DNA from: Thiomicrorhabdus sp. Milos-T2
Lineage (GTDB): Bacteria; Pseudomonadota; Gammaproteobacteria; Thiomicrospirales; Thiomicrospiraceae
NCBI RefSeq assembly: GCF_000702325.1
Contig: NZ_KL370891.1
Span: forward strand, 518,917-582,916
Direction: 5' to 3'
Length of the DNA stretch: 64,000 nt
Every line of letters begins with the position of its first letter. Position 1 is the first letter of the stretch. The notes beneath the pieces are model-generated. The model was given only the letters and a program-made list of their open reading frames with translations, was not told where the DNA came from and searched no databases. Below, piece after piece: positions 1 to 64,000 of this stretch. The translations under genes and the position numbers were made by a program.

Positions 1-890
1 TTAAAAGGCGTGGTTCTGAAATGCACATCCATTTCATGAGCGCCTTGTAAAAAGGCATTAAATCCTTCCATTCCTTGCTGAAGAGCTATGGTTAGACCAA
101 TTGTTGACCATAAAGAAAAACGACCGCCAACCCAGTCCCAAAATAACAGCTGATGTTCAGGTAATAATCCCCACTCTTTCATCTTTGGAGCATTGGTAGA
201 GACACCGATAAAATGTTGCATAGTGCCTGCATGGGTTGATGAGTGTTTTTCAATCCACTCTTTTGCCGTCGTGGCTAAAGATTGAGTATCTATCGTTGTA
301 AAGGATTTTGAAGCAATAATAAATAGGGTGGTTTCAGCGGATAGGCTTTTCAATAAACGTTGTAGTTGTTTTCCATCTAGAGTAGAAACAAAGTGTAATT
401 CTGGAGCAAGCGGGCTTCTGATTCCTTTTAGAGCGTGAGTGACCATTAATGGCCCTAAATCACTTCCTCCAACCCCAATATTTACAACATCAGTTATTGC
501 TTTACCAGAGTAGCCCCTCAGTTGTTTGGTATGAACGCGGTCAACTAACTGTTCCATTTTGGCCCATTGCTCACTCACTTCAGATTTTGGATGGGCTAAA
601 TCTCTAAGAAAAGTATGTCCCGCCGCACGACCTTCAGTGTGATTAACTTTTTCGCCATTAAAAAGTTTTTCAATCCAATCAGATAGTTTCGCTTCTTCGG
701 CTAAATCAAAAAGAGATTGTCTCTCTTCAGAGGTCAAATTCTGTTTAGAATAATCGAGTACCAGGCCTGGTAGCTTTACATTGAATGCTTCAAATCGATT
801 TGTATCATCACTAAATAAGCTTGCTAAATGACGTTCTTTTGCTTGTTTGCTTAATTCTTCTAAAACACTATAAGAGGGGAGTTGCTTCAT
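1..890 (-). CDS. pgi: Glucose-6-phosphate isomerase, 5' part only (gene runs off the left edge)
   Basis: Interconverts glucose-6-phosphate and fructose-6-phosphate in the cytoplasm. About 296 N-terminal residues are visible on the minus strand, starting [13 protein letters not shown] at the ATG at 890. Family signatures can be read directly: [12 protein letters not shown], the GVSTNAP segment, and [17 protein letters not shown]. The C-terminal part, with the second PROSITE-type signature, lies outside the window. The start ATG overlaps the galU stop codon in an ATGA arrangement, so the two genes are almost certainly co-transcribed and translationally coupled. Together they handle hexose phosphates for UDP-glucose synthesis and glycolysis. 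This is core metabolism, unlike most of the window. Confidence 0.96.
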
Positions 891-1765
891 TGCATATACT
901 CTTTTAACCAAGTTTTAAATTCATTGCCTAATTCAGGATGCTGAATGGCAAATTCAACAGATGCTTTTAAATAGCCAAGTTTATCACCACAGTCATAGCT
1001 TGTACCAGCTAAACAATAAGCATCTACCGTAGAAATCTCCATTAACTGAGCGATGGCATCCGTTAATTGAATTTCATTTCCAGCTCCTTTAGGAGTCACT
1101 TTAAGTAAGTTTAAAATATTGTTTTCTAGAATGTAACGTCCAGTAACAGAAAGGTTAGAAGGAGCCTCTTCTAATTTAGGTTTTTCTATAATAGCCGCTA
1201 TTTTGCTAGATTCACTAGGGTTTAACTCAGCACCCAAACAATCAGCAATACCATATTTATCCACTTCAGATTTTGGAACAGGCTCTACCATAATTTGACT
1301 ATGTCCTGTTGCTCTAAATGATGCGGCCATATTGCGTAAATCGATAGATTCATTATTTAAAATAACATCAGGCAGTATTACAGCAAAATCTTCATCACCA
1401 ATAATCGGAGCCGCACACAACACAGCATGTCCTAATCCTAAAGCTTGAGGTTGGCGAACCGAAATAATATTGGCATCATTCGGTAAAATGTGACCAACTT
1501 TTTCTAATAATTCTGTTTTATTTTTAAATGCTAAGGTTTTCTCTAATTCAAAGTTATGATCAAAATGGTTTTCAATCGCCCCTTTAGAAGAGTGGGTGAC
1601 CAAAATAATATCGGTAAATCCAGCAGAAACGGCTTCTCTCACCACATATTGAATAAGAGGTTCATCAACCAAAGTAATCATCTCTTTAGGGATTGCTTTA
1701 GTAGCAGGTAAAAAGCGAGTTCCTAATCCTGCAACGGGTATAACGACTTTACGAAGTGATGGCAT
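887..1765 (-). CDS. galU: UTP--glucose-1-phosphate uridylyltransferase
   Basis: Makes UDP-glucose from UTP and glucose-1-phosphate for envelope polysaccharides. The 292 aa match the usual length for GalU. The N-terminal nucleotide-binding signature [17 protein letters not shown], the QALGLGHAV segment and the VEKP-like [13 protein letters not shown] region are all present, so the nucleotidyltransferase fold looks intact. It is the first gene of a galU-pgi operon with a 4-bp stop/start overlap. Upstream (above 1765) there is a long AT-rich gap with a mobile remnant. Confidence 0.96.
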
Positions 1766-1812
1766 AGATAAATCCTAAAATTTAATATTGAATTTGTGAG
1801 TTTTTATTTAAT

Positions 1813-1996
1813 GAGACCTTTGCATGAGATAGGTGCGAAAGAAAAATGAGGAAAAATTTTCCTGATTGCGGCGGAAAACGCAGCGAGTAGCTAGCTATTC
1901 GCAAGTTGTCGCCCACCGGAAGTGCCCTTGGGGTACAACAAAAATCAGGTGAATTTTAACCATTTTTACTCGCTCATACTCTCGTGCAAAGGTCTC
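1813..1996. mobile_element. MITE-like element with IS5-type terminal inverted repeats
   Basis: A 184-bp noncoding block starts GAGACCTTTGCATGAGA and ends with its near-perfect reverse complement TCTCGTGCAAAGGTCTC (one mismatch in 17). GAGACCTTTGCA ends are typical of some IS5-family elements, so this looks like an internally deleted, non-autonomous copy. No transposase is present. The interior holds a 20-bp near-palindrome at 1883-1902 (GCGAGTAGCTAGCTATTCGC). I could not assign a target-site duplication with confidence. Confidence 0.7.
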
Positions 1997-2545
1997 TTAT
2001 GTAACTGTGTACTTAAACGTGTATAAATTCAATTAGTATAAAACAAAACTTTAATTTAAATTAAGTAATCAATCGTAGTTTAACGTTAAATTCACTTTTG
2101 ATTATTGAATTTTTATTAAAACTAGATTCCTAGCGTGACTCTTGAAAATATAACCAGGCCTGGGAGATTGAATTTCTCGTTAAAATTAGCAATATGCAAG
2201 CCATAAGATGTTTAATAGAGAGTGGTTCTTTCTAAGTTGTTGACTTAAAATGGTTTATTTGGTTTTTGTCTGAAAGGTTTGTTTTGTTAGCGATTTAATT
2301 CACCGATTTTGTTTTTAAACTAAATGCATAAAAAAGAAGCATGAATTCCATTTCAGTGCATCCCACCGTATATGGTGTTCAGTAACGCCACCTTGGTTGA
2401 AATGGCAAAATGGAGCAGCTACACTATATTTAACCATGAGCGTTTACACAAAATGATTTACAGGATCCAGTTTAGTTTAAACTTAGAGAGTACCAAAACC
2501 TGCACTTTATGGAGTAACTATCATGCCTTTTTTAGATATCAATAA
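1997..2545. other. Gene-free AT-rich stretch
   Basis: No convincing coding region is visible on either strand. The stretch follows the MITE-like element and precedes the 13-bp tandem repeat. It may hold the galU promoter side and decayed sequence, but I cannot support a specific site. Confidence 0.5.
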
Positions 2546-2619
2546 ATGACAGTAATGAATGACAGTAATGAATGACAGTAATGAATGACAGTAATGAATG
2601 ACAGTAATGAATGACAGTA
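2546..2619. repeat. 13-bp tandem repeat, 5.7 perfect copies
   Basis: The unit ATGACAGTAATGA repeats exactly at 2546, 2559, 2572, 2585, 2598 and 2611, the last copy being partial (ATGACAGTA). It lies just past the 3' end of the GGDEF-EAL gene. Perfect identity between copies implies recent slippage, so copy number may vary between strains. Confidence 0.95.
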
Positions 2620-2634
2620 AGTATATGAAATGTT

Positions 2635-4239
2635 TTAAAAACTTTCTGGCTTGTGAATGTGATACCCTTGTCCAAAATTAATGCCAATCTCTTGGGCTTT
2701 GTTCAATACTTCTTGGTTCTCGATATATTCTGCAATTGTTTCTATACCCATAACTTTTGCTATCTTATGGACAGATTTAACTATTTCATAGGAAACTTTA
2801 TCTGTAGCTATCTCTTTTACAAAAGTGCCATTTATTTTAATATAATCAATGGACATATTTCGTAGATATTCAAAAGAGGCTATACCCCTGCAAAAGTCAT
2901 CAAGTGAAAACTTAAACCCTGCGACCTTTATTTTGTCTATAAACTTTATTGTTGCATCTATATTTTGTATAGCGATGGTTTGTGGGACTTCAAAAGTAAT
3001 ATTTTCAGGGTTTATACCATAGGTATTTTTCCTAGCCTTGATAAAGTCAGGAAAGTTTTCATCTTGTACTGATTGCATAGAGAGATTTATAGAATATCTG
3101 TCGTTTTTGTCAATAATCCTAAATGTATTTTCAATAACCCACCTATCTATTCTTGTCATAATTTCATATCGTTCAGCAGAAGGGATAAAAGCATTAGGTT
3201 GCATGAGGCTATTATCAGGAAGTTTCATTCGTATTAGAATCTCATAATACTTTTGTTGTGTTTTTGAAAAGGAGCGTATCTCTTGCATATGCAATACAAA
3301 TCCATTTGTACTCAGTGCTTCTTCTAGCTGAGCTATCAGATTTAGTTCTTTTACATCTTTAGAATATTCGTCTTTATTTTCATCAGCTATATAAATCTTG
3401 TTTCTACCTTGACTTTTGGCAATATTACAAGCATTGTCTGCTGCATTGATAATTTCATTACATTTATTGTGCTTATCACTTATGAGAGATATACCGATAG
3501 ATGCGCTTATATTAAAAGTATATTGCTTATAAATAAAATGAAATTTTTCAATCTCCGAACGTATATTTTCTGCTATCTTTTTTGCTTTATGTAGTGAGCA
3601 CTCTTCAAGTAGTATCGCAAACTCATCTCCACCTATTCGTGCTACTATATCTCTACTTCTTGTATGTGATTTTAAGATGTTGGCTATCGAGTTTAAAAGT
3701 ATATCTCCAGCTTCATGACCAGCTGTGTCATTGACTGGTTTAAACTTATCTAAGTCCAAAAACATGACAGCTCCTGCAAGTTTATGTTCTAAAGATTTTT
3801 CTACAGCCCTAGAAACACTCTTTTCAAACTCTTTTTTATTCCAAAGTTTTGTTAAGTTGTCATGGGTTGCTTCCATTTGTAATTGTATGTCTTTAGAAAT
3901 ATCTTCTATAATAACAAGCGATCCATCCAACATTGGACGCACTTTTATATTTAAAACATACTCTTTGAATTTTATATTGCTTAAGTTAAAATCAAGTTTA
4001 TTATGAGACTTTATAAAAGAAGTATAAGTACTAAGAAGTTCATCAATATTGCAAAATACATCTTTATAGTTTTTATCAACCAAGTCTTTTGGGGTAGAGT
4101 CTTCAAAACCTAAGGAATTTACTGCATTTTCATTAATAATTCCGACTTCATAGTCTTCAGAAAAAGTAATAATCCCAAATGGAACATTACTCATTATTCC
4201 TGTAAGAAATTTTTGTAAGTGGACAACATTACTTAACAT
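2635..4239 (-). CDS. PAS-GGDEF-EAL cyclic-di-GMP signalling protein
   Basis: Predicted to make and/or break down cyclic-di-GMP. In order: a PAS-like sensor (about residues 15-120), a GGDEF cyclase domain with an intact GGDEF core (VARIGGDEFAILLEE, near residue 205), and a C-terminal EAL domain. In the EAL domain the signature reads EIL, INLS is kept, and LDDF is kept. FEITET has become FEVPQT and KIDG has become KING, so phosphodiesterase activity is uncertain. No membrane segment is seen. I place the start at the ATG at 4239 (MLSNVVHL), one base after the stop of the upstream phosphatase gene and behind a GGA motif. An ATG at 4281 would overlap that gene by 41 bases and add a poor MMMM leader. 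It is the last gene of the STAS/kinase-phosphatase operon and its likely output. Confidence 0.9.
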   Translation of the reverse strand: MLSNVVHLQKFLTGIMSNVPFGIITFSEDYEVGIINENAVNSLGFEDSTPKDLVDKNYKDVFCNIDELLSTYTSFIKSHNKLDFNLSNIKFKEYVLNIKVRPMLDGSLVIIEDISKDIQLQMEATHDNLTKLWNKKEFEKSVSRAVEKSLEHKLAGAVMFLDLDKFKPVNDTAGHEAGDILLNSIANILKSHTRSRDIVARIGGDEFAILLEECSLHKAKKIAENIRSEIEKFHFIYKQYTFNISASIGISLISDKHNKCNEIINAADNACNIAKSQGRNKIYIADENKDEYSKDVKELNLIAQLEEALSTNGFVLHMQEIRSFSKTQQKYYEILIRMKLPDNSLMQPNAFIPSAERYEIMTRIDRWVIENTFRIIDKNDRYSINLSMQSVQDENFPDFIKARKNTYGINPENITFEVPQTIAIQNIDATIKFIDKIKVAGFKFSLDDFCRGIASFEYLRNMSIDYIKINGTFVKEIATDKVSYEIVKSVHKIAKVMGIETIAEYIENQEVLNKAQEIGINFGQGYHIHKPESF

Positions 4240-4240
4240 T

Positions 4241-5236
4241 TTAATATCCTTTAGCGACCACGATAGTGGCATCATCATCACTTAATGCAAAAGCATCAAA
4301 CAATATTTCTGCAGTTTTTTGAGCACTTTTGTCTTTTAAGCTTACAGAATCATACTGTATCTTTTTAACGCCGTCACTGTGGAGTATGATTGTAAAATCT
4401 TTAGGTTTTTTTATCTTTTGAACATAAATCTCCTCTGGCAAAGATACTCCCAAGGAGCCATTTTGTACTTGTATAGGGTTTGGTGTATCTGAGAGAACTT
4501 GAACAAAAAGATTCCCAACAATTACAAGTTCTAACTCTTTAGGTGTTATTCTACAAAGTGTAAGCTCAACACCACGATCAGCTTTTTTGTTTTTTTGAAC
4601 TATTTTATGCCCCTCTTTAACAAGAAAAGGTAGTGGTTGTGTATAGTTTTCACTTAAAAATGAGTGCAGTACATCTGCAGAAAAACATGCTTTTTCACCA
4701 TGCCCTGCACCATCAAGAACTGCTAAAAGAGCATTTTCTCCGTTATACGGTTTAATAAGATACTTATCACCATTGATATACTCTCCATGCATAGCAAATG
4801 AGACACTACCAAAATCAAGAACATCTTTTGGAATTGGTAAAAATATTTTTAAAGTTACAGTTGTGCCATCTTTTGAACTCTCTATAAACATTTTATCAAC
4901 AGAGCGTTTTGCAGCACCAAGACCTAGACCTAAGCTATTTTGATGTCTTGTAAATCCATCTTTCATGGCAACATTAAGGTTGTCTATACCACTTCCTACA
5001 TCTTTAATAACAAGTTTTAAACCTTTATGATTTTTAGTTGGCTGTAGTGTCAAAGTTCCTTGTGTTGCATAACGGATGACATTTGTTACAATTTCTGAAC
5101 AAGCAGTAGCAAAATAGGCAGCTTCTCTTATGCCAAAGCCAAATAGCTGTGCTTCTTCTTTGACTATTTTAGTAATATAGTAAATATCTTTTACTTCCGT
5201 AATAGCGAAAGTATGGATAGGTTTTTTATTTGACAT
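4241..5236 (-). CDS. RsbT-like kinase fused to an RsbX/SpoIIE-type phosphatase
   Basis: Two-domain partner-switching protein of 331 aa. Residues about 5-130 form a GHKL ATPase like RsbT/RsbW, with an N-box (ACSEIVTNVIRYA), a G1 box (VIKDVGSGI) and a G2 box (LGLGLGAAKRSVD). Residues about 145-331 form a PP2C-like domain with LLAVLDGAGHGEKA near its start and HSDGV and DDATIVV near its end, as in RsbX. In stressosomes RsbT phosphorylates RsbS and RsbX removes the phosphate, so this protein may do both. It lies 19 bases after the STAS gene and directly before the GGDEF-EAL gene. Fusion of the two roles is the notable feature; the biochemical role is inferred from the family. Confidence 0.85.
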   Translation of the reverse strand: MSNKKPIHTFAITEVKDIYYITKIVKEEAQLFGFGIREAAYFATACSEIVTNVIRYATQGTLTLQPTKNHKGLKLVIKDVGSGIDNLNVAMKDGFTRHQNSLGLGLGAAKRSVDKMFIESSKDGTTVTLKIFLPIPKDVLDFGSVSFAMHGEYINGDKYLIKPYNGENALLAVLDGAGHGEKACFSADVLHSFLSENYTQPLPFLVKEGHKIVQKNKKADRGVELTLCRITPKELELVIVGNLFVQVLSDTPNPIQVQNGSLGVSLPEEIYVQKIKKPKDFTIILHSDGVKKIQYDSVSLKDKSAQKTAEILFDAFALSDDDATIVVAKGY

Positions 5237-5255
5237 TTAAATCCAAAAAACTGTT

Positions 5256-5681
5256 TTATTCATTAATATCTACAATTTTTTTACCCGACATCTCATATGT
5301 TGTCGAAAGTGCTGCTTTGAGATTTCTTTTTATTATATGTTCCTTTAAATTTACATTTGCTTTTACCATACTTTCTGCTAAGTACCCTTTAATACCGCAA
5401 AAAATTGGAGTAATACCTAGTAAAACCAAAGTATCGGCAAGTCTTAGTAAATATCCAGATACTGAAGAGTCAATCACATCAACATTGCCTAAATCCATAA
5501 TCACATAATCTACCTCTTTAATCTCAAAGCAAGCTATCAACTTATCACTTACTTCAGCGATTCTTGCTGAGTCAATGGAACCAAATAAACCAGTATAAAT
5601 CGTTCTATCCGATATCTCAGAGACTACCATAGGAATCTCACCACCAATTTGTTTTCTGCTAACTGCTACATTTTCTGGCAT
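5256..5681 (-). CDS. STAS-domain protein, RsbS-like
   Basis: A 141-aa single-domain STAS protein. The conserved loop VDVIDSSVSGYLLRL carries serines of the kind phosphorylated in RsbS/SpoIIAA proteins. It is the first gene of the three-gene operon and is the predicted substrate of the kinase-phosphatase encoded next. In the known paradigm a dephosphorylated RsbS holds RsbT, and phosphorylation releases it to act on a downstream output. The ATG at 5681 gives a leader of about 15 residues before the domain; an internal ATG 17 codons in (MVVSEIS) could be the true start. Confidence 0.82.
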   Translation of the reverse strand: MPENVAVSRKQIGGEIPMVVSEISDRTIYTGLFGSIDSARIAEVSDKLIACFEIKEVDYVIMDLGNVDVIDSSVSGYLLRLADTLVLLGITPIFCGIKGYLAESMVKANVNLKEHIIKRNLKAALSTTYEMSGKKIVDINE

Positions 5682-5946
5682 TATAAAACCTTTATTTAAT
5701 TGAATAACTTTACTTATTATACTGAAGATAACATGTTGTATCTAAATGTTCTTATATTTGGAACAGGGATTACTGTTCTGGTCAATTCCATCAGGACAGT
5801 CATAAACACCTCAATAATTAAGACAATTGTCCATTATTAAAGTGTCCTGTCTAATTAAACCAGTTCAGTTGTTTGGCGGTTTGTCATATTTAACAAGACC
5901 TTGTAAGTGATGCTTTGAAAAAAGTAATATTTTTTACAAAAAAGGC
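5682..5946. other. Intergenic region upstream of tRNA-Asn
   Basis: No gene seen. It lies between the divergent STAS operon and tRNA-Asn. The STAS operon promoter is presumably here, but I cannot name its boxes. Confidence 0.4.
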
Positions 5947-5974
5947 TTGTCATCGATAAAATTTTCTCTATAAT
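5947..5974 (+). promoter_or_regulatory. Sigma70-type promoter of tRNA-Asn
   Basis: TTGTCA at 5947-5952 and a perfect TATAAT at 5969-5974 are separated by 16 bases. They are followed by a short GC-rich ACGCACCC stretch. This lies 33 bases before the tRNA 5' end, as expected for a stable-RNA promoter. Confidence 0.75.
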
Positions 5975-6007
5975 ACGCACCCATCAGGCGAGAGCTTGAA
6001 CAACTAT

Positions 6008-6083
6008 TCCCCAATAGTTCAGTTGGTAGAACACCGGACTGTTAATCCGTATGTCCCTGGTTCGAGTCCAGGTTGGGGAGCCA
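6008..6083 (+). tRNA. tRNA-Asn (GTT)
   Basis: A 76-nt cloverleaf. The acceptor arms TCCCCAA and TTGGGGA pair fully, the discriminator is G and CCA is encoded. The anticodon loop reads CTGTTAA with GTT. The T-loop TTCGAGT is canonical. The 3' half is duplicated at 11058, marking integration of a mobile element. Confidence 0.97.
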
Positions 6084-6095
6084 AATTTTAAAGCC
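6039..6095 (+). repeat. Direct repeat / attachment site of the tRNA-Asn element, tRNA-proximal copy
   Basis: A 57-bp sequence running from the anticodon loop of tRNA-Asn through CCA to AAATTTTAAAGCC. It is identical to 11058-11114. Tyrosine integrases typically recombine within tRNA 3' halves like this. Confidence 0.93.
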
Positions 6096-6137
6096 AGGTA
6101 ATTCAATCACTTATGTGAAATGAAGCCTGGCTTTTTT
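6091..6137. terminator. Bidirectional hairpin terminator between tRNA-Asn and the integrase gene
   Basis: AAGCCAGG (6091-6098) pairs with CCTGGCTT (6126-6133), followed by a T-run. A smaller hairpin, TCAC-TTAT-GTGA, lies inside the loop. It would end tRNA-Asn transcription and, read the other way, the integrase transcript. The outer arm starts in the att repeat but is completed by element DNA. Confidence 0.75.
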
Positions 6138-7161
6138 ATTGCCCATAAGAAACTGATGTAGCAGAAATTGTAGCAACCCCAGTCTCTGAGCGGTTTACAT
6201 AGCGTTTTAGGTGCTCATGGCTAAAATGAGCGTAGCGTTTGACCATTTTATAATCTGACCAACCGCCTAATTCTTGAAGTATTTCAATTGGCGTTCCTCT
6301 TTGAACATGCCAGGTTGCCCAGGTATGCCGTAAGTCATGCCAACGAAAATCCTCTAATCCAACTCTTTTACAAGCTGTCTTAAAAGCCCTAGTGTTTGCC
6401 CGACGGACTCCCTCACCTTTGTATGTAAACACCCGTTCTGGATTGTTCCCAACTTGGCGTTTAATGACCTCTATGGCTTTATCTGAAAGGGGAACGACAA
6501 AGGCCTTCTCACTTTTCAGAATGTCATCTCCTTCGATAAAAACAGCCCGCTGAGAGAAATCAACCTGTTCCCAACGGAGCAAGGTGACATTGGATTCTCG
6601 TAAGCCTGTTTCTAAAGAGAAGATAACCATATCGGCAAGGTGTGGAGGTAGAGCCAAAATTAATGTTTGTGCTTCTGACTCAGTTATCCAACGAACTCGT
6701 TTTTTCGGTTCCTTCAAGAGTTTTATATAGGGTGGAGAGCATTTCACTTCCCACTCCTTACTTGCTTTGTTCAAGACCGCTCTAAGTTTCTGAAGATGAC
6801 GGTTAACGGTAGCATTACTGGCACCATCTTTCAGTTTGTTCTGAATGATGGCATCAATGTGCATCCGTCTGATTTCATCGAGATACATATCTCTAAAATA
6901 TTGGTCAAGATAACGAAATAAACGAATCTCATTACCTTGGTCTTTATTTTGAGTTTCACGCATGAATCGAACGACCGCTTCTTGCCAAAGAAGGCGAGGT
7001 TTTTCCCCTAGTTGGAGAACTCGCCATAATTCAGCTTTTAGCAAATCGGTAAATTCTTGTGCTAATCTTCGGTCTTCAGTCCCAGTAGAGCGTTGTATTC
7101 TTGTTCCGTCTGGAGCGGTAAAGTTAGTCCACCAGATGTTGTTTCGGAGGTAGATTGACAT
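6136..7161 (-). CDS. Tyrosine integrase of the tRNA-Asn element
   Basis: Site-specific recombinase of 341 aa, the usual size for phage-type integrases. There is an N-terminal arm/SAM-like region. The catalytic domain has LETGLRESNVTLLRW (first Arg), WHDLRHTWATWH (HxLRH) and ELGGWSDYKMVKRYAH with the nucleophile Tyr. The active site looks complete. It lies head-on to tRNA-Asn with its stop about 50 bases from the tRNA end, as is usual for the integrase of a tRNA-inserted element. Its 5' end overlaps the upstream HTH gene by 100 bases in another frame, so the two are probably translated from one message. Confidence 0.95.
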   Translation of the reverse strand: MSIYLRNNIWWTNFTAPDGTRIQRSTGTEDRRLAQEFTDLLKAELWRVLQLGEKPRLLWQEAVVRFMRETQNKDQGNEIRLFRYLDQYFRDMYLDEIRRMHIDAIIQNKLKDGASNATVNRHLQKLRAVLNKASKEWEVKCSPPYIKLLKEPKKRVRWITESEAQTLILALPPHLADMVIFSLETGLRESNVTLLRWEQVDFSQRAVFIEGDDILKSEKAFVVPLSDKAIEVIKRQVGNNPERVFTYKGEGVRRANTRAFKTACKRVGLEDFRWHDLRHTWATWHVQRGTPIEILQELGGWSDYKMVKRYAHFSHEHLKRYVNRSETGVATISATSVSYGQ

Positions 7162-7382
7162 AATGATTCCTCATTGTTGTCAACAAACCCAACAACACTC
7201 TCAGAACTAGGATATTGTTTTCTGATATGTTGTTCAAGGTCTTGTTGAATGAATACCCACTTTCTTCCAAGTTTTCCACAGGGGATTTTTCCAGTCTGAG
7301 CCAGTCTTCTAACGGTTTCAGGGTTGCACTGTAAAAATTCTGCGGCTTGGTTGAGAGTGAGAGTTTTGATTGGCTCACTCAT
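7062..7382 (-). CDS. Helix-turn-helix DNA-binding protein (excisionase-like)
   Basis: A 106-aa protein. Residues about 8-55 form a MerR/excisionase-type HTH (TLNQAAEFLQCNPETVRRLA followed by a GKLGRKWVF wing). The C-terminal half is polar and without known features. Its last 100 bases overlap the integrase start, and it follows the replication gene by 5 bases. The likely role is to control excision direction or integrase expression. Length is greater than for a minimal Xis, so a pure regulator is also possible. Confidence 0.82.
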   Translation of the reverse strand: MSEPIKTLTLNQAAEFLQCNPETVRRLAQTGKIPCGKLGRKWVFIQQDLEQHIRKQYPSSESVVGFVDNNEESLCQSTSETTSGGLTLPLQTEQEYNALLGLKTED

Positions 7383-7387
7383 GGGAT

Positions 7388-8638
7388 TTACTCCTTCAAT
7401 TCAGTGTTATAACGAAGTGTTTTCTCTTTGGCTTTACCCTTGAGGTAATCCTCAATCGGTTTATCTTTCACAGTAAGGTGATAATCTTCCGCTTGATGTA
7501 GGAACTCGCCAAGCGCTTCCCCTAAATCGGTAATGCCTTCACGAGCCATGAAAGAACTGATTGCCGCTAGACCATTCACAAATAAAAACTGGTCATTAGG
7601 TAATCGTCTTTTGGTGACTACTTTTACAGCATCACAATCGGAGTTCGTACAAGAATCAGAAATATCTTTCCATGCATCATTGATAGGCCAGCGTGATTCA
7701 TTGCTGTCAGTCGTTGGGTTAACGAGTTGTAACCATTTTGTGGTTGCGTACTTCCAAAGAGCTGGGCTGAGTTCATTAATTTGATAAGGATTCATTAAGC
7801 CAACGTTTTTCAAGAATTCTCGTTTCATTTGAAACTCCATTCGCCAAACATCTGTTTTACCATCCCACCCCTGAGCTTCCCAAATAGGCTTTAGGTAGTC
7901 CTTCTTGGATTTAACTATCTCAAGGGTTTTATTGTATAAACGACCCATGACAACCCCTTTACCAATTCGCCAGCCAGAAGGGCGTTTATGTTGGTGAAAA
8001 CGGTCTATTTGAGACGCTCTAGTCTTCCATTGTTGAATATCAATGGCTTCAACCTTAAATTGAGGCAAGGGCATAAAGTCCATGCACAAATCTAAACGAC
8101 TAACTGAGGGATGACCTTTAACCTTTCCAAGTTTATAAACGATGTTATCGAGATGGCTCAGTACTTCATCTATTTTAGTGAAGGTGAGTAGCTCACTACT
8201 TATCTGTATATAGGCTAATGGCATAGAGGTAGACTCGCCACTTGATAGTTGAATAGTAAACCAGTTATCACTTAATACAAAAGAGAAGCGACCAGCGCCT
8301 TTAGGTTTGACTTCAAATTTATGCCCAGCGAAACTGATATAAGCTTCAGCCGCCACTTCTTTATTGAGGTGTTGAGCTTGCTTTTTAACGACGGTTAATA
8401 GTTCTTCAATCTGGGGGAGTATGTTGCCCCTATAAGATATGTACAAACTATCTACTGCACATCGTAAAGGTAGGGTATTTTTCTTATCTATGTATTTTGC
8501 AGGTGCTGTGTTACTAGGTGACGCACCAAGTTTATTGCACGATCGAGGTGTGCCTTGAGGTGACTGTGTTCCACAGTCATCCTTCAAGCCAGCACTCTCA
8601 CGCGCTCCAGTTTTTTGTTTATCTTCTGTATTAGACAT
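7388..8638 (-). CDS. Replication-initiation-factor-like protein
   Basis: A 416-aa protein resembling the Rep_trans/replication initiation factor family of rolling-circle plasmids and filamentous phages. The segment VSRLDLCMDFM matches the conserved core with metal-type acidic residues, and WRMEFQMKREFL fits the later family motif. The first 60 residues are low complexity and polar. It suggests that the element can replicate as a circle after excision. Assignment rests on motif reading alone and the catalytic Tyr was not pinned down. Confidence 0.72.
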   Translation of the reverse strand: MSNTEDKQKTGARESAGLKDDCGTQSPQGTPRSCNKLGASPSNTAPAKYIDKKNTLPLRCAVDSLYISYRGNILPQIEELLTVVKKQAQHLNKEVAAEAYISFAGHKFEVKPKGAGRFSFVLSDNWFTIQLSSGESTSMPLAYIQISSELLTFTKIDEVLSHLDNIVYKLGKVKGHPSVSRLDLCMDFMPLPQFKVEAIDIQQWKTRASQIDRFHQHKRPSGWRIGKGVVMGRLYNKTLEIVKSKKDYLKPIWEAQGWDGKTDVWRMEFQMKREFLKNVGLMNPYQINELSPALWKYATTKWLQLVNPTTDSNESRWPINDAWKDISDSCTNSDCDAVKVVTKRRLPNDQFLFVNGLAAISSFMAREGITDLGEALGEFLHQAEDYHLTVKDKPIEDYLKGKAKEKTLRYNTELKE

Positions 8639-8702
8639 TTCCTGTCTCCTTCAGTTAATTATTAAAGTAATTAACGTTGCAACGTTGGAGACAAATTTAG
8701 AG

Positions 8703-9515
8703 TTATTTTCTATTTATTTCACCGACACGTTTTGGTGCTTTCTGTGTCGTTAGAGAGTTTCTGATACGATTACACTCCCTATGAAAGCTATTTAGCTCCT
8801 TGTATTCTTCATAATACTGAAGAAGAAATTGTTCTCTTTCTTGTTCAGACATGAGATCAAAAACTTTAAAATCTAATAGAATAAAGATTGCGAAGGTCAA
8901 TTGTGGATATTTGACTTTTGGTTTTTTAGTTTTCGTCGGATAAAGAGCATTTGCGACATTGGTCAGTAACTTTTTGTTGTGTGTTATCTCGGCATCTTGG
9001 AGTTTAGTTTTAATAATTTCTGTATGTATAGCAGTACGATCAATTTCAAGAACTTGCTTTATTAGCGATCCATCTTGATCTTTTCCAGTAGCAATGTCTA
9101 ATAGAAGTCGATTGATAGGCTTTTTGTTATATAAGATAGATTCAAAATTTTTTACTAGGGATAAGATTGCAGCCGTTTGCTTACCTGAAATCTTTTTCGG
9201 TAAAGGCTTGCCAATAAACGGGATTGGAGGTGATACGATGTTAATAAGTTCTTCAAATGGGTTATCTGAGCTGTAGATTTTTTGAACATCTTCAACCATG
9301 TTGGTTGCAGTTAAGGACTCAAGAAGCTGTTTTGAGAATGGTTGTTGATAGTATTCATACCATGATGGTAAAACTTTACTGTTAAATTGTGCAGCGTCTA
9401 TAGGCGTGTTTTTTATTTCATCAATTAATGAGATAAGTTCTGGTACCATTTTTTGAATAATTTTATGAAATGAAGCATTAACATCAGCTATTTCTTTAGT
9501 CTCATTTATCTTCAT
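8703..9515 (-). CDS. Unknown protein, cargo of the tRNA-Asn element
   Basis: 270 aa, not recognised. It is mostly helical and charged, with a hydrophobic stretch (LTFAIFILLDFKVF) near residues 200-215 that is too acidic to be a sure membrane helix. The C-terminus is basic. Its ATG overlaps the stop of the upstream gene by one base (TAATG), so the two products are probably made in fixed ratio and may work together. Being accessory cargo in a small element, a defence or regulatory role is possible but unproven. Confidence 0.75.
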   Translation of the reverse strand: MKINETKEIADVNASFHKIIQKMVPELISLIDEIKNTPIDAAQFNSKVLPSWYEYYQQPFSKQLLESLTATNMVEDVQKIYSSDNPFEELINIVSPPIPFIGKPLPKKISGKQTAAILSLVKNFESILYNKKPINRLLLDIATGKDQDGSLIKQVLEIDRTAIHTEIIKTKLQDAEITHNKKLLTNVANALYPTKTKKPKVKYPQLTFAIFILLDFKVFDLMSEQEREQFLLQYYEEYKELNSFHRECNRIRNSLTTQKAPKRVGEINRK

Positions 9516-10264
9516 TATGATAAGTTTGCATCTTTAATTATTTGAGTGATGTCAACTTTAAAAGTATCCATTGCATTATGTGCCGTTGAACGTTCATATA
9601 AATCTAAATCTGGGTTTATAGGCTTTGGATCAATTGAGTTTTTCTTTCTTTCTTCAGGTGAAATACTAGTTTGTTGTGGATATCTGGTTCCGATACTTAT
9701 AAGATCTTTCAAATCATATTGGATTTTCAGTGTCGAAAGCTCGCCTGTTTCTTGTAAGTAGAGAAGGAATACGTAACCTACAGATAGAACTGTATTGACA
9801 ATTGGTCTAATAAGAGCCATCGAAGAAGGGCCACCAAGTAAATTTTCTTTTAAAAGGTTGTCTAGTTCATTGTTAATGGACCAGTCTTCATGAGCTGAAC
9901 CCGTTTGTTGTGATAGGTGACGAACTAAACCTTTATTTGTAAAAAGGTATTTTTTACCATTTAGACCTGCGATATGTTCCATGTACTCAGACAGGGTAAA
10001 TTTATTATCACTATTTTCTCTAATTGGAAAGCGATAAACAAAGTTGTAATGATCCATTAACTTTATGAGGAGAGGTTTATTTTGTCCTTGTCGTACAGCT
10101 AACAATCTCAATTTCCCTGCTATTTCGCCTGTGTAACGGAGATGGTTGTACTCATAAAAACATAAGTGAGAATATTCTTTTAATAACAATAAGTGATGGA
10201 AAAGCTTAAAAACAAGATCTCCAAGTTCTCGTTGTACTCTTTTTCGATTCGAAGCTTTGCCCAT
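9515..10264 (-). CDS. Unknown protein, partner of the downstream cargo gene
   Basis: 249 aa, not recognised. It starts MGKASNRKRVQREL, a basic N-terminus that could touch nucleic acid. A moderately hydrophobic patch (MALIRPIVNTVLSVGYVFLLYL) lies near residues 150-170. No catalytic motif was seen. Translationally coupled (TAATG) to the 270-aa gene, which argues for a two-component unit. Confidence 0.75.
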   Translation of the reverse strand: MGKASNRKRVQRELGDLVFKLFHHLLLLKEYSHLCFYEYNHLRYTGEIAGKLRLLAVRQGQNKPLLIKLMDHYNFVYRFPIRENSDNKFTLSEYMEHIAGLNGKKYLFTNKGLVRHLSQQTGSAHEDWSINNELDNLLKENLLGGPSSMALIRPIVNTVLSVGYVFLLYLQETGELSTLKIQYDLKDLISIGTRYPQQTSISPEERKKNSIDPKPINPDLDLYERSTAHNAMDTFKVDITQIIKDANLS

Positions 10265-10348
10265 TGAAATCCTACGTTATTTTTTATTTTTTGATAAATT
10301 AATGTCGAAGCCAATTTAGATTTTGGTGTTTATTAATATTACTTCTTG

Positions 10349-10756
10349 TTAAAAAATATTATACCTAGCTTGAATTTCATATTTTTTCAAATACATTATT
10401 ACTGCTATGGAAATTGCAATTCCAATTAATTGAAAAATCGTATTTCCTGCGCTCATCTCATCTCCTGGAAATATTGGAAATATTGAAATGAACCCTAACG
10501 GGATAGAAATTAAATATAGCCAAAAGGTAAATTGCCAGCCCCAAGATTGAAGAGTCCATAAGCCATAAACGGATGCTAATAGTAAAGCGCCAAAAATTAT
10601 AAAAACAAATGAAAGTAAACTAGCCCAAAGAGGGATTTCTGGAATAGCCGAAAATAATGAAAAAATTAATCCAGCGAAAAGAGATAGAAGGCCTGTTAAA
10701 GCGCTGTATATTGCAATGAGAGTTATGCCTGCGGTTTTTTGTTGGTTGGTGCTCAT
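10349..10756 (-). CDS. Small four-helix membrane protein
   Basis: 135 aa with four clear hydrophobic segments (about residues 10-30, 42-65, 72-95 and 105-125). A basic tail ends KKYEIQARYNIF. No catalytic motif is visible. It is the outermost gene of the tRNA-Asn element and may be cargo such as an immunity or stress factor; function is unknown. Confidence 0.7.
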   Translation of the reverse strand: MSTNQQKTAGITLIAIYSALTGLLSLFAGLIFSLFSAIPEIPLWASLLSFVFIIFGALLLASVYGLWTLQSWGWQFTFWLYLISIPLGFISIFPIFPGDEMSAGNTIFQLIGIAISIAVIMYLKKYEIQARYNIF

Positions 10757-11057
10757 ATAGAATCCATGTTTATAAGTAAAAAGTCTTATAGGATTAGATT
10801 ATTATGAAGGATCGATGTCAAGATAAATTTCGAAAAAATACTGATCGTTTAGTACTGTCGGAGTGTTTTTTGATGAGTTGTGTAAAGTAGGTTAAATTTA
10901 TATTTCAATATGAAAGAGTGTCTTTAAGTTGTTGAAATAATTTAATATAGTGGCTCATAAACCGAAGGTTATTGTATAAAGTACATTATAAATCGGTCTT
11001 AGTAGTTTAGAATGGTTGAGAGTGTTGCTAAGTTGTTGATATTATTAAAATAAGTGG
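10757..11057. other. Gene-free end of the tRNA-Asn element
   Basis: AT-rich and without a supported gene. It would contain the integrase arm-binding region next to the distal att site. Confidence 0.45.
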
Positions 11058-11114
11058 CTGTTAATCCGTATGTCCCTGGTTCGAGTCCAGGTTGGGGAGC
11101 CAAATTTTAAAGCC
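11058..11114 (+). repeat. Direct repeat / attachment site, distal copy of the tRNA-Asn 3' half
   Basis: Identical over 57 bp to 6039-6095. It carries the anticodon loop, T-arm, acceptor 3' strand and CCA but no 5' half, so it is not a tRNA gene. Confidence 0.93.
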
Positions 11115-11140
11115 CTAGTCGCAAGACTGGGGCTTTTTTG
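11111..11140 (+). terminator. Ancestral tRNA-Asn terminator
   Basis: AGCCCTAGTC (11111-11120), loop GCAA, GACTGGGGCT (11125-11134), then a T-run. It sits directly after the distal att repeat, where the original tRNA terminator would be before the element inserted. Confidence 0.8.
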
Positions 11141-11375
11141 TTTCTATTCTTTGTAACTCTTCATTGTTAAAAAATCACTCTATCACGATATTTCTGTCAA
11201 ACCTTGGTTCTCTCTGAATGAGGAGTTTTTTTGTTTAAAGTCTCTAGGATATATATTGGGATAGTCTTGAATAGGTGTTTTATGCTTAATTTTTAAGAGC
11301 GTGATATTCTCTATTTATTCACTTGCAAAGCGTTTATATTAAAGATGTGTTTTTTTGAAAAAATAAGGGGTTGAA
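11115..11375. other. Short chromosomal spacer between the two mobile elements
   Basis: About 260 bases without a gene beyond the terminator. It probably represents the ancestral spacer between tRNA-Asn and tRNA-Val. Confidence 0.5.
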
Positions 11376-11410
11376 GAGTGGATTCGAACCACCGACCCCC
11401 ACCATGTCAA
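11376..11410 (-). repeat. Direct repeat / left attachment site of the defence island (tRNA-Val 3' fragment)
   Basis: 35 bp identical to 63769-63803, which is the anticodon-loop-to-T-arm part of tRNA-Val. Identity ends in the anticodon loop. The outer side lacks the acceptor strand (GGGTTGAA in place of ACGACC), so this is not a working tRNA and may be a partly decayed or different original target. Confidence 0.85.
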
Positions 11411-11600
11411 TATGGTATTTCTATCTAAAGCTTTTATCTCTGGACCTGGTTGTAGTCTATTCTTCCCATGTTTACCGGGCTTTTCTTTGTCTTCTATTTT
11501 TACCGGTACGTTGCTTATTTGTATGTTTTTGATATTTATGGTTGCACATTGGGCTCAAGTGTGAAAAATAGAGAGTACAGAAAACAACCTCTATAATTAT
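11411..11600. promoter_or_regulatory. Left end of the island, upstream of the recombinase trio
   Basis: Noncoding. It contains TTGGGCTCAAGTGTG near 11550; the core TGGGCTCAA recurs twice (second time as TGGGCTCA) at 63672-63690 near the other end. Such end-shared motifs may be recombinase arm sites. No clear promoter boxes were assigned. Confidence 0.45.
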
Positions 11601-12263
11601 ATGATGAATTTCAAAATCACCGAATTAACATTTGATCAAGTTGCACTCAGTGAGTTGAGTGAAAAACATCCAATCTGGAAAGGCATTGAGCTCAAATCGA
11701 GTTACAAGGGGCTAGAGCCTAATGACTTATTCGATATGATGGAGAATAAGGTCATAGACGACTCCTGGATTGATTGGCTATTGATTAGTAATCCGATAGT
11801 AGTAACTAAAAGGCTACAAAGGAAATCTCAGCAGGCTTTAGGTGTTGATGCGGAAGAGGTAAAGCCAGGTTATTACCTGATTATGGGGTATACGAATTGG
11901 TTCTATGCAACATCTTATCTTGGTTATAAATATGGAGATAAAATCCTGTCTTCTTATAAAGTCCCCGTTCTAGTATTACCCTTGAGTCAAATTTCGTCAA
12001 AGACCAAGGATGCGATTATTTCTAATGAACTTTTTTTTCAATCAGTCCTTCAGAAGCCTAAAAACTACTATAGATATATGCAGGAGTATCTGGATAAAGA
12101 AGTCGGCTCTGTGTCTCAATTTATTAAAACATCCCAGGATCTTGCAAAGTTCGCAGGGGTCTCAAAATCTAACCTCGTAAAAAGAAACAATAGCGCTAAA
12201 GCTAAATCGCAGCTAGGAGCAGATGAGCTAACTATTGAAGGGGATGCGGATGCTAATGGCTAG
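11601..12263 (+). CDS. 220-aa first gene of the recombinase trio
   Basis: Not recognised by domain. Mixed alpha/beta composition with a basic C-terminal segment (about residues 180-205) that looks helix-turn-helix-like: DLAKFAGVSKSNLVKR. It overlaps the second gene by 8 bases (ATGGCTAG). Its position before two very large tyrosine-recombinase-like proteins at the end of a gammaproteobacterial defence island resembles the gamma-mobile-trio arrangement, where one of three proteins has no known activity. That comparison is from memory of gene layout and not from alignment. Confidence 0.75.
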   Translation: MMNFKITELTFDQVALSELSEKHPIWKGIELKSSYKGLEPNDLFDMMENKVIDDSWIDWLLISNPIVVTKRLQRKSQQALGVDAEEVKPGYYLIMGYTNWFYATSYLGYKYGDKILSSYKVPVLVLPLSQISSKTKDAIISNELFFQSVLQKPKNYYRYMQEYLDKEVGSVSQFIKTSQDLAKFAGVSKSNLVKRNNSAKAKSQLGADELTIEGDADANG

Positions 12264-14901
12264 TCATTCTTCAGTGATGGTAATCGAAGACGTCCTGAAA
12301 GAAACAATTGAACGCTTGAAGGTTGAAGCGGCAACTGGAACCAGTTATGACCTCCTAAACTTTATGGAAGAATCTGAACAAGCAGATCTCTCAAGATTGT
12401 TTTGCTTCTTACACGTTCCAGAGTCATTGAGAGGTTTCTACCATGCTAGCGAGTCTATTAAGTGCATTTTAGATTTGTTAGAGGAGCTCTCTAAAGAAAA
12501 GGAGTGTTGCTTAGAGCAAGTTCAGTCCTGGAAGAGTGTATTGGAAATCTTTCTGTCAAAAATCGATGAGCTTGATGAGAAACTACAACCTGATTTTCAT
12601 AGCCATGACTTGCGAGGGATTCTAAAAAAGTTTCCGCTCTATTCTGCTTTGTTCTACTTAAGCGGCAGTGAACTTTATCTACACAAACAGATTATATTTC
12701 CAGTTTTAGCCATTGTTTTTATTCGCAACACATTTGAGATAGAGGACGATAAATATTATCAAATTTCTAAATCGATAAGATACCTAGAAACGACTAATCC
12801 AGATGGCTTGGCTGAATTTCAGAATGATGAAAATAAACCTATCTTAACTTCGATTTATCAAAACCTATCATTAAAGGAATCGTCTAAAAAGCTTGAAACA
12901 CTTTTGAATTCGATTGGTTTGAAATCTGCTGTAAAAATTGTTAGAAATAAAGGCTTTATCAATCCCAGAAAATCAAAGCATGGGATAAGGGGATTGTCTG
13001 GAAAAATTAAAGGCCGCTTTCCATTAGTTTCAGTTAGAGGAAGGTTGCCGCAATTTGCGAATACAGAGTTTGAAATTGAAGAGTTTGGTCTAGTAAAACA
13101 GGAATATTACTTTCCAAAAGACATTGAAGAAAGAAAAGATAGCGATATCTACGGTGTTGACGTTATGGATCATGTTTTGGATATCTCTATTTCGGTACCA
13201 TTGACAAGTTTAGTTATGCAAGACGCGCATCACAGAGGTTCTAAGGTTAGGCCTGAAAATGAAATGGATGTGCGTAAAGTCCGTACCCATGCTAAAAGAA
13301 TATCTGAATCATGCATAAGAGCTGCTCAGACATTGAAGACAGATACCGGTCTCATTGATGAATTTACACTAGAGCAATTTTTGCTAGATTTGGTAAATTA
13401 TTCTGAAAAAAAATTTAGCCCAAATGAGTTTAGTCCCAATCAAATTCCTGAGCCATTAATAGCTGCAGTCCTTGGTGTAATGCTGTTTAGAGGGCGAAAA
13501 ATTGAGATGGCTATATCGACAAGAAGAACAACATTAAAAGCAATGGCTCCAGGTTGTTATTTTTTAACCCCTAAGCAGGGTAGGCAGGTTGCTTTTTGGT
13601 CGGAAGAGTCCCCTTTGGTTACCAATAATAGAGCTTCGGTAGCAACAGAATCTGCGAGTTCAGTCTATACTTTACCTATAAATAAGTGGTTGACTGACTT
13701 ATTGATTAAGACACAAAATATTCGGGATCAGATTTTACTATTGCCAGGTTATGATTCTCCTGAATTCATTGAGTCCTCAAAAAAACTAGGTTTTGTTTGG
13801 ACGGATAAAGATTTTAAAGAGAGTATCGAAACCTATCTAAGTAATTTAAGGAGAAGGCATGGCTTGCCAAGTTTGAGTTTGGTAATGATCCAGGGTTACT
13901 TGGAAAAGAAAGCCTTGGTTGAATATGATCCTGTTCTGAGTTCTTATTTCACCTCTAAGGATAACCAGCATTCGCATAGTCAAATGCACTATACACGTTT
14001 TGAAATTTCTTATTTACAATCAAAGTATGTTGAATTGTGGGATAAAGTTGTATTCGGAATGCAATTTAGTAATTCTGATTTTGAAAAAATAAATGATTGG
14101 CCAAGCTTGGATTCTAAAGAATATATTGGATCTAAATTTTGCCCAAAGCCTGAAATTATTCGAGAATTAAATCAGCAATTAATAAATGATTTAAGCGGAA
14201 TTGAGTTAGAAAGTTTTCAAGAGATTATTGAGTATCACAATTCATACAGTCTATATACGCTGTTATCTTTTTCTTTTGCAACGGGGTACAGGGGCGTTCA
14301 TCAAGTGATGCCTCATTGGAGGCTAATAAGTCCTGATATGAGATTTATATCTATATCTGATAAGGACGATTTAGATTCAACCCATGCAAGAGTGGTGTAT
14401 TTAGTTGAAAGAATAAGGCAGCAACTCCTAAATTATATTGAGCATGTTAAGGCGCTCTTAAAAAAGTTGTTAGAAATCAATTTTAATTTGTATAAAAAAG
14501 TTTTGGCGCAACTCTGGGATTGGCTTAATGCCCAGGAGTATAGAACCTCATCAGGCCGATTTTCATTAAGTGAAATAGATGTTACCGTCTTCTTTCATAT
14601 TGATCAAAAAAATAAGATTTCTTTACTTTCATTAAATAATTTCTTTAATTCATTTAAAAAGAATAATCATGTTGATATCCCGATTAATGCAGGTCGTCAC
14701 GCGTTAAGATCAAAGCTTTTTCAAGAACGAGTTCCTTCAGATGTGATTGATGCTTTTTTAGGGCATTTTATACAAGGGCTGGAACCTCATTCAGACTATT
14801 CTGCATTTAGTTCAAGCCTGTTGGAAAGCGAGTTAGAATCGATTATCAATAATCACATGGAAGTAAATGGATTTGAACTTATTAAGTCGAGGTTCTTATA
14901 G
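12256..14901 (+). CDS. Large tyrosine-recombinase-like protein, second gene of the trio
   Basis: About 881 aa from the ATG at 12256 (MASHSSVMV), which overlaps the previous stop; an ATG at 12235 would extend it by 7 codons. The C-terminal quarter has tyrosine-recombinase motifs: SFATGYRGVHQV (first Arg), AGRHALRSKLF (HxxR) and LGHFIQGLEPHSDYSAF (GH then Tyr). The first 600 residues are unlike simple integrases, with basic segments likely to bind DNA. It would act with the adjacent 882-aa protein to move the island into tRNA-Val. Much longer than the 300-450 aa of common integrases. Confidence 0.85.
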   Translation: MASHSSVMVIEDVLKETIERLKVEAATGTSYDLLNFMEESEQADLSRLFCFLHVPESLRGFYHASESIKCILDLLEELSKEKECCLEQVQSWKSVLEIFLSKIDELDEKLQPDFHSHDLRGILKKFPLYSALFYLSGSELYLHKQIIFPVLAIVFIRNTFEIEDDKYYQISKSIRYLETTNPDGLAEFQNDENKPILTSIYQNLSLKESSKKLETLLNSIGLKSAVKIVRNKGFINPRKSKHGIRGLSGKIKGRFPLVSVRGRLPQFANTEFEIEEFGLVKQEYYFPKDIEERKDSDIYGVDVMDHVLDISISVPLTSLVMQDAHHRGSKVRPENEMDVRKVRTHAKRISESCIRAAQTLKTDTGLIDEFTLEQFLLDLVNYSEKKFSPNEFSPNQIPEPLIAAVLGVMLFRGRKIEMAISTRRTTLKAMAPGCYFLTPKQGRQVAFWSEESPLVTNNRASVATESASSVYTLPINKWLTDLLIKTQNIRDQILLLPGYDSPEFIESSKKLGFVWTDKDFKESIETYLSNLRRRHGLPSLSLVMIQGYLEKKALVEYDPVLSSYFTSKDNQHSHSQMHYTRFEISYLQSKYVELWDKVVFGMQFSNSDFEKINDWPSLDSKEYIGSKFCPKPEIIRELNQQLINDLSGIELESFQEIIEYHNSYSLYTLLSFSFATGYRGVHQVMPHWRLISPDMRFISISDKDDLDSTHARVVYLVERIRQQLLNYIEHVKALLKKLLEINFNLYKKVLAQLWDWLNAQEYRTSSGRFSLSEIDVTVFFHIDQKNKISLLSLNNFFNSFKKNNHVDIPINAGRHALRSKLFQERVPSDVIDAFLGHFIQGLEPHSDYSAFSSSLLESELESIINNHMEVNGFELIKSRFL

Positions 14902-14906
14902 GCTTC

Positions 14907-17555
14907 ATGGATACTCAAGGAATGGAAGACTTAGATAAAAATCTGACTGAAGAGGAACTAGCCTACCAAGCTATTTTGGAGCAGGCCTTTGACTTTTGGT
15001 TGTTTGAATTGTCGAAGGATAATGAAAACATAACATGGACAGAACGTAAGAAGGATATTCTACTGCTTGTAATTGATGCTATTTTAAAAGATATTCAGCC
15101 TGAAAAAAGGTCAATTGAAGAGGTTACATTACCGGATAAAAGAATAAATTATAAAAGGGTAAACAGTCGTTTATTTAATAAAAAACTTGATGCCTATTCT
15201 CAAGGCGAAGTGTCGAATATGTTGGCAAGAGTTTTTCGATACGCGGTTGAATATTTAAATTGGAAATCAGCCTCTGATATTGAAGTAAAAGTCGTACAAA
15301 ACAGGGTTATACCGCATGTGCGAGAAACAGAGATGTATAACGCACATTACGAAAAATACTACACTCAAATTTTAGATGATGCTTTATTTGATTTTAATGA
15401 AACAGGTGGGCACAAATTATTTGCTTGGACTGTATTAAGTTTGATTTCTGATTCTCATGTATTCAATCGAAATGAACTTAATGCTATTCTTCGTAGTTCT
15501 TCAGCTGAGGTTTTTCAACTAGGTGATAATGAGCCAAGATTGTTAATTACAAACCAAGAGCAAAGAATGAGTAAGAAGTTGCATTTAAGGTCTTGGTTAT
15601 TTCTTTTAAAGTTTTGGAACAACGGAGGACTGGAAAGTCTTTTTTTAAACATCGATGACTATGACTTAAAACAAATATCTGATAGATGCTTGTTGAGAGA
15701 AATCAAACGGTTTTCCAAGAAGTTTAATATCAAATTTTTGATTCCTAGACAAATGGGTCAAATAATCGATGTCGTTGCAGCAAATATTTACCTAAAACGT
15801 CCATCAATGTTGCATGCAGTTTCAATCGGTAAAAAACCTTTCACTGAATTAAAGCCTGAGACTTTGTACCGAATCATAACTGGAAATAGAGTTTTGCACG
15901 AACGTGTAAATTCTGATGTTAATGAAAGTCCAAAAATAGATTCTGAAATTGACGATTTAAATGACGGTGAGGATAGCGATGCAAGCCAGTTGATTGCCCC
16001 CCAGTCATTACAAGAAAAAAGAATAAGACAGATTCGAAAAGTTTTGCGGAGTATCGGAAAGAAAGATTCTGTTACTTTTTTAGAAAATAAAATTAAACAA
16101 GATCATCAGTCATCATTAATGGTTTTATGGTTAATGAAATGGCTTTTATTTCTTTATCGCAGAGCTCAGAGCAATGAACTGTCAGATGAGAGTATAAAGC
16201 GTTATTTTTACAGACTGGCATATTTACTTATAGCCGCTTTTGACAACCTCAATCTTTTAGAGCTTGAAGAAGAAGATTGGATGGACTTGCTTCAAGAAGT
16301 GCTTGATAACTCCAACGATAAGCAAGTTGGAACTTATTTAACGTTTTATATTAGCTATCTAAATAAAAACATGGGGCTAATGAAGCTACCTTTGCATGAG
16401 TTAGATGGTATTGATTTTAATGGCTCAGTTAATGCCAATGTACTTACGCCTTTTGAAGCAGTTAAAGTTTATCATGCTCTATCTGAAGATGATGTTTTTG
16501 AAAAAACGACTATAACCTGTAGACAAATAGCTCTCATATTGGGGTACTTTTGTGGATTAAGAAGACGAGAGATATGGAAGTTAAGAACCATTGATATTTA
16601 CGGGCGCGATGATGCTCTTTTTTTATTTGTTAGGTCGCACAAGGCGAGAAAGTTAAAGAACTTTTATTCAAGAAGAAGGATACCACTTGCTCAATTGATC
16701 CCCACGTTTCTTCTGAAGCATGTGGTGGCTTGGTGGAAAGTTAGAAAACAATCTAATGGTGTTTATTTTATTTCAGATAGTCCCTCAGAACCGGCTAATG
16801 AAAAAGATATTTTCGATTCAGTTCAAGTGGCATGTAGAAAAATTACTGGAGACCATACGTTCGTTTTTCATGGACTGCGGCATAGTTTTGCAAATTACTT
16901 TATGATTAAAGTAATGCAGGTGCCGTACCCAGAATTAGCCAGGTTATTTGGGTGTAAAAAAATATTGCAAGATGTGGAGGAAGTTCGGGAGTTACAAGAA
17001 TTTTACTCTAAAGGGGCATCAGCAGATTTAATCAGTTATTTCTTTCCAAGAGAAAATCAAACATTACCTCGATCAACGCTGATGCAGTTGGCTATGCTTT
17101 TAGGCCATAAGGTTCCAGACACGACTTTTAAGAGTTATTTGCATATATTTCAAGAAATTGTTCCTGAGTTTTATGAGCCTTTAAGTCAAGCACAATATGC
17201 GTTTTTATTTAAGTCCTTTTTTGTCACATCGCAAGATTCTTCTGTTAAAGCCTCTCGAATAAAAAAAACTTATCTCAATGAGGATAAAAGTTTTAACGAG
17301 CAATATATTAAAATTAAGATTGTATGTGACCTAATTTCGTGTCATGAAATACCAGTGCCAGGGTTTAAAGAGTCGGAAGATCTGGAGTTAATAACGAATG
17401 AGGGAATCGAAAGTAAATCATCGTCAATTTATGAAGAGATAATACGGGTTTTACCCAAGGCTCAGAACCTTCTACAAAGTTTGATGCAAAATTCAATCGG
17501 TGTTGAGGAGCTTTCAAAAATTTATGGGGTGAGTTGTAGACAGTCAAGAGGTTGA
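14907..17555 (+). CDS. Large tyrosine-recombinase-like protein, third gene of the trio
   Basis: 882 aa. Catalytic motifs are clearer than in its neighbour: YFCGLRRREIWKLR (Arg), FHGLRHSFANYF (HxLRH) and MLLGHKVPDTTFKSYLHIF (GH and nucleophile Tyr). An extra 60-70 residues separate HxLRH from LGH. A long N-terminal region includes an acidic linker (EIDDLNDGEDSD) near residue 345. It begins five bases after the stop of the second gene. Two divergent recombinases side by side suggest a heteromeric integrase, one perhaps acting as a structural or directional partner. Confidence 0.88.
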   Translation: MDTQGMEDLDKNLTEEELAYQAILEQAFDFWLFELSKDNENITWTERKKDILLLVIDAILKDIQPEKRSIEEVTLPDKRINYKRVNSRLFNKKLDAYSQGEVSNMLARVFRYAVEYLNWKSASDIEVKVVQNRVIPHVRETEMYNAHYEKYYTQILDDALFDFNETGGHKLFAWTVLSLISDSHVFNRNELNAILRSSSAEVFQLGDNEPRLLITNQEQRMSKKLHLRSWLFLLKFWNNGGLESLFLNIDDYDLKQISDRCLLREIKRFSKKFNIKFLIPRQMGQIIDVVAANIYLKRPSMLHAVSIGKKPFTELKPETLYRIITGNRVLHERVNSDVNESPKIDSEIDDLNDGEDSDASQLIAPQSLQEKRIRQIRKVLRSIGKKDSVTFLENKIKQDHQSSLMVLWLMKWLLFLYRRAQSNELSDESIKRYFYRLAYLLIAAFDNLNLLELEEEDWMDLLQEVLDNSNDKQVGTYLTFYISYLNKNMGLMKLPLHELDGIDFNGSVNANVLTPFEAVKVYHALSEDDVFEKTTITCRQIALILGYFCGLRRREIWKLRTIDIYGRDDALFLFVRSHKARKLKNFYSRRRIPLAQLIPTFLLKHVVAWWKVRKQSNGVYFISDSPSEPANEKDIFDSVQVACRKITGDHTFVFHGLRHSFANYFMIKVMQVPYPELARLFGCKKILQDVEEVRELQEFYSKGASADLISYFFPRENQTLPRSTLMQLAMLLGHKVPDTTFKSYLHIFQEIVPEFYEPLSQAQYAFLFKSFFVTSQDSSVKASRIKKTYLNEDKSFNEQYIKIKIVCDLISCHEIPVPGFKESEDLELITNEGIESKSSSIYEEIIRVLPKAQNLLQSLMQNSIGVEELSKIYGVSCRQSRG

Positions 17556-17710
17556 TTCAGTCATAGTCAATTAATGGACAAGCCAGGCTTTATAGATTGG
17601 ACAAAAAAGTCATTTGGACTATATCTTCAAACTGATTCCTATTCAATTTAAATAGGTCAACTCAATCTCGAAGTTGAGCACTGCAACTGATGGTTTGGGC
17701 ATTTTAATCT

Positions 17711-18259
17711 TCATTTTTTCATCAATCTATAAACACTGGGAATGCTGATTCCATACTTTAGAGCCAAATCCTTTACTAAAATTCCCGATTGACGTTCCAA
17801 AATCATTTGCTCGATTTTTTCTTCTGACAGTTTTTTCTTTGCTCCGAATTTTACGCCTTTAGATTTAGCTTTCTCGATACCTTCAATTTGTCTTTCTTTA
17901 CGAATCTCAGTCTCAAATTCTGCAATGCTGGCAAGCATATTAAAGAGGAGCTTTCCTGTTGGTGTAGTGGTGTCAATTTTTTGATCCAAGACTACAAAAT
18001 CAACATTCTTTTCTTCAAGCTGATTAACTATTTTCGTCAGATGAAATGTTGAGCGGGCAAGACGATCAAGTTTTGCAATGACAAGGCTATCTCCTTCTCT
18101 TAGGTACTCAAGACAGTTTTGTAGCTGTGTACGATTGGCAGTGGTACCACTAACTTTCTCCTCGAAAATTTTATTGCAACCATATCGTTTGAGCTTTTCC
18201 ATTTGCACGTCTAATTTTTGTCCAACACTTGATACGCGAGCATAACCAACAACTGCCAT
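17711..18259 (-). CDS. Serine recombinase, resolvase/invertase family
   Basis: 182 aa from the ATG at 18259 (MAVVGYARVSS). A TTG two codons earlier is possible. The N-terminal catalytic domain shows YARVSSVGQ with the active serine, KLDRLARS and the E-helix TGKLLFNMLASIAEFE. The C-terminus is a Hin-like HTH (LALKYGISIPSVYRLMKK). Size and layout match resolvases and invertases. It sits between the trio and the large defence operon and may resolve cointegrates or invert DNA. No pair of inverted crossover sites was identified nearby. Confidence 0.93.
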   Translation of the reverse strand: MAVVGYARVSSVGQKLDVQMEKLKRYGCNKIFEEKVSGTTANRTQLQNCLEYLREGDSLVIAKLDRLARSTFHLTKIVNQLEEKNVDFVVLDQKIDTTTPTGKLLFNMLASIAEFETEIRKERQIEGIEKAKSKGVKFGAKKKLSEEKIEQMILERQSGILVKDLALKYGISIPSVYRLMKK

Positions 18260-18373
18260 TATCAAGACCTCTAATGCTTTCTAATAACTAAATTATAAGA
18301 CATAAAATAATAACCCTGAAGCATAATTCTCACAATGTATACATCATGAGAATCTTATCGAAGAGTAAGGCGT

Positions 18374-21199
18374 TTATTCGTCTTCAAATTCGGCACTACT
18401 AAACTTAAGAACATTGCAGTTTTCTTTGATAGTTCTTTGCAGAGACTCATCAAAACCGTCTTTCAGTTTAGCTTGAATTTCAACAGAGATTGAGACATTG
18501 ACCCCAAGTTTTGAAGTGAACTGTTGCACAATTTCATCCATAATCATGGCAAAGTCCATTTTGGCTTTGATTGGATCAAGTTCGACTGTTCCATAGAACT
18601 GATTTTTAATAGCTGCTATTACTGGCTCAGGATCAATTGGCTGAATAGGACCTGTTTTAGCACCATCATGGTCATCTGGTGAAGTCGGATCTGTATTGCC
18701 ACCTGTTGGAGAAACTGGTTGTGGGGTCACTGGAGCAGGTTTTGTTTCTTCTTTATATTTTTCAGCCGCTTCACGTTCGATTAAGATCGAGGATTCATCA
18801 ATCGATAAAATTGTGTTTCTGCCAAATACAAATCCGAGATACTTGTCTTGATCTTTACCCGCAGCATATCCAAAAAAATCTTCAGTTTCTAATCCTTGTC
18901 TGATGGCATTCTCAAAAACATGACTATTTGTCATTCTAGGTAAGTACAAATAATTACAGCTATCCTGCCAAACCTTTAATGCATTAACTTCGGAAGAATC
19001 TTTAAAGTACCATTGCTCAAGCAATCTTTTTAAGAAAACGGGACTCCAGTCAGAAATCAGCCATTCTTCTTCACGAAGTTTTGTTTCAATTTCTGAAATC
19101 AAGTTAGTCGCAGCTGGAGAAACAGAAACCGACTCCCAAGTTAATTCAGGCTTGCCTTTAATGAAGTCTTCAACGGGGCAGATCAGCCATTTATAAGCTT
19201 CTCGGACAATTTGATTCAAACTCTGTTCTGCCCCGGCAGTATTGCGCTCAGCAACTTTTTTTAAAGACATAGTTAAATCTAATTTGCCTTCCGAAACATC
19301 TCGATCAATACTTCTCCATGCAAGGTAGGTTTTTGCAGCATCTTTTAAACGATTCACTACATCATAGTCCGCAGCAAAGAAAATCAGCCGGTTTTGCTTT
19401 TGTCTTGGTTGTTCACCTCGATTTCTTAAAATCTCTTCAGCAGCACTATATGCTTGATTAGACTCTCCTCGACTGTAGGCTTGGCTTGGCGATAACACTA
19501 CTAACCTCGGGCCATTACCATAGTCATCAGGAACATCCGCTGATGGCGTAAAAACATGAATACCAGCAAAAGAATGATTACGTCCGAAGACTCGACTAAC
19601 TCTTTCTTTAAGTAAAGGCTGAAGTTCTTGAAGATCGTTAATATTTTGTTTACGACTCTCCATCTCACGACGTAGATTTGGACGCGTGTCTAAATAAAAC
19701 CGATCATGTTCAGCATATAGATAATGCAGCTTATCTCTGAGACGATTCAACACATCTTCAAATACACCGGTGGTCTGTTCTGGCTGAGCACACCCCAATA
19801 AAATATGTTCGATATTAACACCTTTTACACCCTGAGCGTTATTAGATGGCGCACTACCTAAGAAAATCGTTCTCATTGCGCGACGAGCAGCCTGCACGCT
19901 ACCAAATCGAGTATCTCGACCATCAATATCAAAAGGCTCTGAACGACTACCATCCACTTCTTTTTCTAGGACGGGCTCCCAACCTTGTGGCAGGTAATGA
20001 ATACTCTTGTTTCGTACAACACTATCATCCAGCGGAATAGATCCCGGCATAATCAAAGCGTCTTGATTGTTGTCATTCCATAGGCGGTGAATCACGACCG
20101 CCATGTACTGAAGTACGCCACGGGTACGTTGGAATTTATCCAGTGTGGACCAATCTTCATACAGACGGTCAAACACTTCGGGATGAATTGGGTAAGACTG
20201 GCATAAACGCTCATAATAGACGTTCGATTGAGTTTCTAACGGAAATTTCGTACTGTTAGCACGATAGAAATCTGAAAATTGACGACTAATTCCTTCTACC
20301 TGTGCTCGATCCCCTGCATCTTCAAACAAACGACGACGTACAATTTCAAATGCTTCTGTTGAAGCAACTGGCTTCCATACAGATTCAACACGCGCAAAAT
20401 ACTTTTCTAGCGATTCTAAGGCTCGCTGTCCCATCGTGCCGCCGACTTCTAGTTCAGACTCTGGAAGAGACGCAAGTAGAATCGCATTGGGCACGGATTT
20501 TAAAGCCTCAGTCAACGCTTGAATAAAGGAAATATTACTGTCAAAAGAACCCGCTTTATAATGCTGACCAACTTCTAACTGGCGAATAAAAGCGACCAAC
20601 TCATCCATTAAAATTACACAAGGTGCTGCTTTCTCAATCACCTGGCGAATCGTTTCTTTACCAGGAGAAGTACCAGAAGTATCACTATCCGCCACCATGG
20701 CATAGCCTTCTTCACCAAGCAATTGCCAAGCAAGTTCACCCCATAAAGTATTTGTTAAAATCGCTCCGTGGTTTTGTGGCTGGCTTGGAGATAGCTTGAT
20801 TCCATCTATTACAGCAACTTTGGCAGAAGGCAATTCTGTGATGTTCGCTTCGTCTAAAATTGGCGGAATGCCATCAAGTTTATCTGTACTGACTTTGCGA
20901 GAGGCCAAGTGTAAAACAGCCAGCATAGTATGGGTTTTACCACCACCAAATGCCGTTTGTAGTTGAATAACAGGGTCACCACCATGTCCAGCTAAACGCT
21001 CGGCAACGGTGCGTAATAATAAACGCATCCCTTCAGTAATAAAGGTACGGGCAAAAAACTTTTCCGCATCTTGATATTCCGGCGTCGCGGTTCCTGAAAC
21101 TACCTGGGAAATATCCGCTGCAAACTCGGATTGTTTAAATGTACCTTCCAAGACATCTTTATGCGGTTTTGCGATTTCACGCCAAGGTTTTAAACTCAT
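18374..21199 (-). CDS. DUF499 P-loop ATPase, anti-phage operon
   Basis: 941 aa. The Walker A motif reads [12 protein letters not shown] near residue 88 and the Walker B motif [11 protein letters not shown] near 200, both typical of DUF499 ATPases. A proline/threonine-rich linker (about residues 800-845) separates a C-terminal domain. DUF499 genes are repeatedly found next to DUF1156 methyltransferases and large helicases in defence islands. Here the methyltransferase starts 12 bases upstream. It is the last gene of a six- or seven-gene minus-strand operon. Probably a motor or regulator of a DNA-modification-guided defence complex; direct activity is unknown. Confidence 0.88.
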
Positions 21200-21210
21200 A
21201 ATTACTTTCC

Positions 21211-24057
21211 CTAAAATTCCAATCCAATTTGTTCGTCTCTGAGACCCGCTTCAGTGGAAGCGGCGACGATGGCGTGCCATGAACCAATCAGTTCGTTATA
21301 GACTCTCGCATCGTCTGCCCATTTTTTGCGTTCGCATAGTGTGTAGAGGTGATAGGCTAGCTGGCGGATTTGCTCGCCACGCTCAGGCATACGAGCCAAT
21401 AATCCTCCGGCGGCGCTTTCACCTTGTTGATTGAGCACACGAATCATTTGGTGGCACGCTTCCCAAATGGGCATACGATCATCGGTTTTTGGGTCCCATT
21501 CGGTTGGATAGTCTTGCCATTTCATCAATTTGACTTTACCGCCACCGGATTCAATTACGCCGGCATTTTGCACACCATCGACCGTAGTGCCCTTGGCACG
21601 CGCTAAGGTATCGGCTTCACCAAATGGCCCTAGGCTCCAGCCATATTGTGCAAACCAATCATCACAATACAGGGTATCGGCATCAAAATCACCTGAATCT
21701 GGATTCAAATGCTCGGTGATCGCTTTATTAATCAGTACCAAAGCATCATGAACCGACATTTCTGAGCCATCTTGATTGAGAATCGCAGAGTATTTGGAAT
21801 AAATCGCCATCCCCGGACCAATCGCCGCTTGCGCTAAATCCACCGGCTCAATGGGCGAAGCACCGGCTTCACCGCCAATCATCGCCTCTAACGCATCGGG
21901 CATTTCTGAGCGGAGTTCTCGTTGAAATTCTCGCCGAGAAATAGTCGCGGCTTCAACTTCTCGGCGACGGCAGACAAGCACTACAGACGAGGCCAGAGCG
22001 TTTGTTCCATTTCCAATAGCTCTACCTACTTTTTCAGTTCGAACTGGCCAAGTCCCATCAATAGAAAAGCCGGCTTTAATCACCGCTGCTAAAAAAGTTT
22101 CCCAACCAGTGCTTGCGGTACTGTCGTCTTTGGTTTCAGACTGCTTAAAGGCATAGTAGATGGTCACTGGAAAAGCTGGATGCCCTTGGATCGAAAGCTG
22201 CCTCATCGCTTTAGTCATTCCATCCAAAAAAAAGTTTTCTGCTACTTCTTTAGTGCCATGTCTAAATTTTAATGCTGTTAGTTCAGCTTCTTTTGGGACA
22301 GCAACCGTTGAGAATAATTCTGGATATAAATCTTTAAGGAGTTTGCGCTGAAAACCATAGAAAAAATCAGATAGATCCGCATAAGCAATATTGTCATAAT
22401 AAGGTGGGTCAGTTGAGATAACTTTATTTAAAGACAACTCTTGTGTTGTAGCATTTTTTTGTTCAGCAAATCCGGCAATATTCATCCCCAACGAATCAAA
22501 ACTTTTAATCAGCCTTTCAAATAGATTTTTTATGCTACCAGTAGAGTTGGAAAAAGGATTTACTTCTGCAAAGTCCCAAGCCATAGGTATTGCTTGTCTA
22601 GCAAAGACTGACCTCATTTGATTATTTGGTGCATTCCAACCACAAATGGAAGCACCATGATTTGCAATCTGGCTAATAAGAAAAGAAAGATATGTTTTTA
22701 TTGCTTTTTCGTACTCGAAGTTGGAACTAACTTTAAAATTTTCTAAAATATCAATTATTTCATTTAAAACAATGAGTTGTCGGTTTGTAAAAACACTTCC
22801 CCATGTCTCAAGCCCATAGGAGAAGCATGTTCCTCCAGTAAGCTTAGCTGGCAGTGGTAATGAAGATTCCCAGCCTCTAGGTATTGATAAAGCAACGTTT
22901 TCATGTTCAGAGTTCGGAGATATAAACAACCTCTCTTTTTTCCCTTCTGCAACAACACACATCAAACGTTGAGACATATTACCGTTTTTAGCTTCTTTTT
23001 TTACGTAGCTTAAATCTATTGAAATACCACTATAAATACACTTGAAAGCATTTCTTGATAACTTTGTTCCTTCCTTTTTTACTTTCCAATCAGAAGTTTT
23101 ACCTTTATGGACTGAAAAGGAAAAATCCACTTCATTTTGTACAATATCAACATAAGCTTCTTTATTTTTTTTATCAGAAACTACAAATGATGAAACCAGA
23201 GGTGTATAGCGGTCTCTAAACGCAGGGTTGGGACTCTTAACCGTTCTTGCCCACAGCCAAGCAATCACAGTCAATTCTTGTCCTAAATAAGGTTTTAAAT
23301 CTTCGCGCTCGGCTACCATATCCGCCGTGATTTTAATTTTCGGATAGAGGTGTCCAATGCGCTTTTGCGCTTCTTCGCGCATCCAATGCCCATAACGGCG
23401 TACATCTTCCGCAAGACCTTTGGCGCCTTCCCAATTTTCGACCAGGCCTGGTTGTTTATCTCCTTGTGGAATCGGGCCAATCGGAGTTTGACCCGCAAAT
23501 TTCGGTGGAATTTCAATCATTGCCTTATTAATCATGACTGGCACAGGATTTAAATCAGACGCATAACTCTCTAAGCCCAAACGCTGAGCTTCAAGTGGAA
23601 TCGCACCACCTCCGGCAAAAGGATCATGGAATGCTGGTAGTTTTTCTGAGTCAAATAACTCTGACGCTTGCGGATGGTTTTTATTCAATTCACAAGTTTG
23701 ACGCCAACTGCGCTTAATCGCATTGCGGGCACGATTCAACACTTCTTCATTGTTGGTATTTTCCCACTTCACCAAATCCCGAATAATATCGAATAGGACT
23801 TCACGCTCACGGATAATTTGCAGTTTGGTCTCCCGACGGCGCTTATCGCCTTCCACCGTTTCAGATGGATCATTGACCATTTGCGCAAAAATCACTGCAC
23901 GAGCCGCGGCTAAAGGCCGTCTTGCCCACCATAAATGCAAGGTACTCGGATGCCCATGACGAATCGACTTCTCACGAGCCGCCGCCGCATTAATATCATC
24001 CAGTGGCAAAGCCACTTCAATCAGTTTTTTATAAGATTTGGTTTTAGGTTCAGACAT
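21211..24057 (-). CDS. DUF1156 DNA methyltransferase
   Basis: 948 aa. The N-terminal part has the family opening with [20 protein letters not shown]. The SAM-binding motif [18 protein letters not shown] lies near residue 143, and the catalytic motif [15 protein letters not shown] near 550. Order and motif type fit an amino-methyltransferase that modifies adenine or cytosine amino groups. A variable AT-rich middle part lies between the motifs (about residues 290-520) and probably recognises the target. It would mark host DNA for the system encoded with DUF499 and the SNF2 helicase. Base composition drops sharply in that middle part (22.4-23.1 kb), suggesting domain exchange. Confidence 0.92.
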
Positions 24058-24074
24058 GGTATTTTCTTGTTTTT

Positions 24075-24743
24075 TTAAGCGGCAAATCGTTGTTGATTAG
24101 CAGTGTAAAAGGAATAAAGTTGCTGATTACAAGGTTTTAAGTAAATGTCCTGTAAGTCTGCCAAAGACCAACCTTGTTTAATATGTTCATCAATCAGCTC
24201 ATCGAGTTCATCAATCCAATTTTTGCGTTTATTGGTTAAATAGGCGCAATTAAGATTCAATAGCCCTATAGTGTATGTCGCTTTGAACTCGTCAGTCGCG
24301 TTCAAGTCTTTACGAGGAACCACACGACCATCAGACAAATAAGCAAAGAAATCTTGGCAATTAGGCTGTAAAGGCGAGATGAATAAATTTGGATCATAAT
24401 TACTACCTTTTGCATTACCTGCAAATTGATCTACTCTGTTTAGGTGTTTTAAGTCATCTGAACTCAGCGCACTCATCACCAAATTGTGATAATCAAATGT
24501 TCGTTGGGGATAGCGGCTTTTTGGCTGAATATGCTCATTGTGCACACCTATACCAAAATGTGCAGGGTTGATTTCTGAATACGAACATAATCCACTTTGT
24601 TCGTCAGTCAAGATACTCAATAAATCAGCCTTATAACCAAATGACGACCAACGACTTTTCGCTGCATCTGTAGTTGCAGGAGGTGTTAAATGTGCTTGGT
24701 TGAGGTGATAATTCCCAGTTCCTGTTTTTAGAATAGGACGCAT
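24075..24743 (-). CDS. HNH endonuclease, Septu PtuB-like
   Basis: 222 aa. The core reads CSYSEINP, then NEHIQPKS, then FDYHNLV, the layout of the HNH family found in Septu (PtuB) and some retron systems. It is predicted to cleave nucleic acid when the partner ATPase is triggered. The start ATG overlaps the ATPase stop by one base, so the pair is coupled. The pair is embedded between the methyltransferase and the SNF2 helicase in one operon, which is unusual for a stand-alone Septu. The C-terminus is helical and without further motifs. Confidence 0.88.
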   Translation of the reverse strand: MRPILKTGTGNYHLNQAHLTPPATTDAAKSRWSSFGYKADLLSILTDEQSGLCSYSEINPAHFGIGVHNEHIQPKSRYPQRTFDYHNLVMSALSSDDLKHLNRVDQFAGNAKGSNYDPNLFISPLQPNCQDFFAYLSDGRVVPRKDLNATDEFKATYTIGLLNLNCAYLTNKRKNWIDELDELIDEHIKQGWSLADLQDIYLKPCNQQLYSFYTANQQRFAA

Positions 24744-26059
24744 CAGTTCTCCTCGCCTTTTAGAAACTTTTTTCGACGAATTGAACGCTCAATTTTTTGC
24801 AATTGAGGGTGAGCAGCATTTAAACTTTGTCTCAGCCCGTGTAAAAGTCTTTGCGCTTCATTGGATTGATAATCACCTTGGTCTACCAACTCCGTTAGCC
24901 TTTCAAGTTGCGTTTTTTCGGCAACAGGCGGCTGAGGGTTCACGCCCATAATAGCTTCAAGCACATCATTACTCGGTTCGCCATAAGAAAAAGCTTTAGG
25001 CACTGATGCAATCATTTCGCCGTTTATTTCACCCAACACACGAATACATTCTTTCGATACTGTTGAAAGCACTTGGGGACTATGACTGGTGACAATAAAT
25101 TGGATTCTGGGGAAGGATTCTCTTAGAGATTTCAGAACTGTTTGTTGCCAGCTAGGGTGAAGATGCATATCAACCTCATCAATAAACACGATGCCATCAG
25201 TTTTTTCTGAAGCTGTATCTTCATGGTGTGGATTTAGCTTAGCGCAACGCCATGCCATATCGGCAACCATCGACACCATCGCTCTCACACCATCACTTAA
25301 TAACGATACTGGAAGTACACCTAAATCAGGATGACTCATGGCTAGCTCTTCATGCTGAAAGCTGTAATGAAAATTACTCCAGCCTTCCGATGCTAGAACC
25401 TTGTTCACGCTTTTTTGAACACTATAGACTTGATTCTTTAAATTTGAACCTGAGTATTCATCCATGGCATTTTCTTGCATCACACCAAAAGTTGCCTTAA
25501 TCATCCACTCTTGAACTTGCTTATAAGAAGATGCTGCAGAAAAACAATCTTCATAGCCCATGCTTCTACTAGCTTTTAATACCAGCTTACGTTTCATATT
25601 TTTGTGGCTGTTCCATAGCCGACCTGAACCGTAATAAGCCATTAAAGGTAGATCAATTTGAAGACGACTGCCTAGAGCTTGCGATAAATCTTTTGCATAG
25701 TGATTGATAGCTTCGGCTTCTCCACTTGTGGTTCGTCCTTTGGCACTTCTTAGTTCTCTTTTTATGTCATGCTTACCACTAAGAAAAGTTACTTTGGCTG
25801 ATGCAATAACAGGGTATAATTGCTCTTGTTCAAGGCTGTTAGGTTCAGCAAAATAACGAGCATCATGTTTATCAAAATTTTTAGCTCTTCCTAGCTCAAA
25901 ACTTGAAAAAAAGGATCCAAGAGCAACTGAAGCACCGTCCAAGATAGAGGTTTTTCCTTGGCCGTTTTTAGCAACAATCACTGTTAGATTTTTGTGGAAG
26001 TCAATTTCTATTTTTGGAAATCTTCTAAAGTTTTCTAATTTTAGACTATCTAATTTCAT
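24743..26059 (-). CDS. SMC/ABC-like ATPase, Septu PtuA-like
   Basis: 438 aa. Walker [14 protein letters not shown] near residue 35, an ABC-type signature [18 protein letters not shown] near 270, Walker [15 protein letters not shown] near 310, and the H-loop SHSPQVLS. This is the AAA_15/AAA_23 layout of PtuA and related sensors. In Septu this ATPase forms a complex with the HNH nuclease and restrains it. Start ATG overlaps the helicase stop by four bases (ATGA). It may be a full Septu inside a larger operon or a functional part of the DUF499/DUF1156 system. Confidence 0.88.
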
Positions 26060-29000
26060 AAGCTTTCTTCAGGTTTGGTGGCTTTTTGTAAAAGTGCATC
26101 CAAATTATAATTAACGCCAGCCACGCCAAAATCAGGTTCTTGGGAAAATGGATTGCGAATGTAATAAGGTCCTTTGTGGTTCTCGCCATCAACAATCACT
26201 ATCGCCAAGATGAATTTATCTGATTGGTTTAAGCCATAGATAATTTCATTACGACTAATGGTAATGGTTGTTTGACCTTTTGCTCTACCTTTAACTTCAA
26301 TATGACGGTCTGGTCGGATGGAACCGTCAGTATTGGTAGGCGGACGAGAGGTGACGTCCCAACCACATTTCTCAGCCCCAACATCTTTGACATCAAATCC
26401 AAAACTCCGCTCAATTTCCATTACAGCATTCATAGCAACGCGTTCTACTCGTGAACGAGCTTCAGCATCCACAGTAAACTGTGTTTCACCTTTACGATAG
26501 GCGAGTAAACCTTGAGGAATGACAAGAGCCCCCCCCATGACAACAGGCGTGCTGGAAATGACATTTTTGAGGTCAGTAAGTTCTTTTTTACGTTGCTCTA
26601 AACGAGCTGTGAGTTCATCTACTCGACGGCGAGCCATTTCTGGCTGCATGCGTGGCTGTTTGCCTGCCTGAACATCGTCTTGCAGTTTGATATAGCGATG
26701 AGACCAATAGTTGATTTCTTTCACTAAACGTTCATTCACAGCACCAAGTGTTTTATCTGCTTGTCGTTCTCGGCGTGATTTCACCTCTTGATAATGCTCA
26801 GGCACAAGGTTCTGTGAGGCATGATTCAACGCTAACAACTCTAGATTTTGGTTCAACCATCCTGCATTCAAAATATCTTGTACGAGCTTTATGTCATAAT
26901 TATCTATGGGCTGCAAATCTAAATGCGGTGCCCAGCCAGCATTGGTAGCCGAAACCTTCTCATCAATTTCGACAAATTGTAATCGACGAGAAGCGACTGT
27001 CTCTGAGCTGCTTTCTCTAACAGTATGGTCAACCATAAATAGTACTTTTGGCTCTAAGCCATCATCATTCGGGTCAACCAATACCGCACCTTGTTTTAGC
27101 TTTGTACGATGTGCTTGTAAGACTAAATCAGTAGCAGCATGCATAAGAGGATGTGCAGGATGAATTAAATCGGCCATCGGCTTTCCTGTGACACGAACAT
27201 TTTGTTTTTCAAAACAAATACGTTCATATTTACGCAAAACCGGCGTGCGAGACTCACCAATAACTCGATCACGTTCACGTATAGCTGCAGGAACATGACG
27301 AACTTCAAACCTTCCTGTCTCTCGGCTTCTCATTTCGCCACCTAACGTTTTAAACGCTTCGGTAAAAAATGCTCGAATAAAGTAAGGTTGGAGTTTGCGT
27401 GCTTCAGCTTTTTCCATTTCCTCTTTGACTGCATACAGATCTTCAAGCCCCATGTGCTGTTCAACTAAAGCATTGCGGCGCAGAATTTCTTTTAGGTGAT
27501 CTGCATCCAAAGCACCTTCAATGACTTCATTCATTTTGGCTTTGGTTTCAGGTGCTTCGCCATAACGAATTGCATCTACCAAAAGTTCTTTGAGCGATAC
27601 GTTTTCAAACGCTTCACCTAGCACATCAAAGACTTTGCCTCCGAGTGCTTCTCGCTCCACTTCGATTTTGTCGAATAGCTTTTTAAAGACTTCACCTTCA
27701 CGAGTTTCAGAAGCTACCATATTCCACAGATGACAGACTTCGGTTTGCCCGATACGGTGAATTCGGCCAAAACGCTGCTCTAAACGATTAGGGTTCCATG
27801 GCAAGTCGTAATTGACCATCAAGTTAGCATTTTGTAAGTTCACACCTTCACCAGCAGCATCGGTTGCAACCAACACAATCACTTCAGGATCGTTACGAAA
27901 CTCTTCTTGCACTTTACGGCGTTCATCACGGTTGGTTGCACCATAAATAGTGCGAACTGCGTTTGGATTTCCAAGCATGTCACCAATGCGTTTTACTAGG
28001 TAATTAAGCGTATCTTTATGCTCTGTAAAGATGAGAAGCTTGCGACGAGAGCCACTGCTGGAAAACATTTCGGGTTTGTCTTGCAGTAGATAAGAAAGTT
28101 CTTCCCACTTTTTATCGTTGCCTGACTGCACTACAGAGAGTGCCTGATACTCTAAGTCTTTTAAACTGAGAATTTCAGCTTCTAATTCTGGAATGGTTTC
28201 TGCAGCAGATGCTTGATCAACAACCTGTTCTGAGTACTCTTCGTACTCTTCAGCACTCAAGTCTTCATCGAGTTCATCGAAACTATCTGGCAGATCAATT
28301 TGTTTTTTAACTGTATATTGACCAAGCGTTTCAGCAATACCTTCTTTTTGGACAGCCTGACCTCTAGCCATCAGTTTAGTTTCTTCCAGACGATCCTCAA
28401 GGCGTTTACGACGACGCTTAAGAGATTGATAGATGGCTTCAGGGCTGGATGCAAGTCGGCGTTGAAGCATGGTTAAAGCAAAGCCAACATTATTTTTCTT
28501 TTTGCTATCGAGCTTATCAGCACGATTCATCTCTTCACGAACGTAAGTTGTGACCTGTTCATAGAGAGAAGCTTCCATTGAGGAGAGCTCATAGTTGGCT
28601 GTGTATGCACGACGCTCAGGAAAGAGAGGAGTACCATCAAACTTAAGCAGCTCTTCTTTGACCATGCGACGCATCATGTCTGAAACATCAACTTTATGCG
28701 CACCTTCACGGAATTTGCCATAGAAACGATCCGAATCAAGAAGAGAAAGCCAAATCTGAAAATCTTCTTCTTTACCGTTGTGCGGGGTCGCTGTCATCAG
28801 TAAGAAATGACGGGTAATAGAGCCCAGCAGTTCGCCCAACTGGAAACGCTTGGTTTTATTAATCTTGGTGCCAAAGTAACTCGCCGAAAGTTTGTGAGCC
28901 TCATCCACGATGATGATGTCCCACTCGGTATTTTTGAGTTTATCTTGAAACTCTTCGCTACGAGAGAGTTGATCTAGCCGACAGATCAGTTGATCGGATT

Positions 29001-29592
29001 CATCAAAGTAATTACCTGATGCACATTGTTCTTGCTTCTCTCGACTGAAAATATCAAAGGTAACCCCAAATTTTTCTAGCAATTCATCTTGCCATTGTTC
29101 TGTTAGCGAACCAGGTGAGACGATCAAAATACGCTTTGCATCACCACGCATTATCAATTCTCGAATTAGCAAGCCCGCCATAATGGTTTTACCTGCTCCA
29201 GGATCATCTGCAAGCACAAAGCGTAGCGGTTGTTTTGGAAGCATTGACTCATAAACAGCAGAAATCTGATGAGGAAGAGGCTCGACGTTAGACGTATGAA
29301 CAGCCATCATTGGATCAAATAATGAAGCTTGGCTAATACGATAAGCTTCAACACCTAATTTAAATTCAGCACCAGGCGCATCAAATGCCCACGGACGACC
29401 CTCTGTCGCCAACTCAAGCTTTGCTTCATCTGAGCGGAATAACATTCGTTCACCAAGCTTGCCTTGGTTATCTTTGTAGTAAACAGTTACAGCTGAGTCA
29501 CCAACAGGCTCTACCTGAACAATACGAACGATTTGTTCCGAGACAATTCCTCGTATCTGAGCGTCTGTTGTTATGTCTTCGAGTTTAAGCAC
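26056..29592 (-). CDS. SNF2-family helicase with C-terminal DUF3883 domain
   Basis: 1178 aa. The helicase core starts at [14 protein letters not shown] near residue 130, with [14 protein letters not shown] and the C-terminal lobe motif GRIHRIGQ near 630. The C-terminus has [20 protein letters not shown] near residue 1110, a DUF3883 segment whose E-V-K pattern resembles a PD-(D/E)xK nuclease core. Large SNF2 helicases like this occur in DISARM (DrmD) and related systems, where they act with a methyltransferase. It is followed by the Septu-like pair, the methyltransferase and DUF499. Probably translocates on or inspects invading DNA. Confidence 0.92.
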
Positions 29593-29619
29593 GAAAAAAT
29601 CCTGTTCTTTTCTTCATTT

Positions 29620-30279
29620 TTATAAAGTCAAATGGCAGTTAAACCGTTGTAATAGTCGATGTGAAAATGATTTACCCTTACACAGCACCTGTATACGTTT
29701 TTGTATGATTTGATATGGTTTCAAATATAGATTACTGACAAAAGCTCCAAATAAAAGTAGCAGTACTATCATCACGAATAGTAATCCGCTTTTCTCTATA
29801 GATGGGGCAGGGAACCATATGAATAAAAGCCCAAAAATTAATGTATGAAAAACTATTACACCTAGTTGAGAAAATCCCTGTAATAGAACCCAGCCTGACA
29901 CACCAATTTTGAAGTTAGTTCCATTCCATCCAAATGAACCGATTCTGTTGATAGTTTTTATATCTTGATCACTAAAGTCGTAGCGCTCAATTAGATTAAA
30001 CAAAGCTTCTCTTTCTCGAAATCCAGTAATTAATCCAAAACGTCTTTTAAAAAGCCTTTCATTGTGTAAAGCTTCATAATTCGAATCCGAAAATTCTGTA
30101 ACTCGTCTTTGAATCGGGGCGTACATTTTATTGTCGAGCATCTGATTATTGTTTTTTTGATCATTACTCTTCTCGTAATTTGCAATCAAATCTTCTAACT
30201 TCTGGTCTAACTTTTTCTCTGCCATTTTTGGCTTATTTCGATTAATGGAAACGACCTTGTCATTCTTATCATCAGACAC
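29620..30279 (-). CDS. Two-helix membrane protein in the defence operon
   Basis: 219 aa, not recognised. A charged lysine-rich N-terminus of about 60 residues precedes two long hydrophobic segments (about residues 128-155 and 162-188), then a short basic tail. It overlaps the XRE regulator gene by 8 bases and precedes the helicase by 27. A membrane component in this kind of operon could be an effector or anchor; no direct evidence. Confidence 0.75.
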   Translation of the reverse strand: MSDDKNDKVVSINRNKPKMAEKKLDQKLEDLIANYEKSNDQKNNNQMLDNKMYAPIQRRVTEFSDSNYEALHNERLFKRRFGLITGFREREALFNLIERYDFSDQDIKTINRIGSFGWNGTNFKIGVSGWVLLQGFSQLGVIVFHTLIFGLLFIWFPAPSIEKSGLLFVMIVLLLLFGAFVSNLYLKPYQIIQKRIQVLCKGKSFSHRLLQRFNCHLTL

Positions 30280-30721
30280 TTTGATGACCTCCTAAGAGAG
30301 ACTGGATTAGTTCGACTTCGGCTTGCCCTGATCCTGATGGATTTTCTATATAAAAACGATATATGGCACCAATCCATGAAGTAAATTGTTCTGGTGAAAA
30401 CTCTTTTCCTGATTTTTTTTCTGCATTTTTAACAACTTCTATCGCCCTATGCAAAAAATCATTATTTAGACCGTTTCTATTACCAACTAATCGCGGCTGA
30501 AGCTCTTTTCCAGCAAGAATCCATAACGGATCAACATCATAAACTTGGTACAACGAATACAAAACATCTGAAGGAATCTGCCGTTCCCCCCGTTCATAGT
30601 TCTGCTCTCCTCTTAAAGATATTCCTAAACCTTCAGCAAAAGCTTTTTGAGAAAGCCCCAAAAAATTGCGAACAGAAAGAAATCGTTCAGATACTAAATT
30701 TTGGCTAAATGTGCTTGACAT
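30272..30721 (-). CDS. XRE-family regulator, first gene of the defence operon
   Basis: 149 aa. An N-terminal HTH (residues about 15-65: LGLSQKAFAEGLGISLRGEQNYERGERQIP) is followed by a helical C-terminal part that may dimerise. It is divergent from a second small HTH gene, with operator-like inverted repeats between them. It probably represses the operon and may respond to infection. Confidence 0.88.
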   Translation of the reverse strand: MSSTFSQNLVSERFLSVRNFLGLSQKAFAEGLGISLRGEQNYERGERQIPSDVLYSLYQVYDVDPLWILAGKELQPRLVGNRNGLNNDFLHRAIEVVKNAEKKSGKEFSPEQFTSWIGAIYRFYIENPSGSGQAEVELIQSLLGGHQSV

Positions 30722-30733
30722 TACTCAACTGTG

Positions 30734-30778
30734 CTCTAAAATCTAAATTATTAGATTAATTTAAACCTGAATTTAGAG
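30734..30778. promoter_or_regulatory. Operator region between two divergent HTH genes
   Basis: A perfect palindrome TCTAAATTATTAGA lies at 30742-30755. Outer half-sites CTCTAAA (30734-30740) and TTTAGAG (30772-30778) form a second, wider inverted pair. This is what a lambda-like two-repressor switch would need. Binding is inferred. Confidence 0.65.
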
Positions 30779-30780
30779 TG

Positions 30781-31002
30781 ATGTCCAATACTATTCAACT
30801 TAATCGTAGAGAGTTCATAAAGTACCAGCTCAGATTACAAGGCTCATCAATGGCTGAAATTAGTCGTGAATTGGGGATTTCAGCATCAACTGTCTCCCAG
30901 GTTTGTAGCGGGGAAAGAACATCTCAACGGGTAATAACAGCAATTGCGAAGAAGCTTAACACATCAGTTGAAATGCTAATGGACTGGCATAAAGGAGAGT
31001 GA
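30781..31002 (+). CDS. Small Cro/CI-like HTH protein
   Basis: 73 aa from the ATG at 30781; a GTG immediately before it is also possible. Nearly the whole protein is an HTH: MAEISRELGISASTVSQVCS near residues 22-41, followed by a short helix. Divergent from the XRE regulator, it likely competes for the shared operator and sets the state of the defence operon. Confidence 0.85.
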   Translation: MSNTIQLNRREFIKYQLRLQGSSMAEISRELGISASTVSQVCSGERTSQRVITAIAKKLNTSVEMLMDWHKGE

Positions 31003-31047
31003 AATGGCTTAGTAAAATAGGTAGTTTTCTTCAATCCAGAAATGCAA

Positions 31048-31074
31048 AAGGCCCAAATTTATGGTTTGAGCCTT
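31048..31074. terminator. Hairpin after the Cro-like gene, at the IS21 edge
   Basis: AAGGC-C-CAAA pairs with TTTG-A-GCCTT around a short loop. No plus-strand T-run follows, so intrinsic termination is uncertain. It abuts the presumed left end of the IS21 element. Confidence 0.4.
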
Positions 31075-31201
31075 GCAATGATTTTATCGAATTGGACCCC
31101 GAAAATCTCAATTGTGCTGCATCTCTAGGTATTTTTCAACCTTTTATCGCTTTTTTGTTATTGCGATAGGGTTTCTTATTGCCTGTGACGGAGGTTTTCC
31201 A

Positions 31202-32779
31202 ATGGCACAACAAAAATTATCACCCCGTGACGTCTGTCGAATTGCGATTGATGAAAGACTCTCTCATCGAGAAGTCGCCAGAGTAGCAAATGTCAGTGCA
31301 ACAACAGTCAACAAATATCGTTCCTTAATGAAAATTCATGGCATTAAGAACAAAGACGAGCTGAATAAGCTATCAAATACAGAGTTAGAAGAAATCATCC
31401 AAGCTAGATATAAAGGTGCCTCAAAGAACTTCATTGAACCCGACTGGGATCAGGTTTATCTTGAATATCAAAAACGTGATGTAACTATCACCTTGCTTTA
31501 TCAAGAATATGTTGAGGCTAGCTCAGACATAAATGGCGCAACACTTCTATCTGAATCCTCTTTTGGCCGAAGGCTTCGAAAGTTTTGCCAAGTACGTGGA
31601 CTTTCAATGCGTCAAACACACCTCCCAGGTCAAGAAATGTTTGTAGATTTTTCAGGAAAGCACCTGTTTCTGACTGATCCTAAAACAGGTGACCGGAAAC
31701 CAATTGAGATGTTTGTTGCGAGTCTCGGCGCAAGTAGGATGCTATTTGCGACAGCTGTAAAAACGCAGAAAAAAACTGATTGGATTGAAGCAAATGTAAG
31801 AGCGCTCGAATATTTTGGCGGAACTACCGCTATGATCATACCAGACAATCTAAAGTCTGCAGTCACAAAGCCTGGTGGAAAAGGAAGAGACCCACAAGTT
31901 AACCGAAGTTACCTTGACTTTGCTGAACACTATGGAACTGTAATCGTGCCGGCAAGACCCCGTATGCCCAAAGATAAATCTCTCGCTGAAATTGGCGTCA
32001 GAATTGTAAATATGTGGATTATTGCTTCATTGAGAAATCATGTTTTTTACAGTCTTTCGGATATGAATATGATGATTCTGTCTAAGATTGACTATTACAA
32101 CGAACGAAGAACTAGAAGATTAGGGGCTTCAAGAAGAGAGCTTTTTGAAGAGTTAGAAGCAGGATGCTTAATGCCACTACCTCCAACTCGGCATGAATAT
32201 ACCGAATGGCGCGATTCAGTTAGAGTGCCAAAAGATTATCACATTTCACACAATAAAGACTTCTATTCAGTACCACACCACCTTGTTGGTCGTACTGTCA
32301 GCTATTGTGTCACGAGATCCACAATCAGAGTTTACAGTGAACAGTCTTCAAAGCCTGCAGCTATCCATACATTAGGACCTGGCATTGGTGCTAATATCAC
32401 TAATCGCGAGCACATGCCTGAAGCACATAAAATCTATGCAAGTCAGAATGTTGAAGAACTTCTTGAATGGGCATCTTCAATAGACGAGGAAATAAAAATA
32501 TTGTTTGAAGCAATTATTGCCAACAAGCGTATTCCTGCAATAACAGCCATTCGACAAATGTCAAAAGGGCAAAAACTGGTAAAAGAATACGGTCATGATC
32601 GTTTTGCTAGTGCATGCCAATACGCCAACTCAGTTGGTACTCAAACTCTCCCAAGTATTGAAAATATCCTTCGACTCAATATGGATCTTCGAAAAAGTGT
32701 GGATGAGAGTGAGTTTATTGCAGAACCTTCTCCCCACAAAAACATTCGTGGCTCAGAAGCTTATAAAGGAATTAAATGA
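31202..32779 (+). CDS. istA: IS21-family transposase
   Basis: 525 aa from the ATG at 31202, which follows a strong GGAGG site; the open frame continues further up without a better start. An N-terminal HTH (LSHREVARVANVSATTVNKY) is followed by the integrase core with VDFSGKH (Asp), MIIPDNLKSAV (Asp) and PKDKSLAEIG (Glu), and a C-terminal Mu-like beta domain. The DDE triad appears complete. It acts with IstB to insert the element. Confidence 0.96.
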   Translation: MAQQKLSPRDVCRIAIDERLSHREVARVANVSATTVNKYRSLMKIHGIKNKDELNKLSNTELEEIIQARYKGASKNFIEPDWDQVYLEYQKRDVTITLLYQEYVEASSDINGATLLSESSFGRRLRKFCQVRGLSMRQTHLPGQEMFVDFSGKHLFLTDPKTGDRKPIEMFVASLGASRMLFATAVKTQKKTDWIEANVRALEYFGGTTAMIIPDNLKSAVTKPGGKGRDPQVNRSYLDFAEHYGTVIVPARPRMPKDKSLAEIGVRIVNMWIIASLRNHVFYSLSDMNMMILSKIDYYNERRTRRLGASRRELFEELEAGCLMPLPPTRHEYTEWRDSVRVPKDYHISHNKDFYSVPHHLVGRTVSYCVTRSTIRVYSEQSSKPAAIHTLGPGIGANITNREHMPEAHKIYASQNVEELLEWASSIDEEIKILFEAIIANKRIPAITAIRQMSKGQKLVKEYGHDRFASACQYANSVGTQTLPSIENILRLNMDLRKSVDESEFIAEPSPHKNIRGSEAYKGIK

Positions 32780-33522
32780 TGCAGTTTAATAACATAGCCT
32801 TGTCTCTCAGAGCACTTCGTCTTGGTGGAATGGCTGATGCTTTAGAGCAACAGCTTAATTCTCCAAATTGGCGTGAGAGTTCATTTGAAGAACGACTTGA
32901 ACATTTAATCACTGAAGAGAGTAATCTTAGAAGTCATCGCAAGGTTGAGCGTATTCGCAAAAAAGCAGAACTACGCCATAATGCACAACCCGAAAACTTT
33001 GATTTCAGTCCATCAAGGGGAATTGATAAGTCGGCTATAGTCAGCCTCTTTCGGTGTGACTGGATTAGAGATGGTAAAACCAATTTATTACTTTCTGGGC
33101 TTACTGGCACAGGGAAAACATGGCTAGCGTGTACATTTGGACATGCAGCAGCAAGACAAGAATTAACTGTGAAATATCACCGTGTGGGTCCTCTTTTAGA
33201 AGAATTGGAATATGCTCAGCATGACGGACTTCGGTTGAAAAAAATGGAAGAGCTTAAAAAGTTCGACCTCCTAATTCTTGATGATTTTGGATTGGATAGA
33301 CTGAAACGAAACTCTACGATTGACCTTCTCAGCATTCTTGATGATCGTGTCGGTCGCAAAAGCACCATTGTTGCAGGTCAAATGCCTGTTTCTGACTGGC
33401 ATGAATATCTAGGCGGTGATGCTACGGCTGATGCAATTATGGATCGCTTAGTTTATAGCAGCCAAAAGATTGAACTGAAAGGCGAATCAATGCGCTCTAA
33501 GCATCGAAAAGCTCCAGAGTAG
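32776..33522 (+). CDS. istB: IS21-family helper ATPase
   Basis: 248 aa, AAA+ ATPase related to DnaC. Walker A GLTGTGKTWLACTFGHAA near residue 110 and Walker B LLILDDFGLD near 170. The ATG overlaps the istA stop in ATGATG. Assists target capture by IstA. Length and motifs are standard. Confidence 0.96.
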   Translation: MMQFNNIALSLRALRLGGMADALEQQLNSPNWRESSFEERLEHLITEESNLRSHRKVERIRKKAELRHNAQPENFDFSPSRGIDKSAIVSLFRCDWIRDGKTNLLLSGLTGTGKTWLACTFGHAAARQELTVKYHRVGPLLEELEYAQHDGLRLKKMEELKKFDLLILDDFGLDRLKRNSTIDLLSILDDRVGRKSTIVAGQMPVSDWHEYLGGDATADAIMDRLVYSSQKIELKGESMRSKHRKAPE

Positions 33523-33631
33523 TCATATAAAGCAATAAGAAAAAATCTCTGCCCATTTTCATTAATGAGGCAGCTATTTTTATAATTCTGGTGACCAGTT
33601 TTCTAGTAGTTGATGACCAATAAAATGATTG

Positions 33632-33841
33632 AGTTGATCACCTTAGAAAGGTATTAGCTTACTTATTAACAATTCAAAATTGACTGTTGGTAATTACATG
33701 CTAAATGTCAATGTGGGTTCTAAACATAAAAGCTTTCTAAGTGTGATGGGCACTTAATATCAGGTGATGAAAGTGACCAATCTCAATCAAAGGAAGTGAA
33801 CATTCTTTTAATTAAATTGTCTCGCTCTGTGACCGTCGCCA
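33632..33841. other. Short gene-free stretch after IS21
   Basis: No supported gene. It separates the insertion sequence from a run of unknown genes with lower confidence starts. Confidence 0.4.
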
Positions 33842-34426
33842 GTGAGTAGAGAAGTCATCGAGTACATTCATAATAAAGCTATATACGTATCTGAACTTCA
33901 GAGTCTTAAAGGCCAAAAACGATTCCCTCATGTCCCATTAATTTCTCAAGATAAAAGTGAAAGGTTAAGCTTAGAAAAACATCTTAAACGACTGGCTTTT
34001 AAAGCAATCATTGATATTGAAAAGATGAGGCCTGGCTTAGAGTTGTTTCTTTCTAAAGCACAAACTAATAAGGGATATCTTGTACGGTTAGACAGTGTGG
34101 CAGAAGTGAATTGCTACTTAAGTATGCTACAAGAGCTTCGGGTTCCTTTTAGAAAGATGCAGGTTTCAATTGAGCCTCCAAAAAAAGGTGGGATTAAAGA
34201 AAGTTATAGTCATGAGCAGATGCAATGTTATTGGGCTAGCGTGATTAAGCCATTTATGCCTAGAGGCTATATTCCGAGTGCAAAGTTTTTAGCTGAAATT
34301 CATTCATCAAATCCCTATGGAGTTATTTCTTTAAGGTTTTATCAAAATAGTGAAAAGCCAGCACCAGAGTTTCAAAAGTTGATTTTTATTTTTGCATTAT
34401 TTTTTGCTGTAAAGGTTTCTAAATAA
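33842..34426 (+). CDS. Unknown 194-aa protein in the integrated-element remnant
   Basis: Not recognised. Starts at a GTG with no good ribosome site, so the true start may be elsewhere or the gene may have lost its 5' end to the IS21 insertion. Rich in basic residues. Ends in a hydrophobic segment (FIFALFFAVKVSK). It belongs to a block with an integrase, HD protein and a decayed gene. Confidence 0.55.
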   Translation: MSREVIEYIHNKAIYVSELQSLKGQKRFPHVPLISQDKSERLSLEKHLKRLAFKAIIDIEKMRPGLELFLSKAQTNKGYLVRLDSVAEVNCYLSMLQELRVPFRKMQVSIEPPKKGGIKESYSHEQMQCYWASVIKPFMPRGYIPSAKFLAEIHSSNPYGVISLRFYQNSEKPAPEFQKLIFIFALFFAVKVSK

Positions 34427-34458
34427 TGAATTGATATAAAGAAAGTTAATTTCTGGAG

Positions 34459-34719
34459 GTGTTTTTGTCCTTACCTATAACTCCGAAAAGGCCTTCCAGT
34501 AACATTACATATAGCATTAATCCAAAAGCAGCTAGTCCAAAGGTCTCCAATAGTATTTGGCCTAGTCATATATTGGTTCAGTTTATTTCCCCTGTCTATA
34601 AACAGCTGTTTGTTTACTGTTCCTTCTTAGAAGAAATTTCTGCGGCATTTTCACTTCCAGTAGATGATCTCAAACGGATTAAAGATAATGCTTTGAAGAT
34701 CGCAGAAATAAAAACTTAA
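34459..34719 (+). CDS. Unknown 86-aa protein
   Basis: Not recognised. A GGAGG site just before position 34460 supports a TTG start at 34465 slightly better than the GTG at 34459. The sequence ends in an amphipathic helix (EEISAAFSLPVDDLKRIKDNALKIAEIKT). It follows the 194-aa gene by 32 bases. Confidence 0.5.
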   Translation: MFLSLPITPKRPSSNITYSINPKAASPKVSNSIWPSHILVQFISPVYKQLFVYCSFLEEISAAFSLPVDDLKRIKDNALKIAEIKT

Positions 34720-34815
34720 AAAGGTAAACCACTCTAACTAGGCTTATCTAGTGATGCTAAAAAATAATCATGAATTTAAAGCTTATCTTTTGCTTTTCAA
34801 AGCGTAGGTGTGCCC

Positions 34816-35072
34816 ATGACGCAAGTTGGAATTCGTATTTACCCCAGTAGTTGTTTCGAGAAAAAAATAATGAGCTTTAAACCTACTGGGTTCAAAAGTT
34901 TCAAGATTACATTCAGGGAAAAACAACTCCTCTAAGGTTGAATATCTATGTCTCAATTGTCACCAAGGATGAGTTTGATCAGATAGAAGTTGAGCCTTTG
35001 CTAAGCAAAGATAATGGCTTTGAGTTTTTAGATCACTATCAGTTTGCTATTTTTTTGCGCTGCTTTAGTTAA
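34816..35072 (+). pseudogene. Decayed frameshifted gene fragment
   Basis: An ATG frame opens MTQVGIRIYPSS and ends early. From about 34881 a second frame, with no start of its own, reads YWVQKFQDYIQGKTTP and continues for some 60 residues to TAA at 35070-35072. Two overlapping partial frames with protein-like composition suggest one gene broken by a frameshift. Its family is not recognised. Confidence 0.45.
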
Positions 35073-35127
35073 CTTAGGAAATGGCTCAAGTCTTGATGCT
35101 CTCTATTTTGAATCACTAGTTAAAGCG

Positions 35128-35511
35128 CTATGGTGATTTGACTAACCAAATTATTAGCAGGTTAAATAATGTTGATAGTAAGCTGATACCAAACCAAATC
35201 GAGTATTTGTTATGAGACTTTGCTTCAAAATCTTCAAGACTACATTGGATTCTTGGTGTTACTGGCAATAGCCCAGAAAAATTGCCTTGATTGGGATAGT
35301 GCAAAGTCCCTTTGTAACATTGAAGTCCGTATGCCATATCAAGCGGCAGTAAATATTGTTCTGTAAGTTGCTCAGCTACTTTTGAAGATTCATTAGAATG
35401 ATAAATTCCTAAGATAATCGTTAGGATAGCTAATGTTGCAATCCATGTTTTTAAAAAGAGAGAGAGTTTTACTTGTGAGGCTCTGTTTTGTTTTGTGTAT
35501 TCATCTGTCAT
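35128..35511 (-). CDS. Small two-helix membrane protein
   Basis: 127 aa. One transmembrane helix near residues 18-40 (FLKTWIATLAILTIILGIYH) and one near 103-125 (IWFGISLLSTLFNLLIIWLV). The loop between them has two cysteines and may lie outside the cytoplasm. Function unknown. Confidence 0.7.
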   Translation of the reverse strand: MTDEYTKQNRASQVKLSLFLKTWIATLAILTIILGIYHSNESSKVAEQLTEQYLLPLDMAYGLQCYKGTLHYPNQGNFSGLLPVTPRIQCSLEDFEAKSHNKYSIWFGISLLSTLFNLLIIWLVKSP

Positions 35512-35605
35512 AAATAATTCCTTCTAGTGCGAGTAAATACCTTTCTCAAAAATAACTTACCAAGAAATTACAAGCCGTCAAATTTTGAGAAAGCTATGCT
35601 GAAAT

Positions 35606-36553
35606 TTAGTTCAACCTGTTCAGATAATGCTTTTTAGTACCGATGTTAAGTTCAGCAAAATGAAAGTACCCAGGTTTGTTTTTAAAGGCCATCATTCTTA
35701 ATGATGCTGATGTACTCAGATGATCAGCCATCTTTATAGCATTGCCAGAGACAAAACGGCATACCCCCATCCTCTCTTTCCAAAGCAATAGATACTGCAG
35801 AGTTTCAGCGCCTTGTTGCCATGAATTTGTTAACTTTTGAAGTGAATCATTAAGAAGCATTAATGTCAGTTGCTCATGATCCACAAGTCTGCCAAGAGAA
35901 GTATGAGTCTTAAATCCTAAGGTTTTAATCTTTCCAAAGTCATGTAGAAGTGCTGCAATCATCGCAACTTCAGCCTCATTTTTAGATACAGAAGATAATG
36001 AGATTACGGTTTGGTATGTCATTAGAGCGCACTCAATTGAATGAGATATAAGGCCACCTGGAAAGCTATGGTGATGCTGTTTACTTGCTGGTAGTGAGAC
36101 AAAATCTTGCATGTGTTCATTCGATGACAATACATCAATCATGAATCTTTTTAGGGGTTGTAGCGTAATTGATTCGACTATCTCAAATAAGTGATATAGA
36201 GAATCAAAGTCGTAGCATGACTTGTATATTGGATTGATTTGTTCAATGGTAAGGGGGCTTTTAAACAAACGCCAGTTAAGGATTTCAGCTCTTGTAGTGA
36301 CCTCAATCCAAAAATAGATAAAATCATTGTGTTGAAGTTTTAAGGCATTGTATTTCTGAATTATTTGACCATAGGTATTTTGGTTGACCCTGAAGCAATG
36401 AGTATTGGATTGCTCATCTATTACGCTGATAAGGTAATCATTGAACCCTGTGTATGAAGGATCTTGTAAAAAAGTTCCGGCATAGCCGAAGACTTGTTTA
36501 CCATTGTTTTTTATCAAAGCAGATTTTTCAGAGAAATTATTTAACAAATTCAT
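35606..36553 (-). CDS. HD-domain phosphohydrolase-like protein
   Basis: 315 aa. An N-terminal OB-like part (residues about 15-100) is followed by an HD domain with HSFPGGLISHSIECAL, LLHDFGKIKT (the HD pair) and LVDHEQLTLML. This matches both the TraI_2-type HD proteins of integrative conjugative elements and YhaM-like 3'-5' exonucleases. The location beside an integrase favours a mobile-element role. The next gene upstream overlaps by four bases. Confidence 0.8.
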   Translation of the reverse strand: MNLLNNFSEKSALIKNNGKQVFGYAGTFLQDPSYTGFNDYLISVIDEQSNTHCFRVNQNTYGQIIQKYNALKLQHNDFIYFWIEVTTRAEILNWRLFKSPLTIEQINPIYKSCYDFDSLYHLFEIVESITLQPLKRFMIDVLSSNEHMQDFVSLPASKQHHHSFPGGLISHSIECALMTYQTVISLSSVSKNEAEVAMIAALLHDFGKIKTLGFKTHTSLGRLVDHEQLTLMLLNDSLQKLTNSWQQGAETLQYLLLWKERMGVCRFVSGNAIKMADHLSTSASLRMMAFKNKPGYFHFAELNIGTKKHYLNRLN

Positions 36554-36882
36554 AGAATTTCCTCCGGCGATAATTTGTTTAGGAGTAGCGATTTAAGTTC
36601 TTTAAAGACATCGTTCAGATTTCCTTGCAAAGGAAGCTGGCTTTTAATCCATTTTTGAAGAGCTTCTTTATTATCCGAGCATTCACCAAAGCCTAGGACA
36701 AAGGTAAGGTGATTGCCATCCTGAATGTTGAAAACATGTACTAAGTTATTAACTAAACTGCTAACAATCTCTGGATCACGCTTAACTTCAATTAGATTGT
36801 GTCCCGAATATTGGTTGAGGTTGGCTAAGTGTTGTCTCACTAAAAATGGGGGAGGGTTTTTTTTAATTGTCCTGTTATTCAT
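36550..36882 (-). CDS. Unknown 110-aa protein coupled to the HD protein
   Basis: Not recognised. Soluble, with a basic N-terminus. The stop overlaps the start of the HD gene by four bases. It follows the integrase by 12 bases, so the group integrase-unknown-HD is one transcript. Confidence 0.65.
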   Translation of the reverse strand: MNNRTIKKNPPPFLVRQHLANLNQYSGHNLIEVKRDPEIVSSLVNNLVHVFNIQDGNHLTFVLGFGECSDNKEALQKWIKSQLPLQGNLNDVFKELKSLLLNKLSPEEIL

Positions 36883-36894
36883 TTTCCATTTCTC

Positions 36895-38088
36895 CTAAAT
36901 ATCGAGTCGGTTGTCATTAAGATCTAATCTAGAACTAAGTAATGTTTCAAACGCAGAGCCATCCTGTCGAGTAAGGTTAGGCACATATCGTGAATAGACC
37001 TGAAAAAGCATTTTGGTTGTGGTGTGTCCCATTTGGCGCGCAATCCATTCAGGGCTTTCTCCTGCTGCTAGCCACAGGGTCGCAGCTGTATGCCTAGTTT
37101 GATAAGGTCTTCTCTTATTAAGGTTGCAACGTTTTAGTAATGGATACCAGATTCTTTTAGTGACATTGCGATGGTTTAAGGTTTTTCCTTCACGGTTAGT
37201 GAAAACCCACAGGCTAAGCCCAGTTCTTTCTTTTTGTCTTAAAAATGCTTCAAAAACTGGTGTAGACATTTGTATGTCTCTGAATGACTCAATGGTCTTG
37301 CCTGTTTCTTCTCGACCGTTTACGATGGTTTCTCTTATTAGGATAAGGCGATTTTTTAAGTCAACGTATTTCCACTTTAAACCGTCGATTTCACCTGTAC
37401 GCATTCCTGTAAAAAACCGAATCAAGTAATAGTCACGAAAATCAGCGGGGCAATACTTAAGCAAAAGTTGAACTTCCTCTAAAGAGAAAGGCTCTACATC
37501 GGTTTTATTTACCTTTAATGCTTTGATATTTTGATAGGGGTTGTTAAAATCAAATCGGTCAGCCGCATCAGTAAATATCATGCGAATAATCGTCATGATG
37601 TGGTTAATTCGGTCAGCAGAAAGCCCAATCTTTTTTCCGTTCTTAACTTTGGCGAGTGAGGCACGGAATTGAAGAATTTTTGCTTTAGTGATGTAGCTGA
37701 CTTTTGTATTACCAAATGTCTTATTTAGATAACCTTTGATAATTTGTTCAACATTCTCCTTATAAGAGCGTTTCCATCGAATTTCGTTTTCTTCAAACCA
37801 AACTTTTGAAAAATCTTCAAACAGTGGTGTTTGGTCAGAGTACTGGTCATACCTTTTTTGGTTGCTGTGTTCATCAAATTTTTTGGCATTAAGGCTATCT
37901 GAAAAATAGTGCGAATAAACAAAAGTACCTAGTTTTATTTCTGCATCAATTCGATCCATAACCTTTTGCATTTTTCGTCGGTTTGAAGCGGTGTCCTTGA
38001 ACTCTGAATATTCGCGACATCGAGTTCCTTTATATCTAAAATCAAAAAACAGTTGTTCATTGGATTTTCTAACTCTTACGCTACCCAT
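36895..38088 (-). CDS. Tyrosine integrase with DUF3596-type arm domain
   Basis: 397 aa. The N-terminus (GSVRVRKSNEQLFFDFRYKG) is an arm-binding domain of the DUF3596 kind. Catalytic motifs: FFTGMRTGEIDGLKW (Arg), YQTRHTAATLWL (HxxR-type TRH) and QMGHTTTKMLFQVYSRY (GH and Tyr). The active site is complete. The upstream excisionase-like gene overlaps it by 8 bases. No att repeat of its own was recognised nearby, so its element may be degraded or merged into the island. Confidence 0.94.
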   Translation of the reverse strand: MGSVRVRKSNEQLFFDFRYKGTRCREYSEFKDTASNRRKMQKVMDRIDAEIKLGTFVYSHYFSDSLNAKKFDEHSNQKRYDQYSDQTPLFEDFSKVWFEENEIRWKRSYKENVEQIIKGYLNKTFGNTKVSYITKAKILQFRASLAKVKNGKKIGLSADRINHIMTIIRMIFTDAADRFDFNNPYQNIKALKVNKTDVEPFSLEEVQLLLKYCPADFRDYYLIRFFTGMRTGEIDGLKWKYVDLKNRLILIRETIVNGREETGKTIESFRDIQMSTPVFEAFLRQKERTGLSLWVFTNREGKTLNHRNVTKRIWYPLLKRCNLNKRRPYQTRHTAATLWLAAGESPEWIARQMGHTTTKMLFQVYSRYVPNLTRQDGSAFETLLSSRLDLNDNRLDI

Positions 38089-38308
38089 GACAATAGCCTC
38101 CTCTTTTCATTGGAATGGTATTGTTTGAAGGCCTTGTTCTTCTGTTTATTTCTTTTTTCACCTCTGGCCAGACATAACGAATGTTCCGTCCAAAAGGTCT
38201 TATAAAGTGAACGCCTTCAATAAAAAATTGCTCTTTAAGTCGATTGATATAGTTGGGTGAAAAACCAAGTTCATGAGCTAGTTCTTTTGCAGTTAAATAA
38301 TCTTTCAT
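38081..38308 (-). CDS. Excisionase-like DNA-binding protein
   Basis: 75 aa with a winged HTH: LTAKELAHELGFSPNYINRL, followed by GRNIRYVWPEVKKEI. Placed directly upstream of the integrase with an 8-base overlap, the usual place for a directionality factor. The upstream region has GTATAC repeats that may bind it or the divergent RHH protein. Confidence 0.85.
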   Translation of the reverse strand: MKDYLTAKELAHELGFSPNYINRLKEQFFIEGVHFIRPFGRNIRYVWPEVKKEINRRTRPSNNTIPMKRGGYCHG

Positions 38309-38327
38309 AGTGAAGTTCTCTTATTTT

Positions 38328-38368
38328 TGTATATATGTATATTTGGTATACACGTATACATGGTATAC
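38328..38368. promoter_or_regulatory. GTATAC repeat cluster between excisionase and RHH genes
   Basis: Three GTATAC palindromes at 38346, 38354 and 38363 (8 and 9 bases apart), next to a TGTATATATGTATAT stretch. Tandem short palindromes at such spacing are typical for ribbon-helix-helix repressors. A TATAAT at 38408 probably serves the plus-strand RHH gene. Confidence 0.6.
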
Positions 38369-38438
38369 AAAAAAATAAACTTGTCAACTTGGTAGACAGT
38401 ATTTTTGTATAATAATTATCTTAGTTAGGAGAGAGGCT

Positions 38439-38600
38439 ATGAAAACTCAAGTAAACGTTAGGCTTACAGATCAAGACGTTAAAGATTTGGATGCTGTCAG
38501 AATGAAGATTGCTCAAGAAGAGGGTTCTATACCAACACGATCTGATGTTGTTAGAAGGGCTTTAGATGAGTTGATTAAAAGTTATAAGATTGAAAAGTAG
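38439..38600 (+). CDS. Small ribbon-helix-helix (CopG-like) regulator
   Basis: 53 aa, beginning MKTQVNVRLTDQDVKDLDAV, behind a good GGAGAGAGG-like site. The beta strand (TQVNVRLT) and helices with TRSDVVRRALDELIK are the RHH fold. No toxin gene follows within 150 bases, so it is more likely a stand-alone repressor than half of a toxin-antitoxin pair. It faces the excisionase/integrase pair across the GTATAC repeats. Confidence 0.85.
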   Translation: MKTQVNVRLTDQDVKDLDAVRMKIAQEEGSIPTRSDVVRRALDELIKSYKIEK

Positions 38601-38753
38601 TGCTAATTAATAAACTCTAAAAAATGCTTTCACTGTTTACATAAAGAAACTAGAAAGGATTCTCTTTGATTTTAATAAGTAAGAAGTTTATGCTGTATTA
38701 ATTTTTATACTTACTAGCTTCGTAGTTAAATGTAATAGGGCTGTTCTAATTCT

Positions 38754-40250
38754 ATGGGTAAAATTTTATTAAGCTGGATTGGTCAAACAGACTTAGATAT
38801 GTATTCAAAGAAGGAAGTTGGACCAGTTGAAGGCTTTTTGAGAATGCATCAAGCAGAAGCAGAAAACTGTTTTTTGCTTTTTAATTATTCGTATGAGAAG
38901 GTTCAACCATATTTGGATCACTTATCTCAAGAGTTTTTCGAATTAAATATACACCCAACGCCAGCAAACATTGAAAATCCAACGGCTTATCCAGAGATCT
39001 ACTCTGGTGTATTCCAGTTATTAGAAACCATTTCTGAAACTCTAGAGCTAAAAGGGTCTCAATTAAATATACTTCTAAGTCCAGGCACGCCAACTATGCA
39101 AGCTGTTTGGGTTCTTTTAGCTAAAACTCGTTTTCCTGCAGTATGTTGGCAAGGTTACCAAGGCAAATACTCTATTGCCGAACTGCCTTTCAAAATAGAT
39201 GTAGAATTTATCGAGCAAGCAAACGAGACCTCAGATAGATTATTGCAAACAGCTTTTCAACAAAATCACATATCTAAGAGTTTTGATTCGATTATTGGTG
39301 AAAGCGGAATTATTCAAGCTCAAATTCATAAAGCACATAAATTATCCCAACGAAACGTACCTGCATTAATACTTGGCCCAACAGGTTCAGGTAAAGAGGT
39401 CTTTGCACAAGCGATCCATAGTGCCAGTCCTCAAAGTAGAGGTGAATTTGTTGCAGTAAATTGCGGAGCGCTTCCAAAGGATTTGGCGGAATCTATCTTG
39501 TTTGGTCACAAGCGTGGAGCCTTTACGGGTGCGGCATCTGACCAAGAAGGTCTGATTAAAACTGCTCATAAAGGTACTTTGTTTCTGGATGAGATTGGTG
39601 AGTTATCGCTTGAGTTACAAGTAAAGCTTCTCAGGGTTCTGCAAGAAAAATCATTCCGTCCGCTAGGCGCTAAAAGAGATGAAAGCAGTGACTTCCGACT
39701 GATTGCTGCCACGCATCAAGACCTTTTAGAAAGAGTGGTTGAGGGAAGCTTTAGAGAAGACCTTTTTTATCGTATCGCAGTCGGAGTTATCAAACTCCCG
39801 TCACTTATTGAAAGAGAAAACGATATCGAGCTTTTAGCCGATTTTTTACTTGGTAGCATTAACCAAGAGCTAGGTGATCAGCCTGGATATGTGAGTAAAA
39901 AATTTAACAATCAAGTAAAAAAAGTTATTAAAAGTCATTCCTGGCCTGGTAATGTTAGGGAATTAAGATCGACCATCTTAAGAGTATGTGCTTGGTCTGA
40001 TGGAAAAGAAATCTCTGCTCGGGAATTTGAAGATGCCATTATTAAAAGATCATCAACAAAATCAAACATCCTTGTGGATGAAATATCTCAAGGTATTGAT
40101 TTAGATGAAAAAATAAATCTTCTCCAAAGCTATTATATTGATAAAGCATTCGTTTTAACGGCAGGTCAAATCACTAAAATGGCGAAACTTTTAGGGTTTA
40201 AAAATCATCAAACCTTAAAGAAAAGAATCGAAAACTTACACCAAGATTAA
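38754..40250 (+). CDS. Sigma54-dependent activator with CARF-like sensor (RtcR-like)
   Basis: 498 aa. Residues about 1-165 form a CARF-like sensor: GKILLSWIGQTD at the start and NILLSPGTPTMQAVWVLLAK, the typical ligand-loop pattern, near 105-125. The AAA+ domain has Walker A LGPTGSGKEVFAQAIH, the sigma54-contacting GAFTGA loop (KRGAFTGAASDQEG) and Walker B LFLDEIGELS. A Fis-type HTH closes the protein (GQITKMAKLLGFKNHQTLKKRI). RtcR is the known relative; it senses RNA with 2',3'-cyclic phosphate ends and activates an RNA-repair operon. Here there is no rtcA or rtcB. Instead a -24/-12 promoter and hsdRMS-zorABCD follow immediately. Confidence 0.92.
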   Translation: MGKILLSWIGQTDLDMYSKKEVGPVEGFLRMHQAEAENCFLLFNYSYEKVQPYLDHLSQEFFELNIHPTPANIENPTAYPEIYSGVFQLLETISETLELKGSQLNILLSPGTPTMQAVWVLLAKTRFPAVCWQGYQGKYSIAELPFKIDVEFIEQANETSDRLLQTAFQQNHISKSFDSIIGESGIIQAQIHKAHKLSQRNVPALILGPTGSGKEVFAQAIHSASPQSRGEFVAVNCGALPKDLAESILFGHKRGAFTGAASDQEGLIKTAHKGTLFLDEIGELSLELQVKLLRVLQEKSFRPLGAKRDESSDFRLIAATHQDLLERVVEGSFREDLFYRIAVGVIKLPSLIERENDIELLADFLLGSINQELGDQPGYVSKKFNNQVKKVIKSHSWPGNVRELRSTILRVCAWSDGKEISAREFEDAIIKRSSTKSNILVDEISQGIDLDEKINLLQSYYIDKAFVLTAGQITKMAKLLGFKNHQTLKKRIENLHQD

Positions 40251-40254
40251 GGAG

Positions 40255-40272
40255 TTGGCATATCTCTCGCAA
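40255..40272 (+). promoter_or_regulatory. Sigma54 (-24/-12) promoter of hsdR
   Basis: TTGGCATATCTCTCGCAA. The invariant GG (40257-40258) and GC (40269-40270) are exactly ten bases apart, as the sigma54 consensus requires. It is between the sigma54 activator and hsdR, predicting a start site near 40282, about 25 bases before the hsdR ATG. Confidence 0.8.
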
Positions 40273-40299
40273 TAAGTTTAGTAACTTTTAGTGAGAGAT
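40262..40299. promoter_or_regulatory. Long inverted repeat overlapping the sigma54 promoter
   Basis: 17-base arms with 14 matches around the loop TAGT: ATCTCTC at the left outer end and GAGAGAT at the right. It covers the -12 element and the predicted start site. It may bind a repressor or form a leader hairpin that hides the hsdR ribosome site. Confidence 0.6.
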
Positions 40300-40306
40300 T
40301 GCCCAA

Positions 40307-43300
40307 ATGACGTTAATGAAAACAATGATTTCAAAAAACTTTGAACAAGTAAGAGATGTATTGCCTCATTGTGCTGATATGGCGGCTTACGCTGAAAACT
40401 ATATTTTCACTGATCCAGAAAGTGCTCTAGTTAAGTTACGCAACCTATCAGAAATTATTGTCTCGCAAATCTACTACGATTTAAAACTTCCAAAACCTTA
40501 TAAAACCACTTTTAATGATCTTCTAATTAATGACAGCTTCACAAGCTTGGTAAAAGAACGTGTTGTCTTGGATAAGTTTCATGCTATCCGTAAAAAGGGA
40601 AATGATGCTGCTCACGGTAAGCAAGTCAGCTCTCAGACCGCATTATGGATATTAAAAGAAACATGGCACATTGTTAAGTGGTATGTCGTGACTTTCGATA
40701 ACCAAGAAATAGGTTCAACAATTTTTATTGAGCCAGTTCCTACAGAAGAAGAAAAGGCCAAGCTTAAAGCGGTTAATAAAAAAACAGCTCAAGAGCTTGC
40801 CGTAAAAGAGAACTTACTAAATCAAGCATTAGAAGAGCTGAAAGCTGCTAAAGAAAAAGAGCAAGCTCTGCTTAATCAGATTGATGTGACCGCGTTAACG
40901 GCGCAGCAAACTCAAACCCTGCAGGCTAAATCAAGTAAAGCAACAAGTGCACTTAACTTCTCAGAAGATGAAACACGTCAACAGATGATTGATGCCGACT
41001 TGCGTGATGCAGGTTGGTTAGTCGGTGTAAATGGTCAAAACACAGAAGAAGTTACTCAAGAAGAAGAGTTAACAGGCCTGCCTACTCAAACTGGTAAAGG
41101 TTATGCAGACTATGTGCTTTGGGATGACGATGGCAAGCCGCTTGCCGTCGTTGAAGCCAAAAAAACTAGCGTAGCGCCAGATACAGGTCGTCATCAGGCA
41201 AAAAATTACGCCAATAGCCTAGAAAAACAATATGGGCAAAGACCGCTAATTTTCTATACCAATGGTCCAGAAATTTGGATGTGGGATGATGCCGCTGGCT
41301 ACCCGCCCAGAAAAGTGTATGGCTATTATTCAAAAGACTCTTTGCAATACCAGGTAACCTTTAAGCGCACCCAAAAGAAAGCTTTAATTACCGAAGTGGA
41401 TATTGATAAATCCATTGCAGGCCGTCCGTACCAAATTGAAACAATTACCCGTGTTGCCGAGCATTTTGAGAAAAAACAAACCAAAGCCCTTATTGTGCAA
41501 GCAACAGGGACAGGTAAAACGCGTGTCTCTATTGCATTAACAAAACTGCTCTTAGAAGCCAGCTGGGCAAAACGCGTGTTATTTTTATGTGACCGAAAAG
41601 AGCTACGCAAACAGGCTCGCAATGCCTTTAATGAATTCATTAATGAACCGATGCATGTAGTGGGCATGAAAAAAACGGAAGACCTCTTTAAGTCTCGAAT
41701 TGTCGTATCAACCTACCCAGGCATGATGAGCAAATACGAAGATTTAGATGTTGGTTTTTTTGATTTAATCATTGCCGATGAATCGCATCGTTCTATCTAC
41801 AATACCTACAAAAACATCTTTGACTACTTTGATGCGTTACAGGTTGGCTTAACCGCTACCCCTGTAGAGATGATTGCTCGTTCAACCACACACATGTTTG
41901 ACTGCGAATATAAATCACCAACCGCTAACTATACCTTAGAGCAAGCGGTAGAAGATAAGTTCTTAACCCCGTTTAAAGTCATTGAGCACACCACGCAATT
42001 TATGCGTGAAGGCATCAAGGCCGAGAAATTATCGGATGAACAAATTGCTGAGCTCGAAGATCAAGGCACTGACCCGAATGAACTCGACTTTGATGCCGAG
42101 CAAGTCGATAAAGCTATTTACAATTTAGGCACCAACAGAGCAATTATCAAAAACCTTATGGAAAATGGTTTACGAGTTGAAGACGGTCAAACACTTGGCA
42201 AAAGCATTGTCTTCGCACGCAATATTCGTCATGCTCGAATTCTGCAACAATGTTTTGATGACATGTACCCACAATATGGCGGACAATTTTGCCAAGTTAT
42301 CCACTCAGAAATTAAAAATGCCGATCAGCTTATTGATGACTTTAAAGGCGATGGCGATAATAAACTGCTTACGATTGCCATATCAGTCGACATGATGGAT
42401 ACCGGTATTGATGTGCCAGAAATATTAAACCTAGTATTTGCTAAACCTGTTAAATCTAAGGTCAAATTTTGGCAGATGATTGGTCGTGGGACCCGCTTAT
42501 GCGAAAACTTATTTGGGCCAGGAAAAGACAAAAAACAGTTTGTGATTTTTGACCACTGGAAAAACTTTGAATACCACGAAGTTAATGTCGAAGACGATGA
42601 AGGTACTATCCAAAAGTCAGCTGCACAGGTTCTCTTTGAAACACGAATTAACCTCGCACAAACCGCACTCAAAAAAGCAGAAATGGATGCCTTTGATACC
42701 GTACAAAAACTGATTCGTGCCGATATTGAAGCCTTAGACAAACGCAGTATTCCGGTAAGAGATAAGTGGCGTGAAATTCAAACCGTGCTGGCAGGCGAAA
42801 AGCTCAATGCTTTTGCCCCTGAAACTATTCATGTCTTAAAAACCGATATTGCACCTTTAATGCAATGGCGTGATTTGCGCGGTAAGTCTAAAGAAATCAA
42901 GTGGGATAAAGACGTTCATCAAGCCCAACTAGAATCTCTGGCCAATAAACCCGATATGCTAACTCACCGCGAAACTATAATGGCACAAGTCTTAGCGTTG
43001 CCAATGTCACTCAATGCGGTTCGAGCTAAAGCCAAAACCATTAACGCTATGCAAAAAGACACCTTTTGGGAAGACGTCAATTTCTCAGAACTGGAAGAGG
43101 CAAGAATCGATTTGCATGATGTCATGCAATATCAAACAGCAGTTGAGCCACCTCCGCCAGGATTCTTACCTAAAACGATTGATGTCAAAGAAGACGAAGG
43201 CCTTTATGAAACAGGGGAGCGTAAAACCAACTTAACATCAGTGGATGCGTCAATTTATCAACAAAAGGTAGAGGCGGCTTTAAAACAGTTGTTTGAAAAT

Positions 43301-43729
43301 AACGAGGTACTCAAAAAGATTCGTTTAGGGCAGCCCGTAACCGAACAAGAGCTGCAAGCACTCAACAGTTTAGTGCACACACAAAACCCAGAGTTAGATC
43401 TTAATACCCTAAAAGAGTTCTATCCTGAATCAGCAGGGAATTTACAAGCTATCTTAAGAGAGATGGTCGGAATGGATACCGATGGTATTGATTATCTATT
43501 TGATGCCTTTGTGCAAAACAACAGACTCAATGCAAACCAACTGCGTTTTATAGATATGCTCAAACAGCAAATCAAAGTACACGGCAAAATTGAAATGGAC
43601 ATGTTATTTGCCCAACCCTTTACCCAAATACACACAGAAGGTTTGTTCGGGGTTTTCCCGTTAGAACAGCAAGCCATGGATATTGTGAATATGCTTAAGC
43701 CTTATCAGGCTCAAACAGAACAGCAATAA
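40307..43729 (+). CDS. hsdR: Type I restriction enzyme, R (motor/nuclease) subunit
   Basis: 1140 aa. Residues about 10-130 are DUF4145-like. A nuclease core of the PD-(D/E)xK type follows (GYADYVLWDDDGKPLAVVEAKK, broken across residues 260-285). The SF2 helicase has QATGTGKTRVSIAL, IIADESHRS, GLTATPVEM and QMIGRGTRLC. The C-terminal part resembles EcoEI-type R subunits. It translocates DNA and cuts away from unmodified sites. A 41-base gap leads to hsdM. The start at 40307 follows GAGAGA; a second ATG lies three codons in. Confidence 0.96.
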   Translation: MTLMKTMISKNFEQVRDVLPHCADMAAYAENYIFTDPESALVKLRNLSEIIVSQIYYDLKLPKPYKTTFNDLLINDSFTSLVKERVVLDKFHAIRKKGNDAAHGKQVSSQTALWILKETWHIVKWYVVTFDNQEIGSTIFIEPVPTEEEKAKLKAVNKKTAQELAVKENLLNQALEELKAAKEKEQALLNQIDVTALTAQQTQTLQAKSSKATSALNFSEDETRQQMIDADLRDAGWLVGVNGQNTEEVTQEEELTGLPTQTGKGYADYVLWDDDGKPLAVVEAKKTSVAPDTGRHQAKNYANSLEKQYGQRPLIFYTNGPEIWMWDDAAGYPPRKVYGYYSKDSLQYQVTFKRTQKKALITEVDIDKSIAGRPYQIETITRVAEHFEKKQTKALIVQATGTGKTRVSIALTKLLLEASWAKRVLFLCDRKELRKQARNAFNEFINEPMHVVGMKKTEDLFKSRIVVSTYPGMMSKYEDLDVGFFDLIIADESHRSIYNTYKNIFDYFDALQVGLTATPVEMIARSTTHMFDCEYKSPTANYTLEQAVEDKFLTPFKVIEHTTQFMREGIKAEKLSDEQIAELEDQGTDPNELDFDAEQVDKAIYNLGTNRAIIKNLMENGLRVEDGQTLGKSIVFARNIRHARILQQCFDDMYPQYGGQFCQVIHSEIKNADQLIDDFKGDGDNKLLTIAISVDMMDTGIDVPEILNLVFAKPVKSKVKFWQMIGRGTRLCENLFGPGKDKKQFVIFDHWKNFEYHEVNVEDDEGTIQKSAAQVLFETRINLAQTALKKAEMDAFDTVQKLIRADIEALDKRSIPVRDKWREIQTVLAGEKLNAFAPETIHVLKTDIAPLMQWRDLRGKSKEIKWDKDVHQAQLESLANKPDMLTHRETIMAQVLALPMSLNAVRAKAKTINAMQKDTFWEDVNFSELEEARIDLHDVMQYQTAVEPPPPGFLPKTIDVKEDEGLYETGERKTNLTSVDASIYQQKVEAALKQLFENNEVLKKIRLGQPVTEQELQALNSLVHTQNPELDLNTLKEFYPESAGNLQAILREMVGMDTDGIDYLFDAFVQNNRLNANQLRFIDMLKQQIKVHGKIEMDMLFAQPFTQIHTEGLFGVFPLEQQAMDIVNMLKPYQAQTEQQ

Positions 43730-43770
43730 AACCTTTACTAAAACAATAAATAAAATAATAAGAGAAACAC

Positions 43771-45345
43771 ATGATTACAGGCGAACTAAAAAGTAAAATC
43801 GACAAACTTTGGCAAGAATTCTGGCAAGGTGGCATTGCCAATCCGCTCACTGTGATTGAGCAGGTCACTTTTCTAATGTACGCTCGCTTATTGGATATGG
43901 AAGAGCGCAAAGACGAAAAACGCGCACAAATTACCAACAAGCCGTTTAATCGTCGTTTTAATGATGATGAACAACACATTCGTTGGGACAGCTTTCGTCA
44001 CCAAAGTGCCGAGCAAATGTTGCACACCATTCGTGACGAAGTGTTTCCGCACTTTAAACGACTCGCCGGTTCATCAGAAAGCCTTTTGGGAACTTACCTA
44101 AAAGACGCTCAGCTGATGGTGCAAAAGCCTAACCTATTGGTTAGTGCGGTTAACCAAGTGAACGAACTGCCATTGGAAGACAGTGACACCAAAGGCGATT
44201 TATATGAGTATCTACTCTCTAAGCTCACCACAGCAGGCATTAACGGCCAGTTTAGAACGCCACGCCATATTATCCGCATGATGGTTGATATGTGTGACCC
44301 AACAGTCGAAAACACCATTGCCGATCCAGCCTGTGGAACAGCCGGTTTTTTACAGCAAGCACACGACTTTTTGCTACAAAAATACACCTCTGAACAAGGG
44401 GTGCATTACGAAACCATCATTAACCAAAAAGGCGAAAAAGAACAACAAGCCACCTATAGCGGAGATTTGTTAACTGATGAGCAGCGTAAGCACCTAAACA
44501 ACAGTGCCTTATTTGGGTTTGATTTTGATGCCACCATGTTGCGAATTGCAGCCATGAACTTATTAATGCACGGTGTAGAGCAACCGGGTATTTACTACCA
44601 GGATACGCTAAGCCAAAGTTTTAGCGAACGCCATCCCAAGCTTGCTACAGGCAGTTTTGATTTAATTCTCGCTAACCCTCCGTTCAAAGGCTCGTTGGAT
44701 GAAGAAGATGTCGATGGCAAAATTCTCAGTATGGTCAAAACCAAAAAAACTGAATTACTGTTTGTAGCGCAAATTCTAAGAATGCTCAAGCTTGGAGGGC
44801 GTGCCGCGGTGGTTGTGCCGGATGGCGTTTTATTTGGTTCCAGTAAAGCCCACCAAAAACTGCGTGAAACGCTCATTGAACACAACCAGCTTGAAGGCAT
44901 AGTTTCTTTACCATCAGGCGTATTCAAACCCTATGCAGGGGTGTCCACTGCCATACTATTTTTTGCCAAATGCGGCAGTACAGATAAGGTCTGGTTTTAT
45001 AACTTAGAAGCCGATGGTTACAGTCTGGATGATAAGCGTAGCAAAATTGATGCAGATGATTTACCGGATTGTTTAAAACAATGGCAAAACTACCAGGCCT
45101 GGTTAAATGCTGGGGATGAAAAAGCGATTCAAACAGCCTTTGGTGATAAAACTCAAAAAGCCTTTTTGGTTGATAAAGCAGAAATTGCCAGCAATAAATA
45201 CGATTTGTCGATAAACCGCTATAAAGAAACTAACTATGAAGAGGAAGTTTACAAAAATCCCATAGTTTTACTAAATTCTTTGAAACGTATTGAAGAAGAA
45301 ATAATAGATGAACTTAATGGTTTAGAGGGTTTGTTGAATGGTTAA
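43771..45345 (+). CDS. hsdM: Type I DNA methyltransferase, M subunit
   Basis: 524 aa. N-terminal helical HsdM_N region, then SAM motif IADPACGTAGFLQQAH near residue 185 and catalytic NPPF (LILANPPFKGS) near 305. It methylates adenine at the site chosen by HsdS. Its stop lies 8 bases inside the start of hsdS. Confidence 0.97.
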   Translation: MITGELKSKIDKLWQEFWQGGIANPLTVIEQVTFLMYARLLDMEERKDEKRAQITNKPFNRRFNDDEQHIRWDSFRHQSAEQMLHTIRDEVFPHFKRLAGSSESLLGTYLKDAQLMVQKPNLLVSAVNQVNELPLEDSDTKGDLYEYLLSKLTTAGINGQFRTPRHIIRMMVDMCDPTVENTIADPACGTAGFLQQAHDFLLQKYTSEQGVHYETIINQKGEKEQQATYSGDLLTDEQRKHLNNSALFGFDFDATMLRIAAMNLLMHGVEQPGIYYQDTLSQSFSERHPKLATGSFDLILANPPFKGSLDEEDVDGKILSMVKTKKTELLFVAQILRMLKLGGRAAVVVPDGVLFGSSKAHQKLRETLIEHNQLEGIVSLPSGVFKPYAGVSTAILFFAKCGSTDKVWFYNLEADGYSLDDKRSKIDADDLPDCLKQWQNYQAWLNAGDEKAIQTAFGDKTQKAFLVDKAEIASNKYDLSINRYKETNYEEEVYKNPIVLLNSLKRIEEEIIDELNGLEGLLNG

Positions 45346-46501
45346 GCAGGAATCATTGAAGAAAAATGTGAAAATTCTTTCGGGCTTTGCTTTTAGCTCA
45401 AGTTGTTTTAATAATGATTCTCTTGGCTTACCTTTAATTAGAATAAGAGATGTTAAACGTGGTTATAGTGATACATATTTTAATGGTGAGTACAATCCTA
45501 ATTTTTTAATTAATAATGGTGACATTCTTATAGGTATGGATGGGGAATTTAATGTATCAAGATGGAATGGTGGACTAGCATTATTAAATCAGCGAGTATG
45601 TAAAATAAATTCTGCCGATGACACACAACTTGATGAACACTATCTACTTCATTACTTACCAAAACAATTAAAAATTATTGAAAGAAACACACCTGCTGTC
45701 ACCGTAAAACATTTATCCGTAACAAAAATCAATGAAATTAAAATTCCATTACCTTCAATCGAAGTTCAAAAATACATTGCGGAGATTTTGGATCGAGCGG
45801 AGGCGTTAAAGCAAAAACGCCAACAAGCCTTGGCACTGGCCGACGAATACCTTCGCGCCACCTTCCTCGACCTCTTCGGCGACCCAATCACCAATCCTAA
45901 GGGGTGGGGTAAGCAAACAATGATACAAGTATGTGATTTTGAAAACGGTGACCGTTCTAGTAAATATCCTAGTGGTTCCGACCTGGTTGAAAGCGGTATC
46001 TTATTTTTAAATACTAAAAATATTGTTAATGGTTTTTTGAGTTTCAAAGAAACTAACTTTATTACTGAGCAAAAGTTTTCAGAGTTGTCGCGGGGCAAAC
46101 TTCAAAAAAATGATTTAGTTATTACTCTAAGAGGAACTTTGGCAAACTGTGCAATTTTTGATTGTAAATACAATACCGGTTTTATAAATGCGCAAATTAT
46201 GATAATTCGTCCTCATGATGACAAAATTAATTCTGTTTTTCTGCATGCGTTGATAAATAGCTCGCCTATACAAAGTTATCTAAAATCAATTGGCCAAGGG
46301 GCAGCAGTTCCTCAACTAACAGCTTCACAGCTTAAATCATTTGAAGTGATGGTTCCTCCAAAAACCGAACAAATTAAATTTGAGCAAATTGTCAAAAAAG
46401 TCGAAGCCCTAAAAGCCAAAATGCAAACAAGCGAAACCGAAATCGAACACCTCGCCAAATCGCTTTCCCAAAAAGCCTTTCGTGGCGAACTGGTTAAATA
46501 A
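45338..46501 (+). CDS. hsdS: Type I specificity subunit
   Basis: 387 aa with two target-recognition domains. Each is followed by a conserved helix: YIAEILDRAEALKQKRQQAL near residue 145 and FEQIVKKVEALKAKM near 350. The two conserved helical parts are noticeably richer in GC than the recognition domains, a mosaic expected from domain shuffling. The target sequence cannot be read from the gene. 38 bases separate it from zorA. Confidence 0.95.
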   Translation: MVKQESLKKNVKILSGFAFSSSCFNNDSLGLPLIRIRDVKRGYSDTYFNGEYNPNFLINNGDILIGMDGEFNVSRWNGGLALLNQRVCKINSADDTQLDEHYLLHYLPKQLKIIERNTPAVTVKHLSVTKINEIKIPLPSIEVQKYIAEILDRAEALKQKRQQALALADEYLRATFLDLFGDPITNPKGWGKQTMIQVCDFENGDRSSKYPSGSDLVESGILFLNTKNIVNGFLSFKETNFITEQKFSELSRGKLQKNDLVITLRGTLANCAIFDCKYNTGFINAQIMIIRPHDDKINSVFLHALINSSPIQSYLKSIGQGAAVPQLTASQLKSFEVMVPPKTEQIKFEQIVKKVEALKAKMQTSETEIEHLAKSLSQKAFRGELVK

Positions 46502-46539
46502 AGCATTACTCTAAATAATGGAATGAAGATATTTTAAAT

Positions 46540-48585
46540 ATGGAAACAATACACGCATTTGTTAGTAACTCTTATTTCCCGTATGCCATGTTTGGCTTAT
46601 TTGTGCTTACATTAGTTATATCTCTGATAAAACTGAGTTCTCGTTCAAATGATGCAAAGACAGGTTTAATGGAAGGAATTGACATATTAAAAGAAAGTAT
46701 GGATTTAAAAAATCCAGAGCATTCCTTTACCCAGAGCTTTCAAACCATAGACCAAAAAATCCAAAAAACACAATTGAAACATTACTGGTCTGAGTTTACG
46801 GAGACATTAATCCCTCCTTATGAAGAGATTGATTCGCCAGAATTTAAGTTGTATCAAAATACCAAAAGACCTCAAGAATACTTTAAGGCTGAAGAAGTGT
46901 TTTCGGCAGTTCGACCATGGATTTCGAGCAACACCTTTGTAGGTGTTGGTTTACTTCTAACATTTATCGGTTTGATTATTGCACTAACCTTTACCGGCAA
47001 GTTATTTGATGGTGGTAATAATGACGAACTAATCATTGGTTTACAAATGCTATTGGCAACTGCCGGTGTAAAATTTGTTGCTTCGGTCTCAGGTCTTGGT
47101 GCCTCGCTTGTTCAAGAGATGCGTTTTGCATCCGTTAGGCATAAAAATCATGAATTATTGGATAAGTTTAATGAACTTTTGGAACAGAGTTTGGTGTATG
47201 CGAATGCAGAGTCTTTAACGGCTCGCCAACTTGCACACTCCATGAAGCAGACCAAAGAGCTAGAAATTCTGGCAGATGGAATTGCTGTAAAAATTGGCGA
47301 TACGGTCTCAGCGGCGATTCACACGATTCCAATGGCGTTATCTGATGAGTTGAATAAAACTTTTGAACCTGTTGTTTCTTCTATTGCTGAAACGGCTTCC
47401 AGAATGGGAGAAAACAATCAAGATGCCTTGTCAGAAATGGCTAAACAGTTTACGGATCAAATCTCGGGTGTGAGCACTCAAGCAATGGATCAAGTAGTAA
47501 CGCAATTGAATACACTGGTAGGTTCACTTGAACAAGCCTCATCCAACTTAAACAATGGCAGCAGTCATATCAATACGTCTTTAGAGTCAGCGTTTTCTGA
47601 ACTGCAAAGCATTATGGGCAGTGTTTCTTCGCAGTTAAATGACGCAGCCAATCAAGCCAGCTCAAGCTTTAAGGAAAACTCCAACTTCCTTTCGAGTCAG
47701 TTTGAGAATTTCTTATCTGATGCTCAACAGCAAAATCAAGCTACTCAGGATATTATCCAACAGTTGTCAAGTTCAGTTGCTTCCAGTGCAGATGATATCT
47801 CGAATGCAATGAGTGAATCTTTTAAAATAACACTAGAAAATATGTCTGAACAAATGGCAGTGATGAATCAACAAGTAGGCGATTCTCTAAGTACGCATTC
47901 GGGGAGACTCACACAAACATTAGACCAATCTATGCAACAGATTACCGAGAATGTTTCTAACAGTATGGCTGACTCACAACAAACGATTATGAATAACTTT
48001 AATTCAATGAATGCAGAAATGAAAGATAGTGCAGCTAAGTTACAAGTTTCGGTAGATAATTGGGCTGAAAAGGCACAAGAAAGCTCAACTTCATTTAAAA
48101 ATGTAAATACCTCATTAGAGTCGATTAACCATAGACTTCAGGAGTCAGGTTCTGCATTAGTAACTTCTAAAGAAGCGATCAGTCTCTCAACAGATCAATT
48201 ATTACAGGTTTCACAGCGTTCTTCTTCTATTCTTGAATCAATCAATAACGCAATTACAAGCTCTTCAGAGCTTCATGAGAAATTAATAGCTTCCTCTTCA
48301 GAAGCGATGACAGCAAATAAAGATGTTCTAGAGCGTAATGGTGAAGCGATTTCTGACCTACGAAATATTTGGCAAAGCAGTGCTGGCCGTCTTGAGGGCT
48401 TGGATGCAGAGATGGAAAGAGCCTTTAACCGTCTTGTAGAAGGTCTGACCAGCAATCTTGATAAATTGTCACAGTTCTCTAATAAATTGGATAGTAACAC
48501 CAGCCAATCGATAAATCAGCTGGGAGGCCTAGTTGATGAATTAACTGATGCGATTGAAGAAGTATCATCTAGATTGAGAAGATAG
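46540..48585 (+). CDS. zorA: Zorya protein ZorA (MotA-like channel with long tail)
   Basis: 681 aa. One transmembrane helix at residues about 13-32 and two around 135-165 and 170-200, like MotA/ExbB/TolQ proteins. After residue 220 comes a very long serine/glutamine-rich helical coiled tail, as known for ZorA, which projects into the cytoplasm. With ZorB it forms an ion-driven motor that senses phage attack at the envelope. ZorB starts four bases after its stop. Confidence 0.93.
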   Translation: METIHAFVSNSYFPYAMFGLFVLTLVISLIKLSSRSNDAKTGLMEGIDILKESMDLKNPEHSFTQSFQTIDQKIQKTQLKHYWSEFTETLIPPYEEIDSPEFKLYQNTKRPQEYFKAEEVFSAVRPWISSNTFVGVGLLLTFIGLIIALTFTGKLFDGGNNDELIIGLQMLLATAGVKFVASVSGLGASLVQEMRFASVRHKNHELLDKFNELLEQSLVYANAESLTARQLAHSMKQTKELEILADGIAVKIGDTVSAAIHTIPMALSDELNKTFEPVVSSIAETASRMGENNQDALSEMAKQFTDQISGVSTQAMDQVVTQLNTLVGSLEQASSNLNNGSSHINTSLESAFSELQSIMGSVSSQLNDAANQASSSFKENSNFLSSQFENFLSDAQQQNQATQDIIQQLSSSVASSADDISNAMSESFKITLENMSEQMAVMNQQVGDSLSTHSGRLTQTLDQSMQQITENVSNSMADSQQTIMNNFNSMNAEMKDSAAKLQVSVDNWAEKAQESSTSFKNVNTSLESINHRLQESGSALVTSKEAISLSTDQLLQVSQRSSSILESINNAITSSSELHEKLIASSSEAMTANKDVLERNGEAISDLRNIWQSSAGRLEGLDAEMERAFNRLVEGLTSNLDKLSQFSNKLDSNTSQSINQLGGLVDELTDAIEEVSSRLRR

Positions 48586-48589
48586 TTTT

Positions 48590-49489
48590 ATGCGCAATCA
48601 ACATACAGAAGAAAACTACTTTGTCTCGATGACCGACATGATGGTTGGGGTTTTATTTATCTTTATTATCATGGTGGCCTTTTTTGCTTTTCAAATTCAA
48701 ACGGAAGATTCGATTCCCAAACCTGTTCACGAGAAAAAGGTTCAGGAATTAAATACAGAAATCACCGACCTGGAGAATCTGGTAGAACAGCTTAGGAAAA
48801 AAGTGACTGAGCTTGAAACTGAAATTCAGAGATTGCTTAATCTTTTATCCGTAGCGAATGAATATGAGAAATATTCAATTGAAAGTACTAAAACCCGGGA
48901 GACTGTTATTTTAAAAATTCAATCCCGTTTAAAAGATCAAGGAATTGAGGCAACTGCGAATGTAGCTCAAGGAGTGATTACAATTCCCGGAGATACTTTA
49001 TTTGCTTCTGCTTCGTCTGACTTAGGTAAGCTTCCTACCGCTTTTGAACGAATCAGTAAACTTTCTAATGTAATTGATGAGGAAATTAAATGCTTTGTTT
49101 TAGTGGGTAAAAGCCAACAAATAGAAAAAGCTTGTAATCCATCTGGAACATTAGTCGAAACTATTTTTATTGAGGGACACACAGACAGTATTCCAGTCTC
49201 TCGAGTTTTAGAGGATGGTAGTCAAAACAATCTTGAACTCAGTGCAAGACGCGCCACAAATAGTTATGAAGCAATGGTAAATTTTCAGCCATCACTTATT
49301 ACATATAAAAATCCATTTGCACAACAAGTATTGAGTGTATCGGCCTTTGGCGATCAAAGACCTTTAGCAACCAATGGTACACGAGAAGGTAGAGAAAAAA
49401 ATCGAAGAATTGATATTCGATTTTTAATGTTTATGCCTGCGAATCAAGCTGAACTTGAATCTTTTAAGAAGAAGTTTGGAATTGAATAA
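48590..49489 (+). CDS. zorB: Zorya protein ZorB (MotB-like, OmpA domain)
   Basis: 299 aa. MotB-type transmembrane helix with an acidic residue for ion flow (VSMTDMMVGVLFIFIIMV, Asp16), a coiled coil at about 45-85, and a peptidoglycan-binding OmpA domain (IEGHTDSIPV, LSARRATNSYEAM, REKNRRIDIRF). Anchors the ZorA motor to the cell wall. Stop and next start overlap in TAATG. Confidence 0.95.
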   Translation: MRNQHTEENYFVSMTDMMVGVLFIFIIMVAFFAFQIQTEDSIPKPVHEKKVQELNTEITDLENLVEQLRKKVTELETEIQRLLNLLSVANEYEKYSIESTKTRETVILKIQSRLKDQGIEATANVAQGVITIPGDTLFASASSDLGKLPTAFERISKLSNVIDEEIKCFVLVGKSQQIEKACNPSGTLVETIFIEGHTDSIPVSRVLEDGSQNNLELSARRATNSYEAMVNFQPSLITYKNPFAQQVLSVSAFGDQRPLATNGTREGREKNRRIDIRFLMFMPANQAELESFKKKFGIE

Positions 49490-50880
49490 TGTTTAAAAAC
49501 TCGCTAAGCATATTTAATTCTAAGACAACGTTATTGCCGGTTCAGCTAAATAAAATACTACATACAGAAAAAACGCTAAGACAACTTGAAAAGCTCTCGG
49601 AAGCAAGAGAATCTATAGAGATTAGCACAGCAGATATTAATCAAATTTTGAAGAGTTGGCTTGAAACGAAAACTTTGTCTCTGAGAGAGAAAAAGTCATT
49701 ATTGTTTGCAGCAATGGATAAGTTTGAAGAATATCCTCACCTCAATCCTCTTTGGACTCAAATTGTCGAAGACTTAAAGCAATCAGATAGACCTTCTTTG
49801 GTTAAAGCTGCTCTGATTGCTTATTATCAAAGCTACGGCAGTAAACATTCAAAGGCTTTGCAAAACATCTTGAGAATTAAGCTAGATGTTTTGCCTAAAA
49901 AACTCTCTATAGCAATCAGAGATAAACAAGTACTTGATGATTCAGCTCCACAAAAAATTGCCACTACAATACTAGAGTCTGAAAACTCGTTAGCTGAACT
50001 TAAAGCTATTAAGTTAACAGGGTTACTTTTTTCATCTAAGTTCATGCGAGAATCTTTTAAGTTTGTTGCGAATGAAATGCTTCGTTTTGGCTATCAGTCT
50101 GAGAGATTAAATCATTTTAAAACGGTATTCTTTTCTGAAAACGATAAAGGGCAAGAAGTATTTTCTATGAATGGTTATGAGAACCTCTATGCAAAGGCAT
50201 TACTGGGGTATTGGGATTCTCAATTACCTTCAAAGGAATTGAAAGAATATCTAAAACATTTATTTTTAAGTAATTTAAGAGACCCTAGAGTTTTCCCGCA
50301 ACGTTGGTCATCGGTTGACGAAGAATATCAAAAAATTATCAAACGCTGGCTGACAGAAGAGTCATTTGAAATGTTAATTCAAGTTCTAGATGCAGTCGCA
50401 GATTTGGGGCATTGGAATGAGCGAAAAGACTTTTGGAGCTACTACTTAAAGAATGAATTTATATCAGATTCATGGGTTATATTTGGAACTGAAGCGCATC
50501 TACAGGCTAAAAAACTACAACGAGAAGGGCTTCTTTCAAAAAGCGCAGGATTTGCTAAATTTAAAAGAGGTTCTGGTTCAGTTCAATCTAACCACTCTGT
50601 GATTATTATGAAAATTGGCGGGCTTATTATTTCGGAATGGACGCATTCAGGTCGAGTTAGGCTGTATATCAACAATTCCATTAAAGCCCCTAAATTTTAT
50701 GAAGCGGAATACAGTGCAAATCATATCCGTTACGATGGCTATCGTTTAACGTCCCAATATTCAGGGTATGGAAACGAAGTGTTTATGGATCATCATTCTA
50801 ATTGGCAGTTGAAAGTAGCAGAGTTTATCAGACAAAATACTGGTATCTCTCATAAAGTCCTGAAGAAAGGTTATTACTAG
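49489..50880 (+). CDS. zorC: Zorya protein ZorC (EH_Signature domain)
   Basis: 463 aa. Helical throughout, with a C-terminal domain from about residue 360 (SNHSVIIMKIGGLIISEWTH, then FYEAEYSANHIRYDG), matching the EH_Signature family that defines ZorC of type I Zorya. It is thought to bind DNA with ZorD once the ZorAB motor is triggered. The product is coupled to ZorD (TAGTG). Confidence 0.9.
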   Translation: MFKNSLSIFNSKTTLLPVQLNKILHTEKTLRQLEKLSEARESIEISTADINQILKSWLETKTLSLREKKSLLFAAMDKFEEYPHLNPLWTQIVEDLKQSDRPSLVKAALIAYYQSYGSKHSKALQNILRIKLDVLPKKLSIAIRDKQVLDDSAPQKIATTILESENSLAELKAIKLTGLLFSSKFMRESFKFVANEMLRFGYQSERLNHFKTVFFSENDKGQEVFSMNGYENLYAKALLGYWDSQLPSKELKEYLKHLFLSNLRDPRVFPQRWSSVDEEYQKIIKRWLTEESFEMLIQVLDAVADLGHWNERKDFWSYYLKNEFISDSWVIFGTEAHLQAKKLQREGLLSKSAGFAKFKRGSGSVQSNHSVIIMKIGGLIISEWTHSGRVRLYINNSIKAPKFYEAEYSANHIRYDGYRLTSQYSGYGNEVFMDHHSNWQLKVAEFIRQNTGISHKVLKKGYY

Positions 50881-53800
50881 TGGAAAAATTTGTATATGAA
50901 TTGCTACCTGGTCAAGGAATAAAGCTATTTCTAGAACAAGAAACCAAAAAACTCTTCTTTAAGAATGTTCGAGAAAAGAAACCTACCAGCGAATGGCTTG
51001 ATGACTTAAGTCACCACGCTTCAGGGCTGTCAAAGTTATTAATTGCAGCTGAAGACGGTAATGGCGTTGTTGAAGACCAACAAGACAATAGTTATAGGCT
51101 GTCTTATCAATTTTTATCGGAATTAGCTGAGCATCAAGCAAGCTCTTTAGGCCTTCCCCCAGTTGTTCCCTATACTATGCGTGTTGAACTATCTGGTCCG
51201 TTAACTCGAAAAGGAACAATTATTCGAGCCTACTGGCAAGATAGTATTGGTCGAAAAGTTCTCGCGGATAAAGATGGAAGTCTACTTTTTGTAGGGCAAG
51301 AGGTTTATCGAATTCCTGCACCAATATACAAAACTTTAAAATCGCTAAACCAGTTTAATGAAAGTTCAGAGCTTGAATTTGATGAAAAAATGAAAGCATT
51401 ATCAGCACTTAAGCCGATAATTGGAGATAGTTATGATGCTATTCACCTGGATGAAAGGCTTCAAAACATTAAACTGCGACATGCCTCAGCCTTCTCTGTG
51501 GACTTAAACTACAAAGGAGACAGTCTAAATATAGATCCTGTTTTATTCTCAAAAGAGACTCTTAATCGTCTAGCAGACGAAGAATATTCACCTGAAATAG
51601 AGAATCAAATTTTCACACCTGCGGAGTCAGATAAATTTCTGAACGAGTGTTTCAATAAATATCCAGATGGAAAGGCTTCTTATCTATTAGGGAAAGATGA
51701 TTTTGTTTTTATTGACCCAATGCTGCGAGAGTCTTTAAATGTTGTAAAGCAAGTTCAGCATTCAGATGAATCTGTTAAAAAACGCTTTGCACAATCACCA
51801 GCGAGCTTTATTAGCAATCACTTTGAAAGCCATAATATAGAACAGCCCATAGAGGCTGTTGAATCTTTATTCATTGAAACCTCTGCTTTTTCAGAACGAG
51901 TATTAGGTCTAGGATTATGGGTGCCTCCTGCAATGCCTGTTATTCCAAGATTAAAAAACGATTGGATGCCTGATGAGCTTTTTTTAAGGGTAGGGAACGA
52001 AAACGTGGGGTTAAAGCCAGATAATCTTCAAAAGATAAAAGGCCAGCTCGAAGAAGCCATCTCAAATGAGAATGAATCAATCGAAGTAACAGGAAATGAT
52101 GGACAAAAAGTTTTTCTGAAAGCGGATAAAAATTCTGTCGATGCTGTTAATCAGTTAATTGATTTTGTTAAAAGTTATGATATTCCTGAACCAACAGATA
52201 AGCATGTTGAACCAGAAGAGCCGGATGCTCCTGCGCCAGAAGCTGATGAGCTAACCGATAAGCAAGTGCTTTTATCCGAAGATAATATAGATGAAACGCA
52301 TTTCACCAAAAACTTACAAAAACGAGCTTCTTTTGAGGGTTTTGAATCTATCGATTCATTAAAAAATGAGTTAAGAAAGCATCAGGTAACAGGTGTTTCT
52401 TGGCTACAAGAAGCATGGTCTAAAGGTTACCCTGGCGTTTTGTTGGCTGATGATATGGGCTTGGGGAAAACTTTTCAAACATTAGCTTTTTTAGGGTGGC
52501 TTAAACAGAAGAAATCATTGCTTGGAAAGTCGAATACTCCAATCCTAATTGTTGCACCTGTTTCTCTATTAGAAAATTGGCGCAAGGAAGCCAATATGCA
52601 TTTGGAAGAAGGTGTTTTAGGTGATCCACTTCTCCTGTATGGAAAGAATTTATCGCTGTATCGTTCTGCGAAATCACCATCTAAAGGAAATGATGTTTCC
52701 TGTGGTGGTGCGGTTCTCGATATGCAGAGAGTTTTGCAATCAGCGTGGATCTTAACAAATTATGAAACTATGCGCGATTATCACATTTCGCTGGCTTCCA
52801 TAAAATTCTCAGCAATTATTTTTGATGAAATGCAGAAGGTGAAAAATCCGACATCAGCAATGACTAACGCATCTAAAGCTCTTAATAGCGAGTTTATGAT
52901 TGGTCTTACTGGTACACCAATCGAAAATAGTATGGCCGATTTATGGACCATTCTAGACACTTTACTCCCCGGCGCTTTGGGGATGGTTTCATTAAAGGAA
53001 TTTGTTAAAAAATATAATGTCGATGATATAGATGCATTAAAAAATCTACGTAAACAAATGATGGAATCTTCAGGAGATAACCCAGCTCCAATTTTAAGAC
53101 GTATGAAGTCGGATATTGCCGATGACTTACCTGTTAAAAGAGAACAACGTATTGAGGTAGATATGCCTCAAGCACAAGAGTGGCAGTATTCTGAATTGAT
53201 TAAACTTGGTAAAGCCCGAAAAATTTCAGGTCTTGAGCTTGTGAGCAAACTTAAAATGGCCTCTATTCATCCTGTGAGAGTCACAGAACCACAAGCAGAA
53301 GAATCTGAAAATTACATTCAGCAATCTGCTAAATATCAAGCTCTTATTGAAATCTTAGACAAAGCACACGCTAACGCCGAAAAAGTATTAGTTTTTATAG
53401 AGTTTAAAGATATTCATGAATGGCTGTCTGTCTACATAAAACAACGCTATAAAATGGACCACTACCCGAAACGAATCTTTGGTGATGTCGATGCACAGAA
53501 ACGAATGGCGATTGTGGATAAATTTCAAGAAAAAAACAATCAGTTTGATGTTCTCTTACTTTCACCAAAAGCAGCTGGTGTTGGCTTAACGTTAACAGAA
53601 GCGACTATTGTGATTCACTTTACTAGGTGGTGGAATCCTGCTGTCGAAGACCAATGTACTGACCGGGCGTATCGAATCGGACAAACCAAAGACGTAACAG
53701 TCTACTATCCTATGGCTAGACATCCAGTTTTGAATCAAGGAAGCTTTGATTATATCTTGGACAAAATTTTGTCTAGTAAGCGCGAACTATCTAAAGAATT

Positions 53801-53882
53801 CTTAGTGCCTGTTTTAAGAAAAGACGATGCTGCAAGAATTGAAGCTGAGCTAATAAAAGATGGGGCTGTCCTTAATACCTGA
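50880..53882 (+). CDS. zorD: Zorya protein ZorD (SNF2 helicase)
   Basis: 1000 aa, starting at the GTG that overlaps the zorC stop. An N-terminal family-specific half is followed by the SNF2 motor: LLADDMGLGKTFQTLAFL near residue 525, IIFDEMQKVKN (DEMQ in place of DEAH), GLTGTPIENS, and the C-terminal SPKAAGVGLTL and YRIGQTKDV motifs. ZorD is the effector that degrades or disables phage DNA in type I Zorya. With zorA, zorB and zorC the set is complete. Confidence 0.94.
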   Translation: MEKFVYELLPGQGIKLFLEQETKKLFFKNVREKKPTSEWLDDLSHHASGLSKLLIAAEDGNGVVEDQQDNSYRLSYQFLSELAEHQASSLGLPPVVPYTMRVELSGPLTRKGTIIRAYWQDSIGRKVLADKDGSLLFVGQEVYRIPAPIYKTLKSLNQFNESSELEFDEKMKALSALKPIIGDSYDAIHLDERLQNIKLRHASAFSVDLNYKGDSLNIDPVLFSKETLNRLADEEYSPEIENQIFTPAESDKFLNECFNKYPDGKASYLLGKDDFVFIDPMLRESLNVVKQVQHSDESVKKRFAQSPASFISNHFESHNIEQPIEAVESLFIETSAFSERVLGLGLWVPPAMPVIPRLKNDWMPDELFLRVGNENVGLKPDNLQKIKGQLEEAISNENESIEVTGNDGQKVFLKADKNSVDAVNQLIDFVKSYDIPEPTDKHVEPEEPDAPAPEADELTDKQVLLSEDNIDETHFTKNLQKRASFEGFESIDSLKNELRKHQVTGVSWLQEAWSKGYPGVLLADDMGLGKTFQTLAFLGWLKQKKSLLGKSNTPILIVAPVSLLENWRKEANMHLEEGVLGDPLLLYGKNLSLYRSAKSPSKGNDVSCGGAVLDMQRVLQSAWILTNYETMRDYHISLASIKFSAIIFDEMQKVKNPTSAMTNASKALNSEFMIGLTGTPIENSMADLWTILDTLLPGALGMVSLKEFVKKYNVDDIDALKNLRKQMMESSGDNPAPILRRMKSDIADDLPVKREQRIEVDMPQAQEWQYSELIKLGKARKISGLELVSKLKMASIHPVRVTEPQAEESENYIQQSAKYQALIEILDKAHANAEKVLVFIEFKDIHEWLSVYIKQRYKMDHYPKRIFGDVDAQKRMAIVDKFQEKNNQFDVLLLSPKAAGVGLTLTEATIVIHFTRWWNPAVEDQCTDRAYRIGQTKDVTVYYPMARHPVLNQGSFDYILDKILSSKRELSKEFLVPVLRKDDAARIEAELIKDGAVLNT

Positions 53883-54062
53883 AATTCAATATAGAGAGAT
53901 AATAAAAAATACATTTAGGTATTATTTGTTACCTATTTTGAAATTGGTAAATTCCTAACTTATTGAAAATTATAGTAATGTTTGTATGGCATACTTCCGG
54001 CTATTTATAGGTTAATGCATTTGTCTGACAAGTGCTCATTTTAAAAGAATTGGAGATAAGAC

Positions 54063-55451
54063 ATGAATGAAATCAAATGCCCACATTGTAATAAAGCTTT
54101 TAAAGTTGATGAAGCCGGTTATGCTGATATTTTAAAGCAAGTTCGAGACGATGATTTCGAACAAGAAATTAATCAACGACTTGAATTAGCAGAGAAGGAA
54201 AAACAAAGTGCAATTGAGTTAGCGAAAGAGAAAATTGTCCGTGAGATGGAAAAAACGGCATCTGATAAAGAAGCTCAGATTAACGAGTTAAAAGCGAAAC
54301 TAAATGCTGGTGAAACAGATAAGAAACTAGCCGTTTCTGAAGCATTAAAAAGCGTGGAAAAAGAACGTGATGAATTGGTTAATGCGCTGAAGCAAGCAAA
54401 ACATGAAATGGAATCATCATCTCAACTAGCAAGTGCAAACCTTCTTAGAGAATTACAACAAGCCGAAGCAAAAAAAGAAGCCGAAATTCAGCGTTTACAG
54501 GCACAGCTAGAGGCGAGTACGAACCAGCAAACGTTGGCAATTCAAGATGCTGTGGTTAAAGTAGAGCAAGAGCGAAGTGAATTAAAAAGTCGTTTAGAAA
54601 GAACTGAGCTAGAAAAACAGTTATCAGAGCAGGCACTAAAAAAGCGTTATGAAACTCAGATTAAAGATCGTGATGAGGCGATTGAACGTTTGAAGGATAT
54701 GAAGGCTCGTCTATCAACTAAAATGGTTGGCGAAACGTTAGAACAGCACTGCGAAACAGAGTTTAATCGCATTAGAGCAACAGCTTTTCCAATGGCGTAT
54801 TTTGAAAAAGACAACGACGCCAGCACAGGTAGTAAGGGTGACTATATATTTCGAGACCTTGACGCTAGTGGAACAGAAATCGTTTCAATCATGTTTGAAA
54901 TGAAAAATGAAAGTGATGCCACAGCGACCAAGAAGAAGAATGAGGATTTCTTGAAAGAACTGGATAAAGACCGAAATCAGAAAGGGTGTGAATATGCGAT
55001 TTTAGTTTCTATGTTAGAGTCAGATAGCGAGCTATATAACACGGGAATTGTCGATATTTCACATCGTTATCCAAAGATGTTTGTGATTCGTCCACAGTTT
55101 TTTATTCAGATGATAACGCTTTTAAGAAATGCAGCAATGAGTTCTTTGCAGTACAAAACGGAATTGGCATTAGTCAAAGCTCAGAATGTTGATGTAACCA
55201 GCTTTGAAGAAGACTTAGAAACGTTCAAAAGCGCCTTTGGTAAGAATTACGATTTAGCATCACGTAAATTCCAAACAGCAATTGACGAAATTGATAAATC
55301 TATCAGTCACTTGCAAAAAACTAAGGATGCTTTGATTAGTTCAGATCGCAACCTTCGTTTAGCCAATAATAAAGCACAGGATGTGACAGTGAAAAAACTT
55401 ACTCGAAAGAATCCAACGATGAAAGCCATGTTTGATGGGCTAAATGGATAA
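54063..55451 (+). CDS. DUF2130 protein with zinc ribbon, coiled coil and nuclease-like domain
   Basis: 462 aa. Starts with a CxxC zinc-binding sequence (IKCPHCNKAFK). Residues about 30-215 form a long coiled coil. The C-terminal DUF2130 domain has GDYIFRDL and VSIMFEMKNE, a D-ExK pattern like restriction-type nucleases. DUF2130 proteins are often found as single genes, sometimes in defence islands. A good GGAG site precedes the ATG. Separated from zorD by 180 bases, it probably has its own promoter. Confidence 0.88.
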   Translation: MNEIKCPHCNKAFKVDEAGYADILKQVRDDDFEQEINQRLELAEKEKQSAIELAKEKIVREMEKTASDKEAQINELKAKLNAGETDKKLAVSEALKSVEKERDELVNALKQAKHEMESSSQLASANLLRELQQAEAKKEAEIQRLQAQLEASTNQQTLAIQDAVVKVEQERSELKSRLERTELEKQLSEQALKKRYETQIKDRDEAIERLKDMKARLSTKMVGETLEQHCETEFNRIRATAFPMAYFEKDNDASTGSKGDYIFRDLDASGTEIVSIMFEMKNESDATATKKKNEDFLKELDKDRNQKGCEYAILVSMLESDSELYNTGIVDISHRYPKMFVIRPQFFIQMITLLRNAAMSSLQYKTELALVKAQNVDVTSFEEDLETFKSAFGKNYDLASRKFQTAIDEIDKSISHLQKTKDALISSDRNLRLANNKAQDVTVKKLTRKNPTMKAMFDGLNG

Positions 55452-55511
55452 TGAAGTACAAATTGATGAAATTTATATCATCAATTATAGTTTTGAAGAA
55501 AGGGAGTAAAG

Positions 55512-55850
55512 GTGAGTTTTCCAAGAAGCGATGCTAGCTGGCAAGATTCTGAAGAAAAAATTTTAGTGAGACACTTTGAGGCGGGCATTCCTACAGAAGA
55601 AATTGCAATAAAGCATTTAAGGTCCCCTGAAGCTATCAAAATGAAACTTTTTGAATTAGGCTTTTTATCTTCCACTAGAAATAGTCAAGAGCAAGAAGTT
55701 TTTGGTGTTGGAAACCATGTAGAAGAAGATCTTCAATATTATAAAGATCATCCAGATTGGAACTATGGCTTTAATAAAGAACCAAGATTTTATGATCCAG
55801 ATAATCCGGATTGGTTGCATGAGGGAGTATGGAATGATAAGGACGGATAA
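55512..55850 (+). CDS. Small HTH protein starting the ATPase-PLD-helicase unit
   Basis: 112 aa from a GTG at 55512, behind a clear GGGAG site. The first 50 residues (WQDSEEKILVRHFEAGIPTE, then EAIKMKLFELG) look like a Myb/SANT-type HTH. The C-terminal half is acidic and aromatic (tryptophan- and proline-rich). It ends directly before the ATPase ATG, so it belongs to the same operon. May be a regulator or a small structural partner. Confidence 0.7.
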   Translation: MSFPRSDASWQDSEEKILVRHFEAGIPTEEIAIKHLRSPEAIKMKLFELGFLSSTRNSQEQEVFGVGNHVEEDLQYYKDHPDWNYGFNKEPRFYDPDNPDWLHEGVWNDKDG

Positions 55851-57620
55851 ATGAGAATTACACAGTTACGCCTTGAAAATTTTAAAAGCTTTAAAAAGCC
55901 AACTACTATTGATTTTGCACCAGTTACATTACTTTTTGGACCTAACAGTGCAGGTAAAAGCTCAATTATTCAAGCCATCGATTTGATGCGTGCATTATAT
56001 CCCCTTAACAATCATGAATTTTCAGATTTTTTCCATAATAATTCTGAAACAATGACGGTTGGCCTAACTATTGATATAGAAGATGAGGGAGATCTTCTCG
56101 AGTCTGAATCTGCGCAACAACTTGCTCAATACCAAGAACTGTTGGAGCTTGGGAATATTGATGTCACAAGCATTGATTTTGGTTATGTTACAAGTTTGGT
56201 TGAAACGGTGGGGGTGGATGTTACCTGGAAAAATAGTTCTAATGGTTTTGATATAGATGAGTCAAATTTTACGATTCTAATTAATGGACAAAACCTATTA
56301 TCATTTCAAAGTAGCAATATCTTAGTTGAAAATGCAATTGAAAAATCCTTATTTTCCGATTCTCAAAAGCCTTTAGATGCAGAGAATAACTATAAGGTAG
56401 ATGTTAATGAACTTAAGAGACTGTGTAAATTGAACGGATGGATTTTAACTGATTTTAATTCTAATCATAGTATTTTTGAAGATAAAGATGCTAAAGAAGT
56501 TTTAGAGCAGCTTTTGGGTTCATTTGATTCAGAGACAAATCAAAACCTTGATTCTGGAGAATTAGTGTTTGCTTTTTCTGGTCGCACTCCTTCAAAAGAT
56601 ATGAGTTTGCAATTTTCTGAAACATGCTGGAGTGAAGAGGTTAAATATTCTTTTGAAAAAAAATTAATGACTGCATTTCTTCAGTTGCTTGTTACTGCGC
56701 CTTTCGAGTATATCGAAAAGGCAACTTCTGCTGCAAAGCACCTTGGTCCTTTACGTGTGGTACCGAACTTTCAAGCGATTAATCAGACTTTTAAAATATA
56801 CGATGGTTCGCAAGCTTGGAGTTTTCTTGGGCAAGAATATATGAATACTCATTACCAGTCATTGGTGAATGAGTGGTTAAGTGAAGAGAATCGCTTAAAC
56901 TCCGGGTATAGAATCATTGTTAGTGAACAATTTTTAACATTGAAAGAAGCATCACCGTCAATTACATATGCACCAGATGGTTCAGAAATTGATCTGTCTG
57001 AGTTTCATAAAAATAATGGGATTGATTCAATTCCAAGAGATGTTCTGCACGAAATGGGGTATAGAACTGAAGCCTCTAAAGATAAATTCGTTAGAAAAAT
57101 TAAGCATGAACAGCAATGGTCAAATATTGAAAAAAAGATGGAGGAAACCAAAGTTTTCAGAAATTCCTCAATGTTTTCCGGTCTTAGGCCAATTAGTTTT
57201 ATAAATATTAACAATAATCATGTAACTGATGCAGGCAGTATTGGTGTAGGAATATCTCAAGTTTTACCTGTAGTTGTATATGCTTGTGATAAAAAGACCA
57301 GTTTTTTTGCTGTTGAACAACCTGAACTTCATCTTCATCCAAGGGCGCAGTCTCCTTTAGGAGACTTATTCATCGAAAATAGTTTAGATGAACAGTCAAA
57401 AAAAACTTTTGTTATTGAAACCCACAGTGAGCATATCGTTTTACGTCTGCTAAGACGTATTCGTGAGCACGTCATAACGCCTAATCACGTTTCAGTTTTA
57501 TATGTGCAAAACATTAATGGTTGCTCCGAAGTTAAAGAGCTGCGAATCGACGACGAGGGGGATTTCATAGATGAATGGCCAAATGGCTTTTTTGATGAGA
57601 GAGATGAGGAACTTTTTTAA
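55851..57620 (+). CDS. OLD-like ATPase with DUF3696
   Basis: 589 aa. Walker A FGPNSAGKSSIIQAID near residue 30, Walker B FFAVEQPELHLHPRAQ near 487, then the H-loop region ETHSEHIVLRLLRR. The C-terminus has the DUF3696 hallmark DDEGDFIDEWPNGFFDERDE. Such ATPases are sensors in several defence systems and pair with a separate effector. Stop and next start overlap in TAATG. It has no Toprim domain, so nuclease activity would have to come from the partner. Confidence 0.9.
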   Translation: MRITQLRLENFKSFKKPTTIDFAPVTLLFGPNSAGKSSIIQAIDLMRALYPLNNHEFSDFFHNNSETMTVGLTIDIEDEGDLLESESAQQLAQYQELLELGNIDVTSIDFGYVTSLVETVGVDVTWKNSSNGFDIDESNFTILINGQNLLSFQSSNILVENAIEKSLFSDSQKPLDAENNYKVDVNELKRLCKLNGWILTDFNSNHSIFEDKDAKEVLEQLLGSFDSETNQNLDSGELVFAFSGRTPSKDMSLQFSETCWSEEVKYSFEKKLMTAFLQLLVTAPFEYIEKATSAAKHLGPLRVVPNFQAINQTFKIYDGSQAWSFLGQEYMNTHYQSLVNEWLSEENRLNSGYRIIVSEQFLTLKEASPSITYAPDGSEIDLSEFHKNNGIDSIPRDVLHEMGYRTEASKDKFVRKIKHEQQWSNIEKKMEETKVFRNSSMFSGLRPISFININNNHVTDAGSIGVGISQVLPVVVYACDKKTSFFAVEQPELHLHPRAQSPLGDLFIENSLDEQSKKTFVIETHSEHIVLRLLRRIREHVITPNHVSVLYVQNINGCSEVKELRIDDEGDFIDEWPNGFFDERDEELF

Positions 57621-58495
57621 TGTTTAAAGAAGTTGCTTTTGATCCTAAGTGCATGGCAGATTATCTTTATTATAGCCTCATAAAGCAACATTTCGGTTTT
57701 AACAAGGGAAGATATGTTGCTATTAACCGTAAAGCTTGGGCAAGAGAAGCAATGTCAGCTGTTAAAGAGTCCGACCTTCAACCAGTTAGGGCTAAATCGG
57801 TAAAGAACTTTATCAATAAATTAAGTAAGAAAAAGCATGTTGACGGTTTTGTTTTGATTCCAGAAAGAAGTGGTTTTGACTCTTTTCAAGACTGGGGTGA
57901 TTGGTGGGAGGAACAAAATCTAATAAAACCTTTTGACTGCTCTATTTCAGAAAGGGGTAACCCTGAATTTATAAATATTGATCAAATAATTGAAGATGTT
58001 GAGTGTTGGCAAACTTCACCATCAATATCTGTTGAAAGGACAACAAAAACTATAATTTCTGCTCTAGAACCCCTTATTTCTATGAGTGAAGAAATTGTAT
58101 TGATTGATCAATACTTTCGAGTTGGTGAAAACCCCGTACTAGAAGAGCTGTTAAAAATGACTAATAGTTTTAATATTAAAAAAATTAGGATCATATCGTC
58201 TCAGAATACTGACTTACTAGAAAGAAGATTTGATGACTTTTATAGATCGTTAATAAGTGAATGTTGCACATTTGCTTGGATTACGGCTCCTGATAAATTT
58301 TTTCATGTGCGTATGTTTATTACGGATAAAGGTGCGATTAGCTCCGACCCAGGGTTTATGGCTTCCTCGGCTAGGGGGGCGCATTCAGATTTTAGTACTT
58401 TTAGTTTAGTAAGCAAGAAAGACAAAGACAGGGTTTTAATATCACTACAAGAAATTATTGAAGATAATCGCGCAAGAGAATGGAATTTAAGCTAA
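57620..58495 (+). CDS. PLD-like putative effector, partner of the DUF3696 ATPase
   Basis: 291 aa. A central segment reads EEIVLIDQYFRVGENP, then a conserved-looking FHVRMFITDKGAISSDPGF near residue 238. The spacing is that of the phospholipase D motif HxKx4D with Arg in place of Lys (H-x-R-x4-D). Only one motif copy is seen, so either it dimerises to form a nuclease, as some PLD nucleases do, or it is a catalytically altered PLD fold. It is coupled on both sides: TAATG with the ATPase, three bases to the helicase. Confidence 0.65.
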   Translation: MFKEVAFDPKCMADYLYYSLIKQHFGFNKGRYVAINRKAWAREAMSAVKESDLQPVRAKSVKNFINKLSKKKHVDGFVLIPERSGFDSFQDWGDWWEEQNLIKPFDCSISERGNPEFINIDQIIEDVECWQTSPSISVERTTKTIISALEPLISMSEEIVLIDQYFRVGENPVLEELLKMTNSFNIKKIRIISSQNTDLLERRFDDFYRSLISECCTFAWITAPDKFFHVRMFITDKGAISSDPGFMASSARGAHSDFSTFSLVSKKDKDRVLISLQEIIEDNRAREWNLS

Positions 58496-58498
58496 ATA

Positions 58499-59971
58499 AT
58501 GGATCCTCTAACTTTAATAGCATTAGCCGCTGGTGCAGGCTTTGTTTTTTCTCAAAACTCAAAACAAAACCAAAAAGCGCAAGGGCGTCGCCATAAAGAA
58601 CTTGAATATTCCAGTAAAATTGTTCCTAAAAAAGTAAACAACTCACCCACTAAAATTGAGGTGTTACCCGAGTATAAGCTTGTTAAAAAGTTAGTAGATA
58701 ATGGTTTTCCCTTTGTTTTTGTTACTGGTGGGGCAGGAACAGGCAAGAGCACTTTTATTGAATGGCTTCAAAATGAATATGACGGAAAAGCTCTTTTAGT
58801 TGCTCCAACAGGAATGGCTGCGATTAATATAGGAGGTCGAACATTTCATTCAACTTTTGGTCTTCCCCCTTCTTTTATATTAAAAAAAGATATCAAAACT
58901 CATCGTCAACATAAGTTATTTGAGCAAGCTAAGGTATTAATTATTGACGAGGTTTCTATGGTTGATGCAAACCTTCTTGATGGTACCAGTGCTTTTTTAA
59001 AGAAAAATCGTAATTGTGAAAAACCCTTTGGTGGAATTCAGGTTGTCTGTGTTGGAGATTTATTTCAGTTACCTCCGGTTGTTAGTAATCAAACTAAAGG
59101 GATGTTTGAGCGAATTTATGGAACTCCCCAGTTTTTTAATTCCCGAGCTATGAATGGGGTCACATATTACGGTATTGAACTGAAGAAAACCTTTAGACAA
59201 ACAGATCAAGTTTTTATAGATTTATTAAGTAATATCAGAGAGGGTAAGGAAATCAACCACACATTAAATAAGTTAAATTCTGCCTGTCAAATTACAACAA
59301 CTGTTCCTGATGGGGCTGTATGGTTATCGACAACTAACCAAAATGTATCTCATGCTAACGAGCTAAAGTTAAATGAACTTAATACTCCATTGCTTACATT
59401 TACAGGAGAAATGTCTGGAAGATTTAAAGGGGATAGACTACCTTCGCCAAAACAATTGAAATTAAAAGTTGGAGCTCAAGTTATTTTTACAGTAAATGAC
59501 AGACATAAAAGGTGGGTTAATGGAACTATTGGAATTGTTGAAGAGATTTCAATTGAAAAGAAAGAGCTGATTATTCGTAAGCAAGATAATAACGTTCTTG
59601 TTGAAGTGGGAATTCATTCATGGGAAGAATATGATTATCGCTGGAATAATGATAATAATGAAATTGAGAGAGTCATTATTGGAGGTTATAAACAGTTTCC
59701 AGTGATATTAGGCTGGGCCATGACAATTCATAAAAGCCAAGGAAGAACTCTTGATAAAGTTCACGTTGACTTAGGTAGTGGTGCTTTTGCAACGGGTCAA
59801 GTTTATGTTGCACTAAGCCGATGTCGAACATTAGATGGACTTTCGTTAAGTCGACCTATAAAGCACAGTGATATTCTTATCGATAATGAAACAGTTAAGT
59901 TTTATTCTTTGCTGAGAGCTGCTGCTAAAAATTTGCCTCCAGATAAACTGCTATCATCATTGAGCATGTAA
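58499..59971 (+). CDS. PIF1/RecD-like SF1 helicase
   Basis: 490 aa. A hydrophobic N-terminus (LTLIALAAGAGFVF, possible membrane anchor) is followed by a PIF1-type core: VTGGAGTGKSTFIEWL near residue 77, VLIIDEVSMVDANLL, CVGDLFQLPPVV, and the C-terminal IHKSQGRTLDKV and YVALSRCRTLDGL motifs. It unwinds DNA 5'-3' in known relatives. Placed as the last gene of the ATPase-PLD unit, it may feed single strands to the effector. Confidence 0.9.
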   Translation: MDPLTLIALAAGAGFVFSQNSKQNQKAQGRRHKELEYSSKIVPKKVNNSPTKIEVLPEYKLVKKLVDNGFPFVFVTGGAGTGKSTFIEWLQNEYDGKALLVAPTGMAAINIGGRTFHSTFGLPPSFILKKDIKTHRQHKLFEQAKVLIIDEVSMVDANLLDGTSAFLKKNRNCEKPFGGIQVVCVGDLFQLPPVVSNQTKGMFERIYGTPQFFNSRAMNGVTYYGIELKKTFRQTDQVFIDLLSNIREGKEINHTLNKLNSACQITTTVPDGAVWLSTTNQNVSHANELKLNELNTPLLTFTGEMSGRFKGDRLPSPKQLKLKVGAQVIFTVNDRHKRWVNGTIGIVEEISIEKKELIIRKQDNNVLVEVGIHSWEEYDYRWNNDNNEIERVIIGGYKQFPVILGWAMTIHKSQGRTLDKVHVDLGSGAFATGQVYVALSRCRTLDGLSLSRPIKHSDILIDNETVKFYSLLRAAAKNLPPDKLLSSLSM

Positions 59972-60109
59972 AAATATTAACCAAAGCGTAAGTTAATACA
60001 CTTTATCTACATTATTTGTTTTTTAACCCATTGTTTTTATTATCTTTTGTTTTTGGCACGCTTGATGTTTCTTAACTCTTATTACGGTTAAACTTCAAGG
60101 GTGTTAAAT

Positions 60110-60448
60110 ATGGCGGATTTTATAAACCAATCTAATAATGAAGAACTTATTAGTGAAGCACTAATGACTCTGTTATTAGATTTTCCCCTACTAGCAAGGC
60201 AATTAGAGAGGGAAGTGAACTTAAGAAAAATTACCAATAAAGAATAGCGAAAATTTTTTAAGTTAAGAACTCTAGTAAATGAACATTACGGTGTATTTGT
60301 TAAGATTGCTTTAAAATTACAGGATGTTCAAAACTTTAAGCAAGATGGATTAATTGCCCCTTTCTATAATCAAGTATTGTTACCGCATGGGGTTGGTAAA
60401 AGATCATCACCTACTCCAATGATGAATGAATATTTAGGGCATATATAA
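60110..60448 (+). pseudogene. Small gene interrupted by an in-frame amber codon
   Basis: ATG at 60110 opens MADFINQSNNEELISEALM and meets TAG at 60245-60247 after 45 codons. The same frame then continues for 66 codons (KFFKLRTLVNEHYGVFVKIA and on) to TAA at 60446-60448, right against the GTG of the next gene. The two halves together would make a 112-aa protein. Either the gene is decaying by a nonsense mutation or the amber codon is read through. Family not recognised. Confidence 0.65.
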
Positions 60449-60691
60449 GTGGATAACAAATCGGTTATAAGAAACACTATGCTTCATGATATTCAAAAAT
60501 CAATTGAATCAATTAAATCTCATCACAGTGAAGATGCTCTTCTGCTTTTAGCAAAAAGAGCTTTAATTGAAGCCTTACTTTGCAAACTAAAAAAAGGTAA
60601 TGAAGTTTCTCCCGAGTTTGCGTTTGATTTTGCATACAAGATTAATAAGGCTACATCTAAATATCTTAGAAAGCAGGAATCAATACATTAA
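60449..60691 (+). CDS. Unknown 80-aa helical protein
   Basis: Starts at a GTG that directly abuts the upstream TAA; an ATG eleven codons in (MLHDIQKSIESI) is an alternative. Basic and helical, with no known motif. The tight junction implies it once formed an operon with the interrupted gene. Confidence 0.6.
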   Translation: MDNKSVIRNTMLHDIQKSIESIKSHHSEDALLLLAKRALIEALLCKLKKGNEVSPEFAFDFAYKINKATSKYLRKQESIH

Positions 60692-60721
60692 CAATTCTTC
60701 ACTTAAATAAATAGACTTGAT

Positions 60722-62107
60722 ATGAATAAACAGAAGATTTTTAAATCAATTTCAGGAAACTTTGAAAGCCTCATTAACAGAGGTGTTGATAGCTTAGATT
60801 TCTGGTTTTCTCGAAATATACATCATGTAGTGATTACCGGACTAAGCCGCAGTGGTAAATCGATGTTTTTTACCAGCTTTATGTCATTGCTAAGCCAACG
60901 CTCACAACAAGGCTTTGATAACCTTCCTTTATTAAAAAGTTTGCCAAAAGAACTTATCAAGTCTGTTGAATTGAAACCGATTCCTGGAGAAAGTATTTTT
61001 CCTTTAGATGAAAGTTTAGCAAAACTACAAAGTGGCCAATGGCCAGATTCAACCAAACAGGTATTTGGGTTTGAGCTTGTTATTAGCTTATTACCAAATA
61101 ATTCTTTTACAAAGTTAATTAAACGTTCAAAAGAAGTGGCGTTTCGATTTTATGACTATCCTGGTGAGTGGTTAACCGATTTGCCTATGCTACAAAAGAA
61201 TTACACTGATTGGTCTGATTCTGCTTGGTCTCAACAACTTAACCCACCTCAAAAATTCTATGCTAATGAGTGGCACCAATTTGTTGAAAACTATGATTTT
61301 GATTTATCACCAAGTCCTGAAAGGGTAGAGGATTATATAGAACAATTTAAAGCTTATTTAATCAAAGCCAAAGCAGCGGGGATAACGCTTTTGCAGCCTG
61401 GAAGTATGTTACTGCCCAACCCTAGTTTTGATTGGTTGGCAAATGGTTTTGCTCCATTACCAAGTCGAATAACTTCTGACCCTAATCATCTATGGACACA
61501 AAACTTTTCTATGAATTATCTGAAGTTTCAGCAGGAATGGTTACAACCATTGCAGGAAGCCTATTTTTCTAAAGCGGATAAACAAATTGTGTTATTAGAT
61601 TTACATGAAGGGTTAAGTCATAGCCGAGCCCATTTGCAGCAATTAAAAGAAACCTTGAGCAATCTAGCGAGCAGCTTTGTTTATGGTGCTGATAAATGGT
61701 ACAAGCCAAAAATACTCTTTCGTAATGAGATTACCAAAGTCGCTTTTGTTGCCACCAAGGCTGACCTCATTCCTCTGTCTCAGCAAAACAACCTATTAAA
61801 ACTTCTTCAAGATATGACTTCAGGAGTCAGAGCCCATTTGAAAGAAAAGGATGCAGAGTTTCAGCATTTTTTAATTTCAGCGATAAAAACAACCGATCCA
61901 GGAAAAACACCAAATTCAATTAAATTTACTAACCTAAATAATAAATGTGAAGAGTGGGAGTTTGAAGAGATACCAACCAGTTTAAAAGCCTTAGATCCTA
62001 CTCATAACTATCCAGTTATTCAGTCTAGAGTCCCTGAAGATCTTCTGCCTCGTATGAATCGAGCACAAGGTATCGATCAGCTCGTTGACTACTTAATTCG
62101 TTCTTAA
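60722..62107 (+). CDS. ycjX: YcjX-family P-loop GTPase-like protein (DUF463)
   Basis: 461 aa. The P-loop GLSRSGKSMFFTSF near residue 40 and RFYDYPGEWLTDLPML near 140 are family hallmarks, and FVATKADLIP near 340 is the base-recognition motif. YcjX belongs to the phage-shock (Psp) stress regulon in enterobacteria and is paired with YcjF. Here it stands within the defence island, next to ycjF. Confidence 0.93.
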   Translation: MNKQKIFKSISGNFESLINRGVDSLDFWFSRNIHHVVITGLSRSGKSMFFTSFMSLLSQRSQQGFDNLPLLKSLPKELIKSVELKPIPGESIFPLDESLAKLQSGQWPDSTKQVFGFELVISLLPNNSFTKLIKRSKEVAFRFYDYPGEWLTDLPMLQKNYTDWSDSAWSQQLNPPQKFYANEWHQFVENYDFDLSPSPERVEDYIEQFKAYLIKAKAAGITLLQPGSMLLPNPSFDWLANGFAPLPSRITSDPNHLWTQNFSMNYLKFQQEWLQPLQEAYFSKADKQIVLLDLHEGLSHSRAHLQQLKETLSNLASSFVYGADKWYKPKILFRNEITKVAFVATKADLIPLSQQNNLLKLLQDMTSGVRAHLKEKDAEFQHFLISAIKTTDPGKTPNSIKFTNLNNKCEEWEFEEIPTSLKALDPTHNYPVIQSRVPEDLLPRMNRAQGIDQLVDYLIRS

Positions 62108-62118
62108 GTGAGGATTTT

Positions 62119-63030
62119 ATGGAAGCACCAAATTATCAATCAAGAGTGAAAAAACGCATTCTCGATGAGCCGCAAGACAAACTAGAGTTACCGGTTGAAT
62201 CTGTTATAAATGATGAATCAGAGGGCCTTGAGGAGAATGGTCATTACTGGTCTGTATGGTTAATGGTTTTAATCACAGGGATACTTGCGTTTATAAGCTT
62301 TTCCGTTGTTGAAGCGGTTTTGTTTGTGAGCGATATGTTTATTAGTCACAAGATTATAGCTTCAGTGTTAAGCCTATTTTTATTGGCCTTTGTCATTGCT
62401 ATATCAGTGCTGATTTGGAGAGAGTGGAGAGGGTATATCACTTTAAAAAAGGTGTCCGATAATAAGGTTTTGTCTTTAGATGAATTGAAATCTAAAGGAG
62501 AAAAATCGGTTACTTTAAAGGCCATTGAAAAACGCATGAAGTTACAAAGCGGTAGTCCATTTTCGCGACAACTCTATTCTTCATTTCAACATACCATTCA
62601 AGAATATCATAGTAATGATGAAATATTAGAGATTTATCAAGAACAAGTACTAAAACCCACATTAGATAAGGCAAAAAAAGTGCTACGCAAAGAGTCTATT
62701 GCCGCGGGGACGATTGGCTTAGTCAGTCCTAATTCTATGATTCAAACTCTCGGCATATTATGGGTTAGCTTTAGAACTCTTAGACGCATTGCCTTGGTCT
62801 TTGGTATTCGTCCAAGTGCAAACGGAAACCTGAAATTATTCCGTATTGCGTTAGAAAACTTAGCGGCAAGTTCTATTACTGATTTGATTACTGATGAAAT
62901 TGCGAATCAACTTGGAGGTTCTATTGGGAATAAATTTGCAAATAATGCAGCAGATGCAGCGGTTGCTTTATCTCTTAATCAAAGACTGGGTAAGTCGCTT
63001 ATCAAGTACTTAAAAACTAATCTAGACTGA
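62119..63030 (+). CDS. ycjF: YcjF-family membrane protein (DUF697)
   Basis: 303 aa. Two transmembrane helices at residues about 47-72 and 76-98, then a cytoplasmic DUF697-type domain with a hydrophobic patch (GTIGLVSPNSMIQTLGILWV) near 200-220. It works with YcjX in membrane stress. It follows ycjX by 11 bases. Known relatives are 350 aa or so; this one has a short N-terminus. Confidence 0.9.
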   Translation: MEAPNYQSRVKKRILDEPQDKLELPVESVINDESEGLEENGHYWSVWLMVLITGILAFISFSVVEAVLFVSDMFISHKIIASVLSLFLLAFVIAISVLIWREWRGYITLKKVSDNKVLSLDELKSKGEKSVTLKAIEKRMKLQSGSPFSRQLYSSFQHTIQEYHSNDEILEIYQEQVLKPTLDKAKKVLRKESIAAGTIGLVSPNSMIQTLGILWVSFRTLRRIALVFGIRPSANGNLKLFRIALENLAASSITDLITDEIANQLGGSIGNKFANNAADAAVALSLNQRLGKSLIKYLKTNLD

Positions 63031-63051
63031 AATAATTGGTGTTTTCAATCA

Positions 63052-63366
63052 ATGAATTACTTTAGTGTTCAAGAAACCATGATATGCAGCCGTTTTAAAG
63101 GGCAGTTACATGAGTGGGTTGATATAGAATTGTTAAAATTTTTTATGGATTTGAATTCAAGAGAAAAACTTAAATTCTTGGAAAACTATAAAAATACTGA
63201 AGAGATACTTTCTTATTTATATCTGAAAACCGTAGTGTTTAATCTGGAAGAAAAAAATTATAAGCAGATTACTAAAGAAATGAATGAGCTAGGTTTGACC
63301 GTGAATTTAGAGCGATATAAATCAGTCGTATTTATGAGTGAATGGAAGAAGAATAATTATGTTTGA
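63052..63366 (+). CDS. Unknown 104-aa protein
   Basis: Not recognised. Charged and helical. No good ribosome site precedes the ATG, but it follows ycjF by 21 bases and could be translated by coupling. Last gene of the island before the tRNA-Val junction. Confidence 0.6.
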   Translation: MNYFSVQETMICSRFKGQLHEWVDIELLKFFMDLNSREKLKFLENYKNTEEILSYLYLKTVVFNLEEKNYKQITKEMNELGLTVNLERYKSVVFMSEWKKNNYV

Positions 63367-63758
63367 TACGAAATATTAAAACAAAAGGCAGTATTTTGGG
63401 AGCCAAAAGGTTAGAAACTTCATCGCCATAGTTAGCATAATGTTAGAAGTTTAAAAGTAGGGTGAATCGGTCTAAAAGTAGATATATGTTTATAATCCTG
63501 ACATTGTTTTGACAATAAAACATAGAATCATGTATTTTGCTCTTTTATAAATTCTCTAAGGACTTGGTAAGCGCTCTTCTAAGGTATCTTGTTTTTAATA
63601 TTTTAATGGTTAAGGTTGTGGTCAAATTTATAGAGTGGATTGTTTAACAAAATTAAGGATTGGGCCATGGATGGGCTCAATGTGGGCTCAAAAACTGATT
63701 ATGAGTATTAAGTAGGATTTTTATAATTTATAACTTATTGAAAAATAATTTAAATAAT
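63367..63758. promoter_or_regulatory. Right end of the island, noncoding
   Basis: No gene seen in about 390 bases. It contains ATGGGCTCAATGTGGGCTCA near 63670-63690, sharing TGGGCTCAA with the left end near 11550. Probably recombinase-binding DNA next to tRNA-Val. Confidence 0.5.
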
Positions 63759-63835
63759 TGGTACGACCGAGTGGATTCGAACCACCGACCCCCACCATGT
63801 CAAGGTGGTGCTCTAACCAACTGAGCTACGGTCGT
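63759..63835 (-). tRNA. tRNA-Val (GAC), island insertion target
   Basis: 77 nt with encoded CCA. Acceptor arms ACGACCG and CGGTCGT pair fully, and the anticodon loop TTGACAT gives GAC. Its 3' half from the anticodon loop is repeated at 11376-11410. Confidence 0.97.
63769..63803 (-). repeat. Direct repeat / right attachment site within tRNA-Val
   Basis: 35 bp identical to 11376-11410, covering the T-arm, variable loop and anticodon loop of tRNA-Val. The tRNA on this side is intact, as expected when an island supplies the 3' end. Confidence 0.85.
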
Positions 63836-63860
63836 ACTATAGATTGAACAACAAGTAATG

Positions 63861-63947
63861 TGGTACCAGTGGGCGGACTCGAACCGCCACGCTATCACTA
63901 GCAACGGATTTTGAATCCGTCATGTCTACCAATTTCATCACACTGGC
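63861..63947 (-). tRNA. tRNA-Leu (CAA)
   Basis: 87 nt with encoded CCA and the long variable arm of class II tRNAs. Acceptor arms GCCAGTG and CACTGGT pair (one G-T). The anticodon loop TTCAAAA gives CAA. It lies 25 bases before tRNA-Val on the same strand and is probably co-transcribed. Confidence 0.96.
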
Positions 63948-64000
63948 ATTAACTTGTGGACGCGAATTATAGAGACTTATAGAATGCCTGTCAAATTAAT

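Follow-up and report, generated by a model that had tools for sequence, protein, structure and literature searches.

Some integrative elements depend on several recombinases at once. In GInts, a multi-tyrosine-recombinase operon (ginABCD) marks one end of an island with variable cargo, and all gin genes are required for both excision and integration (PMC5385486). For SEs, the recombinase genes that were tested are needed as well (PMC10214605). Here, we compare with such systems a locus from Thiomicrorhabdus sp. Milos-T2, analyzed within a stretch of 64,000 nucleotides that we refer to as the window. A sequence-only reading had noticed three consecutive genes (X, Y, and Z) and had described them as a recombination trio just inside the end of an island, two of whose products resemble tyrosine recombinases of unusual size, in an arrangement reminiscent of gamma-mobile-trio (GMT) islands. 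With a probability of roughly 0.6, X-Y-Z belongs to an integrative element that targets the anticodon loop of tRNA genes, and serves as one of its two recombination modules, each placed at one end.

Two adjacent tRNA islands lie in the window: one of 5 kb in tRNA-Asn and a defence-rich one of 52 kb in tRNA-Val(GAC). Relatives without the 52-kb island have the order galU-side flank, tRNA-Asn, tRNA-Val, and tRNA-Leu. The larger island has an empty site in relatives, along with a regenerated tRNA at one end and a displaced tRNA fragment at the other. The repeat that connects these ends had been proposed to be tRNA derived, and it is identical to the tRNA-Val gene over 35 bp (Table 1); no chance copies arose in shuffled sequence. 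The fragment matches the tRNA from the anticodon loop to the T arm only and has no acceptor stem. The repeat kept by conventional islands at the same tRNA-Val site is 50 to 53 bp long. The 220 bp to the left of the fragment (11155 to 11375) matched none of the relatives' empty sites. Gene X begins 190 bp inside the left end. In the tRNA-Val islands of three genomes of the same genus (G027, G051, and G022), a conventional integrase of 422 to 441 aa lies approximately 160 to 200 bp inside the displaced fragment and reads inward, with paired short repeats readable just 5' of the gene in all three. X-Y-Z fills the slot held by this integrase.

The tRNA-Asn island (6039 to 11114) is bounded by 57-bp direct repeats (6039 to 6095 and 11058 to 11114) and holds a 341-aa integrase (6136 to 7161, minus strand) together with several uncharacterized open reading frames. 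In the larger island, a serine recombinase with a resolvase N-terminal domain and a helix-turn-helix (17711 to 18265) lies directly 3' of Z and is convergent with it. The island also carries an Hma defence system (HmaA, HmaB, and HmaC; 18374 to 29592), with a Septu pair (PtuA/PtuB) nested between its genes as identified by PADLOC. Between 38754 and 53882, a CARF-type RtcR-like regulator adjoins a type I restriction system, with a Zorya type I operon beyond it.

Table 1. Features of the tRNA-Val island, in positions of the window
Feature	Position	Strand	Remarks
Displaced tRNA-Val(GAC) 3' half	11376..11410	-	Left island end; cut at anticodon loop; 35-bp perfect direct repeat of 63769-63803
Arm-type site-like 9-mer TGGGCTCAA	11550..11558	+	About 40 bp 5' of X
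Promoter-like hexamers TAGAGA-17-TATAAT	11569..11597	+	Just 5' of X; consensus match only
Gene X	11601..12263	+	220 aa; no detectable relatives
Gene Y	12256..14901	+	Large divergent tyrosine recombinase; 881 aa from ATG, 888 aa if from TTG at 12235
Gene Z	14907..17555	+	Tyrosine recombinase, 882 aa; full R-K-HxxR-H-Y set; insertion between HxxR and GH
Int	36895..38088	-	Arm-type tyrosine integrase, 397 aa; Arm-DNA-bind_2 and Phage_integrase domains; conserved partner of YZ modules
Two tandem copies of TGGGCTCAA	63672..63691	+	11-bp period; inside right end
Intact tRNA-Val(GAC)	63759..63835	-	Right island end

The three open reading frames are present exactly as first reported, all on the plus strand and with Y counted from 12235. 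The likely start of Y is the ATG at 12256. Because this start overlaps the end of X and because Z begins 5 nt past Y, the three genes are tightly coupled. Z matched the Pfam family Phage_integrase (PF00589) over residues 512 to 665 (E = 1e-9) and has the complete catalytic set of the tyrosine recombinase superfamily, conserved in alignments (R552, K584, H655-x-x-R658, G733-H734, and Y744). For Y, the match to the same family reached only E = 0.02 (residues 668 to 844). Its catalytic region is C-terminal (approximately residues 565 to 872 of the 888-aa reading), and R686, K710, H822-x-x-R825, and G843-H844 are conserved in alignments. The description of X-Y-Z as a recombination trio at an island end, with two large tyrosine recombinases and a tRNA-derived repeat, holds up. 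The R, HxxR, and GH-Y motifs claimed for both recombinases are all found in Z; Y has R, HxxR, and GH, and the placement of its tyrosine varies within the family. Specifically, the tyrosine follows GH by 11 residues in the Y of the window and two close relatives, by 20 residues in most other homologs, and at neither distance in two members, and no aligned member has both. This inconstancy counts against the main reading, and a relocated nucleophile in the Y family is one possible explanation of the alignment.

In a profile search of solved structures, Z matched mainly chains of the XerC/XerH/Int type, and Y matched nothing. For Y and Z, AlphaFold models built with 4 and 3 sequences, respectively, had pLDDT values of 35 and 34. 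X had no match in Pfam, NCBIfam, PADLOC, or PHROGs, single-sequence searches with X and Y found no match on plasmids, and a search among phage records was also without a match. A scan of viral contigs recovered only ordinary phage integrases of 270 to 295 aa.

Homologs of Y and Z recur together, either as neighbors with overlapping or touching reading frames or fused as one protein of 1683 to 1807 aa. Within the order, 12 of 63 genomes carry such a pair or fusion, which totals approximately 1700 to 1800 aa; others occur elsewhere among the proteobacteria and on plasmids of Acinetobacter. The boundary between the genes lies elsewhere in Gallionella (loci L101 and L102) and in genome G204, where Z carries the catalytic part of Y as a fusion. 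In L101, L102, and L053, the Y catalytic domain and Z together make up 1278 to 1320 aa, behind a separate protein of 521 to 829 aa. The fusions and shifted boundaries suggest that Y and Z are obligate partners. R, K, HxxR, and GH are conserved in both families, as is the terminal tyrosine in Z. Y and Z are members of a divergent family of large tyrosine recombinases that occur paired or fused. Two points about X count against the main reading: it has no homolog, and most YZ modules lack a recognizable X-like gene.

In 10 of the 24 modules examined, including that of the window, the DNA 5' of YZ contains one half of a tRNA gene, severed at the anticodon loop. The distance from tRNA half to module is 212 to 297 bp in nine of these 10 and 648 bp in G029. 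The displaced piece is a 3' half in the window (Val), G013 (Arg TCT), and G204 (Met CAT), and it is a 5' half of tRNA-Phe(GAA) in G031, G033, G016, G029, G042, G017, and the second module of G013. Displacement of either half fits the nearly symmetric anticodon stem. In G013, two copies of tRNA-Arg(3' half)-tRNA-His (150 bp, 97% identical) enclose a complete island of 44.8 kb. The left end of the X'-YZ' module on Acinetobacter plasmids is exact: it falls approximately 145 bp before X', and the plasmid DNA beyond it is unrelated. This end stays sharp across many plasmid contexts, and a comparison between L127 and L140 yields one matched pair of left sites, occupied and empty. We searched for a right end in the DNA around the Acinetobacter modules and did not find one. 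Locus L122 has two copies of the left end (at 5707 and 7906), 2.2 kb apart and the outer one without recombinase genes, which suggests a tandem insertion.

The sequence-only reading, which correctly picked out the trio, missed the integrase Int, which makes up the other half of the system. Counting matches at E values up to 1e-40, we found the Int subfamily in 15 of the 17 genomes with YZ (five of the 17 are from outside the order) and in one of the 21 genomes without YZ (Fisher P = 1.3e-7). This test ruled out our first thought, based on the integrase slot, that X-Y-Z was the only recombinase of the island. The single control genome with a partner Int (G005, C1:2365003-2366148) has no detectable Y or Z and could hold a more diverged pair. 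When both are on the same contig, Int lies 3' of YZ on the opposite strand, so that the two converge, in 10 cases and at distances of 0.1 to 37 kb (G000, G013 C4, G016, G029, G030, G031, G033, G062, G116, and G305). The sole exception is contig C20 of G013 (L018), where the YZ copies are duplicated and rearranged. Two YZ modules stand back to back on this contig, and an identical second copy of one Z gene is found 19 kb away.

In six islands (G013 C4, G016, G029, G031, G033, and G062), 0.75 to 0.82 kb separate the start of Int from the intact-tRNA end, whereas Int of the window is 25.7 kb from the intact tRNA. Approximately 25 kb of cargo, comprising the CARF regulator, type I restriction, Zorya, and other genes, therefore seems to have entered between Int and the tRNA. 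No separate att site was found beside Int when we searched 38.1 to 38.8 kb. Exact copies of TGGGCTCAA number only three in the window, and each lies near one or the other island end; a comparable pattern arose in 82 of 20000 shuffles.

Because tRNA halves lie 5' of many YZ modules and because Int co-occurs with YZ, converges on it, and in six islands starts close to the intact tRNA, we regard the trio as one end of a conserved element. Comparison among islands shows the architecture, the partnership, and the target of this element. Its plan runs from a displaced tRNA half to inward-reading (X)YZ, then cargo, and then Int, which reads inward from beside the intact tRNA. We lean slightly toward recognizing a new class of integrative element in which three tyrosine recombinases are split between two ends, Y-Z (in some cases as one protein of ~1800 aa, in others accompanied by X) by the displaced half and an arm-type Int by the intact tRNA, and which inserts at the near-symmetric anticodon stem-loop with displacement of either half. 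The family is apparently undescribed; in a search of the open-access literature, we found no paper on this arrangement.

By analogy with the multi-recombinase GInts and SEs, we hypothesize that Y and Z are distinct catalytic subunits. Together with an Int bound to arm sites, they would cut and rejoin both ends during excision and integration. The long N-terminal regions of Y and Z, along with X, may supply end recognition or assembly. From the catalytic residues of Y and Z and the precedent of GInts and SEs, we infer that strand exchange is carried out jointly by Y, Z, and Int.

In the leading alternative, Int needs no help to integrate and excise the island at the anticodon loop, and YZ(X) contributes a second recombination function that is inherited along with it and lies outside integration, such as resolution, copy number, cargo capture, or stabilization. 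Int has a standard arm-binding domain, and tandem arm motifs with an 11-bp period occur at the intact-tRNA/Int end in four of the six islands examined. Furthermore, the same tRNA-Val hosts conventional islands with a single integrase, so that Int could integrate alone. We nevertheless consider this account rather unlikely. A passenger would have no need for the place where YZ is repeatedly found, at the very end of the element and by the displaced tRNA half, and genomes with the partner Int subfamily almost always have YZ as well. The Acinetobacter modules bear on both accounts. In the stretches examined there, we saw no Int of the window's subfamily, which counts against a three-recombinase element; however, YZ' marks an element end in this DNA, which counts against Int acting alone. 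The two-module reading is also strained by the window itself, where Int is far from the intact tRNA and the displaced fragment is incomplete.

The missing acceptor stem and the unmatched flank at 11155 to 11375 would also suit a decayed or passenger element that landed near the island end by chance. We find this improbable, because the reading frames are open, the coupled starts and catalytic residues are all intact, and many genomes show this placement, at four different tRNAs in all. If the two-module reading is true, islands that are now annotated only as "hypothetical" and "site-specific integrase" gain a recognizable anatomy and exact ends, which would make the transfer of defence islands in these bacteria traceable. 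It also raises the question of why a giant recombinase with two active sites is maintained at one end, when the single integrases of neighboring strains serve the same tRNA.

A diverged GMT system is a very remote prospect: the locus shares with GMT two tyrosine-recombinase proteins, a protein of approximately 200 aa, defence cargo, and in GmtZ a recombinase of similar length, but it has no detectable sequence relation to GMT, and its gene order, anticodon-loop target, and partner Int differ. Specifically, the GmtY model (NF040693 of NCBIfam; cut-off, 340 bits) matched neither X, Y, nor Z at E values up to 1. Through GmtY we found a real GMT locus (L117), which encodes GmtY, GmtZ, and GmtX of 441, 908, and 200 aa in the order Y-Z-X. 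Y and Z had no profile similarity to its GmtY or GmtZ, and X had no BLAST similarity to its GmtX. NF040694 was considered as a GmtZ model and rejected as unrelated. The kinship first proposed thus finds no footing, and the remark that both recombinases are twice the usual size holds for Y and fails for Z, because GmtZ itself has 908 aa.

Like GInts, the element has several tyrosine recombinases at an island end and variable cargo. In GInts, however, three integrases and GinD, a small HLH protein, are encoded at the same end, the att repeats are short, and the examples given use sites in protein genes. Here, the operon consists of X-Y-Z only, two large recombinases occupy one end, the third is distal and convergent, and the targets are tRNA anticodon loops; we draw this distinction from the published description. 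SEs have a similar left-end operon of two tyrosine recombinases and an accessory protein, followed by cargo. Going by their description, SEs carry intA-tfp-intB-srap between imperfect terminal inverted repeats of 13 to 19 bp and form a strand-biased circle that leaves no empty site; the element here has direct tRNA-half repeats, a distal Int, and different gene content. Tfp of SEs is catalytically blank, and Y probably is not. RIT elements and Tn554 also have several tyrosine recombinases in a row (PMC10214605). As described, these are set apart in having no arm-type Int at a second end. Their recombinases are much smaller than Y and Z. Finally, the classic tRNA islands of the Islander set likewise have a regenerated tRNA at one end and a displaced fragment at the other (PMC4383910). 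Compared to these single-integrase islands, the element described here has an additional Y-Z pair beside the displaced fragment, and either half of the tRNA can be displaced.
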